This document shows, in pieces, positions 1 to 64,000 of a DNA stretch of 64,000 bases; the stretch's first letter is position 1, and each line of letters starts with the position of its first letter. A model generated the notes under the pieces. That model ran no database searches. It had not been told where the DNA came from and saw nothing but the letters and a program-made list of their open reading frames with translations. The stretch comes from Anthopleura xanthogrammica (taxonomy: Eukaryota; Cnidaria; Anthozoa; Actiniaria; Actiniidae), in NCBI GenBank assembly GCA_964019055.1, contig OZ025218.1, positions 9,430,170 to 9,494,169 on the forward strand. Reading direction: 5' to 3'. Both the position numbers and the translations under genes were made by a program.

Positions 1-47
1 TTTTCATATTCTTACATGTACAAAAACTGTTTAATATTGATACTTAC

Positions 48-1748
48 TTGTTGCCACCAGTAGCCCTGAGCTTAATGTGAAGAGCATTGATACCAATCTC
101 CTTGCACCTGACTGCAACATCTTGGGCAGCCAACATAGCAGCGTAGGGGGAAGCCTAAAAAGTAACACCAAGGTATAAATTAACTATTTTGGATTAACTA
201 TCAAACAAGCCAGTGCCTGCCAGAGCTCCAACAATTGCTTCAATGTTAACTGCCGACTACTTTTTCTTCTTCTATAAAAATATTATCGGGTCTATAAAAA
301 AGTTGTTGGATCACAGGCAGCTACTTCAGACTTATGACCACCTACTCCAAAACATTCTGAGAGCCCTGATCAAATAACCAAGGAATAAGGAAAATAAAAA
401 GAAGATGGGGCTTTTTAGTATCCTGATTTAATCCATGAATAGACCTTATTCATCTTTATGCAATGTTTTCTTCCCATTACAGCCAATGTGTCATTCCCTA
501 GAGTATCATTTCTTTGTTTAATGGTTGCACATGAGAAGATACATGAATATGGATACAACTAAAACAAAGAATCTTATTCTCAAGGGAATGACATGTGGTC
601 TGAAATGGAAAGACATTACACCACGAAGAATTAGGCCTATTCATCTTAACATTTCTTTTGAATTTTGTTAGAGAATGATTAAAGATGTTATTGCTCACCT
701 CATCTCTGTCAGCTTTGACCTTCATTCCACCTGTGACACGGGAGATGGTTTCCCTGGTGAACAAAAACAAATGCAAGAATTTTAACAACAAAACAGAGGA
801 ATGGTTATCAATGTGAACTTGGAGACAGTCATTTCAAAACCTTAACCAGGGCTTAAAAAAAACGGCCAGTCATACGTCAGTCAAGACGTCTGGCGTATGA
901 TATTTTATTGTATTTTTTTTTCAAATATGACCAGTCAACATGTCCGTTCAAAACCGTATTGACCAGTCAAGTATCAAATTTGGCCAGACACTGACTGTTG
1001 ACCGGCCGTTATTTTGAGCCCTGTAATAACGGAGTTACTAGCTTATGACATTGTGCAACAAACTGATTCCTAAAGGTGAGTGTGGTGGGAATGTTTATAA
1101 CATTGCAGGGGGACGAGGGACCATTGAAGTATCAATACTCCAGTTTAGCTTGTGCATGATGTTTTCCTATTCCAGACCATTTGCCATTGAGTATTATTTC
1201 TTTGTTTGCCAGTAATACTTACAGGTAATAAGATACATTATGTATTATAACGTAACCCAAATCAAAATATTATTCCCGATGGAATGATGGAAAACGTTGT
1301 CAGACTGAATGGTCTTACAAAGACATGTGGATTCAAACCTTGTATATGAACAAGCATTTCATACATGACACATCGAAAACTTCAAAATATCTATATCATA
1401 GTGCTAACATGCTATGTAGTACAATGTACATATAGAAATAATAAAATAATACATGTCTTACCTGCCAGACAAGTCAGTCACATGAACGAAAGTATCGTTA
1501 AATGAAGCAAAAATGTGAGCAACTCCAAACACCATTTCACCCTCACCAACCTTGAAATAAAACGCGTTTAAATTAAGACTTAATTTTAAGACATCTCTCA
1601 AGTCATATCAAAAGAGGGACATGAGAAAAATGCGAGATTCAAATATATATGAAAACGGATATAGTTGCTACCGAAATATTCGTACCTGAGGACCAAGGGA
1701 AATATTTTCCTCGGCTTTCTGCGATTTTTGACCCTTTCGTGGCGCCAT
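48..1748 (-). CDS. RPS14: 40S ribosomal protein S14 (uS11), 3' part missing
   Basis: Small-subunit ribosomal protein of the platform, near the mRNA exit region. Coding exons on the minus strand, 5' to 3': 1748-1686, 1550-1462, 753-699 and 154-48; together 314 nt, about 104 residues, and the frame runs out of the window at the donor at 47-42. The translation starts [20 protein letters not shown], then has [38 protein letters not shown] and [20 protein letters not shown], ending in LRATGGN; this matches the uS11 family nearly residue for residue. The missing part is the basic C-terminal tail. All four exons have GT donors and AG acceptors. An AG acceptor lies one base before the ATG (1751-1750), so a non-coding first exon is likely, as is common for ribosomal protein genes. 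The third intron carries an F1 foldback repeat at 438-641. The identification is very secure. Confidence 0.97.
438..641. repeat. F1 foldback (MITE-like) repeat, copy 1
   Basis: Palindromic element in an RPS14 intron. The ends read AATAGACC and GGCCTATT, and the inner arms pair (a TCATTTCTTTGTTTAA arm with a complementary AAACAAAGAATCTTATTCTC arm). Related copies are at 4140-4328, 18234-18434 and 60906-61117, with degraded ones near 1130-1310, 56088-56200 and 60778-60912. There is no coding capacity. It is non-autonomous; the transposase family is unknown. Confidence 0.7.
847..1023. repeat. F5 foldback repeat (GGCCAGT-rich), copy 1
   Basis: Begins CAGGGCTTAAAA and ends TTTTGAGCCCTG, with inner arms rich in CCAGTCA/TGACTGG words. 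Other members with the same ends and internal words lie at 6176-6363, 12300-12477, 12860-13102 and 28367-28553. It is non-coding and probably a MITE. Confidence 0.6.
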
Positions 1749-2040
1749 ACTAAAAAAATAACAAGGTCATTGTATAAAACACACATTATACTTTATATTT
1801 AGCAGCTAAATTTAATTCGATGTTTCGTTTAATGCAAAGATATTTGTGGATTTTATACTAACTCTGTTTATTGGATCGATGGCAGATTTCAAGAGATCGA
1901 AGAGGACAATCCCATGCTGCTTTGCGATTGTTATTCTGCTTATGCGCACGCGCTTTTTAGACACCCACTGACCAACACGTGAAAAATAAAATTTATTTTC
2001 AAAACGCAGTAAAATTACGTCAAAAAAATTGGCTTTTAAA
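1749..2040. promoter_or_regulatory. Divergent RPS14/ATAD1 promoter with NRF1-like site
   Basis: Only 292 bp separate the two start codons, which point away from each other, so both promoters must lie here. At 1943-1954 the sequence TGCGCACGCGCT is one base off the palindromic NRF1 consensus (YGCGCAYGCGCR, from general knowledge). On the minus strand a pyrimidine-rich CCTCTTC near 1911-1905 could be the 5'TOP start of RPS14, with a possible donor at 1863-1858 feeding the acceptor next to the ATG. The transcription starts themselves are inferred. No TATA box was seen. Confidence 0.6.
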
Positions 2041-5000
2041 ATGCCTGATCGAAGAATAAGATATGTTAGTGCTGCTTTACAAGCATTATTAATTGGTACA
2101 CTTACTTATTATGGGGTTAAATGGATTATGGAAGCTTTTGATCCGACAAGAAAAAGTCGCTTAGCTGCGCAAAAACAAGTGAGTTGAGAATGTCGTGTTT
2201 GAAGGAATTTTTACAGAATTTTAGTCAATGCGTTTTGTTTTGTTCAATTCCAATATCCTTTTAGGCTGAAAAGTTGTTAAAGAAAATAGGTATTGAAGGC
2301 GTTAAAGTAAGTAAAACGAATTCAAACTGATGAAGACTTTATAGTATTATATTGTTTTTTATTGTCGATTTTTTTTACTATCAAATAATCAAATAATCAA
2401 ATGTCACGGAAATGGTGATTGGTTATTTTTTGTTCTAATAAAATCGTAACTAAGCTAAACTAATTATTACTGGATAACTAGATAACATGGTAGGAAGTGG
2501 ATAAGTTGAAAAAATGCCCACCTACTTCTTGCTACTGTAGGTGCATGTGCGCAAGGTTTTCTGAGACTGAGAACATGATGCATTCTGGTCTAGTTTGGTT
2601 GCATCCTTTTTTCACCATGCCTTATATACCCAAGCTACACAGAAATATTATGCAACTTGTTGACAACATGTGCAATGAATATCACCATATGTGAGCAACA
2701 TCGCATGGGTGGTCACAAGGTGTGATCTAGTTTTAGCGATGTTCCATACAACATCGCATGAAAAATCATATCATGTGTCTACACAACTCAAGGTTCAATT
2801 TTAACACAACTTATAACATTTTTTCTCGGTTGTAGTTAAGTGAATATGAATTAGCTATAGCTGCTGACTTGGTTGACCCCCTGTCAATACCAGTAGAATG
2901 GACACAGATTGGTGGACTTCAAGATACTATTCAAGAAGTCAAGGTATACTTTATTTGATAAACACTGTGACATATCCATGAATGAAAACTGTAACATAGT
3001 CTCAAAGGGATAAAATGATTTTATATTCTCAGTATTTCTAATTTTTTCTTATTTTCCTAACAGGAAACAGTAATATTACCCATAAGACAAAGGGATATAT
3101 TTGAAGGATCACAACTACTTGCTCCTCCTAAAGGTATGTGTTTCTAAATATTACTATTTACTATGATTCCTTGTTCACCTTTACCATGACAGTTTTTCAA
3201 AGCTAATAAATATCTTAGCTTAATGGAAAACTGCAGAATACTTTTGTAATTTTTGGTTACCATATTGTAAACACATTGTAATTCAATTTTTATGTGAAAA
3301 TGTGTGATTAAACTTTTATTATTATTATTAAATTTAATTAAATGAAATTGAACTAGGAAGTCTTACCAACAAACTGGTAATGAGTTGATTTATTCATGAT
3401 ATCAAATGATATTGCAGGAGTCATACTGTATGGCCCACCTGGATGTGGCAAGACAATGATCGCCAAGGCAACCGCAAAAGAAGCAGGTTGGTTGACATAA
3501 TAAATTAACACCTTCAAAAAAATTTGATGACAGCCCTCATTATGTTTCTGTGATTTACTGACTCCAGACATCTGGCATTTTGGTTTCATTCAATCCAATT
3601 TGTGATGGGCTGAGTTCATTCCAGTCGCAAGCAATAAAGAAATTCCTGTGTAAAAATAGCTGTCTAGTCACAAGAATTTCCTTATCACTCGATTTCAGAA
3701 TGAACTCGGCCCATTGTAAGTTTGATTGACTGAAGCCACAATACGAGACATCTGGAGTTGGTTAGGTGAAAAGTGCTTTATTAGGAGAATACGTGTGTTA
3801 ATCAAATGTAACATTGCTTTTGTTCATGTAATGCATTTATAGATAGTGCACACAACTTTTATCCCAATGGAATTATTCACTCAAAAACCAAGACATTTGA
3901 CTGTTCACTATTTGCAGGGTGTAGATTTTTAAATCTACAGGTATCTTCTCTGACTGATAAATGGTATGGAGAATCTCAGAAGCTAGCAGCTGCAGTGTTT
4001 TCATTGGTAAGACATGATTAGATTTACACAAACATACTGAGTGACTGAACTAGCGACCTTTCCTCAAGATTCCTTCAAAATGGTTTGCTCTTTTTCTTTA
4101 TTGTGCTGGCCAAAATTTTTTATCACTTACCATTTGGGCAATAGACCTCTTTATCTTGGTTGTCATGTTTTCCCATTTCAGACCATGTGTCATTCCCTAG
4201 AGTATCATTTCTTTGTTTAACAGTTGCACATGAGAATATAGACATAACTCAAACAAAGAATCTTATTCTCAAGAGAATGAAATGTGGTCTGAAATGTGAA
4301 AACATTACACCCAATCAAAGAGGTCTATCCCATTCATTAATAAAAAAATATTATAAGTGGTTAGAGAAAAAAACCACACTCACTCACTGACACTGTTCTT
4401 GATATTTCAGGCCATTAAGCTGCAGCCATGTATTATTTTTATTGATGAAATAGGTAAGTAATACAAACAAAAGTAATTAAAATATATATATTATACAGGT
4501 TACTACAGACTGTAATGCTATCATTTCACAATATGTATTTTGAGCTGAAGGGCTTTAAAAACATCTGTCTAGTGGAATTATGCAATACTCTATCAACAGA
4601 GCTGGACATACTGAAGACAGTGCATTTTCTCTTTAGATTCATTTTTAAGATCAAGAGATAAGAATGATCATGAAGCTACTGCAATGATGAAAGCACAGTT
4701 TATGAGTCTTTGGGATGGTGAGTACATCAACCTCAGTACATCAACACACAAGATATAACTTACTGATAAGTGAAATTCCAATCCTAAATCCCAATTTAAT
4801 TTCTGAGTTTGCCATTACTTGACTTTGATCAGCCCAGAAGTTGTTTCAGGGTATCAGTCAGAAATTAGAATCAATAATTTAATCATATGATTTTTTGAGT
4901 GCCTGACTAAGATGTGGTAAGTAGGTGTCTCAGATATTGAAAGTAGATGCCAGTGTTCAACAGTTGTTTGATACTAACAGGGACGGTGAGGGAGGGGGGG

Positions 5001-6778
5001 GGGGGGGGGGGTCTTGGGACAGTTAACAAAAATTAAAAAAGGATGATCATGGCTCACAAAAATTATCTTTTAAAATATTCAAGAAAATTCATGATTCACG
5101 AAGTTTAGAAAATTGTCATCACACATCAAGAAAATTTTAAAAACCTCTTCACGATTTGAGCAAAAACCCATTACTGCTCCTCTAATAAAGAAATCTCTGG
5201 TGTAACTCGGAATATTTTCAAGACCTTTTGGCTTGGACCTTACCAACAAACCCTTTACAGTACCTCTGTTTTATCTTATCTTCTACAAAAGGGCTTCTGA
5301 CAGACCGTGACTGCCAAGTGATAGTAATGGGTGCAACTAACAGACCTCAAGATGTAGATAAAGCAATATTAAGAAGAATGCCAGCGTCGTTCCATGTTGG
5401 GCTTCCTGTAAGCATGTTCTTTTGATTCTTTGCAAAGTTGTAACGGCAAAGGAATATTTATGAAGGGGAAGGGGGCAATTTTTTTGCAGCAGGAAAGGTT
5501 AAGGCCTCTTAAAAATATACAAATCAAAAGTAAAATTCATCAGCCCTCACTTCTAATTTAATAGGGACCTTAAGCAACTCGAAATCTAGGATGGGAACGT
5601 CAGTATGTGAACAAGAAAAGATGATATCGTTCTTGCCAAAATGCGATTTTCAGCAATTGCACGTCGTTCACGTCTTGGATTAAGAAGTAACACCTATTTT
5701 TCTAGATCTTCTACCATCATTGAATTACAGTTCTGACACCCTGGGTCTCATGTACCCGTCCTAGATTTCGAGTTGCGTAAGGTCCCTAATGACCAGTCAA
5801 CAACAACAGCAACATTTTATTCAAATGCATTTGATTTATGCAAGTGAGGACCCCACCTTTTCGCATAGGTCTATTGCTCAAATTGAATTGAATTTTTCTC
5901 TCTTAGAATGAAAAGCAAAGAGAAGAAATCCTTCGAATAATCCTCGGACATGAAAATGTAAGTTAAAGATATTATAGTATTGCATCCAAAGCTGTTTTCC
6001 TAACTCCTAATTTTTTTTCATGCATTGTGTTTCCATATTTTGCTTAGGTTGATGACGAGGTGTTTCTCAGTCTAGATGAATTAGCTTCAATAACTAATGG
6101 ATTTTCTGGTAGTGATCTAAGAGAAGTCTGTAAGTTACATGCCAAACTTGATTGTTTCGTTATGCAGTTGATTCGCAGGGTTTAAATAACAACCAGATAT
6201 CAGACAATGTCCGGCCAAAATTGGAACTTGTCCAGTCAAATCTTTGTCTAGCAGGTCATTTTGACCAGTAACATTGAGCCAGAAATGAGATATGACTGTC
6301 GAGCTAAAACTAACTAATGGCCAGTGATCATGACTGGCAACTTACCAGCTGTTACTTTGAGCTAGCTTATTTGATAAAATTTTAAAGGGTGTGATATTAA
6401 TTAGAATGCGTTTTTCTATCAATAATAACAGGTAGAGTAGCAGCAATGTCTTGTGTAAGGGACTACTTGAAGGAAAGAAAAAATGAATCGTAAGTATACT
6501 CCCATATTTGCTGTAAAACAAGCCTCTGTTCAGCAAACATGATAATTAAGCAGACACCAGGCAAAGCCCCAAAGGTGTCCCTTCACACCCATTTTCGTAA
6601 TTATGTGACCAACACAGCCCAATTTATATTTCATATTGCTAAACTTGAATCTTCTTCTTTCTTCAGGGGAGATGATGGCAGTGAAACCCTTGTTCAAACC
6701 ATGCTCAGACCAATAACTATGAATGACCTAAGCAAGTCTGCTGTCCAGTATAGCTCAAGCGTAGCGTTAAAGTCATAA
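2041..6778 (+). CDS. ATAD1: ATAD1/Msp1-type AAA ATPase (outer mitochondrial/peroxisomal membrane extractase)
   Basis: Membrane-anchored AAA ATPase that pulls mistargeted tail-anchored proteins out of the outer mitochondrial and peroxisomal membranes. Thirteen coding exons: 2041-2178, 2265-2306, 2836-2943, 3064-3133, 3418-3486, 3918-4006, 4411-4453, 4637-4717, 5292-5407, 5907-5957, 6048-6129, 6432-6489, 6667-6778. They total 1059 nt, 352 residues; the human protein is about 361. An N-terminal membrane segment covers roughly residues 12-32. Walker A GPPGCGKT is at 125-132. The pore-loop motif KWYGES follows. Walker B IIFIDEID carries the catalytic D184-E185. The [11 protein letters not shown] and LRRMP stretch holds the sensor and arginine-finger region. 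A short helical C-terminus ends SSVALKS. AATAAA follows at 6785-6790. All introns are GT-AG. The start is supported by the conserved N-terminus and by the divergent promoter just upstream. An F1 repeat lies in the sixth intron. Confidence 0.97.
3555..3766. repeat. F-H foldback repeat, copy 1 (ATAD1 intron)
   Basis: Inverted-repeat element whose ends read CTGACTCCAGACATCTGG and the rough complement ACATCTGGAGTTGGTTAG; inner arms pair around GAATGAACTCGGCCCAT. A diverged second copy is at 53132-53337 in an APH-1 intron. Non-coding. Confidence 0.55.
4140..4328. repeat. F1 foldback repeat, copy 2 (ATAD1 intron)
   Basis: Ends ATAGACCTCTTT and AAAGAGGTCTAT are perfect inverted repeats, and the inner arms carry the same TCATTTCTTTGTTTAA word as at 438-641. 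The 76-residue reading frame across it is a by-product of the repeat. Confidence 0.75.
6176..6363. repeat. F5 foldback repeat, copy 2 (ATAD1 intron)
   Basis: Shares the CCAGTCAAATCTTTG and GCCAGAAATG words and the palindromic layout with 28367-28553. The edges are less clean than in the other copies. Confidence 0.5.
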
Positions 6779-8255
6779 ACTCAAAATAAATGCTTTTATT
6801 ATTATTTCATGAATATTCATTCTTGAATATTATTTTACTTCTGTGTGGTAAATATTCACTGATATTTTCTTCACCTTTGGTGAATAATTCTTGAATAAAA
6901 GCACATAAAAATTGCTGCTTTTACTAGACTAAATTGAGTCATTCTGAAGTAAAATTTATGTTCAGAATGTTCAATTTAATAAGATTAAGTGTTTATTATT
7001 TATTATTTTTCAAAAAAGTATTTGAAAATCAAACAAAGTAAAATTGTTGTAGTCATTTATTTTCATTTCTCTAGAATTAAATTATTGATAATTAGTTATC
7101 ATAATGATTTTATTTAAAAGTAAAACACATTGTGATTGCAGAATAATTCTTTTAATGTATTAATAATTTTAAATAATTTCATAAACTTTAGATAGTTCAT
7201 TACAATCCTGTGCACATAGTTTGAAAACTTCATGTTAAAATATGCTTGTAATTGCACTAGACACATTGAATGAAAACTTAGGCGATAGATGATTAAGGAA
7301 TAAAATGTTTATTAGATGGTTCAGCTGAGGAATAACAAGCAGCATTGTTCCCTGTGAGCAGTCTCCCCTCTTACCTTTCCTTCCCTTCTTTACCAAAGGA
7401 AAGTAGACTCTGCAAGCAGGTAATCAGGGTTATCAATATTTTTTGAGTTTATATGTCAAAAGCTGTATATATATATATATTAAAGTTGCTATCAATAAAT
7501 GGATTTGTTATGTTACATTTGTCATTGTTATCAATCCTGTGCATAGCCTGAAAAAAATCAATAAATGACATAAAACATACGATAAAAATAGTTCATCTAG
7601 ACTGTCAACAACAACCTGTATTTGATATTTTTTGTGCAGGATAACATGAGAAAACAGCTGTCCTTCATGACTTGCTCCATAGGGCCACACTAAAAGACAG
7701 AAACAGAGAAAGAAAGTCTCTTGAATATTCTCCTGAATATTAATTTTACTTTAACTGCAGTCTAATTGTTGGACCTTGAGTAAAAAAATGTGGACCTTTG
7801 GGACCTATGCATGTGTGTGTGGGTGGGGGGGGGGGGGGAGGGTTTGGGGTGGACACACCTTCCACCCCCCTAGGTATGGGCCTTGTTATGTCACTTATTC
7901 ATTGTCAGATACTAAATGTATTTATTGATGGATTTTAATTTTAATAAGCAGATTAACAGAGTTTTTGTGTTTCTGAGAAGCAGCTGAAACCAAAACCTCC
8001 CACTTGAATCCCTGCCAAACTTACCCTTTAAAACTTCAGACAAATGAAAAGAAATATAAATAAAATTGTGACTATGTTCGTAGACTGAATATGATCCTGG
8101 AATAAAAAAATCCGAAATTTACCGCAATTATGGTGATATTCCCTCCGTTTCTGCTTGTACTTTTATTTGGGTTTCCTGTGGTGATTCGGGCAAGTTTAAA
8201 CTTGTCAAAAACTACGCAGTTTTAAAACAAACCCCATGATCCTTCACGGGCATTA
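6779..8255. other. Intergenic, ATAD1 3' flank to PCNA promoter
   Basis: After the ATAD1 poly(A) signal the sequence is AT-rich with no conserved reading frame on either strand. It holds a short (TA)n run near 7465 and a G-run near 7824-7840. I see no gene, RNA or clear mobile element. Confidence 0.6.
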
Positions 8256-8393
8256 TTTCCCGCTAAAATTTTACGAGACCTATCACATGACAAATGGACC
8301 AATCACGATCCAGGAAATTGAAATTCCCGGGTTCTTATGAGCATGAAAATTTGGCGCGTATTTTATTTGGAATTTCTTGCTCGACTGTCGAAG
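8256..8393 (+). promoter_or_regulatory. PCNA promoter with E2F-like sites and probable 5' non-coding exon
   Basis: TTTCCCGC at 8256-8263 and TTTGGCGCG at 8350-8358 match E2F consensus sites on their respective strands, as expected for an S-phase gene. A good donor (AAG|GTAGGT) ends a putative non-coding exon at 8393. A matching acceptor (TTTTTTAG) at 9531 lies 37 bases before the PCNA ATG. The exon itself is inferred from these sites. Further E2F-like sites at 8921-8932 (GGCGCGGGAAAA) and 8941-8948 (TTCCCGCC) then lie inside this intron. Confidence 0.55.
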
Positions 8394-9568
8394 GTAGGTT
8401 TGAACAATCCTTCTCAATCCAAAGCCATCCTTGGCTGAAAGCTTTTATAATCTCCATACAAATCAAAGATAATCATTCTTTATTACTTATTCTTGTATAT
8501 CAAGCGACTTCTCGCTTTAAAATTTAAAATTTTGTGAGAAAAATTGTGCTTCTTAGAACTGTTTGGCTTATCAAGTTTGAAGTGAATGTCGCTGTAAAAT
8601 TCCTACTTTCGTCGACCGAATTATATATTTTTTATAATACTTTGTGAATCTAAGACGTATTAGAAAGTATTTCAATCAACATTTCTTTCTTCTAATTTGA
8701 TTATCGGTCTGTATTCTAGAAATCTTGCATCTCGAAGCCATTTCTCGATCGTCAAAGGAATTTACCCTCGATTCGTAATATTTTTTTATTCCACCTTCCA
8801 TGATCAAAGTCTGTTTGTTAATTCTAACTCTTTCTTCGTGTTAAGAGTGGGACCAAAAGTATTTTCGGAAGAATAATCGTTTAGAATATCTTTTCTTGTA
8901 AAATTTGTACTTTCCAAAATGGCGCGGGAAAAACGAAGAGTTCCCGCCATTTTCTTCAATGAACGATTGTTGGCAATTCCGATCAAAATATCAGCATTTT
9001 ACAGTTTTTGCTCGAAGAGATCGTACTTAAACCAAAAATGTGGCTTTATTTTATTGATTTTGGGTTGTTATCAGCCTCAGAGTGTCCACAAATGAAACTT
9101 GTCTTCTGTGTTGAGGTCGAATTGATTCGATCATAGTTTTATAATGACACGATTTTTGGGCAAATTTGGTAATAGTTCCTTCGATTCCACCTGGAAATCC
9201 CCCTCATGCTATTTCTGCAATCTAAATTTCTTCAGCTCAGAGAAATTTTTCCAAAATTTTTTTGTAAATTTTTTTATGAATTTTTTATGTTTTAACAATT
9301 TCATAGAAGTAATTCCTTGAACGAGCTAAATATTCTGCTTATTGAGCAAAATTTTAAGTTATGAAAAGCAGAAAAAATATGATTTTATATACCATATGAC
9401 CAACTTTATGCTTCATTGCTAAAGAGAAAAATGGATCTCATTTGCTGTTTCATTCTGGTGATTGTAATATTTTTTTCACATTTCAGCATTAATTCTGCTA
9501 ACAAAATCATTCCCTTTGCTTGGTTTTTTAGACTTTATTCTTTCTAAACACCTGCTTTGTGATCCAAA

Positions 9569-12063
9569 ATGTTTGAGGGCAAACTCGTTCAAGGAAATCT
9601 GCTCAAGAGAATTGTTGAAGCTATCAAAGACATTGTAACAAGCGGCAACTGGGAATGTACTACTAATGGGCTGAGTCTACAAGCCATGGATAGCAGCCAC
9701 GTCTGTCTCGTATCACTTCAGCTCAAATCAGATGCTTTCGATCCCTACCGATGTGACCGCAACATTACCTTGGGACTAGAAACTGGCATGTTGTCGAAAA
9801 TTCTTAAATGTGCTGCAAATGATGATACCATAACATTATCCTCTGCCGATAATGGTGATACTGTATCATTTCTGTTTGAAAGCCCAAGTAAGTTTAATGG
9901 TTGAGGGCTTGGCTTTAACCAGGCGGTTTTTATTTGGAAATAGTCACATATTACCTTTCTTAATATTTATTCATGAATTAATGTATGGGCATAATAATAA
10001 TAATAATAATAAATATGATAGTTTAATATTCATTCCTTCTCGCAGCCAAGGGCTGGAGCATAGAAGCTGGGCATGGAGGGCATACTTCCATGCCAGGCTT
10101 TTCAATGCGAAGCTGTCTCGTTACCCCCAAAAATGCAAAGTATTATGAAAATGTGAAAATGGAGAAAAGAGAAGAATTAAGGATATAACAATTATCTATT
10201 TAATTTTTCAGATGGAGAAAAGACATCGACATACACAACAAAACTTATGGATATTGACAGTGATAACCTTGGAATTCCTGTAAGTCCAGAAATAATTTTT
10301 ATGATGCAAATAAAATAATAGTGTTTTAGTTAATAGCATTGCACCTAAGCATTCCAATTGAAATAATTTGTCTTTGACTCATACGTTTATAATTCAATAG
10401 CAAAGCGCACAGATGACATTAGAATTCATGTTAGTCTGAGTTTATAATTTATTCTCGGCATTCTTGCATTCACAACAAAGGAAATTGGCTATTTAGCTTT
10501 AGCATGTTGGGTTTTGCAGAAGGAGGAAAACCAGAAAACTTGAAGGAAAATCCTCAAATCAAGGGAGAGACCTAACAAACTCTACTCAGGAATTGAATGA
10601 GACCCAAGGCAATTTCACTACAGCAATATTACTTGGTTCTTTCATTACTTGACTTTGAACACTGAATTATTATTTTTTCAACAGGATCAAAAATATGATG
10701 CAACAATCAAGCTCCCGTCAAGCGAATTCCAGAGAATCATAAGAGATTTGTCTCAAATGGGAGATTCTGTTGTGATTGCTTGCACAAAGGATGGGGTCAC
10801 CTTTTCTGTCAATGGAGATTCAGGCAGTGGGAAGATAACATTAAGACAAAGCACTAGTGTCGATAAGAATGGAGAACAGATCTCTATAGACTTAAATGAG
10901 CCCGTAGTACTGACTTTTGCACTTAGATACATGAGTTTCTTCACCAAGGTATTTGTAATAATCCTTTGTGTTGTAATTCAGGAGAGGGGTTCACACCCCT
11001 CACCAGTCGACTTTGTGTCCCTACTTAAAAGATAACCAATACAATGTTTTTCCCTTTGATTCTAAGGGGTGCATCCCTACCTTAGTCAACATTGACCCTA
11101 CTACAGCTTTGATAATATCCAATATGTAATTACTTTCTTTTTCTTGGGTGATATGATATCAGGGTTGTTTTTTTCCCTCTCGTGTGAAATAAATCCTGGG
11201 TCTGCCCCTGTAAGCTCATGATTAACACTGAGGCTCTAACATTTAAAATTTCAATTATTTAGGCAACATCTCTGTCAACTGAAGTAACAATGTCACTGAA
11301 GAAAGAAATTCCTCTTGGTAAGTTGTCCATTTTTGACTTATGATGAGTAACAAATTTATTGATGTTCTCCATGGACAATTTCTTTATTTTTGCCCTGAGA
11401 ATGCACTTCTTGCCAAACTGAGCCAAAGCATTTTTTGTGAGATTTTTTAGTCCTAGACCTAGTCAGTTGGACAATCTTGGACAAAATTGCTACATTGCCA
11501 TTTTCGTGACAGACTTTCAATGCCCTTGGCACTTTTTAGTTGTTTCCTTCAGCCCTCCCTCCCCCCCAAAAATGTTGCTCTGGTACCTCATTGGTCTAAG
11601 CTTGTAGCCCCTTTTTAATTTTGCAACATTGGATAGGGGGATATAAAGTAATTTTGTTAAATTGTTGTTTTGTAACAACTAATTTTGTCCGGGATTGTAA
11701 TTCATCATTGATTTTTCTTTTGCAGTCTTGGAATATAGCTTTGATGATGTGGGCCAAGTCAGGTATGTAGGAAGTTAGTAATAGTGAATTTCAGATCTGA
11801 GAAAAAGTATGAGTTTTGAAATTAACCTTGTGTGCTTGTTAAACACTGAATCATATTCAATTTCTGATTTTTACTAATCTAAAAACCCAGGAAAATTGGG
11901 CTGTTGCTGCTTGTGAAAATACGTTTAACTTGAGTCAACATTCTTATAACTGCTTCATAGATTTTGTTGGGAGAGAAAAGTATGCACATCTCACAAATTC
12001 CTTTCTTTTTCCAGGTACTACCTTGCACCAAAGATTGATGAAGAAGAAATGACAGAATCCTAG
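9569..12063 (+). CDS. PCNA: Proliferating cell nuclear antigen (DNA sliding clamp)
   Basis: Homotrimeric sliding clamp that tethers DNA polymerases delta and epsilon, FEN1, ligase I and many repair factors. Six coding exons: 9569-9887, 10212-10279, 10685-10948, 11263-11317, 11726-11762, 12015-12063; 792 nt, 263 residues (vertebrate PCNA is about 261). The N-terminus [20 protein letters not shown], the [13 protein letters not shown] stretch, the interdomain connector with LGIP (about 126-129), the second-domain RYMSFFTK and the C-terminal APKIDEEE are all diagnostic. These cover the PIP-box binding pocket. Introns are GT-AG. The poly(A) signal AATAAA is at 12224-12229. The upstream E2F-like sites fit S-phase control. 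The gene runs tail to tail with CDS. Confidence 0.98.
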
Positions 12064-12299
12064 AAAAACAGAAAATGCAAGATCCATAATCATCTGTCAC
12101 CCATTTCACAGTTTCTCAAAATCTAATGTCAAGTGTTTTTGAAGTTCTCTCACCCTCATATAAAACTCTCGTGAAGTTTGTAAATACATCAACATGTATA
12201 TTTGTTTGATTTGCTTCAGTGGTAATAAAAGCAGGAATAATTTTAATGAAATGTTTGTAACAATTTCTCTTTGACTGTTGATTGTCCCTGGTGTATTGT

Positions 12300-12477
12300 G
12301 AAGGCTGCAAATAAGTGCTGGTCATCAGACAAATGTCCAGTAAAAAGGACCACTTACTGGTAAATAATTCCCATTCTCTGGACATTTGACCAGCTAAAAT
12401 ATGCGTTTGACAGGTCAAATAATACTTCCTCTGGCCTGAAAAATGAACTGCCAATCAACATTTCTTTGCAGCCTTTC
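12300..12477. repeat. F5-like foldback repeat, degraded
   Basis: Arms AAGGCTGCAAATAAGTGCTGG and a rough complement ending CTTTGCAGCCTTT enclose CCAGTAAAAAGGAC and TGGACATTTGACCAGC words typical of the F5 family. Confidence 0.45.
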
Positions 12478-12859
12478 ATTAAGTTTTTTTATTACATTTG
12501 ATTGTCATTACAATTGTAGTAGTGGGGCTGGAAATGGGATTACTTGATAATATGAGTAGGAGGAAGTTGCTGGGGGTGTTTATATTCACTGTGCCAAAGT
12601 CCAGTAAACATTTATAACCAGTAGTAACATACTGCAAAGTATAGCCCATGAACCCTTTATTGTGCATCAATATTTCATTGTTTATTGGTGAATTACACTT
12701 GTAGTTTGAGTGCAAAGACTTAATATCCATAAAACTGTTACTTCAAATCTGTTATGATTGGTTGGAAGCATGTGCATTATGAAAGTACAAAGCATCATTG
12801 CTTGCACACTAATTTCTTCAGTAATCAAATTTCATCAGTTCAGTACTATATAACTGACA

Positions 12860-13102
12860 CAGGACTTGAAATAATGGCCAGTCTACATTACTGGTCAAAA
12901 TGACTGGAGGCAAAGATTTGACCAAACAAGGTCCATACTAGCCTCCTACGCAGACGCTCTTAGGGTCATCATGCAATACTTCTCTCCCCAGTGGGGAGAA
13001 AAACGTTGTGTGACTACGTGAAGACCCTAAGAACGTCTGCAAAGGAGGCTAGGTCCATACAGGCTGGACAGTGTTGATTAACTGGCTGCTATTTCAAGCT
13101 CT
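12860..13102. repeat. F5 foldback repeat, interrupted by a 113-bp element
   Basis: Left half 12860-12938 (GACTTGAAATAATGGCCAGT) and right half 13052-13102 (GGCTGCTATTTCAAGC) are the two arms of an F5 copy. They are separated by the F4 element at 12939-13051, which duplicated 9 bp of this repeat on insertion. Confidence 0.65.
12939..13051. mobile_element. F4 foldback element with 9-bp target duplication, copy 1
   Basis: A 113-bp element with 29-bp terminal inverted repeats (TAGCCTCCTACGCAGACG on the left, the near complement ending CTGCAAAGGAGGCTA on the right). It is flanked by perfect 9-bp direct repeats GGTCCATAC at 12930-12938 and 13052-13060. A 9-bp duplication is typical of Mutator-like elements (family knowledge), so a MULE-derived MITE is the best guess. 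It inserted into an older F5 repeat. Confidence 0.8.
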
Positions 13103-14352
13103 GCTATCACTCTTTAGTACTAAATAACAGCAGTAATGATTTATTAGTTATACACCTTTTTACCAATACTGCAGCCATCTTAAATTATGGGATGCCTGGG
13201 GGCAAACATGGAAATATTTATAAAGCATAGAGTGGCAGGGTTACTTTCTTAAAATTAATAATTTTACACTGGTGTTTCACATCGCTCCAACTACCAGCAA
13301 ATTCACTTGGTTTTTAGATGTGCTTCTCATTGGAAATTGCTAAATTATATAAAAAGACACCCTGACAGCTATGTATACTATATATCTTCCAATAATTGTC
13401 CCCTCGGCATCCCATAATGTCTTACTTAAACCAATAGAATTCACTTTGGTGATGGCCTTTATCGGTATAAAGGTCTATTTGCACTATCTTATAGATTTAG
13501 TGGCAATATAATAAATGTACTGTTTCACGGAATAAGTGTTTGTACTCTACTTAGACAACATTCATAAATAATTAAATTTAAATTTAAAAAAATAAAAAAT
13601 GATTATACATGTTCACATTTTATGAATTGGATTATATTTTCCAACTAAGAAATGCACCTTGTTGGAACTTTAACAGTTCATTAGCCCCAGTTTTAATGTT
13701 GAACTTCTCACGAGCCGAACACATTGAAAACAATGGTTACTGTAATAAGGCGGTCTTCTTTGGTGTCATTAGGTTCGGCTCATGATAAGATTGACATTTC
13801 ACTGGGCGTTAGATTCAGTAATCAATGCTTTGATTTATAGTCCCCTTAATTTTTGGCCCAGGCTAATTCTTTTCTTATTGCAGTACTGGTCTGCCTTCCC
13901 ATTTTCTTTAAGACATGATTACAGAGCAATTTTTTTCTCAACTTGTTGAGAGACAAGTTGCAAGACAGTTTACATGGTGCAACGGAGATGCAATTGTTGC
14001 CAAAAGTAGAAACAAATTCTACCACACGCCACAATGCTCACGGTTGCAAGACAAGTTGCAGTGAAAATTGCTTCATATCATCATGCCTTTAAACCTTAGA
14101 TACATGTCATATATTCCCCTGATTATATTCGAGCTGACCATTATTGCGTACATTCTATATACTTGATTTTATGTACAATTTAGAAATAATACACTTTCAA
14201 CTAATTGTTTTCTTGTTTTGTTTTTCAATCAATGGAGCAGTTATTCTCTTAGTTTCTTTAAGGGTTGTAAGTGGGCTAGATCATGTGTTACAGAAACACA
14301 GTGGCTAATAATAGAACTCTTGCAAAAGCACTTACTACTAACAGTATTCAAC

Positions 14353-14560
14353 AGTTCCTTTCACGGTTCACTGCACCATCTTGAAACATAGCCATGCCTT
14401 TGCATCGAATTGAGAAGAACAGTGACCAATGGTAGAGATCGTATTTTAACACCTTGGACAATTATCTCAAAGGTCTATCATTGGAAGCTCACCCTTTGTC
14501 TTGCTTCAATGCAAAGGCATGGCTACGTTTCAAGATAGCGCAGGAACTGTGAAAGGGACT
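14353..14560. repeat. F7 foldback repeat, copy 1
   Basis: Ends AGTTCCTTTCACGGTTC and GAACTGTGAAAGGGACT are inverted, with inner arms around CATGCCTTTGCAT. Other copies are at 26929-27142 (NUP210 intron) and 42920-43096. Non-coding MITE-like element. Confidence 0.7.
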
Positions 14561-15208
14561 ATTATCTCCTAAGCTTTACTGTCCTTCTACTCTAACCGCA
14601 CTCACCCAGAGTTCATTGACCAATCAGATTACAAGCTTTAACATGCCTGATATGGTAAATTCAGCCATGGAAATTTGTCAATTTAATGTACTCTCAAAAC
14701 CCATGCATAGAAGTATGTACTTGGACTATTGTTTTTCAATTCGTAATCTGATTGGACAACAAACTCCAAGTACATTGTAACCATGGTTATTTGGACAGCA
14801 ATCACTTTAGGGTACTGGATTATTAGCACTAATGGACTAATTTATGCATAAAATAAGGGGGGAAATAAATTGGAAACATAACTTTTATTTATTATTACCT
14901 ATCTAAATTATCTAGAATTAAAAAAAATCTAAATTGAAACTAAAATAACTGGTACTGGTCTCTTGTTGGAATGGACCTGTATCTCATTTGTGGCCATTGT
15001 GGATGACAAGCGCAGATGATTAATTTTGTACTCCCTGAGGACAAAACAATACCCCACATTACCCTACTAAGAGGAATTGCCCCTGGACCTTCAAACCCTT
15101 TAAAACTATATTCCTGACTAGAGCCTCTCGAGGAGGGGTACTAGGTATTTTCTAGGGGGTCCACAGAGATTGAGTGGAGTGCATACATACATGGACAGTG
15201 TACATCTA

Positions 15209-18200
15209 TTACACGAGACCTCTTATCCTCAGGGCATCTTTCAATTTCTCATACACTATAAGCTGTTGTTCTGGTTTTAGTGATAAGATTGCTTGAAGGA
15301 TTTTCTGTGGTCGAGGTGCCCTGAAAAGATTCAAAATAAAATGCTCAGAATTTATAGACAACAGACATTAATACTAAAAGGTACCTGACAGCAAACTGGG
15401 CGATAAGCAAGGCTAGCAAGAGGTGATCATGGCAACCTTGCCACGGGTCAACCTTAGCACCTGTCACACTGTATTCACAGTGGAACTGTTTACATTCACC
15501 TTATCCCTACGGAAGGGAGGGTGGGGCTGGGCCAAAGCAGGAAACACAAGCGAATGCAACAGTGATGGCATAGCATACTGCTGGCCAGATTCCGTTACCA
15601 GTTAACTTTGCTTATGAATAACAATATTCATCTTTCTTTGAATGTGAATCTTACCTGATAAAGGTGAAGTGGTACACATGTACAAATGTAGCCATGATAA
15701 ACTGACAGTCAAACCTATCCATGATTCCACCATGTCCAGGAATTGTGTCACCAAAGTCCTGTGATAATATGATTGCAAAACATGATACATCTTAAAAGAT
15801 ATCAAATAATAGGTTGTCAGCTGAAAGTCCATACACTGGAATCAAAAGTGCCAATAAAAAAACTAGTTAGGAGCAAGTATTCGTTCATGGTTTGCAAAAG
15901 AGAGAGAGAGAGATAAAAGATGAAACAAAGAATGTCTTATTGGAAAAATAAACTATTACGGTTAAAACTAATGGTGTCAGAGTATAAAATTTGGCACCCA
16001 AACATGCCTCTTTGGTGGGGGGAGTGTTCACTTTTCTTATTCCAGCCTACAGGTTTATTACATACCTTGACTTTAAAAGCTCTCTTAAATCCACTTGCAA
16101 AGAATCCACCAAAAGGTGCGATAATTGAGCTAAAGAGAGCCATGGACAGCGAGTGGAACTGCATGGGATACATCCATACTACACTTTGTTGGGATCCACC
16201 CTATGGAAATTATACAAAATAATATCAAAATAATGAAATGACTGTAATAAGTGTAATAAAGTATAATAAAATAAACAAATCAACTTTGTTTATAGAGGAT
16301 AACACTTGACAGTAATTCAACTGATAAACTTGTGGTCCTATTTTAACATCTTTTAATAATTAGTTGATTGGGGATGGGACCACCATTAATGTGGTCATCC
16401 AAGCCACATGAAAGTCTAACCATCTATGCAACTACAAAGGTAGAGTCTTGGTCCGACTAGGCCTCAAACCACCACCTCCCTCACAACAGACCAACACTCT
16501 TACCAATTGAGCTAACCAGGCAGAAAACAGTCTATGACAATGAGGGCATTATTATATCATTAACAGTACTTTTTTTTGGTCCATTTGAGGACAGGTGCTA
16601 GGGTCTGACAACATTCCTTCTCTGAGAGGGAGGCATGGGCACTGTACTTTTTGGAACTAAACAACCAATAAATACGAGGAACTCTGGTCTATCTTTCCCG
16701 TTCTAGAATACATACCAATTTTAAGAGAAATTTAATTGGAGCAGGTAGGTTATATGGAGTGAGGATATATGGTGACAAAGGTTGGCATGTCATGGTAAAG
16801 AAGAATGGAGATCCTTTCTCATACTGAAAAAAAAAAAAAAGTTAGATGTAAGTAGACTAATATTATGAGAAACCTTAAATTATAGTCTATCAGAAGCAGT
16901 TTGTACAAGTGATGCAATTTCACATATTCATTCATCATTTAAAATTACCAACCTCTACTGGGCAAACAAAATATTGGTACTGACACATGAAGTAGCAGGC
17001 CTGCAGACAACAAGGGAAATAGGAATTAAAGAAAAAGAAGTTAAAACCTGCTGGATAATGTATACAGTGTGTTCGCTTTACCACAATAAATATGTTTCTT
17101 GATAAAACTATTGTTACAGTGCAAATCGAAAAAATGTGGGCACCAGAAATATTTCAGAAAATGTATATCGTTCATTGAGCAATCTGAAACAACTCTCTAG
17201 CTGTAAGAAATTTGACTGATTTGTAGACTCAGTGAGTCAGATCATCATAAACTTTGCGTAGTTAGAAATTGTTTCTGATTGTTCAACGAACAATAAAAGA
17301 TTTCTGAATTATTTCTTGGTGCCCATGTTTTTTCAATTCACACTGTAATAATGATCTTAAGCAGAGATCATGACTGGAAAGGGTTGTAATATTGCCATAA
17401 AAATTAATGTTCACATACCAGCCAGCCATAGATGACAGTAGCCACTCCACCTCCAATGAAACCCTCCCATGTTTTCTTGGGAGAAAGCTGTAATGGAATA
17501 ATCATGGTCAATGATAAATAGGTGATGCAGAGCATAATACTATGAACCATGTCCAAGATATGAAAAGCATTGTTAATTTGCATGCCAAGGAAAGCAATAA
17601 TTATTGGTGTCTGAAATCTTTACGCCTATTTTTATAATTATGTGACCGTGATGCCTAGCTATAATTCAAGACATCTGGACACCGTGATGCCTTGTCAGAA
17701 GCCTTGTCAGTGTTGGTTGCATAATATTTATGAAAATGGGTGTAGGATATAGTAATATCAAACAAAGTGGTTAACATACCTTAATAAGAGGGGTTCGGCC
17801 AAAAAAGAATCCTAAAAAATAAAAGCATCAAATTAAAGTCTCCATTTACTATTTTAGAGGTTAGAGACTGATGTGAGTGTTCTTTTTTGTATGATACATG
17901 CACACTTTGACTGTACAATGAACGAGAAATTTTCAATACTGCCCTCGGTGGAGGTATAAAGCATTTCTAGTTCATTGTACAATCAGCAAGTGTGTGTATT
18001 TGTAAACAAACAGTCATGAAATGTAGGTATTCTTAATATGCATAACCTTACTACAAAAGAAAAAAGACATGCTTACCAAATATGTAAGCCCATATGTCAT
18101 TACAGATGACCATAGTAACAGGAAGCAAGAACCTAGACAACAGGGAATAGTCATTAATGAATAGCAGATAATATTAAAACAAATAATAACTTATTGGTTA

Positions 18201-21200
18201 TCAATTTCATTCCAACATTAAATCTACACTAGGAATAGACCTTTTCAGCTTGGGCATAATGTTTTTCTATTTCATACCAAAGGTTATTCCCTTGAATATC
18301 ATTTCTTTGTTTAACGGTTGCACATGAGAAGACACATGAATATGGATACAACTGAAACAAAGAATCTTATTCTCAAGAGAACGACACATGGTCTGAAATG
18401 GGAAAACGTTACGCCCAAGCCCAAAAGGTCTATTCTGTTTGCCTGACTATGAGGATAAGACAGTGATCGTTCCTTACCACACTACTCCTTCAAAAAGTGT
18501 CTGCATGATGAGATGGGATTGTGTGACCACAATGAGAAGTGTGACATGGGTCCAGCCAAACTATAATTTAAATAAAACAGTTTAGTATTGAATAAAATGC
18601 TACTGGTATATACAGCTATTTCAAAAAAAGTTAGTTTAAAGGGTTGAACAGCAAAATGGCAATCTGTGATTGGGGATTGCATAACCAAAAGGAACTGTGC
18701 GGCAATAAGAATTTCTTCATATTCATACCTAAACAATGCCTGCACCATTCAGCAAAGATAGTTATAACAGTGAGAATAATAAATGATACAAGAGACAGAA
18801 TAACCTACCAGTGAAAATTGAACTTTGTAGAAATCCTTCTTCAAGCTCAGCACAAATAATATAATACCTGAAGGAACAAAAAGGCTTACCTTAATCAACC
18901 TGCATAAGGTATTTAAATGTTATAGATGTTGCTAAATGTGAGGACAGCAAGTCCAGGACAGCAATGCCAGAACAGCAACATCAAATGCTGACGCAAGCAC
19001 ATTTTCAAAATGGTTATTCATGCACTCGTCATTGTCCTTAACATTTTGTCTGTTCTTTCTAGGACATGAAAAAGCATAAACTGACAGAGGATGGCAATAC
19101 CAAGGATGATGGCTCATGCATGAAAAACTGTTTTGGAAACCTGCTCGTATCATCATGTTAGTGTCACGTTCTCAATGCTTATGGACATGTAAGGTCTCTA
19201 ATGTTGGGTTGCTTCAGGCTGTGACATTTCGGTCATTGAAACTTACCAAAAATATACAATGTGAAGGACACTAATCTGTGGTAAGTAAAATATGCTCGAA
19301 CAACATCCTGGAAAAAACATTATAGAGAAAATGTGCTTATTAATTATCATATAATTCCAGTACATGTCGTGCTTCTCCTAACACTTCAATCCCCCTCCCC
19401 CCATATGTCTACTAACTGCACACAGCTTCACTTCAACAGGGGAGCATGGTCAGGTGGTACAGGGCTCTGTAACCCTTCTCTTTGGCATTATATCATAGCT
19501 AAATTCTCAGGAGAAGATCAGACCTTTACTCAACACCCCCTCTTAGAATGGCTAATCATGCTCCTGGCATAGCATTAACATACCTCTGAGTCATCGTGTG
19601 GCTTTCCACGAATAAAATCAACTATACTTTCCCCATAAAAGAAATAGTTTGAACAGCCAAGAAAGTACCTATAAATAACGAAAATAAACAGAAAATACAA
19701 ATTAGTCAATATTTGCAAAAAAAGTTTATCAACTGTTCATAAGTTGTCTATAAAAAAACTTGACACATTAAAAAAGTCATTGCGACTAAAGGCAATAAAT
19801 TATTATTAGGATGATTACTTAGATGAAAAAGGCATTTCTTACCAACTAAGCGATCTAAACCATGGTAGATTGTATTTCTTATACTTTTGATAACCAATAC
19901 AAATGACCTCATGAAAGCATTTAATTTGTAGACATTGTACCTGGGGGGAAAAATAAAATAAAACACAAATTATGACTTATTCAGTTGTTACATTCCTCCA
20001 GGCTGTAATATACTGTAATTAGAATTTCAATATTTTTTATTTTTAATTACAGTTGAGTCCTTTTATCTAAAATCCTGGCTATCTGGAATTTCTATTATCT
20101 CAAACTGGAAACCATGTGTCATTCATACTTGAATCACAACTTCTAATTATGCTTGTTTTGTTTTTACGAGGGTAGCAATTAATAGCCCTGCAGTAGCTAA
20201 CAAACCTGTGGCTCTCAATCCAAGATTGAATTGAAATTTAGGAGTTAATTTTTGTGGAGGGACGAAAACTGGAGAACCTTGAGAAAAACCCTCTCTTGGA
20301 ATTGAATGCAGGTTGCATTGACGAGAAGCGAATGCTCTGACTGCTATGCCACCCATGCTTCCCTGGAGCTTTTCCCCAGTTCCAAAGAAGTTTGCAATAA
20401 TAGGACTCCACTGTATACATGTTAGTAATCAGAATATCTTACTGTGAGTATAATTCCCAAAGGCCCAGTGTACATGATAACATAAAACCCTCCAAGCATA
20501 ACCAGGGTAAACATTCCCCTGATCCACCAGTTTCTCCACTTGGGCTGCATGTTGGAAAGCACTCCAGGAAGCTCTTGTTCTTTTGCAGGGGCTGGTTCTT
20601 CAGTCTTTTCTTTGATCTCCTGTTTACACCAGGACAAATAAGAAACATTCAACTATACCAATAACATACTTGGATGAAGGGGGAGGGAGTCTGAGCTGAT
20701 TAGTTGACTGTAAAGCCCTCAGAATAAGATAGAAAAATATCCAAAGAAAGTATGCATATGGGAGACTCACTTGTGGCAAATAATTCTTTTCCATTTGATC
20801 CTGATCCTTTACATTAAAGAAAATGCAAATATTATTATACCTCCAGACAAAAAACTTCAATAATTTTTTGAACAATAAAATTACAGTATTAATAAACTGA
20901 CATTCTGCTTATTTTGGATCTTAATTTTAAGCTTTTCTCCTATAAATGCAAATCATTACTATTAACTTTGCTTCTCGAGTAATCTTGATATTATAAGCTC
21001 AATTAGAAAATTTGTAAAACGTTCTACAAAGTGAATAACAATCTTTCGAATTCGAAGGTGTAAACAACCCTAGATCAAGAAAAAACTTTGTAAAATACGA
21101 TTCAAAACATCTCAAAATTTCAAAGGAGAATTTACGACAAGATCTTTACGAGATATATAAAATTTCTGAGAGCTTTTATAAATATTTTGATGGTAAAAAA

Positions 21201-21707
21201 GACAAGACTAGATTAAACTTAAAGGTACAAGTATCGTATTTTGCGGCTGACCAAAAATTTTTGATCTTGGATTTTCACCATAATGGCTTTTTTAGGCGAT
21301 AGCAAAAAGACAATAAAGATAACTAAATGTAGCTAAGTGTTTTTCGGTCGACCAAAACGAACTCTGTTCATATCTCTAATTGTCCAAGGTATAATGGTTT
21401 GAATATATTTTTGTTTTCCTAGAAAAGGTGTCGGCAAAGTTCGTGTTTATGCTCACAACAAGCTTGTCAAACGGTTGATCTTTGAGTTCGGCTTCTAAAA
21501 CATCAAAATAAACTAAAAAAACCTTGAAGCCCGCTAAAGAACCTTTCTTAGATCTTTAAGATGCCGATCTTATTATTGTTATTATGATTTTTTTAAATTT
21601 AAAGCGGAAGATAGCTGTAGAACGAAGAGAACATTTACCTTTGTACCCTCCACAAAAGCTTCGGTGACACCGTCTTTAGCTCTTCGTCTCGCGCCGTTTG
21701 AATCCAT
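15209..21707 (-). CDS. CDS2: Phosphatidate cytidylyltransferase (CDP-diacylglycerol synthase)
   Basis: Makes CDP-diacylglycerol from phosphatidate and CTP in the ER membrane, feeding phosphatidylinositol synthesis. Sixteen coding exons, 5' to 3': 21707-21639, 20807-20772, 20619-20443, 19940-19843, 19668-19584, 19307-19247, 18867-18809, 18560-18478, 18132-18077, 17811-17780, 17487-17419, 17000-16953, 16823-16716, 16200-16066, 15758-15655, 15320-15209. They give 1332 nt, 443 residues (vertebrate CDS2 about 445). Several hydrophobic segments include [27 protein letters not shown] and the family signature [10 protein letters not shown]...[12 protein letters not shown] (about residues 362-390) are intact. 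Exon 2 has only 36 nt. CDS1 and CDS2 are vertebrate paralogues, so the symbol is nominal. The gene is divergent from NUP210 and convergent with PCNA. Confidence 0.96.
16370..16530 (-). repeat. tRNA-derived SINE (CDS intron)
   Basis: Read on the minus strand, the head (GCCTGGTTAGCTCAATTGGT) contains an A-box-like TAGCTCAATTGG. About 40 bases on, GGTTTGAGGCC is B-box-like, as in a Pol III tRNA promoter. The tRNA-unrelated body continues to about 16370. It is not a functional tRNA: no paired acceptor stem or CCA-ready end was found. Confidence 0.6.
17115..17347. repeat. F2 foldback repeat, copy 1 (CDS intron)
   Basis: Ends TTACAGTGCAAATCGAAAAA and the near complement TTTTTTCAATTCACACTGTAA. Internal arms GGGCACCAGAAATATTTCAG pair with a CTGAATTATTTCTTGGTGCCC arm. 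A cleaner copy is at 42162-42383, and a half copy is near 35204-35310. Confidence 0.7.
18234..18434. repeat. F1 foldback repeat, copy 3 (CDS intron)
   Basis: AATAGACC and GGTCTATT ends with the same TCATTTCTTTGTTTAACGG and AACAAAGAATCTTATTCTC inner arms as the copies at 438 and 4140. Confidence 0.75.
20160..20368 (-). repeat. tRNA-derived SINE, second family (CDS intron)
   Basis: On the minus strand the head GGGTGGCATAGCAGTCAGAG has an A-box-like TGGCATAGCAG. TGCATTCAATTCC further on is a degenerate B box. The head recurs on the plus strand at 34743-34815. The 69-residue frame over it is a by-product. Confidence 0.55.
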
Positions 21708-22655
21708 TCCTTCTCTAAATTACTCCAAAAATCACCTCCTCGACTGTTGCAAAGAGAATGCAAGTCTCAATATTTCGGCATGGTGCCGTTACAAGTTAAT
21801 GGAGATACCAAAAAACACTTGTTCTTGCTGAGGATGGAGAAGTATGGCGGGTGGCTGATTGTTGATGATGGATGGATGTGAAGGATCATGGGAAACGAGC
21901 CAGGTGTAAAGGAGAGAGACCTTGAGTAACCTTGATAACAAGGTGTGGCCACATACTGTACAATCAGATCTCCAAGCTAGATTAACTCTTGTCAAATAAA
22001 GAAGAACTTTACATCTAATAGATGTCGCGACATTACACTTAATACATTTTAAAAGGATTTTTATTTGTTAATTTTTTATAGACAATTATTGGAGAGCTTT
22101 GGGGAAAATTATTCTGAAAATTGAGGGCCCTAAATTTCAGTTACAGTAGAAAGCTGTCGGGAAAGAAAGATTCTGAGAGTTTTCCATTATTTTTCAGAAG
22201 AAATGGGGTGCTAAGAATTTTCCTTCTCCTGCAAAAAAGGTGCGGGGTGGAAGGAAAGTCACGCACAAAAAAATTAACGTTTTTATCCGCTTCACTTCTT
22301 TTTCCACTTCACTATTGTGACAAAAATATTGAAAGGTTCCATTGCTCAAGGACGAAATTTTACCAAAATTAACTTTTATTTAAAATAGGAGAAATTTGAT
22401 AATTTTTTTGTCAAAAAAGGGATTTCAAAAATTAAATTTGGTATGTTTTTTAAAATGATATTTATAACTATTTCTTTATTATTTTTGTTAAACATTTAGT
22501 TTCTTATAAGAAAGAATAAAAATGCGAAAGAGAAACAAAAAGGAAGAAAGGAGATGAAATAAAAGAAAGAATGAATGAAAACACAGGGAGCCCACGCTCC
22601 TATTCGTACTTATATAACCGCTGATCTTACATGTGCCCACGTGCTTGCCTTCAAA
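21708..22655. promoter_or_regulatory. Divergent CDS/NUP210 promoter region
   Basis: 948 bp between two start codons that point away from each other. The NUP210 start sits in AAAATGGCGCCGAC, which matches the YY1-type AAnATGGCGnC element often found at starts of housekeeping genes. The rest is AT-rich with a long purine-rich stretch before 22570. The transcription starts were not located. Confidence 0.5.
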
Positions 22656-25600
22656 ATGGCGCCGACTTCAGTCAAACTTTTCCTTTGCCTTTTTTTCCTC
22701 TTTCCCTCTTCAATTCAAGCCCAACGTCAACACAGCACACTTAATATGCCTCAAATTCTTCTACCTTACCTGGCTACGGGAACAGTTCCCGTTAATTTTA
22801 CGCTAAAAGCGATGGACGGTTGCTACACATGGTGAGTATTGTTTCCCGCCAGTTTGAAAATTTGATCTTTTTGAAACCATCTTGGTTCGTTTTCTTCCAT
22901 TTCTAACGTACATTTGGGTTTAGGTCATCAAATAGACCCGAAGTGGCAACTGTTACTCCTATTTATTTAGATGAAGAAGACGAAAATGGTAAGAAATGTT
23001 AATGCTATGACAGGAAGGAAGGCGTCTTGTACCTGATGTTGTCTGTAATAAAGAATGACAATATCAAAATAAAAGTACAATAATTTCACATTACAATGGC
23101 AGATACATTTAGTCATAACCAAAAATGCTGCATCTCTTAAAATTCTCCCTTTAGTCTTTACTAAATTGTGTTTATAAAATTATTAAATATTTACACACTC
23201 TTAAACTTGATTCTCCTAGATTCTCTCAAAACTAGTAAAAAGTTCTTATTTTAGTCCACAGATAAGAGATTATACTCTGAGAAACTTATGATCTCTTATC
23301 TGGGGACCTTAAAGTAAGAACTTTTTACTAGTTTTGAGAGAATCTAGTTTAATGGTGTTATGGGCATAATATACAGTGTACAGCAATGTATAAAAGCTTG
23401 AATAATGCATAAGCTTACACAGTAAAAGTTACTATTCCAAGCTAAAATTTACAATTTTATGATCAACAGCTCAGCCATATGGGAAGATTTGTTCAAGGTC
23501 AGCTATAGTAACTGTGCAAAGACGACAGCCAGAAAAACAAATGGCAGGAGTGATCGCTGCCGAAGAAGGTAATTGTGAATATAGATTGTAAGATATAAGT
23601 AATACTTTATCAGATGTGAAATTTTCAAGCAGCCATGTTTGTCTTGGTCAATTTGCAGGGGGGTATCGATCATGAATCATGGACAATTTTTACATAAATT
23701 AATGAATAACCTTGATACAAGGATTTAAGGTGTAATACACGATTCACACTCTTCAAAATAAGCAGATCACACATCACAGGGGGGTCTAAAATTCATGAAT
23801 CACGGACTTCGTTTTTTTTATTTCACAAATCACGGTCCAAAAAGGCCAAATCACACGTCATGCCTAAACCTTGTACCTCCCTGCATTTGGTGCATGTACA
23901 TACATTTTTCAGCCTTGCCAAACTATACTAATTTTTAAACCTTGTGTTTTCTCTTAGTGACTGGTATATTATTGGAGTGTGATGTGTTTGTTGCTAAGAT
24001 AGAAAAAATAGAAGTGACATCTACCAGCAGAGAGTTGTTTTTAGGAGAAGCCCCAACAGTATTGGAAGTACAAGCTTTTGATGCAGAAAGTATGTATAAA
24101 CTTTTGTTATAGACCCCTTTCACATGACGCCAAAGCAGCTCAATTTGGAGGACAAAACAAAAGAATTTTAATCTCCTGAGAATTGGAAACCTAGTGTTTT
24201 GTTCTCCAAATATGAGGACTTGACTTCCAAGATGTGCTTCGTTTATCATGCACAAAAGTTTCAGTACGAGGCTCCATGCTAAATTAAATTTATTCTTTTC
24301 TCCTGTCATGAATCACTGAGCATTTAGCACGGAGCCTCACACTAAAACCTTCGCAAATGACAAGCAAAGCATATCTTGGAAGTGGGTTATTGAGCTGCAT
24401 TTAGTTGGGTTGCCTGTGTAACATGACCACAGGGAGCCCATCTTACGGAACAGCATTTTGTATTGTACATACTGAGAATATGTTACTGTTTGGACTGAGA
24501 AAGATAGTCCATTAGGAGTTACTTTATTCATCTTGCTCATATTTCTGTTCAGATAACATGTTTTCCAGTCTTGGTGCCCTATCATTCATCTGGGACCTGA
24601 TCTCTGTAGAAGGAGTTGGTTCTGTTAATGCAAATTCTGTCGTCAGGTAATGAAAGTTACAATATTAGTATCAATCTTAGTATCACATTATGATTATTAG
24701 AATTGACATCAAATATTATCTTTCTTCATTTCTATAGAATTGTTTCATTTGATGATTCCACATATGAAACAAGTAAAGAGATTTATGATCTGGAATCAAA
24801 GGTAAGCTCTTTATCAAAGATTTGACGAGACAGGTTCAATTCTGGCCAGACATTGTCTTAATACTGGTCGTTATTTTTAGCACTTATAATGTCTGTGCAA
24901 AAATTGGCACTTGTCTAACAAGTTTAATAGTATTTATGAGTTTGGTTTCTATATTGATGATCTTGCCTCTCTCACACACAGAACCTCAGGGGAAGTGAAG
25001 TTATCATTGAGCCAATCAATACAGGGACAGCGATAGTCAGAGCGAAACTCCGAGGGGCAGTATTTGAGGTAAATGCAAGTGACACATTTCATGCGTTCAG
25101 TCAGTCAACCACTTATTGATTGATTGATTGAATGATTGATTGATTGATTGATTGATTGAATGATTGATTGAATGATTGATTGATTGATTGATTAGGTAGT
25201 TACACATGTACAGTAGTTAAGTCACTGATTCATTTAAAGATTCTTTATTTCATTTATTCATTCATCCATCTAGACATTCATCCATTCATTCATTCATTTA
25301 TTAAGTCAGTCATACACAGTTTCATTCTTTCATAATTATCCATTTATATTGTCTATTTAAGTAACACATTTTGTTGGAAAATAGAGGCTTTGCACCATCA
25401 CGTGATGGCAGTCATGACAGAAGGCACAACAATAGAGTCCTTTTCCCCTGTGAAACTAAATTCTTTCTCATGTAAATCAGATTAGACCAGATTCAGTTGT
25501 TCCTACCTCCTGTCAGGCTGTCATCACGTGATTGTGGAAAGCCTGTGTACAAGATTTCCATAATACTATGCAAAACTAACTAGCCAGTGGTAGGAGTCTT

Positions 25601-25814
25601 AGTGAGTGTATCATCAACTTCAATTTCCTGATCAATCATTATGATATCATATGATTCCCACAGGATGTAAAGCCATCATCTGTCAGGCTGATTGTATCAG
25701 ACAAAGTTCTTCTGCGTCCAGCCCATGACATGTACATCATGACATACACATGCGTGAAATACTCGGTGGTTAGGCTTCGACAAGGTCATGCTACTGGTAA
25801 GTAATAATAATAAT

Positions 25815-25850
<36 letters not shown>

Positions 25851-28800
25851 TGTATTCATTGAAAATATAAATTTGCATTTGTTCTTTTCAGAATTACCCA
25901 TGCCATCATCCCAGTTCCAGTTCAACCTTTCAAATGACAAAGTTGGTTTCCTTGATGTGCAGAAGTCATCAGTAACAGGCATTGAAGAAGGGTTTACTAA
26001 GGTCACTCTAGTGGACAAAAGTATCCTAATGGCTTAGAGTTATTGTTTACAATATGTTTCACATAATGTTTGATTGTAGATTCCATCAAAGTTTGTTCCA
26101 AAGTTTTGAAGTTCAAGTCATACTTTGGAAGTTCAAAACAAACTTCGTTGGTGAACTTTAAACTTACTTCCTATGCAAATTTGGTAATTTGATAGAATCA
26201 AGGAGTTTTTCTGCTTGAAGCCAACCTCTTTAGGCAAAGTGTCATCCTGCTGAATGCTATGTATAATCCTGTTTAAAAAAAAAATTGTAGGAAAAACAGC
26301 TACACTTGAAAAGTGCTTAAGTTAGTCCTATATAAAGTATTATCAGTCCCTTAATAATATATCACTATAGACATGATACACATTGAAGCAGGTCACCAAC
26401 CAGAAGCTGTCATTCATGTGGTTGATCCAGTTTATCTAGGTAAGTAACTGAATACTTACAAAAGTAGGCACTTCCCAGAGGGATCGATCAAGGGGAGAAG
26501 GGCAGGAGGAGCAACCCACCCACCCCTAGCTGACATATACTGCATCATCGGTGTTTGAGTTTGTGAATGTCCTGATCATAAATGGTGCACCTAACCTAAA
26601 AAAATCCTGGATCTGCTCCTGTTCTCACCTAATTGCCTTCCACAACTTATCAATTTGTATATGACAATGATTATCAAATTTAGTGTGTTACATGAATTTG
26701 TTTAGTTAGGGATGATTTTGAATAATGTTTTACTGGTTTGGTTTTACAGGTTTTAGTATTGTAGGTGATAGTAATTGGGTTCTTGAAGTAGGCAAAGTGT
26801 ATGCTGTATCTGTTCAGTTATATGATAAAGACAACCACAAGATCTCCATGACAGAGGTATCTGAGACTAGGATATTATTTATTTTGGGTGATACATTTAT
26901 TAATTAGTGTGTCAAAGAAACAAGTCATAGTCTCCTTCCCAATTCCTTGCACCATCTTCAAAAATAGCTGTGCCTTTTCAGTGAAGAGAGATGTGTGGTG
27001 AGCTTGCAAAGATAGAGACATGTGAAACATTGTCCAAGGGGTTTAAAAGGTCTCTATCATTACAAGCTCACCTCATGTCTTGCTTGGATGCAAAGGCACA
27101 GCTACCTTTCAAAATAGCACAGGGAACTATGAAGGGGACTATTATGATGTTGTTACAAAATGTTCCTATAAAACAAAGCACTTTATTTGATTTGTGCACA
27201 CGCTGTCCAAAAAGTCTGCTCAAGGGCCAAAACATGCTAACTATAAAATGTTAGTGTTTTCCAAACTTTTCCAATTCCTTGCCCTACATTTCTCTAATGA
27301 TATGACTCTGTTATATTTCCCAGAATATTGAGGTCCAGACATCGTTCAGCACACCATATTTTGAAGTGCTGTGGTCATCTCAGAACGGCACTTATCACAT
27401 CATTAAGACCATTAAGAAAGGCACCAGTCCTATACGAGCTGTTTTTACTGCTATCAAGATTGGCAGTTGCTGTAGCTACCCAGTACGTCAAGTCTAAAAA
27501 CTTACTTATTTCTTATAATCTGAATGGCAGTGAGCAGAGATCATGATTCCTTAGCTGACCTTATTGTTGTGATTGTACAATTATCCATAGACTTACTCTA
27601 AGTCGACTTCTCTTGAATTTACAGGAGCAAATAAATAGAAAAAGTGCCAGCAATGAAATGCTGCACTAAACGCGAGCAACTAAAAATCAAGCGAGCAATG
27701 CAAGCCTCAAATTCAAGAGAGGTTGTCCTTCATCCTGTGTGTGTGTCATCCTAATTATATTGGGCTGTCTGTGCTTTATTGAGCAGGCATGTGTTAACTA
27801 ATACAAATCATCAAATTTACATGATATAAACATCATAATTCAATTGTTTTTCTTTTAGGAACCTATCAAAAAGGATGTTATCACTCTCAAATCCCCCATC
27901 TCTGGTCAGCAAGATGTTGAAATATTTGACCCTGTAAAAGTCTTACCTGATGAAGTTGTGTTCCCTTGGCATCCAAGTATTGGGCAAAGAGTGCAGGCTG
28001 TCCATCAATATCAGTATCAACTCAAAGTAAGATTGCTTGATAATTTAGTGGATTGGGCTACCTGTGCATGAACCACAGGAAGCCCAAAGTTTAAAAATTG
28101 GAAAAGAGTGCAGTATTACTGTCTTTCTAAAATGATAATCTAAGAAGGATATTTTTCTGAATTATTATTATTACAGGCAGTAGGTGGCAGTGGGTCATAC
28201 ATCTGGACATCCTTCAACTCTTCAGTAGCTTCAGTCAATACTAAAGGCATTGTCATGACAACAACAAATATTGGACACACCCAAATCAAAGCCGCTGACA
28301 CTAGAAATGTTGAGCACTTTGACACCATGGAGGTAAGATGCTTTCTCTAACTTATATATGCTTCACCAGGGCTTGAAATAACAGCTGGTCAATGGACAAT
28401 TTCTGGCCAGAATTGGAACTTTTCCAGTAAAATCTTTGCCTTGCTGGTCATTTTGACCATTAATGTTGAGCCAGAAATGGGATATGACCAAGCTAAAACT
28501 AATTTGGCCAGCTGTCATGACCTGCAACTGACCAGCCGTTATTTCAAGCACTGTTCATTAGTGTAAAGTAGAACTTGTTTCTTTTTACATCGTCATGTGG
28601 GTTGTCAAACAGTGCAATCTCTAATTTTGTGACATTTGATGCAACGCTGGATGTACATGTAACATTGCATGAAAAATTGCATCATGTGTCCGCCCCATTA
28701 GTCACTCTAGCAGTGACCAATTTATCATTATTTTGATGACAGTCTGTTTGATGTCTCTTCTGTTTGCCATGTTATTTTAGGTATATGTGTTGGTTCCCAC

Positions 28801-31800
28801 CAAAATGAACTTCATTCCTTCGCAAGTTGAAACAGAGGTTGATACTGAATTATTGTTGCCCCTTGTGGTTGCTGCTCCCGTGCATAAAGGTTTGTCTAGC
28901 TAGTGATTCCTGTGAATGACTCTAGTTCAGCAACAATTTTCCCATGTCATTGATCACTATAATTGTCGTCATCATCATTATCATGGTCACCATCATGACA
29001 TTTATACATTTATATGGCAAAAACCACCGCCTTTTTCTTGATTCAAAATTCACAAAAACCAAAAGTAAATCAGAGCGGGTCATTGGACAAAGACCAACCA
29101 GAATAGCCTCACTTGTAAACAAAAGAATATCTCATTCAGGGCTCGAAATAGAAAAGATAAATGGCCTGACAGTTTCTTATTTTCGGCAGGATAAATAATT
29201 TTGGAGCAAAATTCCCCTGCCATTTTATTTTCCATTTGGCAGTTCAAAACTTTTTTAGCCTGACAGTAATAGAACTTGACCTGCATTTTGGCCATTGGCA
29301 GGCCCCTATTGCGAGCCCTGTCATTGCTGGTCATTTTGACCAGTAACATTAAGCAAGAAACAAGGTATGACCGACCAAGCTAAAACTAACCTTTTTGTTT
29401 TCTAGGTTCTCAAGAGCTTCATGTGTTCTCGGATTGCAAAGCACTTGCTTTAACATTCAGTTTGTCTGATCCATCAGTCTATCAAATCATTGAAGGAGAT
29501 GGTAATGTTACACAAACTTAATACATTATTTACATACATACCTTATTAAATTTTCCATAATAAAAAGATAAACACAAAAAATAATTGCTCCTCTGATTTT
29601 ATTCCAGATAATTACGAGATTGTACCAGGTAGTTGTATGTCGGTCAGGTTACATGCCCTCAGAGCTGGATTCAGTACCCTTACAGTGTCGTACCAGTACA
29701 AAGAAATACAACTGAAAGCAACTGTGACCATTGGGGCTTATTACCCATTACAGGTACATGCAGTAGAATCAGTATTCAAAGAATTTTTTATCCTTTTAGT
29801 TAATTTCTTCCAGCTTCTAAGAGCTTATAACCTCTCTTTTGGTTTTCATATGGTTAGCATGGGTGGGAAGCACAGGCGGCATATCAAATGCCAACTTCAA
29901 AAATATGCTTGGCCTTTCACACACAAAGGTTTCAATGTGAGGCTCCGGCATAATGTTAATGCTCAGTGATTCGTGACAGAGAAAAGATTTAATTTCGCAC
30001 AGAGCCTGGTACTGAAACCTTTGTGTGTGACAAGCAAAGTGGACTATAAGTCCCTTAGTGTTGTGTGTTTCATTGTTCATTTCTCTTTATTTGCTCTTTC
30101 TAGGTTCTTGATCCTAGTGATGTAGCTGTAGTAACAGTTGGATCAATAAAGAACATCATGTTAGGTGGAGGACCTTTACCCTGGATCTTGGATACCTCTG
30201 GATACTATGAAGATGGTAAGTTACCTACTTGGGCATACCCAGGGGTGAGTTGTGGGACCCATCATATTAGGTGGAGGACCTTTACCCTGGATCTTGGATA
30301 CCCCTGGATACTATGAAAATAGTATGTACTGTATTGGGCATGCCCAGGGGTGAGTTCTGGGACCTATCATATTAGGGTCACTTGTCACTCACACGCACAC
30401 TACCACTAAATTATGCACACAACACTCAACTCACATGTTGATTTTTATGGACAGAAGAAACTGGGGAACCCATAGAAAACCCTCGTAGCACAGGAGAGAT
30501 CAATACATCAAAAAAAATCAATTCACAATAATCCTTTTTGCACTTACTTTTTCGTACAGCTGGAAGTGGCAGAAGATAATTCATTAGCAGTAAATGCCAG
30601 CTTATGATATTATAGACAAACAGACACTAGTTTTCCTAATATTAACACCTTGGTTACTAATCAAAGCTAAAGAAGAAAGGAAGGTTTTCTAATTGTAATG
30701 TTTTACTTTTCAGTTGATGCAGAACAGAAACACTTGGTCGAGATTCACAATGGTCACACAACTGATTATTTTGGTAAAATTTCTGATCAAAAATCTTCAT
30801 TAGGTTACATTATGCCCAAGCTAAATAGGTCTATAAATAGTTTAACCACTGCATTAACCACTATCCTCTGTTTTTTTAGTTGAATCATCGGGAAGTTTCC
30901 ATTATTTTAATGTTTTATGTCATGAACTTGGAGAACAGGTTAGTGTTGTGGTGTTACAGAAAAAATAGACTGTATTTACTCGATTAAGTGCTGCCCCCAA
31001 TTAAGCTCTGCCCCACCCCCACCTCCATTAAGTACTGCATATGAAAGCAAAAATATTAAAAAGTGCCACCTTTGAATAAGCGCCTCATTTATTCATAATT
31101 TTGTAGCGCTTAATCAAAGCATCATCAGACTGAGACAGTGAATGACATTTGAAACATATTGTTTATTTTGTTGTTTACATTTGTTTGTTAACATTTACAA
31201 ATGTTATGATCTTTAAAGAGCGCTGTCCTCAAATAAGCACCGCCCCTGAATACGTGCCGCCACTGAAACACTAGGAATTTAAAGACCGCTGCAAAACTTA
31301 ATTGAGGAAATATGATATGCCTCCCTGTTGAGAGAGGCTGCACAGGAAAAAAATCATAAATTCCATTTTCTTATTTGTCTTCTAGGTTCTTACTGTTAAT
31401 ATTGGCAACAACCCAACAGCAAAGAATGTGTACCCTGCTAACTCTTCTGCCAAGATCAGGTACTCTAGAAATAACACAGTATAACTTAGATTTAAACTTT
31501 CTATCTTACCTACCAATACTTTATTTCAGGTATGCCTGCATGATGCCAGCATCACTAACTATTGTACCAGATATTAAGCTGCCTATAGTAGATGGACGGC
31601 AGCTCAACCCTGAGAACTGTGTCAGCTCCAATAAAGAGGTTGGTCTAATTCATCGAAGCTCTAACTCAATATTTTCCTCCTTTTAACGGTGTTCGTGCTA
31701 CTCTTTAACTTCCTTGAATTTAATTTCTAGTTTTCATGGATGCTTAAAAAGCTCTTGAATTTTAGAATTTCTGTTCAAACTCCTTGCAAACTCCTTAAAT

Positions 31801-34800
31801 CTATGCTCTAATTGAGCACGACTTAGCAAGTCAACCTAGTAGTGCTTTTAAAGCATGTTCACTTTTTGCACCAAAATTTAGTTGAGTTCATGTGAGAACA
31901 TCCTCTAAACTATAGTATCTCAGCTGATAATACTCCTTGAAAAATTATTTTTGAGTCCTTGAATACTTCTTAAATACTTCTTTGAATTTTAAATGGATAG
32001 ATCTTAAAATGAATTTGTAAAATTTTTGATTAAGATTTTTTGTTTCCACTACACAGATTAATGTAAAGAATGATCAAGATCTTCGTCTGCTGTTAAATGT
32101 CAGAGATTCCAATGGTCGTCTCTTTGACAATATTACTTCACTGTACGTAACCTGGTCTACTAGTGATAAAAGACTAGCTGGGATTATTGGACCTACCAAG
32201 TCAGTACACATGATGTTTGTTAAGGAAGGAGAAAATGAAGATGTCAGAAGATCTGTTTGTGAGTATGGCATTTTTTCGGCCGATTGGGCTACCTGTGGTG
32301 AGAATTTTTTGGTTGGGGGATGGGTGGGTAGTGAATGGCACAAAAACTAAACTATGTTATCTGCAGTTTTTACAAAATTATATCATGGCATTGTTTCTGC
32401 AGATTGGGTTACCTGTGGTGAGACTTTTGGTTGGGGGATGGGTGGGTAGTGAACGGCACAAAAACTGAACTATGTTATCTGCAGTTTTTACAAAAATATA
32501 TCATAATAAAGTATCCTGTTTTCTTGGTTCTTTAGCTTATCAAACGGTACGTCTGAGTGAGAAGATGGGTGGAGTAGTGATCAAGGTGACCATTGATGGT
32601 TATGACTGTAAAGTATTACGAAGATGTCACATGGAGCTTCAGGTTAGTTAAATTCGAGAAGCATGTTCACATACTGAAGATCTTGATACAATAAAGAATT
32701 TGATTTCAACAGGCCATGTTCGAGATCTTTTTTTTTTTTTTTTTTTTTCATGTTCGAGATCTATTAGCTTTAACTGTTGTATCACAGCATGAGACACTCA
32801 CAACAGAGCTAAGCTCCAATTACTGCGGAGCCCAGGATCAAAATTTAATGGGAATATTACAATTCAATCACAATACCAAAGCTATCCTGAATAAAATGCT
32901 CAAAATTGTATCAAACCTCAAAAGTATCGGTAGATATAGTGCCGTACATTCAATTATAACATTTGCCTTTCTTATTATTTTCTTCAGACTCCATCAAAGA
33001 TATCGCTGAGTGGTCACCTGAAGTTGTTGCTTGTTCCAGAGAGGACCATACTACCTCCTTCGGCATCAATACTCAACCACCCTGACAATAAAGTGACATT
33101 CCACATCAAGGGTGGTTCTGGACATTTCTCTGTTAAAGGCAGTGACCTGTCCATAGGGACGGTCATGTACAATGGCAAGAGAGATATAGTGGTATGTTAA
33201 CCAATATTCACATTGGAAAAACTAAATCTGGGTTGCCTGTGGAATAATTTTTTTTAGCATTAGTGGGGGGGGGGGGTTTGCTGGTGCAAATAGGGTGTAC
33301 CAGCAAACTCTGGGGTGTGCTTTCCATATCTGAGCCACTAAGAGCCGCCTACTTTTGCCATTCCCCCAAATTGTACTTCCCCTTCATTGATACAGCTGTC
33401 TAAATTAAGTAAACCATTCACTTAAAAATTTTAATTTTTAATCTCTGTCTTTCAACTTTTTCCTCATCAGGTCAGCCCTAAAAATGAAGGTCTTCTCAGT
33501 GTTGTGGTGTATGATCTGTGTCTAGATTCTCCCCACCCTGCTACTGTCAGTATCCAGGTGTCAGACATCCACAGTGTTGATGTTGCTGTTGCAAACAAGG
33601 TGCTGAATACACTCTATTTACACTTTATTTAAAAAAACGGATTGTACCCTTTCTCAGGTAGCATCATGATGTATGTGTTAACCAACTATGTCATACATTT
33701 CCAAACACACAAATGGGACTTAGTTCTCCTCACTCCCAACAAGATTTGAATCCAGCACCCTCATTACCAAACGATTATTACAATGTCTATCCCAACCCCA
33801 AACCTAACCACTTACCACAAAATGAATTCCCTTGTGGTTGGTCTCTCTCTTTTTGCCCCCCCCCCCCCCCCCCCCCTCATAATATATTTAAAGTGATACC
33901 TCATTAGACAAAAGTGTGTGTTCTGTGTAGTTTATTATCATGTTCTAAATGGAAAATTTATTGCAGATTGAATTAGGGTCATCCACCTCACTGAAGGTCA
34001 AGCTCCTGGACATGTTTGGAGTTCCATTACTTCTGGGAAATTATGCTTTCATGAGACTATCACCACAGATTTCTCCTAACATCCTAACCATCAGGTATTT
34101 TTTCTTTGTATATGTGTGTTTTGTGTGTTTGTTTGTTTACTTTGTTGTTGTTACTTTTTATTTCACTTCTTAGATTCTTCCTATCCACCTGTTTGGACTT
34201 GAGTCCAGAGAACTGAAAAGTTTAAACCATAGCCAGAGCATATGCATTGTGTTCTAAGACATAGCACATACTATAACTATCTAAAGCCTTGGCCCCTACC
34301 CCACCCCCCACCAAGACACAGACTTTCCCCTAAAAAAGATGCTGGTGACAGTTCTTTTTCTTTTGCCAAACTTCTAGCTTGCATTCCTCTTGTGCGCCAC
34401 TGCTGTACTTTGCAATTGTGATTAGCGATAACAAGTTTTTTTGTTTACAATGAATAATTCCCCTTATAGGAAGGATTCTGGTTCAGGAAAAGATGATCCG
34501 AATGAAGAAGTATCCCACTTCATTGTCCAAGGTGTGTCTCTTGGAACGGCAAGTCTAACATTCACTGCAACATCTGTTACTGGACGATCAGCTACAAGTG
34601 AGCCCAAGGACATACAAGTGTTCCCACCACTCAGACTAGACCCTAGAGTTGTTGTACTGGTCAGAGGGGCAACCTTTCAGGTAAAACCGACAAACATGTT
34701 TACTTTCCTTTCATTCCTACAGTAAAATGATTGTAAACTTATGGGAAGCACGGATGCCATAGAGGTGAGAGCATTCACACTTCGTCAATGCTAACCTAAC

Positions 34801-37800
34801 AGGTTCAATATTCATTTCCAGGTTCGTGCCACAGGGGGCCCAACACCTCAATCTACCACATCGTTTGTGATGGGCAACAGGACAGTAGGATCTGTCAACA
34901 GTGTAGGCCTCGTAGAGGCTCTCAATGTGGGTGTTTCAAATCTGACAGGCGTGGTACAGGCCTCTGATCCACAGGAAGGACAAGCTGTTGTATATTCTAA
35001 GGTAGGGTCTCAGTTGTGCTGTCTTCATCTGTTCATTACCATGCCATTAAATACTGTTTATAAGTCTCCCGGTAATGAGCCATCCTAGTTATAAGCCCTT
35101 TAGTCTGCTAATGTGAAAATGCCTCCAGTCATAAGCCCATCCTGTGGCATGCAGCAGTCATTATGTTGATGACCTATAAAATATTCTGATTTTCCATAAT
35201 TTATTACAGTGTGTATCCAAAAACCGTGGTCACCTAGAAATATTTCAAGAATGTTGCTTGACCAATCAGAAGAATTATTGTTATCTTTTTAATAAAGAAA
35301 TTTCGTTTTCATCCAAAACTCTTTATCCTTCTAATTATAAGCCCATCTCCCTCCGCTCCTCCCTCCCCCCACCCCCACCCAGTTATAAGCTTATCAAAAA
35401 TCCCTTATGAATGAGAGTACCTGGGATTGCAGTGCTCATGTAGTCTTTCCTTGTTATCTTCAGGATGTTATCATGGTACATGTGGTTGAGTTAGCTGGTA
35501 TACGAATATCATCCACATCAACCAACCTTGTCACAGGTACCAAGGTATGTATCCATGGTTACAATCTCCTTGGTTACTTCTGTTATGCTCTTAGTACAAA
35601 AACTTTGGTAGAATTTAATTATCACGTCTTGTAGGCTACCTGTGTTGCTGATTCTGTTTCACTCCTATATACCTTTCCTGAATTCGCTTGAATGGCCAGG
35701 AAACAATGGTTCCAAGTATCTGAGAGCTGCTGGTCTCTCACCTCTCACTCCTTGGGTATTACCAAGATCTCTGCCATCAAGGTTATTTTACTAGGTCTTA
35801 ACTGAGGTGATATTTTGTTATTTCAGATCAGTTTGTTTGCAACAGGATATGCAAATGAGTCACCATTCACATTTGCTAATGTTGTCCCTGGACTGGACTT
35901 CATCTGGAAATCAAGCAACCCTGATGTCTGTCAGCTCATGTCTACCTATCATAAGGTAATAATTCCCTAAATGGCATGAAATCAATACTTTACATGATCA
36001 AGAGCTTGTTATTGCCTTGATAACAACTTAACAATACCTTGACGACAACTTGCTGTACCCTGTCTACAACTTACCTATACCCTCCGAAACGTTCTGATAT
36101 CTTGCCAACAACTTACTGACAATGCATTACCAGTGTTGTACTGAAATACTGAAAACTTATCCATAACTTGTTGAAAGCTTACCGAGACCTTACCGAGACC
36201 TAACTGATACCTTACCAACAACCAAGCAAGGCCTTGTCTACAACATGTAATTTTTCTGGCTTACCAACCAGTTCTAATAACACTGATGGTTTGAAAAGAG
36301 GAAAATATTTACCAAGATAAGTTTGTATGAATGTGTTCCTTGTTTTCCAGAGTGGTATATCTGTAGAAAGTGAGCGAGATTTCCATGTTGAGCTACACTG
36401 TACCCACCCTGGACAGACAACCATACGTCTGACCCTTGAGATGCGTGACAAGCTGCATGGACAAGTAAAGGACACAGCTATTATCACTGATGAAATCACA
36501 TTCCAGGTAACTATTCTTGTGCATTATCATAGGGTTCTTTTCTCCCAAAACAAAAAAGAAGAGAACAAATATAAAAAATGTGACTCGGTCAAATCCATCC
36601 CAACTGAGTCCCGATTGGCAGGAGGCAAGCACTGTCACTGCTATAACCCACCCATTCTTCCTGATAATCTTGAAATAAAAGAATTGGCTGTGATGCCTGA
36701 ACAAATTTCTTTAAAACCAGTCTGTCCAGCTTTCCAGTTTTAGGGATGAAATATTAATTTCATATTACAGCACGATGCACAAAAGTATGACCACTTTTAA
36801 TGTATTCTGATACTTCTCTGCACAGGCTTTTGATGTGGTGTGTAAATAAGGTGTGTAAAGCTCGTTTGGCAGCAAAAAGCCTTGCATAGAAGTATGCAAA
36901 TACATTAAATGTGGTCATACTTTTGCATGTCCTGCTGTAAAATTAAGTTCTAGAATTATTTAGAAAAAAAAATTGTAGGTGTAATAATTTTGAATATATT
37001 TATTCTTTAGGTGTTTGAGAAACTTCTAGTTCTTTTTCCTGAGCATGGTTATCTGTTGCTGCCCCACAATGTTAACACCAGAATAAGAACCAACAGGTAC
37101 ACCCATACTCCGTTGATAATAGATCGTTTTCACTCACTTGACAAGCAGCCATAGTGCATAAATTGAAATAGATTTCAGTTCCCAGAGGATAGAAAACGTA
37201 TTGTTTAGGTACACCAATATGGCCGCTCTGACGTCCCATGAAAACAGTATATATCTTCTGGTTGGTGTTGCTTTTGCAGTTGTGGTTGTTTATGATGACA
37301 ATAGTAATCAATATGTTGTTCTCATGATCATTTCTGTTGGTGCTGTTAAGGTTGTCATTAATGTTGCTATTTACTTTGATGTTGCTGTTACTGTTGCTGC
37401 TGTTGTCATTATTGCTGCTGCACCTGTTGCCTGTGCTTGTTGTTACTGCTGATATCTGTGATTGCTGTTGTATGTTATAGCTGTGGGTGTTAAGGTTGTC
37501 GTTGTCTGCTTTCATTGCCTCTGATTGGTCAGCCTTAACTCTACTTGCCGTTATTTTAATGTCTCCCTCCTGTTCACCAGGGATGGTTCTGCACACATTA
37601 CCTATGAGCTCATCACAGGCTGTCCACAAAACAAGAGGATCACCACCACCTCATCTGTCGTGTTTGTTGACAAGGGTGGTCGAATATCAACCAGTACAGT
37701 CTCTGGGACAGCAGCGGTGTTAGTTACAGTACACGAGGAGTTCGGGACAAACCAGACTGCCTTAGTCCATGTAGAGGTGAGTAAATCTAGTTACAAGTCA

Positions 37801-40800
37801 TGTTTGATGATGTATCTTGGCATTTTTAGACACCTAATAGTGTTGACTGGGCTTCCTGTGTCTCAGACTGCTTGATTGAAAGCTGTTGTTTCTTTCAGGT
37901 CAAGGCTGTGTCATCACTATCTATCACATGTCAGTCACACGTGCGTGCAACATCAGGCAAACTGCATTCATTCCCTCTTGGGATGAATGCGCTATTTGTA
38001 GTTGTTCTCCATGACAACATTGGAAGGGAATTCCATTCAGCAGGGATACCACTGAAATACCGGTTAAACAGGTTTGTTACAAGTTGGTTTTCTTGTGCCT
38101 AAAAATTATAGAGTACTTCTCTAGCTTTTGTATGACAATAAAAAAACACACAAATATTTTGGGTACTAGATTACGCATTTCTGCACTATGCGCCATGTGG
38201 TATACATAAATAACAGTGCATGCCACATATTTGGTTCAGCCTTTTAGCTACACCATTGAGACTAATAAGATTCCTTCACAAAAATGCCAGTATTTCATCA
38301 GAAGCTATAGCTGTTGCTGTGTACATTTTGTTTACTCTTAGTAATACTTGTTCTAATGGTTTTACTGTTTAGGTTTGATGCAGTCCATATCGTCCCAGGA
38401 TCAGAAAATGGTACATTCTTTGCCCGTGCTTTGAACATTGGAGAAGCCATCTTTAAGGTTAGAATCTGTTTTGCTTCATACGGTTCAGTCATAATATTGC
38501 ATATACAGCAGAATACAATTCATTTAAAAAAACTCACAGCATGGACTTGCTGTGCCATGCCATGCCATGCTATGATCATGACGATGCGGTGTCCTAGCAA
38601 TTTGATTGGAGGAGCAAGGATGTCACATGACTGTGTGATTGGTTCAATGGATATGGTCCTTTCTGTACTATGATTGTGCCATGCTGTTTTCAATCCATAC
38701 AGAATCTACTTTATATTGCTGGGTTTCTATCAGCTGATAAAAGTCTTTGAATCTTATTATCTGCTCCAAATGGTGGCCAAACATTGCTAGAATGATATTG
38801 AAAACTTGTGATTTAGCTGACGAAAATAAAATGCCACTTGAGATGGGAATTTTTGTCAAGTGGAACTGAGCAATACATGAAAATTCTGTTATAGTATAGT
38901 TGAGCATGCAGTCAAACATTCATAGTACCCAGTTTTCATAATCAATTATACTTTAGGTAGGGAATTGGTCATGACCAACCAATGTCCATTTAATCAATAG
39001 GTATGGGATGGTAATTCACCTCATGTAACTGACTATGTCAGAATTAGAGTGGAGTATGGGCTGAGTCCCATGAAGGCTGTTCTTCTGTTGGGTATGGCTC
39101 AGCAGTTCAAGACAACGATATGGGCTGATGGTAAGGGGTTTTTTCTTCATTTAGCTGATCTTTTTGCACTCATTTACACCTCTATTAAGCGACCAATGTT
39201 TATGTAGCAACCAGTTGTCAAAGTCCAAAAGACAGTCTTTGAACTAATTTATATCTCTATTAAGCAACCAGCCCTTATTTTAGCAACCACTTGCCAAATT
39301 TCCAAAGACAGTCTTTGAACTAACTTATACCAATATTAAGTGTCCAGCCTCTTTTAATGGCCACATATGATAATTTTCTGCTTGTTAGAAGATTGTATAA
39401 TTATGCTTCAAAATATATAGTTTCCCACAGCATATGTTGTAAATTTTACCTAAAGTTTGTTTTCCAATGATTCCAGGTCAAGTAGGCAAGTGGTCGTCGT
39501 CCAACCCTGACGTCATCACCATCGACTCCAACACAGGTATGGCTGTAGCTTTATCATCAGGTTCAACAACCATCCACTACAAGATTCCTGGATACTTCTC
39601 TGCACAAACAGAAGTCAAAGTAGAGGGAATCTCAACTATTCATTTCACCTACGACAGCTCTAAAATCATCACTAATGTACCTCTCAAGGATGACCTCGGG
39701 TACATCATCCCTGTTGCCCTGAGCAATGATCACCAGTCGTCTGAGTATATCAGTTTCGTAGGTGATAAGGATGCCGTGGTCTTGTACGAGAGCCTAGGAT
39801 CTCATCCTCAGCATGTCATGTCTTGTATTCTGAGGTTCAGTTACGAGATTCATGGTTCAGTCAGAGCACGGGAACTTTTTGAGGCCAAGCCAGGATTAGT
39901 ATCAGGAAGACCAATGTGTTACATCATTCCACGGAGCACAACCTCCGTTGTTACCCTTGCTGCTGCCACTGCTGATAGCGAGTTGAATCTGATTGTTAAA
40001 GTCCATGATGAGGTTCATGATGATGACCTGTCGTCAGATCCAGTAGTATTGCCTTTTGTTCCAGCGTTTGCTTTAAGTACAACAGAAATTCATTTGAGTG
40101 GCGATAAAGAAGGAAAGAAGAAAACGGTGACTGTGATTGGTATACCAAGGCAGCTGACGGCACTTGTGGTAAGTATTATGAAGAGGAAGAGATCTTGATC
40201 ATCATGATAATGACAATAACAACGAGGATGATGATGGTGGTTGTGGTGGTTAGTGCCAAAGACAATGGTGACCATTATTATATGATGGTGATGATGATGG
40301 TGATGATAGTTGATGGTGATGATGATGATTAGGATAGTGGTGGTGGCTGATGGTGATGATGATGATGATGATATCGTTGATTAGTGTTACATTGAGATTC
40401 ATGTAGCATTTTCTATTATCAGGTCAAGCCACATGACAAGAATGTCCTACAAGTGAAAAGCCTGACGTCAGAAGAAAACAACCAAGCACTATACGAGATC
40501 TCTGGAATCAACACCCACGAATCCTTTAAAGAACATCCAGTCGAGTTTGTCAGTACTCTGACAGGACAAAAGAACATTGTTTATGTAACATACAAAAGAA
40601 CTGGTGCACCCCCTTTCATTGCCATGGCAACATGTCCCAACCCCGCTGATCCTCGATGCCCCAAGGTCGAGAAAGAAGTCCACTGGAGAAGGCTGTTTTT
40701 CTCCTTATTAGGTGAAACAAGTGCCTGGTTTATTGGATTCTCCATAATCATCGGCCTTATTATACTACTGCTTATTTTCTGCTGTAGTGATCGTACAAGA

Positions 40801-41121
40801 GGAGCTCAGCCAGCACAAGGACCATACCAGCCCTATGCACCTGGTAGTCCCTATCCAGGAACTCCCATGGGTACCCCCTACCCAGGTACCCCGTATGGAT
40901 CTGGGGACTCTGTATACGGTTCCCCTGGGACCAACCTTAGCTTGGATGGGTCTGGTAGTCAACGTAGAACTAAGTTTATGAGGTCTGAAGTAAAGCACCG
41001 TGTGACTAAGACAGCTACTGAAGGTGAAGATAACGGTATGGTAGAAGGTTCTCCTGGTTCTACCTCCCTAGGACGTTACTCTCCTACCTACCCTAGAGGT
41101 CTGTACAGTGTTACACAGTAG
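22656..41121 (+). CDS. NUP210: Nuclear pore membrane glycoprotein gp210
   Basis: Single-pass nucleoporin whose large lumenal part rings the pore in the perinuclear space. By my count 39 coding exons, 5991 nt, 1996 residues: 22656-22831, 22924-22988, 23470-23568, 23958-24089, 24553-24646, 24738-24801, 24982-25068, 25664-25796, 25892-26020, 26371-26439, 26750-26856, 27324-27482, 27859-28026, 28177-28332, 28781-28889, 29406-29501, 29608-29753, 30104-30215, 30714-30773, 30880-30938, 31386-31459, 31530-31638, 32057-32258, 32536-32642, 32988-33191, 33471-33599, 33967-34094, 34470-34680, 34822-35001, 35464-35544, 35827-35955, 36351-36506, 37011-37096, 37581-37776, 37899-38071, 38373-38457, 39001-39130, 39477-40168, 40423-41121. 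A signal peptide (about 1-22, LFLCLFFLFPSS) is followed by Ig-like repeats, including a BIG2-like WSSSNPDVITID near 1540. A transmembrane helix (about 1864-1885) and a 111-residue Pro/Gly/Tyr-rich tail follow. The ATG at 22656 was chosen over the in-frame ATG at 22575 because it starts the signal peptide. The donor at 27482 is the least certain. Confidence 0.95.
23217..23347. repeat. Near-perfect hairpin element (NUP210 intron 2)
   Basis: TAGATTCTCTCAAAACTAGT at the left pairs with ACTAGTTTTGAGAGAATCTA at the right, and inner arms AGATAAGAGAT and ATCTCTTATCT pair too. About 130 bp form one long hairpin, which suggests a young MITE. No clear target duplication was found. Confidence 0.75.
23650..23865. 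repeat. Dispersed repeat F-K, copy 1 (NUP210 intron 3)
   Basis: Contains ATCATGAATCATGGACAATT, a TTGATACAAGGATTTAAGGT stretch and ATTCATGAATCACGGACTT. The same blocks appear in reverse orientation at 48790-49025. Class unknown. Confidence 0.55.
24110..24240. repeat. F8 foldback repeat, copy 1 (NUP210 intron)
   Basis: CAGCTCAATTTGGAGGACAA followed by AACAAAAGAATT and a complementary TTTTGTTCTCCAAAT arm. Copies are at 53606-53708 and, split by an insertion, at 56964-57365. It is immediately followed by another palindrome (see 24232-24372). Confidence 0.6.
24232..24372. repeat. F9 foldback repeat, copy 1
   Basis: GTTTCAGTACGAGGCTCC pairs with GGAGCCTCACACTAAAACC across AATCACTGAGCATTTAGC. A second copy is at 29895-30049 in the same gene. 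The 124-residue antisense frame across it is not a gene. Confidence 0.5.
25112..25193. repeat. (TGAT)n microsatellite (NUP210 intron 7)
   Basis: Imperfect TGATTGAT repeat of about 80 bp. Related TCAT/ATTC-rich sequence follows to about 25345. Confidence 0.85.
25391..25545. repeat. Palindromic repeat with ATCACGTGAT arms (NUP210 intron 7)
   Basis: CATCACGTGATGGCAGTC at the left and GGCTGTCATCACGTGAT at the right form inverted ends about 150 bp apart. Single copy in this window. Confidence 0.45.
25803..25850. repeat. (AAT)n microsatellite (NUP210 intron 8)
   Basis: A run of ATAATA units about 48 bp long, just after the exon 8 donor at 25797. Confidence 0.85.
26929..27142. repeat. F7 foldback repeat, copy 2 (NUP210 intron 11)
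   Basis: TAGTCTCCTTCCCAATTCC and GGAACTATGAAGGGGACTA ends, with an inner AAGGCACAGCTACCTTTCAA arm, match 14353-14560 and 42920-43096. Confidence 0.65.
28367..28553. repeat. F5 foldback repeat, best copy (NUP210 intron 14)
   Basis: CAGGGCTTGAAATAACAGCTGG at the left and CCAGCCGTTATTTCAAGCACTG at the right are inverted ends; the middle has GGTCATTTTGACCA, itself a palindrome. Confidence 0.7.
29137..29320. mobile_element. F6 foldback element with 5-bp target duplication, copy 1
   Basis: A 184-bp element starting CAGGGCTCGAAATAG and ending GCGAGCCCTG, with direct TCATT repeats at 29132-29136 and 29321-29325. The second copy (46617-46800) is in the opposite orientation and is flanked by CACCC on both sides. 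Non-coding MITE in NUP210 intron 15. Confidence 0.75.
29895..30049. repeat. F9 foldback repeat, copy 2 (NUP210 intron 17)
   Basis: CACACACAAAGGTTTCAATG pairs with ACTGAAACCTTTGTGTGTGA, with GAGGCTCCGG and AGAGCCTGG inside. Matches 24232-24372. Confidence 0.65.
30155..30375 (+). repeat. Tandem duplication of the end of NUP210 exon 18 and its donor
   Basis: The block at 30155-30260 (last 61 nt of exon 18 plus the start of the intron) recurs at 30261-30364, 106 bp on, with few changes. A third partial start lies at 30365-30375. The second copy keeps a GT donor (GTATGT at 30322) and has gained ATTAG just before GTGGAGGACC. This leaves a possible 51-nt in-frame cryptic exon at 30271-30321. Confidence 0.8.
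32266..32507 (+). repeat. Tandem duplication of about 120 bp (NUP210 intron 23)
   Basis: GATTGGGCTACCTGTGGTGAG, GGTTGGGGGATGGGTGGGTAG and TATGTTATCTGCAGTTTTTAC occur twice, in the same order, about 120 bp apart. Purely intronic; the reading frame through it is a by-product. Confidence 0.75.
34743..34815 (+). repeat. tRNA-derived SINE head (NUP210 intron 28)
   Basis: GGAAGCACGGATGCCATAG and AGAGCATTCACACTTCGTCA match the head of the minus-strand SINE at 20160-20368. It looks truncated after the B-box-like AGGTTCAATATTC. Confidence 0.45.
35204..35310. repeat. F2 foldback repeat, half copy (NUP210 intron 29)
   Basis: TTACAGTGTGTATCCAAAAACCG followed by GGTCACCTAGAAATATTTCA resembles the left arm of 42162-42383; the right arm is missing. 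Confidence 0.5.
40195..40376 (+). repeat. (GAT/GGT)n low-complexity tract (NUP210 last intron)
   Basis: Imperfect GATGATGGTGATG repeats fill most of the last NUP210 intron, starting just after exon 38. Confidence 0.8.
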
Positions 41122-42161
41122 AAGACTGTGCGTGTATAAATACTGCGACTGCAGTGATGGAAAATGTGACTATGAAGGCATCAATACTGGAAGATTGGCA
41201 AGAAACGAGAGAATTTTGCCAGTTTGTTTCCAAGATGCTCTTGTCCACTGCTTCGATACATGATGTCATTCGCATTTTATGACGTCTGCTTCATTCGTAT
41301 ATTGACCTATTGGTTCAATACCAACACTCAACTTGATACTGATACATTGTCAACTGGACGCTGTAACATCACCGACTTTACGTGACTATCCATTACGGAC
41401 CTCAATATGAAAGGGAACCGAATACTGTAAAGTCGTCAAACAAGAACTGTAGTTTTGCTTGGACTTGAAAAGCTTGTTAACGTAAATAATTCCACCGAAT
41501 TTTGTGATATTCGAGGAGTTTCAAAGAGAATTCATGTTTTTGACGTCACAATATACAGAACACATTCATTTCTCACAGAAAATGTCTTGTTTCCATGAAG
41601 ACATTTTTGTCTGTCTTGAGAAATTTCTTATGTTGAAAACCAACCAATGCCATTGTTGCCGAGAATACGTATGGAAACAGCCAATGAAATATGAACCACT
41701 GTGTGGACGTCAGTCTCATATTATCTTTGTGACGTTCCTTTATTTGGAACATAAAAACGTTTTCAGATAGCAAAAGGAAAGCTGAAATGGATAATGTGTG
41801 TTTTAAGACAAAGTTTTTCTAATCTTCTCGTATTCACAAAAATCTAATTTCCATGTCTGGAAATAATCTACTTGTATTTGAAAGGTTCTTTGTTTAATAA
41901 CTATAAAATTTTGATGTCTTTATCTTATTTATCATAATCTTGTAGGTTTTAAAGAATAGGTTGAAAAGGTCATGTTCAATAACTTAAAATTCAGGCTTGA
42001 TTCGAGGCTTTAAGCCTGGTTTTCACGAGCAATGCAAGCACAAAACAAGCAAGAACTCCGTTTTCATTATGACACAGGTACAAGCGCAAATAAATTCTTT
42101 TTATCCTTGTGCTTGTGTCATAGTGGAAACCAGCCTTTAGTTATATGGTACTTCATGTGTG

Positions 42162-42383
42162 TTACAGTGCGAATCGAAAAACCGTGGGCACCGGAAATAT
42201 ATTTCAGAAATCGTCTATCATTCGTTGAGCAATCTGAAGCAATTTTCTAACTGCGATGAGTTTGACTGATTTGCAGTCAGATAAACTTCTTGGAGTTGGA
42301 AAGTCATTTTTGATTGTTCAACAAGCAAAAAACGATTTCTGAAATATTTCTGGGTGCCCACGGTTTTTCGATTCGCACTGTAA
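42162..42383. repeat. F2 foldback repeat, best copy
   Basis: TTACAGTGCGAATCGAAAAA at the left and TTTTTCGATTCGCACTGTAA at the right are perfect 20-bp inverted ends. Inner arms GGGCACCGGAAATAT and ATATTTCTGGGTGCCC pair. Confidence 0.8.
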
Positions 42384-42919
42384 AAACACATGGATCACCA
42401 AATACATTTATTGGTAGGAATAAAATAATGTACGCCATATATACATTCCTACCTTTCAGCAATAGTAAGAAAATTTTGGTAGAAATGCTAGTTAGTTCAT
42501 TACTCAACAAGGTTATAATCCAATTTCCAGCACTATATTTACTGATCCTTTTGACCCTTACATCCTGTAGTCACATACCAGTTCATAAACACACTGCGTC
42601 TGTTAGACAAATGGTAAGCAAGACTGGGTGAACTTGTACCTAGTACTCCTCAATTACTTAAATAGCATAGGTAGCCCATGATAATTAAATTTATAATTGT
42701 AACTAAAATGTAGTAATCATTGGTCCGTGTTTATATTTGCTATTAAAGATAATATTTGTTTGCACACTGTCTCTTGAAAAATATCTATATCAAGTTTGAA
42801 AGGAATTGTGGGTCGTCATTTTGGCACTATATACTTTTCAAAATTATCTTAAATTTGATATGAAGGTAACAGGAAAGGAATGGCACATTTCATTGAGAAC
42901 AAGTGTGATTTCTTTTTAA

Positions 42920-43096
42920 ATAGTCCCCTTCACAGTTCCCTGTGCCATCTTGAAATGTAGCTGTGCCTTTGTATCAAAGAGAGATGAATGGAGAGCTTGC
43001 AATGATAGTGGCGTGGTTGCAAGCTCACTTGGCTAGCTTATATGCAAAGGCACCGGTACCTTTCAAAACGGCGCAGGGAACTGTGAAAGGGACTAT
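42920..43096. repeat. F7 foldback repeat, copy 3
   Basis: ATAGTCCCCTTCACAGTTCC and GGAACTGTGAAAGGGACTAT are inverted ends, with matching inner arms around TGCCTTTGTAT. Confidence 0.75.
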
Positions 43097-43581
43097 AAGA
43101 TTTTCTAATGCTCTAAACACTTAACATTATTTACTTAATTTTCTTATAATGATTTTAGTGCTTGATTTAAGCTGAATGCAAAAGAAAACCTTGAAATATC
43201 ATGTTTATTATATCCTTCCTTGGCAGGATAAGAAATTCTTTTTTAGAATACTCTTTTATTTAACCTTCTTAAAAGTCCACACCCCCACTTTATTTTCGTA
43301 TGCCTCTTGAAATCCAATCATCCATAACTTCTTATGTTGCTGAAAGAATATATTTATTGTTGTAGTTGGTAATTGTTAATAAGTAAAATAAGTTTTAAAA
43401 AATCAAATTTTCTATAATTTTTTCCTTTTATTTGAAAAAATGTGCCACACCCTTTTTGACGAAAACTAGATAATTATACTCTCTGCTCCAGAGGTTCTAG
43501 GTTTAGGTTTAGGTGGGTTTAGGTGACTTCTCATCAAAACAGCAAATGCTGGAGTGAGATAAATAACCTCAGGGGTAAGAT

Positions 43582-43972
43582 CCCGGGGGGGGGGGACTCC
43601 GGGGGTAAAGTATCGGGTATGCTCGTCGGAAATTTCCAAAAATACCCCTAAAAGATACCGGAAGTTTTTTCAAAAGGGCGTGGCTTGGCAAATTTTAACC
43701 CCTAAGAGATACCAGAAAAAAATAATACTATTAAAAAATACTTTAAATTACATTGAGAAATATTCTGAGTTTACGAAGGCATACGTATTGCGTTATTATG
43801 TGATGGGCTAGTTCCTTTTTCAACACCCTAAAAGATAACAGAAAGTGCTGATTTGCTAAACCTCAAATTTAAGACCCTAAAAGATACCGAATCGCTGATT
43901 TCCACCCCTAAGAGATACGAAAAGCATACCCGATACTCTACACTCTACCCCCGGAGTCCCCCCCCCCCCCCC
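43582..43972. repeat. Palindrome with GACTCCGGGGG arms and poly-G/C ends
   Basis: GGACTCCGGGGGTAAAGTAT and a complement ending CTACCCCCGGAGTCC flank CCCTAAAAGATACCG-type words. A diverged relative with the same CCCCTAAAAGATAC words is at 55040-55425. The runs of G and C at the ends may be expansion-prone. Confidence 0.6.
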
Positions 43973-44454
43973 TGGGCTCTTCCATGACCATAACTACTCT
44001 AATAATCTGAACTAATTATAATAGAAAATATACATATCATACCCCCCCCCCCCCCCCCCCCCCCACAAAGAAAAAATATATAATAATAATAGCTGAATAA
44101 CTCTTAAATAGTTCTAGAAATAGCATACCCTCCCCCTCCCCTCCCTCCGAAATAATAATAATAATGACTCGAATATTCCTATGAGTAACATACAATCGTG
44201 GCACTTGGAAATGGACTGCCGGGCATTTAGTCTTTTTGAGATCGTGACCGGCAGTGTTTAGGAAAACATTTACCACGATTGTATACTATACCGAGAAAAA
44301 TCGAAGAGCCAAATGACCGATCCATGTAGCTCACGAGAAGCGCTTGACATTTCTAAACAAAGATAGACTAGTTTGATTCGCTTTGATAACGTTTTCACAA
44401 AGTTATTGGCGAAAGTTTGGACTGCCGGGCATTTAGTCTATTTGAGATCGTGAC

Positions 44455-44528
44455 TAGTCTCCTTTGCAGCCGTTTTTAGTGTCGGTCTCGATTTCGAATG
44501 ACACTAAAAACGGCTGCAAAGGAGACTA
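44455..44528. mobile_element. F4 foldback element with 9-bp target duplication, copy 2
   Basis: A 74-bp near-complete hairpin with ends TAGTCTCCTTTGCAGCCG and CGGCTGCAAAGGAGACTA, flanked by perfect 9-bp repeats GATCGTGAC (44446-44454 and 44529-44537). The same target sequence, uninterrupted, is visible at about 44219-44256 (TTTGAGATCGTGACCGGC), so it interrupted another repeat. Confidence 0.85.
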
Positions 44529-44764
44529 GATCGTGACCGGCTGCCGGGCGTATAGCCACAGCGTAATAATAATGACTCAAATAGTCCTATGAGTAACATA
44601 TTTCCCTCCCCAAGAAAAAAGAAAATAATAATAATAATGACATGTCTCCCCTTCCCAAACTATATCAATAATAACTCTAAAGTGGTATATCTTCCCTCCC
44701 CCTCCCCCTCCCCCCCAAAAACTTATAAGTAGCCTATCCCATGAGTCTTGTTGTTGCTAAGTTA

Positions 44765-45303
44765 GTAAGATGAGCTCTAGCTTACTTCCCGTTTAAAAGT
44801 ATTAAAGTCTATACAGTTTCTAATAGTCTTTGGTAGACTGTTGAAGGCTTCGGCAGCATTGTCTTGGAAGATTCCTTTAATCAAAGGGACTGATAACTTT
44901 GTTTCATTAGAAGATCTAAGAGTTCTGCCAGGAGTATACTTCTCAAGTGGTATGTAGACTGTCTGGCCAGTGTTCAAAATACAATGCTTTGAATGTAGTG
45001 TTGAGCAGATGTAGTTGTCTCCGTTCTGTAATGGGCAGCCATCCAAGCTTTAAACAAACTTCTTCACGTCCATAACGCCCATAGACAAATCCCGCACATA
45101 CATTCTGAACCCGTTGTAAGCGTTTCATTTGATATAACGGTAGAGGATGAAATACAATACATGAATAGTCCACTTTCGAAAGTATGAGGGTTTCAATTAG
45201 CAGTTTGCGCACATGAAAAGGTGCGAGATTGCGAAGCTTCTTTAGTATAGACAATGTTCCATAGCACGAAGAAAGGAGTGTGGTTATATGATTGTTCCAC
45301 GAA
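44765..45303 (-). pseudogene. Non-LTR retrotransposon reverse transcriptase fragment, C-terminal part
   Basis: Two overlapping minus-strand frames (45254-44943 and 45046-44777) encode pieces typical of the end of a LINE reverse transcriptase, with LIETLILSKVDY, MKRLQRVQNVCA and LGWLPITERRQLHLL in one frame and PLIKGIFQDNAAEAFNSLP in the next. A frameshift separates them. The upstream part continues at 46420-46228 beyond an inserted element. The exact LINE clade (CR1- or jockey-like) is not settled. It is a dead copy. Confidence 0.75.
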
Positions 45304-46227
45304 TAGTCAGGTCTGTTAGCGACAAAAATAGCAAAGATCGTGCACGTTTGAGTACAAGCACCAAACTTTGCACAAATGTTCCTTGGGTCATACTAAACGA
45401 ATTTAGGGCTGGCTGCCAAAAAATCGCGGTCGGGGGAGGCACGCCACACTCTCAATTAGATTTCATCAAAATTTATATGAAACGGAACACTTTCCTTCAA
45501 GTTTTAACTCTAATATGGAAGAGTTGTTTAAAAAAGTCAGAATGGCATTTACAGTTTGTTGATATCAAAAGTTTTCCAGATATGCAAATTAGCGAATGAT
45601 GACGTAATCAGTCATAAAATGTTTTATATATCTGTAGAAATAAGACTGAAATGATCCACTCTATGACCATAGGGGATGATTCTTACAGCCATTTCTTCAA
45701 TATCTAATTAGAAAGAGGTATTTTGTAATTTTTGTTTAAAATAGCTGTCTGGGCACAGTTTTCTTTCAATTGTAAGTACTTAAAGCTTTGCTCATGCATC
45801 TGTTTTAAAAAGTACATTAATCATGTGAAGTTTTAGTCATTTTGTCTTATTTTTACAGAGAAATTCTTTATTATATGTCTTGTTAACTGACTCTGTCCAG
45901 CCAATGAAGTCATCAGTTGCTAATTTGCATATTTGGAAAACTTTTGATATCTCTGCAACAAAAAGATATAAAAAACTGTAAACGCCATTCTGACTTTTTT
46001 AAACACTGCACTTCCATAATAGCGCTAAGACTTGAAGGAATTCTCTTTCTTTCATATAAATTTTGATAAAGTTTATCCATCTAGTAGAGAGTGTGGCGTG
46101 CCTCCCCCAGACCACCATTTTTTGGCACCCACCCCTAAATCTGTTTAGTATGCCCCAACGAACATTTGTGCCAAGTTTGGTGCTTGTACTCAAAAGTACA
46201 CAATCTTTTTGCTAACAGACCTGACTA
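45304..46227. mobile_element. F3 foldback element with long inverted arms, copy 1 (inside the LINE)
   Basis: Left end TAGTCAGGTCTGTTAGCGAC and right end GCTAACAGACCTGACTA are inverted; the arms stay related for about 300-400 bp (ACAAGCACCAAACTTTG, GGAGGCACGCCACACTCTC). The TA at each edge fits a Tc1/mariner-type TA target. It separates two pieces of one reverse transcriptase. No transposase frame was seen. Confidence 0.75.
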
Positions 46228-46420
46228 GAAAGGTGCTCATCAATTTGGATCCCTAGTAATCTTGTAGATGCCACTTGTTCTAATTTCATGCTATTACAAG
46301 TGAGCTCTATTTGAGCCTTGTTTAGATCATGAACTTGTGACATCTGTCTAGTTGATATTAACATCCATTTGGTTTTTGACTCATTCATTGCAAGATTAGA
46401 ATTGGTTGAGTAACTTCCGA
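46228..46420 (-). pseudogene. Same LINE reverse transcriptase, upstream part
   Basis: On the minus strand the translation contains ESKTKWMLIST and TRLLGIQIDEHL, the usual run before the thumb region of LINE reverse transcriptases. It stops at the F3 insertion and resumes as WNNHITTLLSSC around 45290-45255, with an indel at the join. Confidence 0.65.
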
Positions 46421-46616
46421 GTCAGGAGAGTGCTTTATTCATCTATGAACTTATAATTTAAGGACATTAATTCTAGTGCATTGAAAATATAAAAATTGTA
46501 AAGTAATTTTTGATCATCTTCTTGGAACAATGGGCCACACCCAGGACATGCCCTTCTTGTTTAAGCTAGTCATTAGGGTATATGCTTCATGTCAGATAGC
46601 CATGAATGCACCACCC

Positions 46617-46800
46617 CAGGGCTCGAAATAGGGGCCTGCCAATGGCCAAAATGCAAGTCAAGTTTTACTACCGTCAGGCTAAAACTATTTTGAACTGCCA
46701 AATGGAAAAGAAAATGACAGGGAAATTTTGCTCAAAAATTATTTATCCTGCCGAAAATATGAAACTGTCTGGCCATTTATCTTTTCTATTTAGAGCCCTG
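46617..46800. mobile_element. F6 foldback element with 5-bp target duplication, copy 2
   Basis: CAGGGCTCGAAATAGG to TAGAGCCCTG, flanked by CACCC at 46612-46616 and 46801-46805. In reverse orientation it matches 29137-29320 along its length. Confidence 0.8.
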
Positions 46801-47287
46801 CACCCTCTACGACTTCTCATGCTCTATAGCTCCCAGTGTGTTCATGTCGCAGGATATAGACACCCTACCATGCCATTTTATATTCCTAATATATGATTAG
46901 GATTAGGATTGTCATAAAAAAAGGAATCATACATCTTCTGAAATGTAGTACCTATATATTGTAATAATTACTTTACTCCATAAAGAACAAACTTTTACTT
47001 CTTTTATTTTCTTTATTCTCATTAGGCATTATTATAACATTGCAAATTATTTTTGAATTACACAAAATATATAATATTTTGAAATTGCTACCAAAAATAA
47101 AATTATATTCCATTTTCTGACCAAATATCGATATAACTTTGAATTGTTATCCTGAATATTTTATAATTTATTAGCAGTTATTCGCCGAAGGCGAAGTGAT
47201 TATCAATGAATATTTACCGAGCGGCTAGTCTTCGAGCTGCAAGGTAAATATTCATTGATAATCACTGAGCCTGAGGTGAATAATTGT

Positions 47288-47507
47288 TTTAGTATAAATA
47301 AAAAGGTGATTATTTCAAAAAAGAAAGAAGGAAACAACATTGAAAGTGAAAATATTTTATTTTTTAAAAGCGCGACGGTCACGCGAAACAACTGCTGACA
47401 GCCATTTTGTCTGAAAAGGTGATTATCGGCTGATAATCCGAGATAGAAAACCAATCAGAGCACGCGATTTTGTATAATCACCTTTGTATTTATACTAACA
47501 TTCGATA
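47288..47507. mobile_element. F-C foldback element, copy 1
   Basis: TAGTATAAATAAAAAGGTGA and the complement ATCACCTTTGTATTTATACTA form the ends; the body contains GCGCGACGGTCACGCG. The second copy is nested at 59358-59543 in opposite orientation. A separate hairpin (TGATTATCAATGAATATTTACC arms, 47199-47268) lies next to it. Confidence 0.65.
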
Positions 47508-48789
47508 ACTAATCAGCCAATCAAGTCTGAATTTTTTATTGCTGAATTCTAGAATTATGCTAAATTATGTGTTGTGAGATAGACCTTTACTGAATTTGAT
47601 GAACAGGATGCATTATGGTCTAGCTTGGGTACAAACAACACCATATAAGGCATGATGAAAAAATTATGTTTGTACCCAAGGTAGACCACAATGCACCATG
47701 TTCTCAATCTCAGAAAAGATTCATGTTATGACTCGCTTTGATATATGGTTGAATTTAACAAAAGATTGGTCATTAATCTCTTTTGTTATATCAACCAACA
47801 TAGCTACCATGTCTTTTGCTATTTCATTCTCTTGGGATTTATTGTGAATGTGTACTAATAGCTAGACAGCCTACAGTAAAAATCGAAATGTGTTGATACA
47901 CTACCCCTATAATGCTCCCAAAATTGGCTGTGTGAAATGACTGATGTCCACTGTACGCTCCCCTTCCCCTCCCCTAAATGGCCAAAGTTGGGTACCGTGA
48001 GCTAGCCACATTCTCAAGGAACAACATTGAATGGGGGAGGGGGGGATTTAGTTTATATACGATTTTTAAAGCACTTTTTCTTACACTGCATGCTTAATTT
48101 TTCAAACATTATGAGGTAGTGTATCAACACTTTTGATTTTTACTGTAGCATATGTCATCTTTAATTGCCATAGGCAGTATGATTGTGAAAGCAAACTTTA
48201 ATTTCTGAACTGTCCTTCTGCATGTTCAGTCATAACTATCTTAATATAAAAAGTATCTTAAGTACAAAAAGATCAATAAAACCAAGCAATCGATCTTTGT
48301 ACTATCAGTAAATTTCAAACGAATTGAAAATGTATATTTCTTAATAATAATTATTATAAATAATTGAAAAAAGAATTCAAAAAAGGTGCAATAAATTCAA
48401 AAAATACTTCAGCCATTTGAACATTCAAATAATAAGTATCTTATAATTAGGAGGTAGAGTGCTAATTGCACTAAACCCATGAAACAATTATTAGTACTAA
48501 TTAATGCTAAATAGCACTAATTAAGCAATAGAATTAGCATAATTTAGCACTAGTACTATTTACACATTGGTACTCTAATTATTCTACATCTTATCTTATA
48601 ATAATGTTATTAAAATTATTGTCTACAAAAAGTATCTCCTTCAACCCTCCCAAAACACCCTCTAGGTATGTACTTAATCAAAGTCAGGGCATGGCTAACT
48701 CGCAGATATATTGATCAAATCTCTGAAACAAACACTGGACTTATCAAAGTCAGGGCAGTTTAATATACAGATTGAATTAGACAGCACAG

Positions 48790-49025
48790 GGGTCACACGT
48801 GACGCAGCCTTTTTTGGAATGAGATTCATGAAATTCAAAAATATAAGTCTGTGATTCATGAATTTCAGTCCCCCTGGGATGCATGTTCTTATTTTGAAGA
48901 ACGTTATTGGTGAAAATTCATATTACACCCTAAATCCTTGTATCATGGTTATTCAATAATTGGATTTTGTGAGTCATGAATTTATAAAAATTGTCTGTGA
49001 TTCATGATTGATAGCCCCTGTGCCA
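48790..49025. repeat. Dispersed repeat F-K, copy 2
   Basis: Reverse-oriented relative of 23650-23865: TAAATCCTTGTATCATGGTT and AATTGTCTGTGATTCATGAT are the recognisable blocks. Confidence 0.55.
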
Positions 49026-49242
49026 CCCTGTTCTTTGTATATGCAATATTTTTCTGGGCAGCTCTATGCACTTTACTATTAAAAATTGCAGGGCTCTGAT
49101 CCCCTGAGAAAATAATTTTAACAAAAGCTTAAATATAACTTACTTTATATCTGACTTCTTCAGATTGATAATAAAATACTAAAATACAGCTGTTTAAACA
49201 TAAATAAACTTCTGAGAGACTCACTATTCAATCCCTGCAAAT

Positions 49243-51591
49243 TTAGAGCAAGGCTAAAAGCAGGCTGCTTCTTCTTTGTCCATAAATATTATTCAATGGA
49301 GTTAAAGTATCAGAATTCTCACTGCTGCTGGCGTCATTCTCCTCCAAGTGGTAGCAGAACTGTTTGTGTGTTGAAACGTAATGCTCAAAGAAACGGCACT
49401 TCTCCATGTGAGCTGCCATTCCTGGGCTATTGGAATGGATCCAGTTGTCAACAGTGGTGAAAGATGTGGAGAAAAACCATTTCTGAAAAATCAAAATGGA
49501 CAAGATTTCTTAGAATTTATCACAAGCTTAACCTGATAGCCTCACTTTGATGTAAAATAACACACAAATTGCAACTTTTTCATTCTTGATTTAGCATGAA
49601 ATATTTGGCTGCACCCCTTTTTAGTTGACCCTTTGGGATGAACACACCCATCATTTGGAGTGGCTTTTTAATCCAGAATCCTCTCCTTTACCAACTACAC
49701 CCACTCCCCCCATGCATAACCATTTAGATAACCAGCCTCTACTCATAGGAGTGGCTACAAGTTATTATTAATGCCTGAATGGAACCAATGAATTAAACAA
49801 TTAAACATTCTCTAGTGCAAAGCCAACCCCTCCCCACCCCTGTAATTTGCATCAGATACTACACATACCTAATCTGACAGTAATGGATTACAAATTTTCC
49901 ATGCATTAAGTTTCAGTATTTCTATTTTTCATAGTCCAAATATATTATCAAAAATTTAGCATGGCTACAATATTATTATCCTAAGTATAAATATGTTATT
50001 ACTTTACCGTTTGTCTTACTTGCCATGACCACAGGCCATCGTCATAGATCCTCTTCTCCCATTCCAGTGTCACCATTCCTTTTCTCTCCACTATTCTCTG
50101 GCATACCTCGCGCAGTGTTTTACTAGTGCGGCTAAAGTTACACAAGCTAAATCCATCAAGCAGTCCAGCAATTTTCTCTAAAATCTCTATTGGCAGAGAG
50201 CTGAGGAAATCCGTGTCTGTCTCGTTGTAGACCTGATGAGGGCAATAATGTTCACGTTCTTCCCCGTCTTGCATACATGGTCTGATTCCAAAGCTCCCAA
50301 GATCTTGGCTAAAAACAACTTGTCCACACTGGTTTCCTGGGAGAAGTCTATGATGAACAAACGTGCAACCATACTGCGCTAGAGGACAACGATGCTCAAG
50401 CCATCCATTTAGACCGCCATGAATTTCACTATGGACATTTTTAAAGTGCGAGCCATATTCATTTCTTCGCAAGACTTGATTACAGGGAATTGAATACATC
50501 GGGAGCTGTTTTTGAAACTTCGGTAGAGTCTCCAACATTACATTCAAACCTAACGGTTCCTCTAAATAAATGTCTACGAATCTGGGTGGATTGTAGAAGA
50601 TTTTTTCACTTGGTTCTTCGTCCACTTTAGTAGAACACTCATTCTGGCCAATAACACTTGAAAGGTCATCTGATTGATCTTTATTAACTTCATGCGATTC
50701 GAAACATTCAGAAATGATTTCAGGACTCAATAATATATCTTCTTGCGTTTGTGAGCCTTTTTCGTTGTCAGGAATGCAGCTTTCAGAGCCTTCTTCAGAT
50801 CCACGTGTATTTGATAAGCTATCAAATCTTAATTCCTCCATTCGAGGATCCAGCTGTGAAAATCCATCGCCACTTGATATTTTCTCATTCGGATCAGCTG
50901 TGTTTTGAATCAAAATATCCGACTTATATTCCGTAGCATTGGTTTTCAACAGGTCTTCTTTAACTCGTAAAATGTCATCTTCTGAGTTAGGATTATTTTG
51001 TTGTGATTCTATGTTGTGTTTTAGCGGCTTCATCTGGTATTCTAAAGAGGACAAAGCCAGCGCCATATCAATCTGTGTGTTCAACTGTCTGTGGTTTGTT
51101 TCGCTATCATTCTCTTCATTCAAACTTGAAGACCTCTGATTATGAAGTCTTTGAATATCTACTTTAGATTTTCCTTTACGAAGACGTCTTTTAAAGACAT
51201 CTTCTAGTACCTTTTGGTCCCGTAAAGCAAGTTCAACGTCGAGTTGGCCTTTGACGAGAACCGGGTTCGGCTGAAAAAAAGGTACCCAGGCTAACCTTGA
51301 TTTTGAATAAAGAGGATAGCGATTCCACTCCATCGTACAAAACACATTACTAGCCGGGCAAACAGCTAAATGCTTTCCAATTCTATCTCTCTGGATTTTC
51401 ATAGGGCAACCATAAGCAGCGTTCGAACATGGGACAATTTCTTTAGGACAAATAAACAGATGATCGTCCAGTTTACACCTATGCATGCGACTACAGCATT
51501 TGAACGGACAGTAAAGCATCTCACATGTCTTGGTATTAGAGCAGTTTTGCTTGATGCAAGTTGAGCAGTGTTCGTGGGATTCTTTATCCAT
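49243..51591 (-). CDS. FBXO30: F-box protein with TRAF-type zinc finger, FBXO30/FBXO40-like
   Basis: Probable substrate receptor of an SCF ubiquitin ligase. Two coding exons: 51591-50008 (528 codons) and 49482-49243 (79 residues plus stop), 607 residues in all; human FBXO30 is longer, about 745. The N-terminus is a Cys/His-rich TRAF-type finger region (about residues 9-85: CSTCIKQNC, CPFKCCSRMHRCKLDDHLFIC, CSNAAYGCPM, HLAVCPASNVFC). A Ser/Glu-rich, probably disordered linker covers roughly 140-335. The F-box is at about 462-498 (FLSSLPIEILEKIAGLL). The C-terminal domain crosses the splice (SWQVRQT|KWFFSTSFTTVDNW) and has the HMEKCRF motif of the family. The donor ACG|GTAAAG was chosen over CAA|GTAAGA because it keeps the W-to-W spacing. 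Divergent from APH-1. Vertebrate FBXO30 and FBXO40 are paralogues, so the symbol is nominal. Confidence 0.9.
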
Positions 51592-52231
51592 CGTGGTTTC
51601 TCTGTGATCGGTTATATTTAAGGTGTTTAATATTTAGTTGAAGTACCCGGAGCCTCTTTTGTGCTGGAAAAACTTTGACTGAAGAATATTTATTTACTTG
51701 GATGGGCAACACCGCGAACCAAAAATACCGCAACTACACTACACTACCCAACATCCTTTGCGGTCTCTCCCTATTTTTTTCTTTTTTTTTCCCAAAAAAA
51801 TAAATTTCTCGAGAAAAAAGACAACCATAAGCAAAATTCTAGAGCAACCTTTCATTTTCTTTCTATACCCTTTTTTCTTGAATCAAAATTTTTGATTTAT
51901 TGAATTAATATAATTGATAATTATTATATTTATCTCTTATTCAAATTCCCAAAAGATAGGTTTTTTTTTTTTTACAAATTATTCCTAAAGCGCAGAAAAA
52001 TATATTTCAGGAATTTAAAGGAATTCGAAAGAAGAAAAGTGAAAAAAAAACCATGAGGGTAAATATTCCCCAGAATGCATTTGTTCCCAATGACGTCATT
52101 CTGTCATGGCGGAAGGAAGGAAAAGCAGAAGATGAAAAAGAACCACTGATTCAGACAAATGATGCTTTACCGACTTATTAGACATTAATATCGTATTTTT
52201 CGAACGAAAATCAAAAGACTAAGTATTCAAG
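51592..52231. promoter_or_regulatory. Divergent FBXO30-like/APH-1 promoter with CRE and ETS/YY1-like sites
   Basis: 640 bp between divergent start codons. TGACGTCA at 52091-52098 is a perfect palindromic CRE. Just downstream TCATGGCGGAAGGAAGG (52104-52120) combines a YY1-like ATGGCGG and an ETS-like GGAAG core, suggesting the APH-1 start region. The FBXO30-like side has no clear motif. Factor binding is inferred from the sequence only. Confidence 0.55.
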
Positions 52232-55023
52232 ATGACTCTTATGGTATTTTTTGGCTGTGCTTTGATAGCTTTTGGCCCGGCTTGTGCCATGTTTTCAATC
52301 ACTGTAGCAGGCGATGCTCAGCAAGTCATCGTCTTCATCACAAGGTTTGTTTGGCAACTCTTCCTCTTCAAACAAAACTCACGGCTTGGAAATTAAATTT
52401 TAGATAAACTAATCTTTACTTTAGTTAAATTTGTTATTCTTCTGTTTTGAACCAAGTTTTGAAGAAGAATTCTTCAATAAAGTAACTTAGCTTATGACTT
52501 TTCGGAGATTTGATGCTCGAGTTTTTGAAAAACAATTAAGGAGAAGTTTAAACGGAATCAACGATACTGAAACAGCAGAATGAAAAGATTGAAGTGTTGT
52601 TTTACTTTGTTATTTTACAGTGCATTCTTCTGGCTAGTATCTCTGCTAATATCATCGATATGGTGGATGGTAGTATCTCCCTTAAAGGAGCAGTTGGCCT
52701 TTGGGATGACATTTTCAGTCCTGTTTCAAGAGTTGTTCCGATTAGCGTACTATTTTCTGTTAAGGTTGGTATGAACTAATGGTATCAGTAGCTTTGATGT
52801 AGTACTTAGTACTTGAAGTAGCTGTCATCAGATATCTTGACTTTTTCTTTCCCGGCGTGATCAATCAAATTCCTTTTGTAAATTTGATTTAATTCGATTT
52901 TTTTATCTTGCTTGGCACCAAAATTTCATTAATTCATGCCGATTACTCTGGTAAAATATGGTACTTCCCCCCCCCCCCCCCCCCCATTCCACCTCACCCA
53001 TGATCAAGACATCGCTAAACTTATTATTGCAGCTACAGTAGTTTAAAAAGCATCAATAATGGGATTGATATTCCTAGTTTGAACAATAAATGTGTAATAA
53101 AGAAATAAGTGAATCATGTACTTAGAGCACTTATTCTGACTCCAGAATCTGGTGTTTTGGCTTCCATAAATCAAATTTATAATAATCCCAGTTCCTTCTG
53201 ATCTAGCGATAAAAAATTCCTTGGTGAAGATGTCTTTTGAGTCACAGGAATTTTCTTATCTCTCAATAGAAATGAACTCAGCTTGTCATAAGTTCGATTG
53301 ACACAAGCAAAAATGCTAGTTATCTGGAGTCAGTTAGGTTGCATGGATATGAAAAGTGCTGGAACTGATGTTTAATTTAAGCATTAGTTCTTTGTCAGCC
53401 TAAAGAAGCACCGTGCTAACATGCTTATGATGGTGACTGTGGAGTACGAGCATCATCACTTTGTATTTTAGTTTCTTATATCATGCTTATATCTCTATAG
53501 AAAAGCAGATGAGGGCTTGGTATCAATGATCAATAACCAGTCACCTTTAAGAAAACACAGGATTGCATATGGTAAGGAAAAACTTAATTGTTATTGTATT
53601 CATCCCTTGCACTTGACGTCACAGCAGCTCAATTTGGAGGACAAAACAAAAGAATTTGAAACCTATAGTTTTTTCCTCAAAATTGAGCTGCATTTCAAAG
53701 TTCTGCAATGAGTCTATCGTAATATTTGATCTCATTACCAGCGTACACTGTACATTGCACACAAGTGCAAATAAAGGGTTTTTTGGAGTATGAAAAAGGT
53801 GTTTATTTTTTTGTATGTTTTTGCTCAGTTGCTGGTCTAGGATATGGTATAATGAGTGGGCTGTTTGCCATGGTTAATGTTCTTGCTGATATTGCTGGAC
53901 CAGGATCAATGGGTCTGAAGGGAGATCCACAGAATTTCCTTATAGTATCTGGTAAGTCAGACTGATACACATACATACACCATCCCCCCCCTCCCCCAGA
54001 ACTGGACCAGAAAAGAGGTCTGGCATATTTGTAAACTCTGGGGCGAGAGCTACTAATACCAATAATTGATGCGTGTAGTCCATCCATCATCTAAAAGACA
54101 TACTGCACGCAAATGTGTGTAATGAATTAATGGACTGCATCCAACTTACATGCATGGACACCGTGACAAACTTCTGGGCTGTACTGTAAACAATTTTTGT
54201 TAACATGTATTTTGTTAGTATGTTGTTGTCTAAGTGTAGTTTACATTTTGTTTTGTAGCTTTCTTGACATCTTGTTTTGTCTTGTTGAATACCTTCTGGG
54301 GAGTGATATTGTTTGAGTCCTTTGACAAGAAAAAGAGGTGGCTCAACCTGGGTATTGTGGTGTTCTCTCATCTTTTTGTGTCTTTAATGGTAAGTTACAT
54401 ATTTGTTTGACTTTCATTTGACTTTGATCAACCCAAGGGCTGTATAAGGGTTTGATCTATGTATTAGCCATGCCCTGACTATCAGCCCAGAGGTTGTTTC
54501 AGGGTTCGATCTGTGAGTTAGCCATGCCCTGACTTAGATCAGCCCAGAGGTTGTTTCAGGGTTCTATCTGTGAGTTAGCCATGCCCTGACTTAGATCAGC
54601 CCAGAGGTTGTTTCAGGGTTCAATCTGTGAGTTAGCCATGCCCTGACTTAGATCAGCCCAGAGGTTGTTTCAGGGTTCAATCTGTGAATTAGCTACATGT
54701 ATGCCCTGACTTAAATCAGTCCAGAGGTTGTTTCAGGGTTCCTTCTGTGAGTTAGCTGTCCCCTGACTTAGATCAGCCCAGAGGTTGCTTCAGGGTTGAA
54801 TAAAATGGATGTTTTTGTGATGAAGTTTAATCAATCATCCTTTTCAATTTTTTCCCAGACATTACTGAATGCTAAGCATAACTACATTGCTACATTAGTA
54901 TCAGCATATCTGGTTATGATCATCATGGGTATCATTGCATTTAACTCTGCTGGTGGAAGTTTTTTGAATATCTACTGGATGTTAACCAAGAAATCACAAT
55001 CAAGAGATCTTAACCATGAATAG
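52232..55023 (+). CDS. APH1A: Gamma-secretase subunit APH-1
   Basis: Scaffold subunit of gamma-secretase, the intramembrane protease that cleaves Notch and related proteins. Six coding exons: 52232-52344, 52621-52764, 53501-53571, 53829-53951, 54259-54389, 54859-55023; 747 nt, 248 residues (human isoforms 247-265). The start VFFGCALIAFGPACAMF, AFFWLVSLLISS, ADEGL and the strongly conserved GxxxGxxxG helix at G112, G116 and G120 (GLGYGIMSG, then NVLADIAGPG) are diagnostic. The protein is nearly all membrane-spanning, with seven segments expected. The LLNTFWG stretch has Asn161 where I recall a conserved His (His171) in human APH1A; the second family His appears kept at 188 (FSHLF). The fifth intron holds a 57-bp minisatellite. 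A candidate AATAAA is at 55502-55507, after a repeat. Confidence 0.95.
53132..53337. repeat. F-H foldback repeat, copy 2 (APH-1 intron)
   Basis: CTGACTCCAGAATCTGG and TATCTGGAGTCAGTTAGG are the inverted ends; inner words match 3555-3766. Confidence 0.6.
53606..53708. repeat. F8 foldback repeat, copy 2 (APH-1 intron)
   Basis: CAGCTCAATTTGGAGGACAA and CTCAAAATTGAGCTGCATTT arms around AACAAAAGAATTTGAAACC; related to 24110-24240. Confidence 0.65.
54428..54797 (+). repeat. 57-bp minisatellite, about six units (APH-1 intron 5)
   Basis: Units with GCCCAGAGGTTGTTTCAGGG, TGTGAGTTAGCCATGCCCTG and ACTTAGATCA repeat at 54541, 54598, 54655, about 54718 and 54775, mostly every 57 bp. Single units of the same sequence lie at 4822-4870, 48672-48762 (reverse) and 63812-63925, so it was amplified from a dispersed repeat. 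Confidence 0.85.
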
Positions 55024-55039
55024 AGCTCTTAGGCCATAA

Positions 55040-55425
55040 ATTACCTGGGGTGAAGGGGGGGGGGTATTTTGATATAAAAAGGGCGAGGATGAGCATCAAA
55101 AACATAAATTTAACTCCTAGGAGATAGGGTTTTGGGCATGATCCTGGTTTGATTTTACGTCCTAAAAGATACTACTTTGAAACACAAGATATATCATTTA
55201 AAACAAAAATCAGTGAGTTTATTGCAACTCTATCTGATATACTGAAAGTCTGATATCAGGTTTAATGTTTTGGGTCAACAAATGCATACCCCTAAAAGAT
55301 AATGCTAAAAACCAACAGCTTTTCCTTTCTTACCCATAAGAGAGAGACTTATGATCTCAACCCCTAAAAGATACGATGCTCATCCTCATCCTTCATTATA
55401 TGGGAGTATCCACCACCCTGGGTGA
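55040..55425. repeat. Palindromic repeat with CCTAAAAGATAC words
   Basis: GAGGATGAGCATCAAAAAC and GATGCTCATCCTCATCC are inverted about 300 bp apart, and CCCTAAAAGATA occurs repeatedly inside. Related to 43582-43972. Confidence 0.55.
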
Positions 55426-56963
55426 ATTACTTTCCAGGTCCACTAAAAGCAAGACAAAGTGTGGTCCAAAAGTTATCCCTAGTTCCAGCTAGCAGAATTT
55501 CAATAAATTCTACTAGTAACAAAACTGCAGGAATATTCTTTACCAAACTGGTTTTCATTTTAGACCTGTTTTTCATACAAATGGTGTCAGCTCTATAATT
55601 AGTTATAGCTAATTTAATTAATGTTGTCAGTTAAAAAAAAAGCCTAAGTTTTGAGAGCAGAATCATTAAATTTATTTCACCATGGCATTATTAGGATAAG
55701 AAACTAACAACTGTATGCTTACAAATTCTACGACTTGGACATATATTCCTTAATTCTCAGATAGCCTACGGTGAAGTTTGTTGGTAAACAAAAGATGAGT
55801 GATAGGCTTTGGGCTTAAGTTTTTCAGCAACGTTAATCAAATTAGCTATATATTTATTTATAAATCTATTTTTGTTTGTTTCATTGTTATCCGATTTTTA
55901 TCTATAGTCTGCGTCAGCATTGCTTACCAGGGGCATATAGAGGATTTTTCAGGGGGGTGCACAAATCTGAAAAGCTACTATTTTGTTTGTCCCCTCTGAA
56001 ATGCAAAACCAAAAAAGATGACTATTCAGTAGATTGTTCTGGACATCATAATTATCTAATACCATGATATATTTTTAACACTACAACCACAATGTTATTC
56101 TCTTGAAAATAAGATTCTTTGTTTAAATTGTATTCATATTAATGTGTTTTCTCATGCGTAAGTGTTAAACAAAGAAATGATACTCTAGGGAATGAAATTT
56201 TCCTCAAAAACGTTTGCTGACCCCTACCTCCCATGCTCTGATAATTGAAAGCCCCCTATTGCTGGTTTGCCATTCATTAACTAGTCTTGTTAACTACAAC
56301 CAAGGTGGCTGCTATGATGTCATGTGCAAATGAAGAATAGTGGGATGTCCGCAGTCCAAGAATAGTCAGTAAAGCATAAAGATTATTGGACAAAGTAATT
56401 GTTGATCTTATTAAATATAATAGATAATTTGTGTACATTAAACTATCTTTTAACTTTTGAAATTTTCTAAAATGTTTGTGATTGTTTTCACTTGTTTGAG
56501 CTAGCAGCAAAACAAAATAAAATTGTCTAGGAAAAATCAGGAAATGACTGAGACATCTATCAGATCAATCTGTTAGCCACAACTTTTGAAAATAAGATGT
56601 ACTGATGGCAACTAGAGGGATTTTACTTTGTATAGACTTTGCCCTAGAATGCTCCCCGCCCCTCCCCTTTATTTTTTTTGGGGAGCATTTCTTGGAAAAA
56701 GTCACTTAAACTTTTTCAAAAATATTTGAAATTAGGGGGATCGAAGAGTGGGGGCATTTATTAACCAATAAAAAGGGTAGAATATTCACAAACCCCTTCC
56801 CCTGTAAAAAGTCTTCAGTCTATCTAGCTCTGTTGCTGAATGTACCCAAATACCCCAAATAGACCTCACTTCGATGCTTGAGCCTGACAGCTAATGCTGG
56901 AATGCTTTCACATTTAAAATCATCGAAATACATAAACGGTGAAAATTCCACCTCTTTGTATAG

Positions 56964-57365
56964 ACCCGTTTGTACGTTGACTTCAGCTCAATTTCGAGGC
57001 AGACAAAACAAAAGAATTTCAATTTCCTGAGAATTAGGACTATATAAGTATGTCTCGGTTGTTCTCATCTTCGAACCGGTGGTCTTTCGATGTTTTTTCT
57101 TTTTCGGAGAGTTTTTGAAGAACTTAATTATATAATTATATATTAATAATATCTCTCATTTTATTAGTTTATGCATTTATAGTGAATTTCAAACGATTGT
57201 AAATTTAGGTTTTCCATAGTTATATTTTTCAATTATTGCCGGATTGTAAATTGGCCTGAAAAGCCCTATTGGGGAGTCCAATAAAATGTATGTATGTATG
57301 TATGTAATTCGAACCTATTGTTTTGTCCTCCAAATTGAGCTGCATTCCGGCGTGCTTTTTCACAT
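56964..57365. repeat. F8 foldback repeat split by a retroposon-like insert
   Basis: The left half (CAGCTCAATTTCGAGGCAGA, ACAAAAGAATTTCAATT) and right half (TTTTGTCCTCCAAATTGAGC) are separated by the insert at 57036-57305. AATT stands on both sides of the insert (57032-57035 and 57306-57309). Confidence 0.65.
57036..57305 (+). mobile_element. Short retroposon fragment with AATAAA and (ATGT)n tail
   Basis: 270 bp inserted in an F8 repeat, ending in GGGGAGTCCAATAAAATGTA and then ATGTATGTATGT. A 3' microsatellite tail, a poly(A)-like signal and a short target repeat are typical of SINE or LINE 3' ends. The body was not recognised. Confidence 0.55.
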
Positions 57366-58607
57366 TCCTAACCCCGAGCCCAGGTACCTACCCCGAGCCC
57401 GGGACTTGTTGGTTTCACTTGACGTCATTTCCTGTCTCATGCGGAATGCTCATCAGCTGAATCGCAAGTTTTCAATGATAGCATTCTTTCTGGTGACAGC
57501 ACATGATGGTCAGTGTTTGACAACCATTTAGAGCAGATAATGAGATTCAAAGTCTTTTATCAGCTTATTGAAACCCAACGATTCGTCCAGGTATAAATAC
57601 CAGTCCTCAGAATATATCATTTCACCTTCTTCGTTCATACGGTCTTGGAGGACGTCGACTGCTCATTTTAGTTTTCCTTCGTCATCGCTGCGCCTACCTT
57701 CACTTTCTTCACCAGGAAAGTACCAGTGCATTTTCCTGTACTTACTCAATACGTTCCTGGCAGTTATCCAGCCTCCTGGACAGTATCCAGCACAGACTAA
57801 TAATGCACAAGCACTGGAGTCAACGACAACGTGGTTCAACAAGTGTAGCAAACGTGGCCATCAGCGACGAACAACTTCAAATTGGCAGTTCCCGAACCGG
57901 CTAGAACAGTACAATATCCACCTGAGGTTAGCATGTACAATATAACTTAGTTTACCAAGCGTGTATTTTGTTTCATCACTTGTTTGGCTACCATTCAGTG
58001 TCTTCGCCCTTGTAGCTAAAATTCATTTTCCTCGTCTGCAGAAATATAAGCTTAGTTTACTGAGTTTTAGTGTGTGGCAAAAGAGGTAAAATTTTAAGCT
58101 TTTAAACTTAAAAGTTCTATCGTCTGTATGGCAAAAGTTTTATTTTTTTCGGCTGTGCAGCAACAGAATTAGTTTTATGGCCTTTGTGGCAACGGTGTAG
58201 CAAACGTTTTACTAAGTTTTTTCGCCTGTACTGTGATGGCAAAGGTATCACTGAGTTTATTATATCCACTTTGAAATCACTAGCAAATCCTGTAATCTGA
58301 TTGGCTCTCAGTAGATTGATTCAAGCACGAATCGCACTATTTTGAGTCCGAATCGCATCTTTTTGTCAGCCAATCACAATGCAACACTAGAAAAGGTAAC
58401 CAATCAGATTACAGGATTGTATGTAATCAGCCAATCAGATTACAGCAAATAAGGAACATAAAATGTAGCTTTTCTCAAGTTTGACTGGAATTTTTTGTTA
58501 CAAAAAGAAACAAAATACTGGCTATTTGTGAATAAATACTTTTGTATTTATCACAAATTTAGTGTCTATCTAGTATGATTTCAAAATGGATATAATAAAG
58601 TGATAAT

Positions 58608-58737
58608 TGAACTTTGTGTCGTGCAATTTTGGTCTGATATCAAACTTGCGATTACAAATCACACTCCCGCTACGCGGTCGTGTGATTTTGTTATCGCGCG
58701 TTTGATATCAGACCAAATTGCACTCCACTTAGTTCAA
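58608..58737. repeat. Palindrome with TTTGATATCAGACCAAATTG arms
   Basis: AATTTTGGTCTGATATCAAAC pairs with GTTTGATATCAGACCAAATT, and inner CACACTCCCGC/GTCGTGTG arms pair as well. About 130 bp, single copy here. Confidence 0.65.
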
Positions 58738-59343
58738 TTACCATTATTTATCGCCTGTGTGGCTCAGTCTCAGTTTTGGCTCAGATATTCTAGATAGTTT
58801 CAGTTTGTTATCTCGCATTGCAGAGATATTTCAGATTTTGACCCGTGTGGCTCCAATATTCTAGGTTTTTTCTCGTGTGGTACTTGGATATTTTACTGAT
58901 GCGTTTTGCTTATATTAGTCAGGTCTGTTAGCGAAAAGACCGTGCACTTTTGAGTACAAGCACCAAACTTGGCACAAATGTTCATTGGGGCATACTAAAC
59001 ACATTTAGGGGTGGGTGCCAAAAGTATGGTGGTCGGGGGGAGGCACGCCACACTCTCAATTAGATGGATAGATTTTATCAAAATTTATATGAAACAAAAA
59101 AACTCTTTCAAGCTTTAGTGCTAACGTGGAAGAGTTGTTTAAGAAAGCCAGAATGGCATTTACAGTTTTTTTATATCTCTTTGTTGCAGAGATATCTAAA
59201 GAAAATTGTGCCCAGAGAGCTATTTTAAATAAGATTGCAAAATACCTCTTTCTAATTAGCATCGGTTGATAAAGAGATGACTGTGAGAATTATGCCCTAT
59301 GGTCATTTAGTGGATCATTTCAGTCTTATTTCTACAGATATAC

Positions 59344-59988
59344 CTTATTATAGGAAATTAGTATAAATACAAAGGTGATTATACAAAATCGCGCGCTCTG
59401 ATTGGTTTTCACCTTTTCGGACAAAATGGCTGTCAGCGTGACCGTCGCGCTTTTAAAAAATAAAATATTTTCATTTTCAATGTTGTTTCCTTCTTTCTTT
59501 TTTGAAATAATCACCTTTTTATTTATACTAAAACAATTATTAAACGCTCCATGAAATTAACGCGAATTTTAAAAAATCGCGTTAATTTAAGTCGTGTTCA
59601 TTTCTTTTGATGTTAATTTCCATATCATTAATAAAGTGGAACGTTAATTTTCACGATATCAATTTCTAGTAATTTTATCTTTAATCTACTTTTGAAAAAT
59701 TATTTATTTCAAAACTGAACAATTACAGCTAGTCATTTAGTAACAACAACATTTCAGTTTTTGTCGGAAATTATATTTTCGTTTTTCATTCTACAAGCTC
59801 TTCATTTTCACTTTCAGATGAGTTATCTTTGTGTCCATCGCATTAAGTTCATTTAAATGGGAATTTTGGCTTCTCTTTCGCGTTAATTTTCTTCATTTGA
59901 AGGTATTTTTTCCCTCAATTCGCGTTAATCTTAGTCGCGCTAATTTCTAATACTTTAATTTCGTGGAGCGTTAATTTCCTATAATAAG
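59344..59988. mobile_element. F-B foldback element nested in F3
   Basis: CTTATTATAGGAAATTA at the left and TAATTTCCTATAATAAG at the right are its perfect ends. The left arm resumes as ACGCTCCATGAAATTAACGC after the inserted F-C element; the right arm is the complement (GCGCTAATTTC, TTTCGTGGAGCG). Confidence 0.7.
59358..59543. mobile_element. F-C foldback element nested in F-B
   Basis: TAGTATAAATACAAAGGTGA and TCACCTTTTTATTTATACTA ends; the body (AAAATGGCTGTCAGCGTGAC, CGTCGCGC) is the inverted copy of 47288-47507. It breaks the left arm of F-B. Confidence 0.7.
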
Positions 59989-60323
59989 GCATCTTTTAAT
60001 GATTGATGACGTCATCATTCGCCAATTTGCATATTTGGGAAACTTTCGAAATCTCTGCAACAAAAAGAGATATCAACAAACTGTAAACGCCATTCTGACT
60101 CTTTTAAACAACTCTTCCATGTTAAAAGGTTTTCGTTTGATATAAATTTTGATGAAATTTATCCGTCTAATTGAGAGTGTGGCGTGCCTCCCCCCGACCA
60201 CCATTCTTTGGCACCCATCCCTAAATCTGTTTAGTATGCCCCAACGAACATTTGTGCCAAGTTTGGTGCTTGCACTCAAAAGTGCACGGTCTTTGCTATT
60301 TTCGTCGCTTACAGACCTGACTA

Positions 60324-61609
60324 TATGCTCCGTTACTCGCGCTTTGAATCTTTTGAGTTTTGGGAGGAAGTCCCCAAGTTTTGTGAGAAGCGAGTTTTTT
60401 CTCGCAGTTAGGGGGATGACTGAACAGGGGTCAGATGGACTAATATGGGAGATCTGCGTGGTCGCTGTAGGAATAGGCTCTCCCATATATCTTAATATCT
60501 TAAATCAGGATGGGCCAATAGGACGGCTGGACCGACGGTGTGAGAATAAATTACTTTTCAAATTGTCCGCAAAGTAGGTGGCCTTGAAGTTGTTCACTAA
60601 AATAGACTATTACGAAGGCAGGTGTTCATGAAAAGTCATTTTGTGCTCGACAAGAAAATTTTCACTCAGGAGAATTTCCCAAACTTATATAAAGTTCTGA
60701 TTATCATAGTTGTTATGATTTCGGATTGTTTTTCCATCCCTAGGTGCTAGAAATCAAACATTTATGGCATAATTCTATAGACCTAATCGGCCAACGCGTT
60801 GCTATGCACGTTTCCACCCAATTCAAATCCTCTGGGAATAAGATTCTTTGTCTGTCGTATTTCGATATCACATGGAAATTTTTTGGAACAAAAGTTCTTC
60901 TGTGCAAATAGACCGATTTAGCTTTGTCGTAAATATGTTTTCCCAAGGAAAATGTACAAAATGTAAAATATATGCATAAACATGTTTGTGTTCCTAGGGA
61001 ACTTTGTTTGAATTGTATCCATTTTCATGTCTTCTCGTGCATAAACATTAAACAAAGAAATGATCCCCTAGGGATCTGAATTGGGAAAACATTACACCAT
61101 AGCTAAATTGGTCTATTGGTAAGTTCTTCAAATTTCCTTCTAACTTGGTGAACTTGAAGTTTACCAAATCATAGATAAAAGAGGGGGACTAGGTCGGGTC
61201 AGTCATTTTGGTGTTCGATTTTATACTCAAATCTAGATTTAAAAAGTTTTACAAGAAAATTTTCACTTCGGAGAATTTCTGAATATTCTAAGTTAAAGTT
61301 ATTTACAGTTGTTTTGATCTCGTTTTGTTTTTTTCATCACCTTAGCACTAGAAAACAAACACTAATAGCATGATTCTATCATGTCTTTGTTTCTCGCTTA
61401 TCTGACGTAAATTCAGAATTTTTTAATCGAAACCAGCGAATGGCTGAATTCTGAAAATCGGATGATCAGAGGTCTTTTGACGTAGATATGGCTTCCGACT
61501 GAGAAGGGAGGGAGGGAGGGCTTCATAATAGTTATACTCACCTCCATCGGATTAAACTAACTTTTGCATCGAGTGAAAGAGTTGCTCACGGAGAAATTTT
61601 GACAAACCT
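60324..61609. other. Intergenic DNA upstream of the micro-exon gene
   Basis: Contains a degraded F1 copy at about 60778-60912 and a better one at 60906-61117, then AT-rich single-copy DNA with a (GGGA)n patch near 61510. The promoter of the downstream gene should be in the last few hundred bases, but no TATA box or other clear motif was found. Confidence 0.5.
60906..61117. repeat. F1 foldback repeat, copy 4
   Basis: AAATAGACCGATTTAGCTTT and AGCTAAATTGGTCTATT ends, with the ATTAAACAAAGAAATGAT inner arm of the F1 family. Confidence 0.65.
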
Positions 61610-63708
61610 ATGAAGATGAGGAAACTAAAGGCTTGCCTGATTTTGTCTGTTCTAATACTGAGTATTGGTAAGTTTCCTATTTTATTTAATGTTATTTAGT
61701 ATTATTGGGAAGTTGGTCAAAGTTTGTCCGTCGGTGTAGTTTTCTGTAGTGCATGAGTAACGTCGTGCAGTCCTTGCAAAGAATGCAATCCAAAAAAACT
61801 TAAGCTTGCGTATAGATGTTTTGAAATCTCCATAATCTGTGATGTGATTTTAATCGGTAAAGAAATAACGAGATATGTCCAAAAAAAACTTAAATTAGTT
61901 AGTTAATCTCAACTGAACTTCACTGACTAGCATCTCTAGTAACGTTTAAATATGACATACCGTCATTCGTTTCTCGGGAAAATTCCCTGAAATTCGTATA
62001 GATCCAGATCTAAGCCTGCTTGGGTTTTGATCGCACTATGACATTCAAACTTTTACGGTTTCATGCAGGTTCGTTCTCGCAATTGCAAACGACCACAGCA
62101 TTAGGGATTGAAGGTAAGAAGTACTGATATCAACTTTTTATTGTTGGTTCCATTCAGGAATGAAACATTTTCCCATAATTTTGAGATATTTTTACTATTA
62201 TATGTCGTAGAATCTCTTCAAAACAAGGCTGAGGCAACCACTGCTGCTGCACAAACAAAAGGTGAGTCTGCGAAAGGAAAATCTTAGAATGAAACATTTT
62301 TCAATAATTTTGAGATATTTCTATTATATTTCGTAGAATCTCTTCAAACCAAGGCAGAGACAACCACTGCTGCTGCACAAACAAGAGGTGAGTCTGCGAA
62401 AGTGAATCTTAGAATGAAACATTCATGTTCCCATAATTTTGAGATATTTCTATTATGTTTCGTAGAATCTCTTCAAACCAGGGCCGGTGACAGAACCACT
62501 GCTGCTGCTCCACAAACAAGAGGTGAGTCTGCGAAAGTGAATCTTAGAATGAAACATTCATGTTCCCATAATTTGAGATATTTCTATTATGTTTTGTAGA
62601 ATCTCTTCAAACCAGGGCCGATGACAGAACCACTGCTGCTGCTCCACAAACGAAAGGTGAGTCTGCAAAAGTGAATCTTAGAATGAAACATTCGTGTTCC
62701 CATAAATTTGAGATATTTCTATTATGTTTTGTAGAATCTCTTCAAACCAGGGCCGGTGACAGAACCACTGCTGCTGCTCCACAAACAAGAGGTGAGTCTG
62801 CAAAAGGGTAATCTTAGAATGAAGTATCGTTCCATAATTTTGAGATATTTCTATTATATTTTGTAGATGAATCTCTTCAAACCAAAGCCGGTGACAGAAC
62901 CACTGCTGCTGCTCCACGAACAAGAGGTGAATCTGCAAAAGGGTAATCTTAGAATGAAGTATCGTTCCATAATTTTGAGATATTTCTATTATGTTTCGTA
63001 GAATCTCTTCAAACCAGGGCCGGTGACAGAACCACTGCTGCTGCTCCACAAACAAGAGGTGAATCTGCAAAAGGGTAATCTTAGAATGAAGTATCGTTCC
63101 ATAATTTTGAGATATTTCTATTATGTTTCGTAGAATCTCTTCAAACCAGGGCCGGTGACAGAACCACTGCTGCTGCTCCACAAACAAGAGGTGAATCTGC
63201 AAAAGGGTAATCTTAGAATGAAGTATCGTTCCATAATTTTGAGATATTTCTATTATATTTCGTAGAATCTCTTCAAACCAGGGCCGGTGACAGAACCACT
63301 CCTGCTCCAAAAACAAGAGGTGAGTCTGCAAAAGGGTTATCTTAGAATGAATTATCACTCTATAATTTTGAGATATTTCTATTATGTTTCGTAGAATCTC
63401 TTCAAACCAGGGCCGGTGACAGAACCACTGCTGCTCCAAGAACAAGAGGTGAGTCTGCAACTGAGGTAATCTTAGAATGAATTATCGTTCCATAATTTTG
63501 AGATATTTCTATTATACTTCGTAGAATCTCTTCAAACCAGGGCCGGTGACAGAACCACTGCTGCTCCAAGAACAAGAGGTGAGTCTGCAACTGAGGTAAT
63601 CTTAGAATGAATTATCGTTCCATAATTTTGAGATATTTCTATTATATTTCGTAGAATCTCTTCAAACCAGGGCCGGTGACAGAGCCACTGCTGCTCCAAA
63701 GACAAGAG
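61610..63708 (+). CDS. Predicted secreted protein built from 12 tandem micro-exons (3' end beyond window)
   Basis: Not recognised. Exon 1 (61610-61667) encodes a signal peptide, MKMRKLKACLILSVLILSI, with no stop before a GTAAGT donor. Exon 2 (62069-62113) encodes GSFSQLQTTTALGIE. Twelve near-identical exons follow: 62211-62261, 62337-62387, 62466-62522, 62600-62656, 62735-62791, 62867-62926, 63002-63058, 63134-63190, 63266-63319, 63395-63448, 63525-63578, 63655-63708. Lengths are 51, 57, 60 or 54 nt; all are multiples of three and phase 1-1, so any exon can be skipped in frame. Each encodes a unit close to ESLQTRAGDRTTAAAPQTR, rich in Thr, Ala, Arg and Gln and possibly O-glycosylated. Introns of about 75 bp are also repeats, with GTGAGT (or GTGAAT) donors and TCGTAG-type acceptors. 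The true 3' exon lies outside the window or was missed. An ATG at 61616 is an alternative start. Expression is not shown by the sequence. Confidence 0.7.
62211..63708 (+). repeat. Tandem array of exon-plus-intron units (about 130 bp x 12)
   Basis: Exon starts are spaced 126, 129, 134, 135, 132, 135, 132, 132, 129, 130 and 130 bp. Each unit holds one 51-60 nt exon and one intron with TAATTTTGAGATATTTCTAT near its end. Units 3-8 are nearly identical; units 1-2 (first to array) lack the GDR and Pro codons, and units 9-12 lack one Ala codon, suggesting stepwise unequal crossing-over. Confidence 0.9.
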
Positions 63709-64000
63709 GTGAGTCTATATGAAAGGAAAATCATATTCAACAAAACTTCAACAATTCTAATAGCAAATCTTCCAAGTCTAAAACGTTAGATATTAATTCG
63801 ATCTGTATGCTAGCCTGACTTGGATCAGCCCAGATGTTGTTCAGTTCAGGGTTCGATCTGTGAGTTAGCCGTGCCCTATATAACTTTGAGCACTGAGCCC
63901 AGATAGTGGATGTTTCAGGGTATCAGTTTTTCAAGTAATTTGTACAAAGCTGCTCTCTATAGAAAAGAGGCGTAAATCCTATCGCATGCATGAATTCAAA
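63709..64000. other. End of window: intron of the micro-exon gene or its 3' flank
   Basis: After the donor at 63709 the intron-type repeat stops. A dispersed unit of the 57-bp repeat (GCCCAGATGTTGTT, GATCTGTGAGTTAGCC) lies at 63812-63925. No further exon with a phase-1 acceptor could be assigned. Confidence 0.5.

Follow-up and report, generated by a model that had tools for sequence, protein, structure and literature searches.

We found that 12 tandem exon-intron units occupy positions 62211-63708 on the + strand of the window, the whole 64-kb stretch of DNA that was analyzed (C13:9430170-9494169 in an assembly of 289.8 Mb and 125 contigs), and that they are preceded by an exon with a signal-peptide-like N-terminus and by a linker exon. 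When these 14 exons are joined, they form a single open frame of 255 residues without a stop. Our leading reading, in which we place about even confidence, is that the locus is a gene of recent origin, apparently restricted to its lineage, that encodes a short secreted Thr/Ala-rich repeat protein and most likely has a last exon of its own. Its presumed transcript would encode a signal peptide followed by a chain of ~230 residues made of twelve 17-20-residue repeats, and the length of this chain would matter more than its exact letters.

Exon array and predicted protein

The earlier note, made from the letters of the window, had described 12 tandem exons of 51-60 nt, each a multiple of three, in phase 1-1 and bounded by GT and AG, behind a signal-peptide exon and a linker exon. 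We recovered all 12 units, with both leading exons in an open frame with all 12 repeats (Table 1). Each repeat exon has a length divisible by three, is phase 1-1, and is preceded by AG; GTGAGT follows in nine cases and GTGAAT in three. The 11 internal introns measure 75-78 nt, and nine of them break the frame on read-through. An independent call by Tandem Repeats Finder placed the repeat at 62158-63716 with a period of 132 and 11.9 copies. Since the phase symmetry and the multiple-of-three lengths were inherited from one ancestral exon, they do not amount to 12 independent coincidences. Because every unit is a phase 1-1 exon, the gain, loss, or skipping of any unit would keep the frame, and the earlier model of a secreted-protein gene with 12 small, in-frame, skippable exons holds up as a prediction. 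The usual upper bound for micro-exons lies at or below the size of these exons, hence mini-exon is the fairer name.

Table 1. Coordinates of the array gene and its downstream neighbor in window numbering (positions past 64000 are window-equivalent).
Feature	Position	Strand	Remarks
Exon 1, start codon and signal-peptide-like N-terminus MKMRKLKACLILSVLILSI(G)	61610-61667	+	58 nt, ends in phase 1, donor GTAAGT
Exon 2, linker GSFSQLQTTTALGIE	62069-62113	+	45 nt, phase 1-1
Intron preceding unit 1	62114-62210	+	3' ~55 nt homologous to repeat introns
Repeat exon 1 ESLQNKAEATTAAAQTK	62211-62261	+	51 nt
Repeat exon 2 ESLQTKAETTTAAAQTR	62337-62387	+	51 nt
Repeat exon 3 ESLQTRAGDRTTAAAPQTR	62466-62522	+	57 nt
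Repeat exon 4 ESLQTRADDRTTAAAPQTK	62600-62656	+	57 nt
Repeat exon 5 ESLQTRAGDRTTAAAPQTR	62735-62791	+	57 nt
Repeat exon 6 DESLQTKAGDRTTAAAPRTR	62867-62926	+	60 nt, donor GTGAAT, weakened at +5
Repeat exon 7 ESLQTRAGDRTTAAAPQTR	63002-63058	+	57 nt, donor GTGAAT
Repeat exon 8 ESLQTRAGDRTTAAAPQTR	63134-63190	+	57 nt, donor GTGAAT
Repeat exon 9 ESLQTRAGDRTTPAPKTR	63266-63319	+	54 nt
Repeat exon 10 ESLQTRAGDRTTAAPRTR	63395-63448	+	54 nt
Repeat exon 11 ESLQTRAGDRTTAAPRTR	63525-63578	+	54 nt
Repeat exon 12 ESLQTRAGDRATAAPKTR	63655-63708	+	54 nt, donor GTGAGT intact
Candidate last exon of the array gene	from about 64068 (L007:538)	+	68 nt past the window
Gene 2 signal exon	64793-64859	+	past the window end
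Gene 2 exon 2	from 66928	+	entered in phase 1

To assess the first exon, we scanned both strands of the window, which hold 2639 ATGs, and a simple rule found a signal-peptide-like start in 17 of them. Among these 17, only exon 1 (two ATGs, at 61610 and 61616) is followed by a phase-1 donor of ≥7.5 bits, under a rule and donor thresholds that were chosen after exon 1 had been seen. An in-frame stop lies upstream of the exon at 61574. Splice sites were scored with a matrix trained on those of the gene directly downstream (gene 2, 23 donors). The 14 donors of the array gene score 7.7-9.7 bits, compared with 4.5-10.6 bits for the 23 donors of gene 2, and 12 of the 13 acceptors fall within the leave-one-out range of gene 2 (0.6-15.8 bits); the exception is the acceptor of the linker, which is weak at -0.5 bits. 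Units 6-8 have in common a G-to-A change at donor position +5 (GTGAAT) and score 7.7 bits, most others scoring 9.7 bits. These three would be our first guess for any exon skipping. The idea that the linker is itself a diverged thirteenth unit was not supported, since shuffling gave as good a score in 1165 of 5000 trials at the protein level and in 3738 of 5000 at the DNA level.

Upon analysis of the translated frame, the chain following residue 22 comprises 233 residues, among them 50 Thr, 46 Ala, and 39 Arg or Lys. It contains no cysteine, has a calculated pI of 11.2, and is strongly hydrophilic in composition. Secreted mucins carry long Ser/Thr/Pro-rich tandem repeats with heavy O-glycosylation. 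In the array chain, 63 of 233 residues (27%) are Thr or Ser and 20% are Ala, with 11 Pro, making it Thr-rich but Pro-poor. We expect the chain to be unfolded and perhaps O-glycosylated, acting as an extended spacer or as a mucus or matrix component whose length would be set by the number of exons. Cnidarian neuropeptide precursors contain repeated peptide copies, each with an amidation or dibasic cleavage site; this class was rejected, as no Gly-Arg, Gly-Lys, or dibasic site was seen by eye in any of the 12 units. Antifreeze-type Thr-Ala repeats, considered from general knowledge, were dropped since the runs are too short.

The domain-free character of the repeat that the earlier note had remarked on was borne out, with no Pfam family, including Mesothelin/stereocilin, matching the array protein at E≤0.1. 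The note had also proposed a search of the translated unit against cnidarian proteomes. Our search of the protein database returned no match at E≤10 among 8000 scored candidates, all of them sharing exact 5-residue words and lying within 0.55-1.75 times the query length, so that diverged or much longer arrays could escape it. Rfam gave no family in the 64-kb window. Within the assembly, neither the array nor 61610-62210 matched any other place at the DNA level among the best candidates scored. A protein search of the assembly with 96 repeat residues found ten places in the array and three elsewhere, on C1 (E=0.006), C10 (0.11), and C4 (0.15), all within long open repeat frames. The place on C1 belongs to a Thr/Ala-rich, mucin-like frame with a 20-residue unit; it was rejected as a relative of the array because 617 of 3000 unit shuffles score as well, leaving no signal beyond composition.

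Transcript end and the downstream stereocilin-like gene

Only 292 nt of the window remain past the last unit, and the earlier finding was therefore incomplete, with no terminal exon given. Since the donor of repeat exon 12 is intact, a further exon is needed beyond it. We therefore turned to the downstream stretch, L007, whose positions convert to window coordinates by adding 63530. The acceptor at L007:538 scores 10.9 bits, the second best of 25 listed between the array and exon 2 of gene 2. The candidate exon that it opens adds only Glu-Ile-stop, with an ATTAAA 114 nt on at L007:652, and the transcript most likely ends there, in a small last exon of its own just past the window. No AATAAA is present in the 1084 nt before gene 2, which is unremarkable given the 1.2 expected by base composition.

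A stereocilin-like gene (gene 2) directly follows the array, sharing its strand and a compatible phase; it falls outside the window and was invisible to the earlier reader. It starts 1084 nt after the array and has 24 exons with GT-AG at all 23 junctions, joined in one open frame of 1088 residues. The product matches the Pfam family Stereocilin (PF21058) at 8.1e-17, above the curated cut-off, and by eye has a hydrophobic, GPI-signal-like tail at its C-terminus. It is 78% identical to Actinia tenebrosa LOC116305230, the only relative found in the protein search, which points to a sea anemone near Actinia as the source of the DNA and agrees with a cnidarian origin. The predicted structure of this orthologue, with a mean pLDDT of 41.7, was not good enough for a fold search, and a PDB search by sequence gave a chain named HeliScrew4 at 4.1e-4 plus two weak SMAD3 matches. 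Downstream of gene 2 comes a diverged tandem copy of it, gene 3, which contains 200 N; it is the one other stereocilin-like gene in 261.5 kb around the locus, and none lies in the window. By eye, gene 3 appears to have a repeated Ser/Pro-rich second exon right after its signal exon (L008:7174-7490). In the portion of the source available to us, members of the mesothelin/stereocilin/otoancorin family are predicted to form superhelices and to carry a GPI anchor (PMC2628672). The same portion has its describers suggesting that the family binds sugars of extracellular glycoproteins, and mesothelin binding MUC16 (PMC2628672). The array protein itself has no similarity to this family and is tied to gene 2 only by position, strand, and phase.

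This arrangement raises the possibility, to which we assign a lower though appreciable likelihood, that the array is an alternative 5' end of gene 2. Exon 12 would then be spliced to exon 2 of gene 2, yielding a 1321-residue GPI-anchor-like protein in which a variable Thr/Ala-rich stalk caps the superhelical ectodomain, and another promoter would give a short form with its own signal peptide. The two genes are on the same strand only 1084 nt apart, both enter exon 2 in phase 1, the join stays open for 1321 residues, and no AATAAA intervenes; the apparent second exon of gene 3 noted above would offer a parallel in the paralogue. However, a phase match alone has a one-in-three chance, and eight earlier acceptors score higher than the 6.6 bits of the exon 2 acceptor. 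Moreover, gene 2's own signal exon is conserved as the start of the one annotated orthologue found, implying that gene 2 does not need the array. Lastly, protein searches with the fused array-gene-2 protein and with its alignment to the orthologue found only the A. tenebrosa orthologue and no fused relative. We therefore lean toward a stand-alone array gene over one spliced onto its neighbor. If the array does feed the stereocilin-like gene, it would show how a mesothelin-type surface protein gains a variable stalk.

Growth of the array and constraint on its exons

Adjacent units tend to be alike. In a comparison of 11 units, the similarity of neighbors was 0.96 for units 3/4, 0.99 for 7/8, and 0.99 for 10/11, compared with 0.74-0.75 for units 1-2 against unit 10 (0.74 for 2/10), and differences between units reach 26%. 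The trend is not strict, as unit 5 is closer to units 7 and 8 than to unit 6. The intron before unit 1 shares its last ~55 nt with the repeat introns, which implies that the duplicated block has both of its ends in introns, as expected from unequal crossing-over. This mechanism had been proposed in the earlier note, and the likeness of neighbors argues for it. The gene would accordingly be expected to grow and shrink by unequal crossing-over between its near-identical introns.

We also asked whether the exons and introns have diverged in the same way. The gaps counted over pairs of exons number 63 and measure 3 or 6 nt without exception; over pairs of the 11 internal introns they number 70, all of 1, 2, or 4 nt. 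The exon gaps trace to only about three independent indel events (6, 3, and 3 nt). Counted by eye as events, indels in threes make up 3/3 in exons vs 0/4 in introns (Fisher ~0.03, by hand); with the intron before unit 1 included, a 3-nt intronic indel joins the count and the figure weakens to ~0.07. A tree built from 11 units carries 22 changes in exons and 33 in introns, yet none of them produced a stop or destroyed a GT or AG; without selection, these two outcomes would have chances of ~0.52 and ~0.18, respectively. The exon changes on this tree are spread as 6, 9, and 7 over the three codon positions, and the per-site change rate is 0.41 in exons vs 0.44 in introns. Summed over non-independent unit pairs, pN is 0.085 vs a pS of 0.133, a ratio of ~0.64. 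Exon substitutions look neutral, and the indels and splice sites hint at constraint.

Codon usage failed as proof of coding. With two other genes as the training set and stops ignored, frame 0 scored 0.189 and the other two frames 0.347 and 0.230, such that frames 1 and 2 outscore frame 0. The score of frame 0 did exceed that of all 2000 sampled windows of 12-28 kb (maximum 0.127), and frame 0 was the best (0.41) only with gene 2 in the training set and stops penalized.

The frame thus looks kept, and the protein letters look unconstrained. Such a pattern would be expected of a disordered chain that depends on its length and composition, and also of a gene that lost its function just recently. 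In the latter case, which we judge unlikely, a once-real gene would now be dying or non-functional and the array would persist as a minisatellite with an open frame. The neutral-looking distribution and rate of exon changes, the codon usage that does not favor the frame, the weak linker acceptor, and the lack of an annotated relative in our searches are all consistent with such decay. On the other hand, the 14 exons show no stop, frameshift, or GT/AG loss despite units up to 26% apart. The joint neutral chance of this is roughly 0.003 (0.52 x 0.18 x one-third cubed), a post hoc figure calculated by hand that assumes three independent in-frame indels.

It is very improbable that the array is a plain non-coding tandem repeat whose exon reading is coincidental, or that it is coding on the other strand (a 267-codon frame at 62678-63481), since either would leave the signal exon, the linker, and the donors unexplained. 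A unit of ~132 nt is a multiple of three, so that a frame open over one unit can stay open over many, and the translation of the minus-strand frame reaches 25.2 bits for Pfam DUF488 (curated value 22.2); however, no stretch of its DUF488 or Tom37 matches passes alone (the best DUF488 stretch is 21 residues), its codon score is -0.18 vs 0.41 for the spliced plus frame with gene 2 in the training set, and it crosses intron stretches whose indels are not in threes.

In favor of a young stand-alone gene for a secreted repeat protein, we counted the open 14-exon frame, the normal-strength donors, the unique signal exon, the exon gaps in threes, the intact GT/AG sites and absence of stops, the frame-breaking introns, the alike neighbors, the orthologue's own start, and the acceptor at L007:538. 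Counted against it were the neutral-looking exon substitutions, the codon usage, the one 3-nt intronic indel, the missing AATAAA, the lack of a resembling annotated protein, and the linker acceptor.

Comparison with known systems

Collagen-type and elastin-type genes also carry symmetric short exons in tandem and encode repetitive extracellular proteins. Unlike these, the array has no Gly-X-Y or elastin motif, and its copies are near-identical in their introns too. Schistosomes are known to encode secreted Thr-rich proteins with small in-frame exons in tandem, and there such arrays contribute to the diversity of surface proteins. A compact cnidarian case, with 75-nt introns, 51-60-nt exons, one locus, and an orphan sequence, would suggest that the design has arisen repeatedly. 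The array would also offer a clean system in which to follow a coding repeat growing at the exon level and to ask if cells skip or count near-identical exons. Such arrays may be missed or collapsed by gene finders and short-read mapping, in which case similar genes may be under-annotated.

More speculatively, and in our judgment improbably, the locus could be an independently arisen sea-anemone counterpart of the schistosome polymorphic mucins, with a length-tunable and fast-evolving Thr/Ala-rich repeat region of skippable exons, adjoining and perhaps spliced onto a GPI-anchored, superhelical mesothelin/stereocilin-type protein from a family proposed to bind mucin-type sugars. If so, one locus would give either a short receptor together with a version whose stalk is measured out in exons, or a receptor plus its mucin-like partner, and unit number would vary between individuals, as for allorecognition or mucus-surface diversity.

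Beyond the schistosomes, tandem exons have been described in the LRR genes of Tetrahymena. In the part of that report available to us, thousands of genes carry tandem 90-bp exons in phase 2, with species-specific recent growth for which unequal crossing-over is proposed, and the LRR-array introns of T. thermophila are about 257 bp (PMC6564038). The same part defines an exon array as at least three consecutive exons of one size class and one intron phase (PMC6564038), a description that fits the 12 phase 1-1 exons of the anemone gene. The two systems are alike in their short exons of uniform size with a single intron phase on both sides. They differ in that the anemone exons are 51-60 nt and phase 1, have no Pfam match, and are separated by introns of 75-78 nt.

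For the schistosome genes, the sections available to us of a review state that the S. mansoni polymorphic mucins (SmPoMucs) are mucin-type proteins from about ten genes, with alternative splicing and, near the 5' end, a 27-bp exon present in 0-20 tandem copies (PMC4015677). The array gene likewise has 12 tandem copies of a small in-frame exon near its 5' end; its exons are longer, at 51-60 nt, and one locus was found here in place of about ten genes. The array protein search gave no relative among the 8000 candidates scored. For the 10-3/MEG-4 gene, the same sections give repeats of 81 bp, exons of 27 bp, and variability in the 5' parts (PMC4015677), and SmMEG-4.1 is, in the portion of another source available to us, Thr-rich with confirmed O-glycosylation (PMC3723592). 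As far as these portions describe MEG-4 (the 10.3 antigen), it has in common with the array gene a signal peptide (predicted here), tandem small exons, Thr-rich hydrophilic repeats, and variable sequence 5' of the repeats. Its 81-bp repeats, 27-bp exons, Thr/Pro repeats, and hydrophobic C-terminal tail with a conserved motif were not seen in the array gene.

Micro-exon genes (MEGs) in general are characterized, in the available part of a further source, by 10-20 very short exons (6-81 bp) that are mostly multiples of three, by introns of 0.1-5 kb, and by a hydrophobic/aromatic motif that directly follows the signal peptide and has a basic residue at its end (PMC10526429). Secretion and alternative splicing of the products are further marks of the MEGs. 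The 12 exons of 51-60 nt and the 45-nt linker agree with this exon pattern of short lengths in threes. However, the 11 internal introns, at 75-78 nt, do not agree with the intron range, and by eye the motif is absent, the sequence at that place being GSFSQLQTTTALGIE. The comparison with schistosome MEGs drawn in the earlier note therefore stands for the tandem-exon architecture, as in SmPoMucs and MEG-4, and for its caution that there is no sequence link, and falls short for intron length and for the post-signal motif.

Among the matches listed from the open-licence literature, none described this gene or a cnidarian gene of this type. The locus thus appears to be an orphan sequence in an already known kind of gene architecture, in a phylum with no described case among those matches. 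Taken together, these comparisons suggest that the closest architecture in print, among the matches listed, is that of the schistosome SmPoMucs and MEG-4, with the Tetrahymena LRR genes next, and that the array gene resembles SmPoMucs or MEG-4 in its anatomy, the likeness being an architectural one.

Donor sites and the opposite strand of the array

Three successive units of the array, repeat exons 6-8, share a weakened donor, GTGAAT, and because of this weakening the sequence suggests that these exons would be the more easily skipped. On the opposite strand, an open frame of 267 codons with a low codon score runs across the array. The frame scores above the curated cut-off for DUF488, but no stretch passes alone.

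Repeats and genes around the array

The 57-bp minisatellite occurs as tandem arrays in both orientations, and a short stretch related to it lies about 75-110 nt downstream of the last repeat exon. Just 5' of exon 1, the signal-peptide-like exon, we found a duplication of ∼130 nt (75% identity), which may belong to the promoter region or represent a dispersed repeat.

The genes for PCNA and NUP210 are ordinary conserved neighbours, as is an F-box gene whose single long frame also encodes a TRAF-like zinc finger. By eye, one of three further ORFs resembles a reverse-transcriptase remnant and the other two resemble each other; a Pfam scan of 44943-45392 and 60073-60504 gave no match.

Features in and beyond the window (L007-L010, stretches of contig OZ025218.1, C13, reaching past the window's end, where window coordinate = L007 position + 63530; L042, a stretch of C1, another contig of the assembly)
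Feature	Local coordinates	Contig coordinates	Strand
PCNA	window 9563-11035		+
NUP210	window 29550-41121		+
F-box gene, one long frame	window 49999-51633		-
ORF	window 44943-45392		-
ORF	window 45246-45599		+
ORF	window 60073-60504		-
57-bp minisatellite	window 54419-54801, 63783-63921; L007:4617-5101		
∼130-nt duplication	window 60650-60778 and 61251-61379		
Donors of array units 6-8	window 62926-63190		
267-codon frame	window 62678-63481		-
Stereocilin-family gene	L007:1263 to L008:5508	C13:9494962-9509108	
75-bp repeat	L007:3112-3320		
Stereocilin-family tandem copy	L008:7174 to L010	C13 about 9510774-9522709	
Mucin-like frames	L042:1831-6042 and 7255-9900	C1:17008830-17016899	
33-nt minisatellite		C13:9599921-9600580	-

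A stereocilin-family gene and its tandem copy

Just past the window lies a Stereocilin-family gene of 24 exons with a GPI-like tail. Since our protein search found a single relative, A. tenebrosa LOC116305230 (78%), the gene appears to belong to a fast-evolving family. Directly before exon 2, its intron 1 holds a 75-bp repeat in 2.8 copies; high-scoring acceptors (TTTCAG) in two of these copies are possible decoy splice sites. The diverged tandem copy shows, by eye, a short Ser/Pro-rich repeat in its second exon and contains a run of N in L009 (200 N in the joined stretch).

Other repeat-protein frames in the assembly

Two adjacent long, Thr-rich, mucin-like open repeat frames lie on C1, the second of which has a 20-residue unit near GSAETTGRMQKTTAAPGATT that resembles the array repeat in composition only. 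The 33-nt minisatellite, which codes for a Pro/Thr-rich repeat of about TTQPRPGVPSV, sits within a single open frame that is 319 codons long or more; unlike the array, this repeat protein expanded inside one exon.
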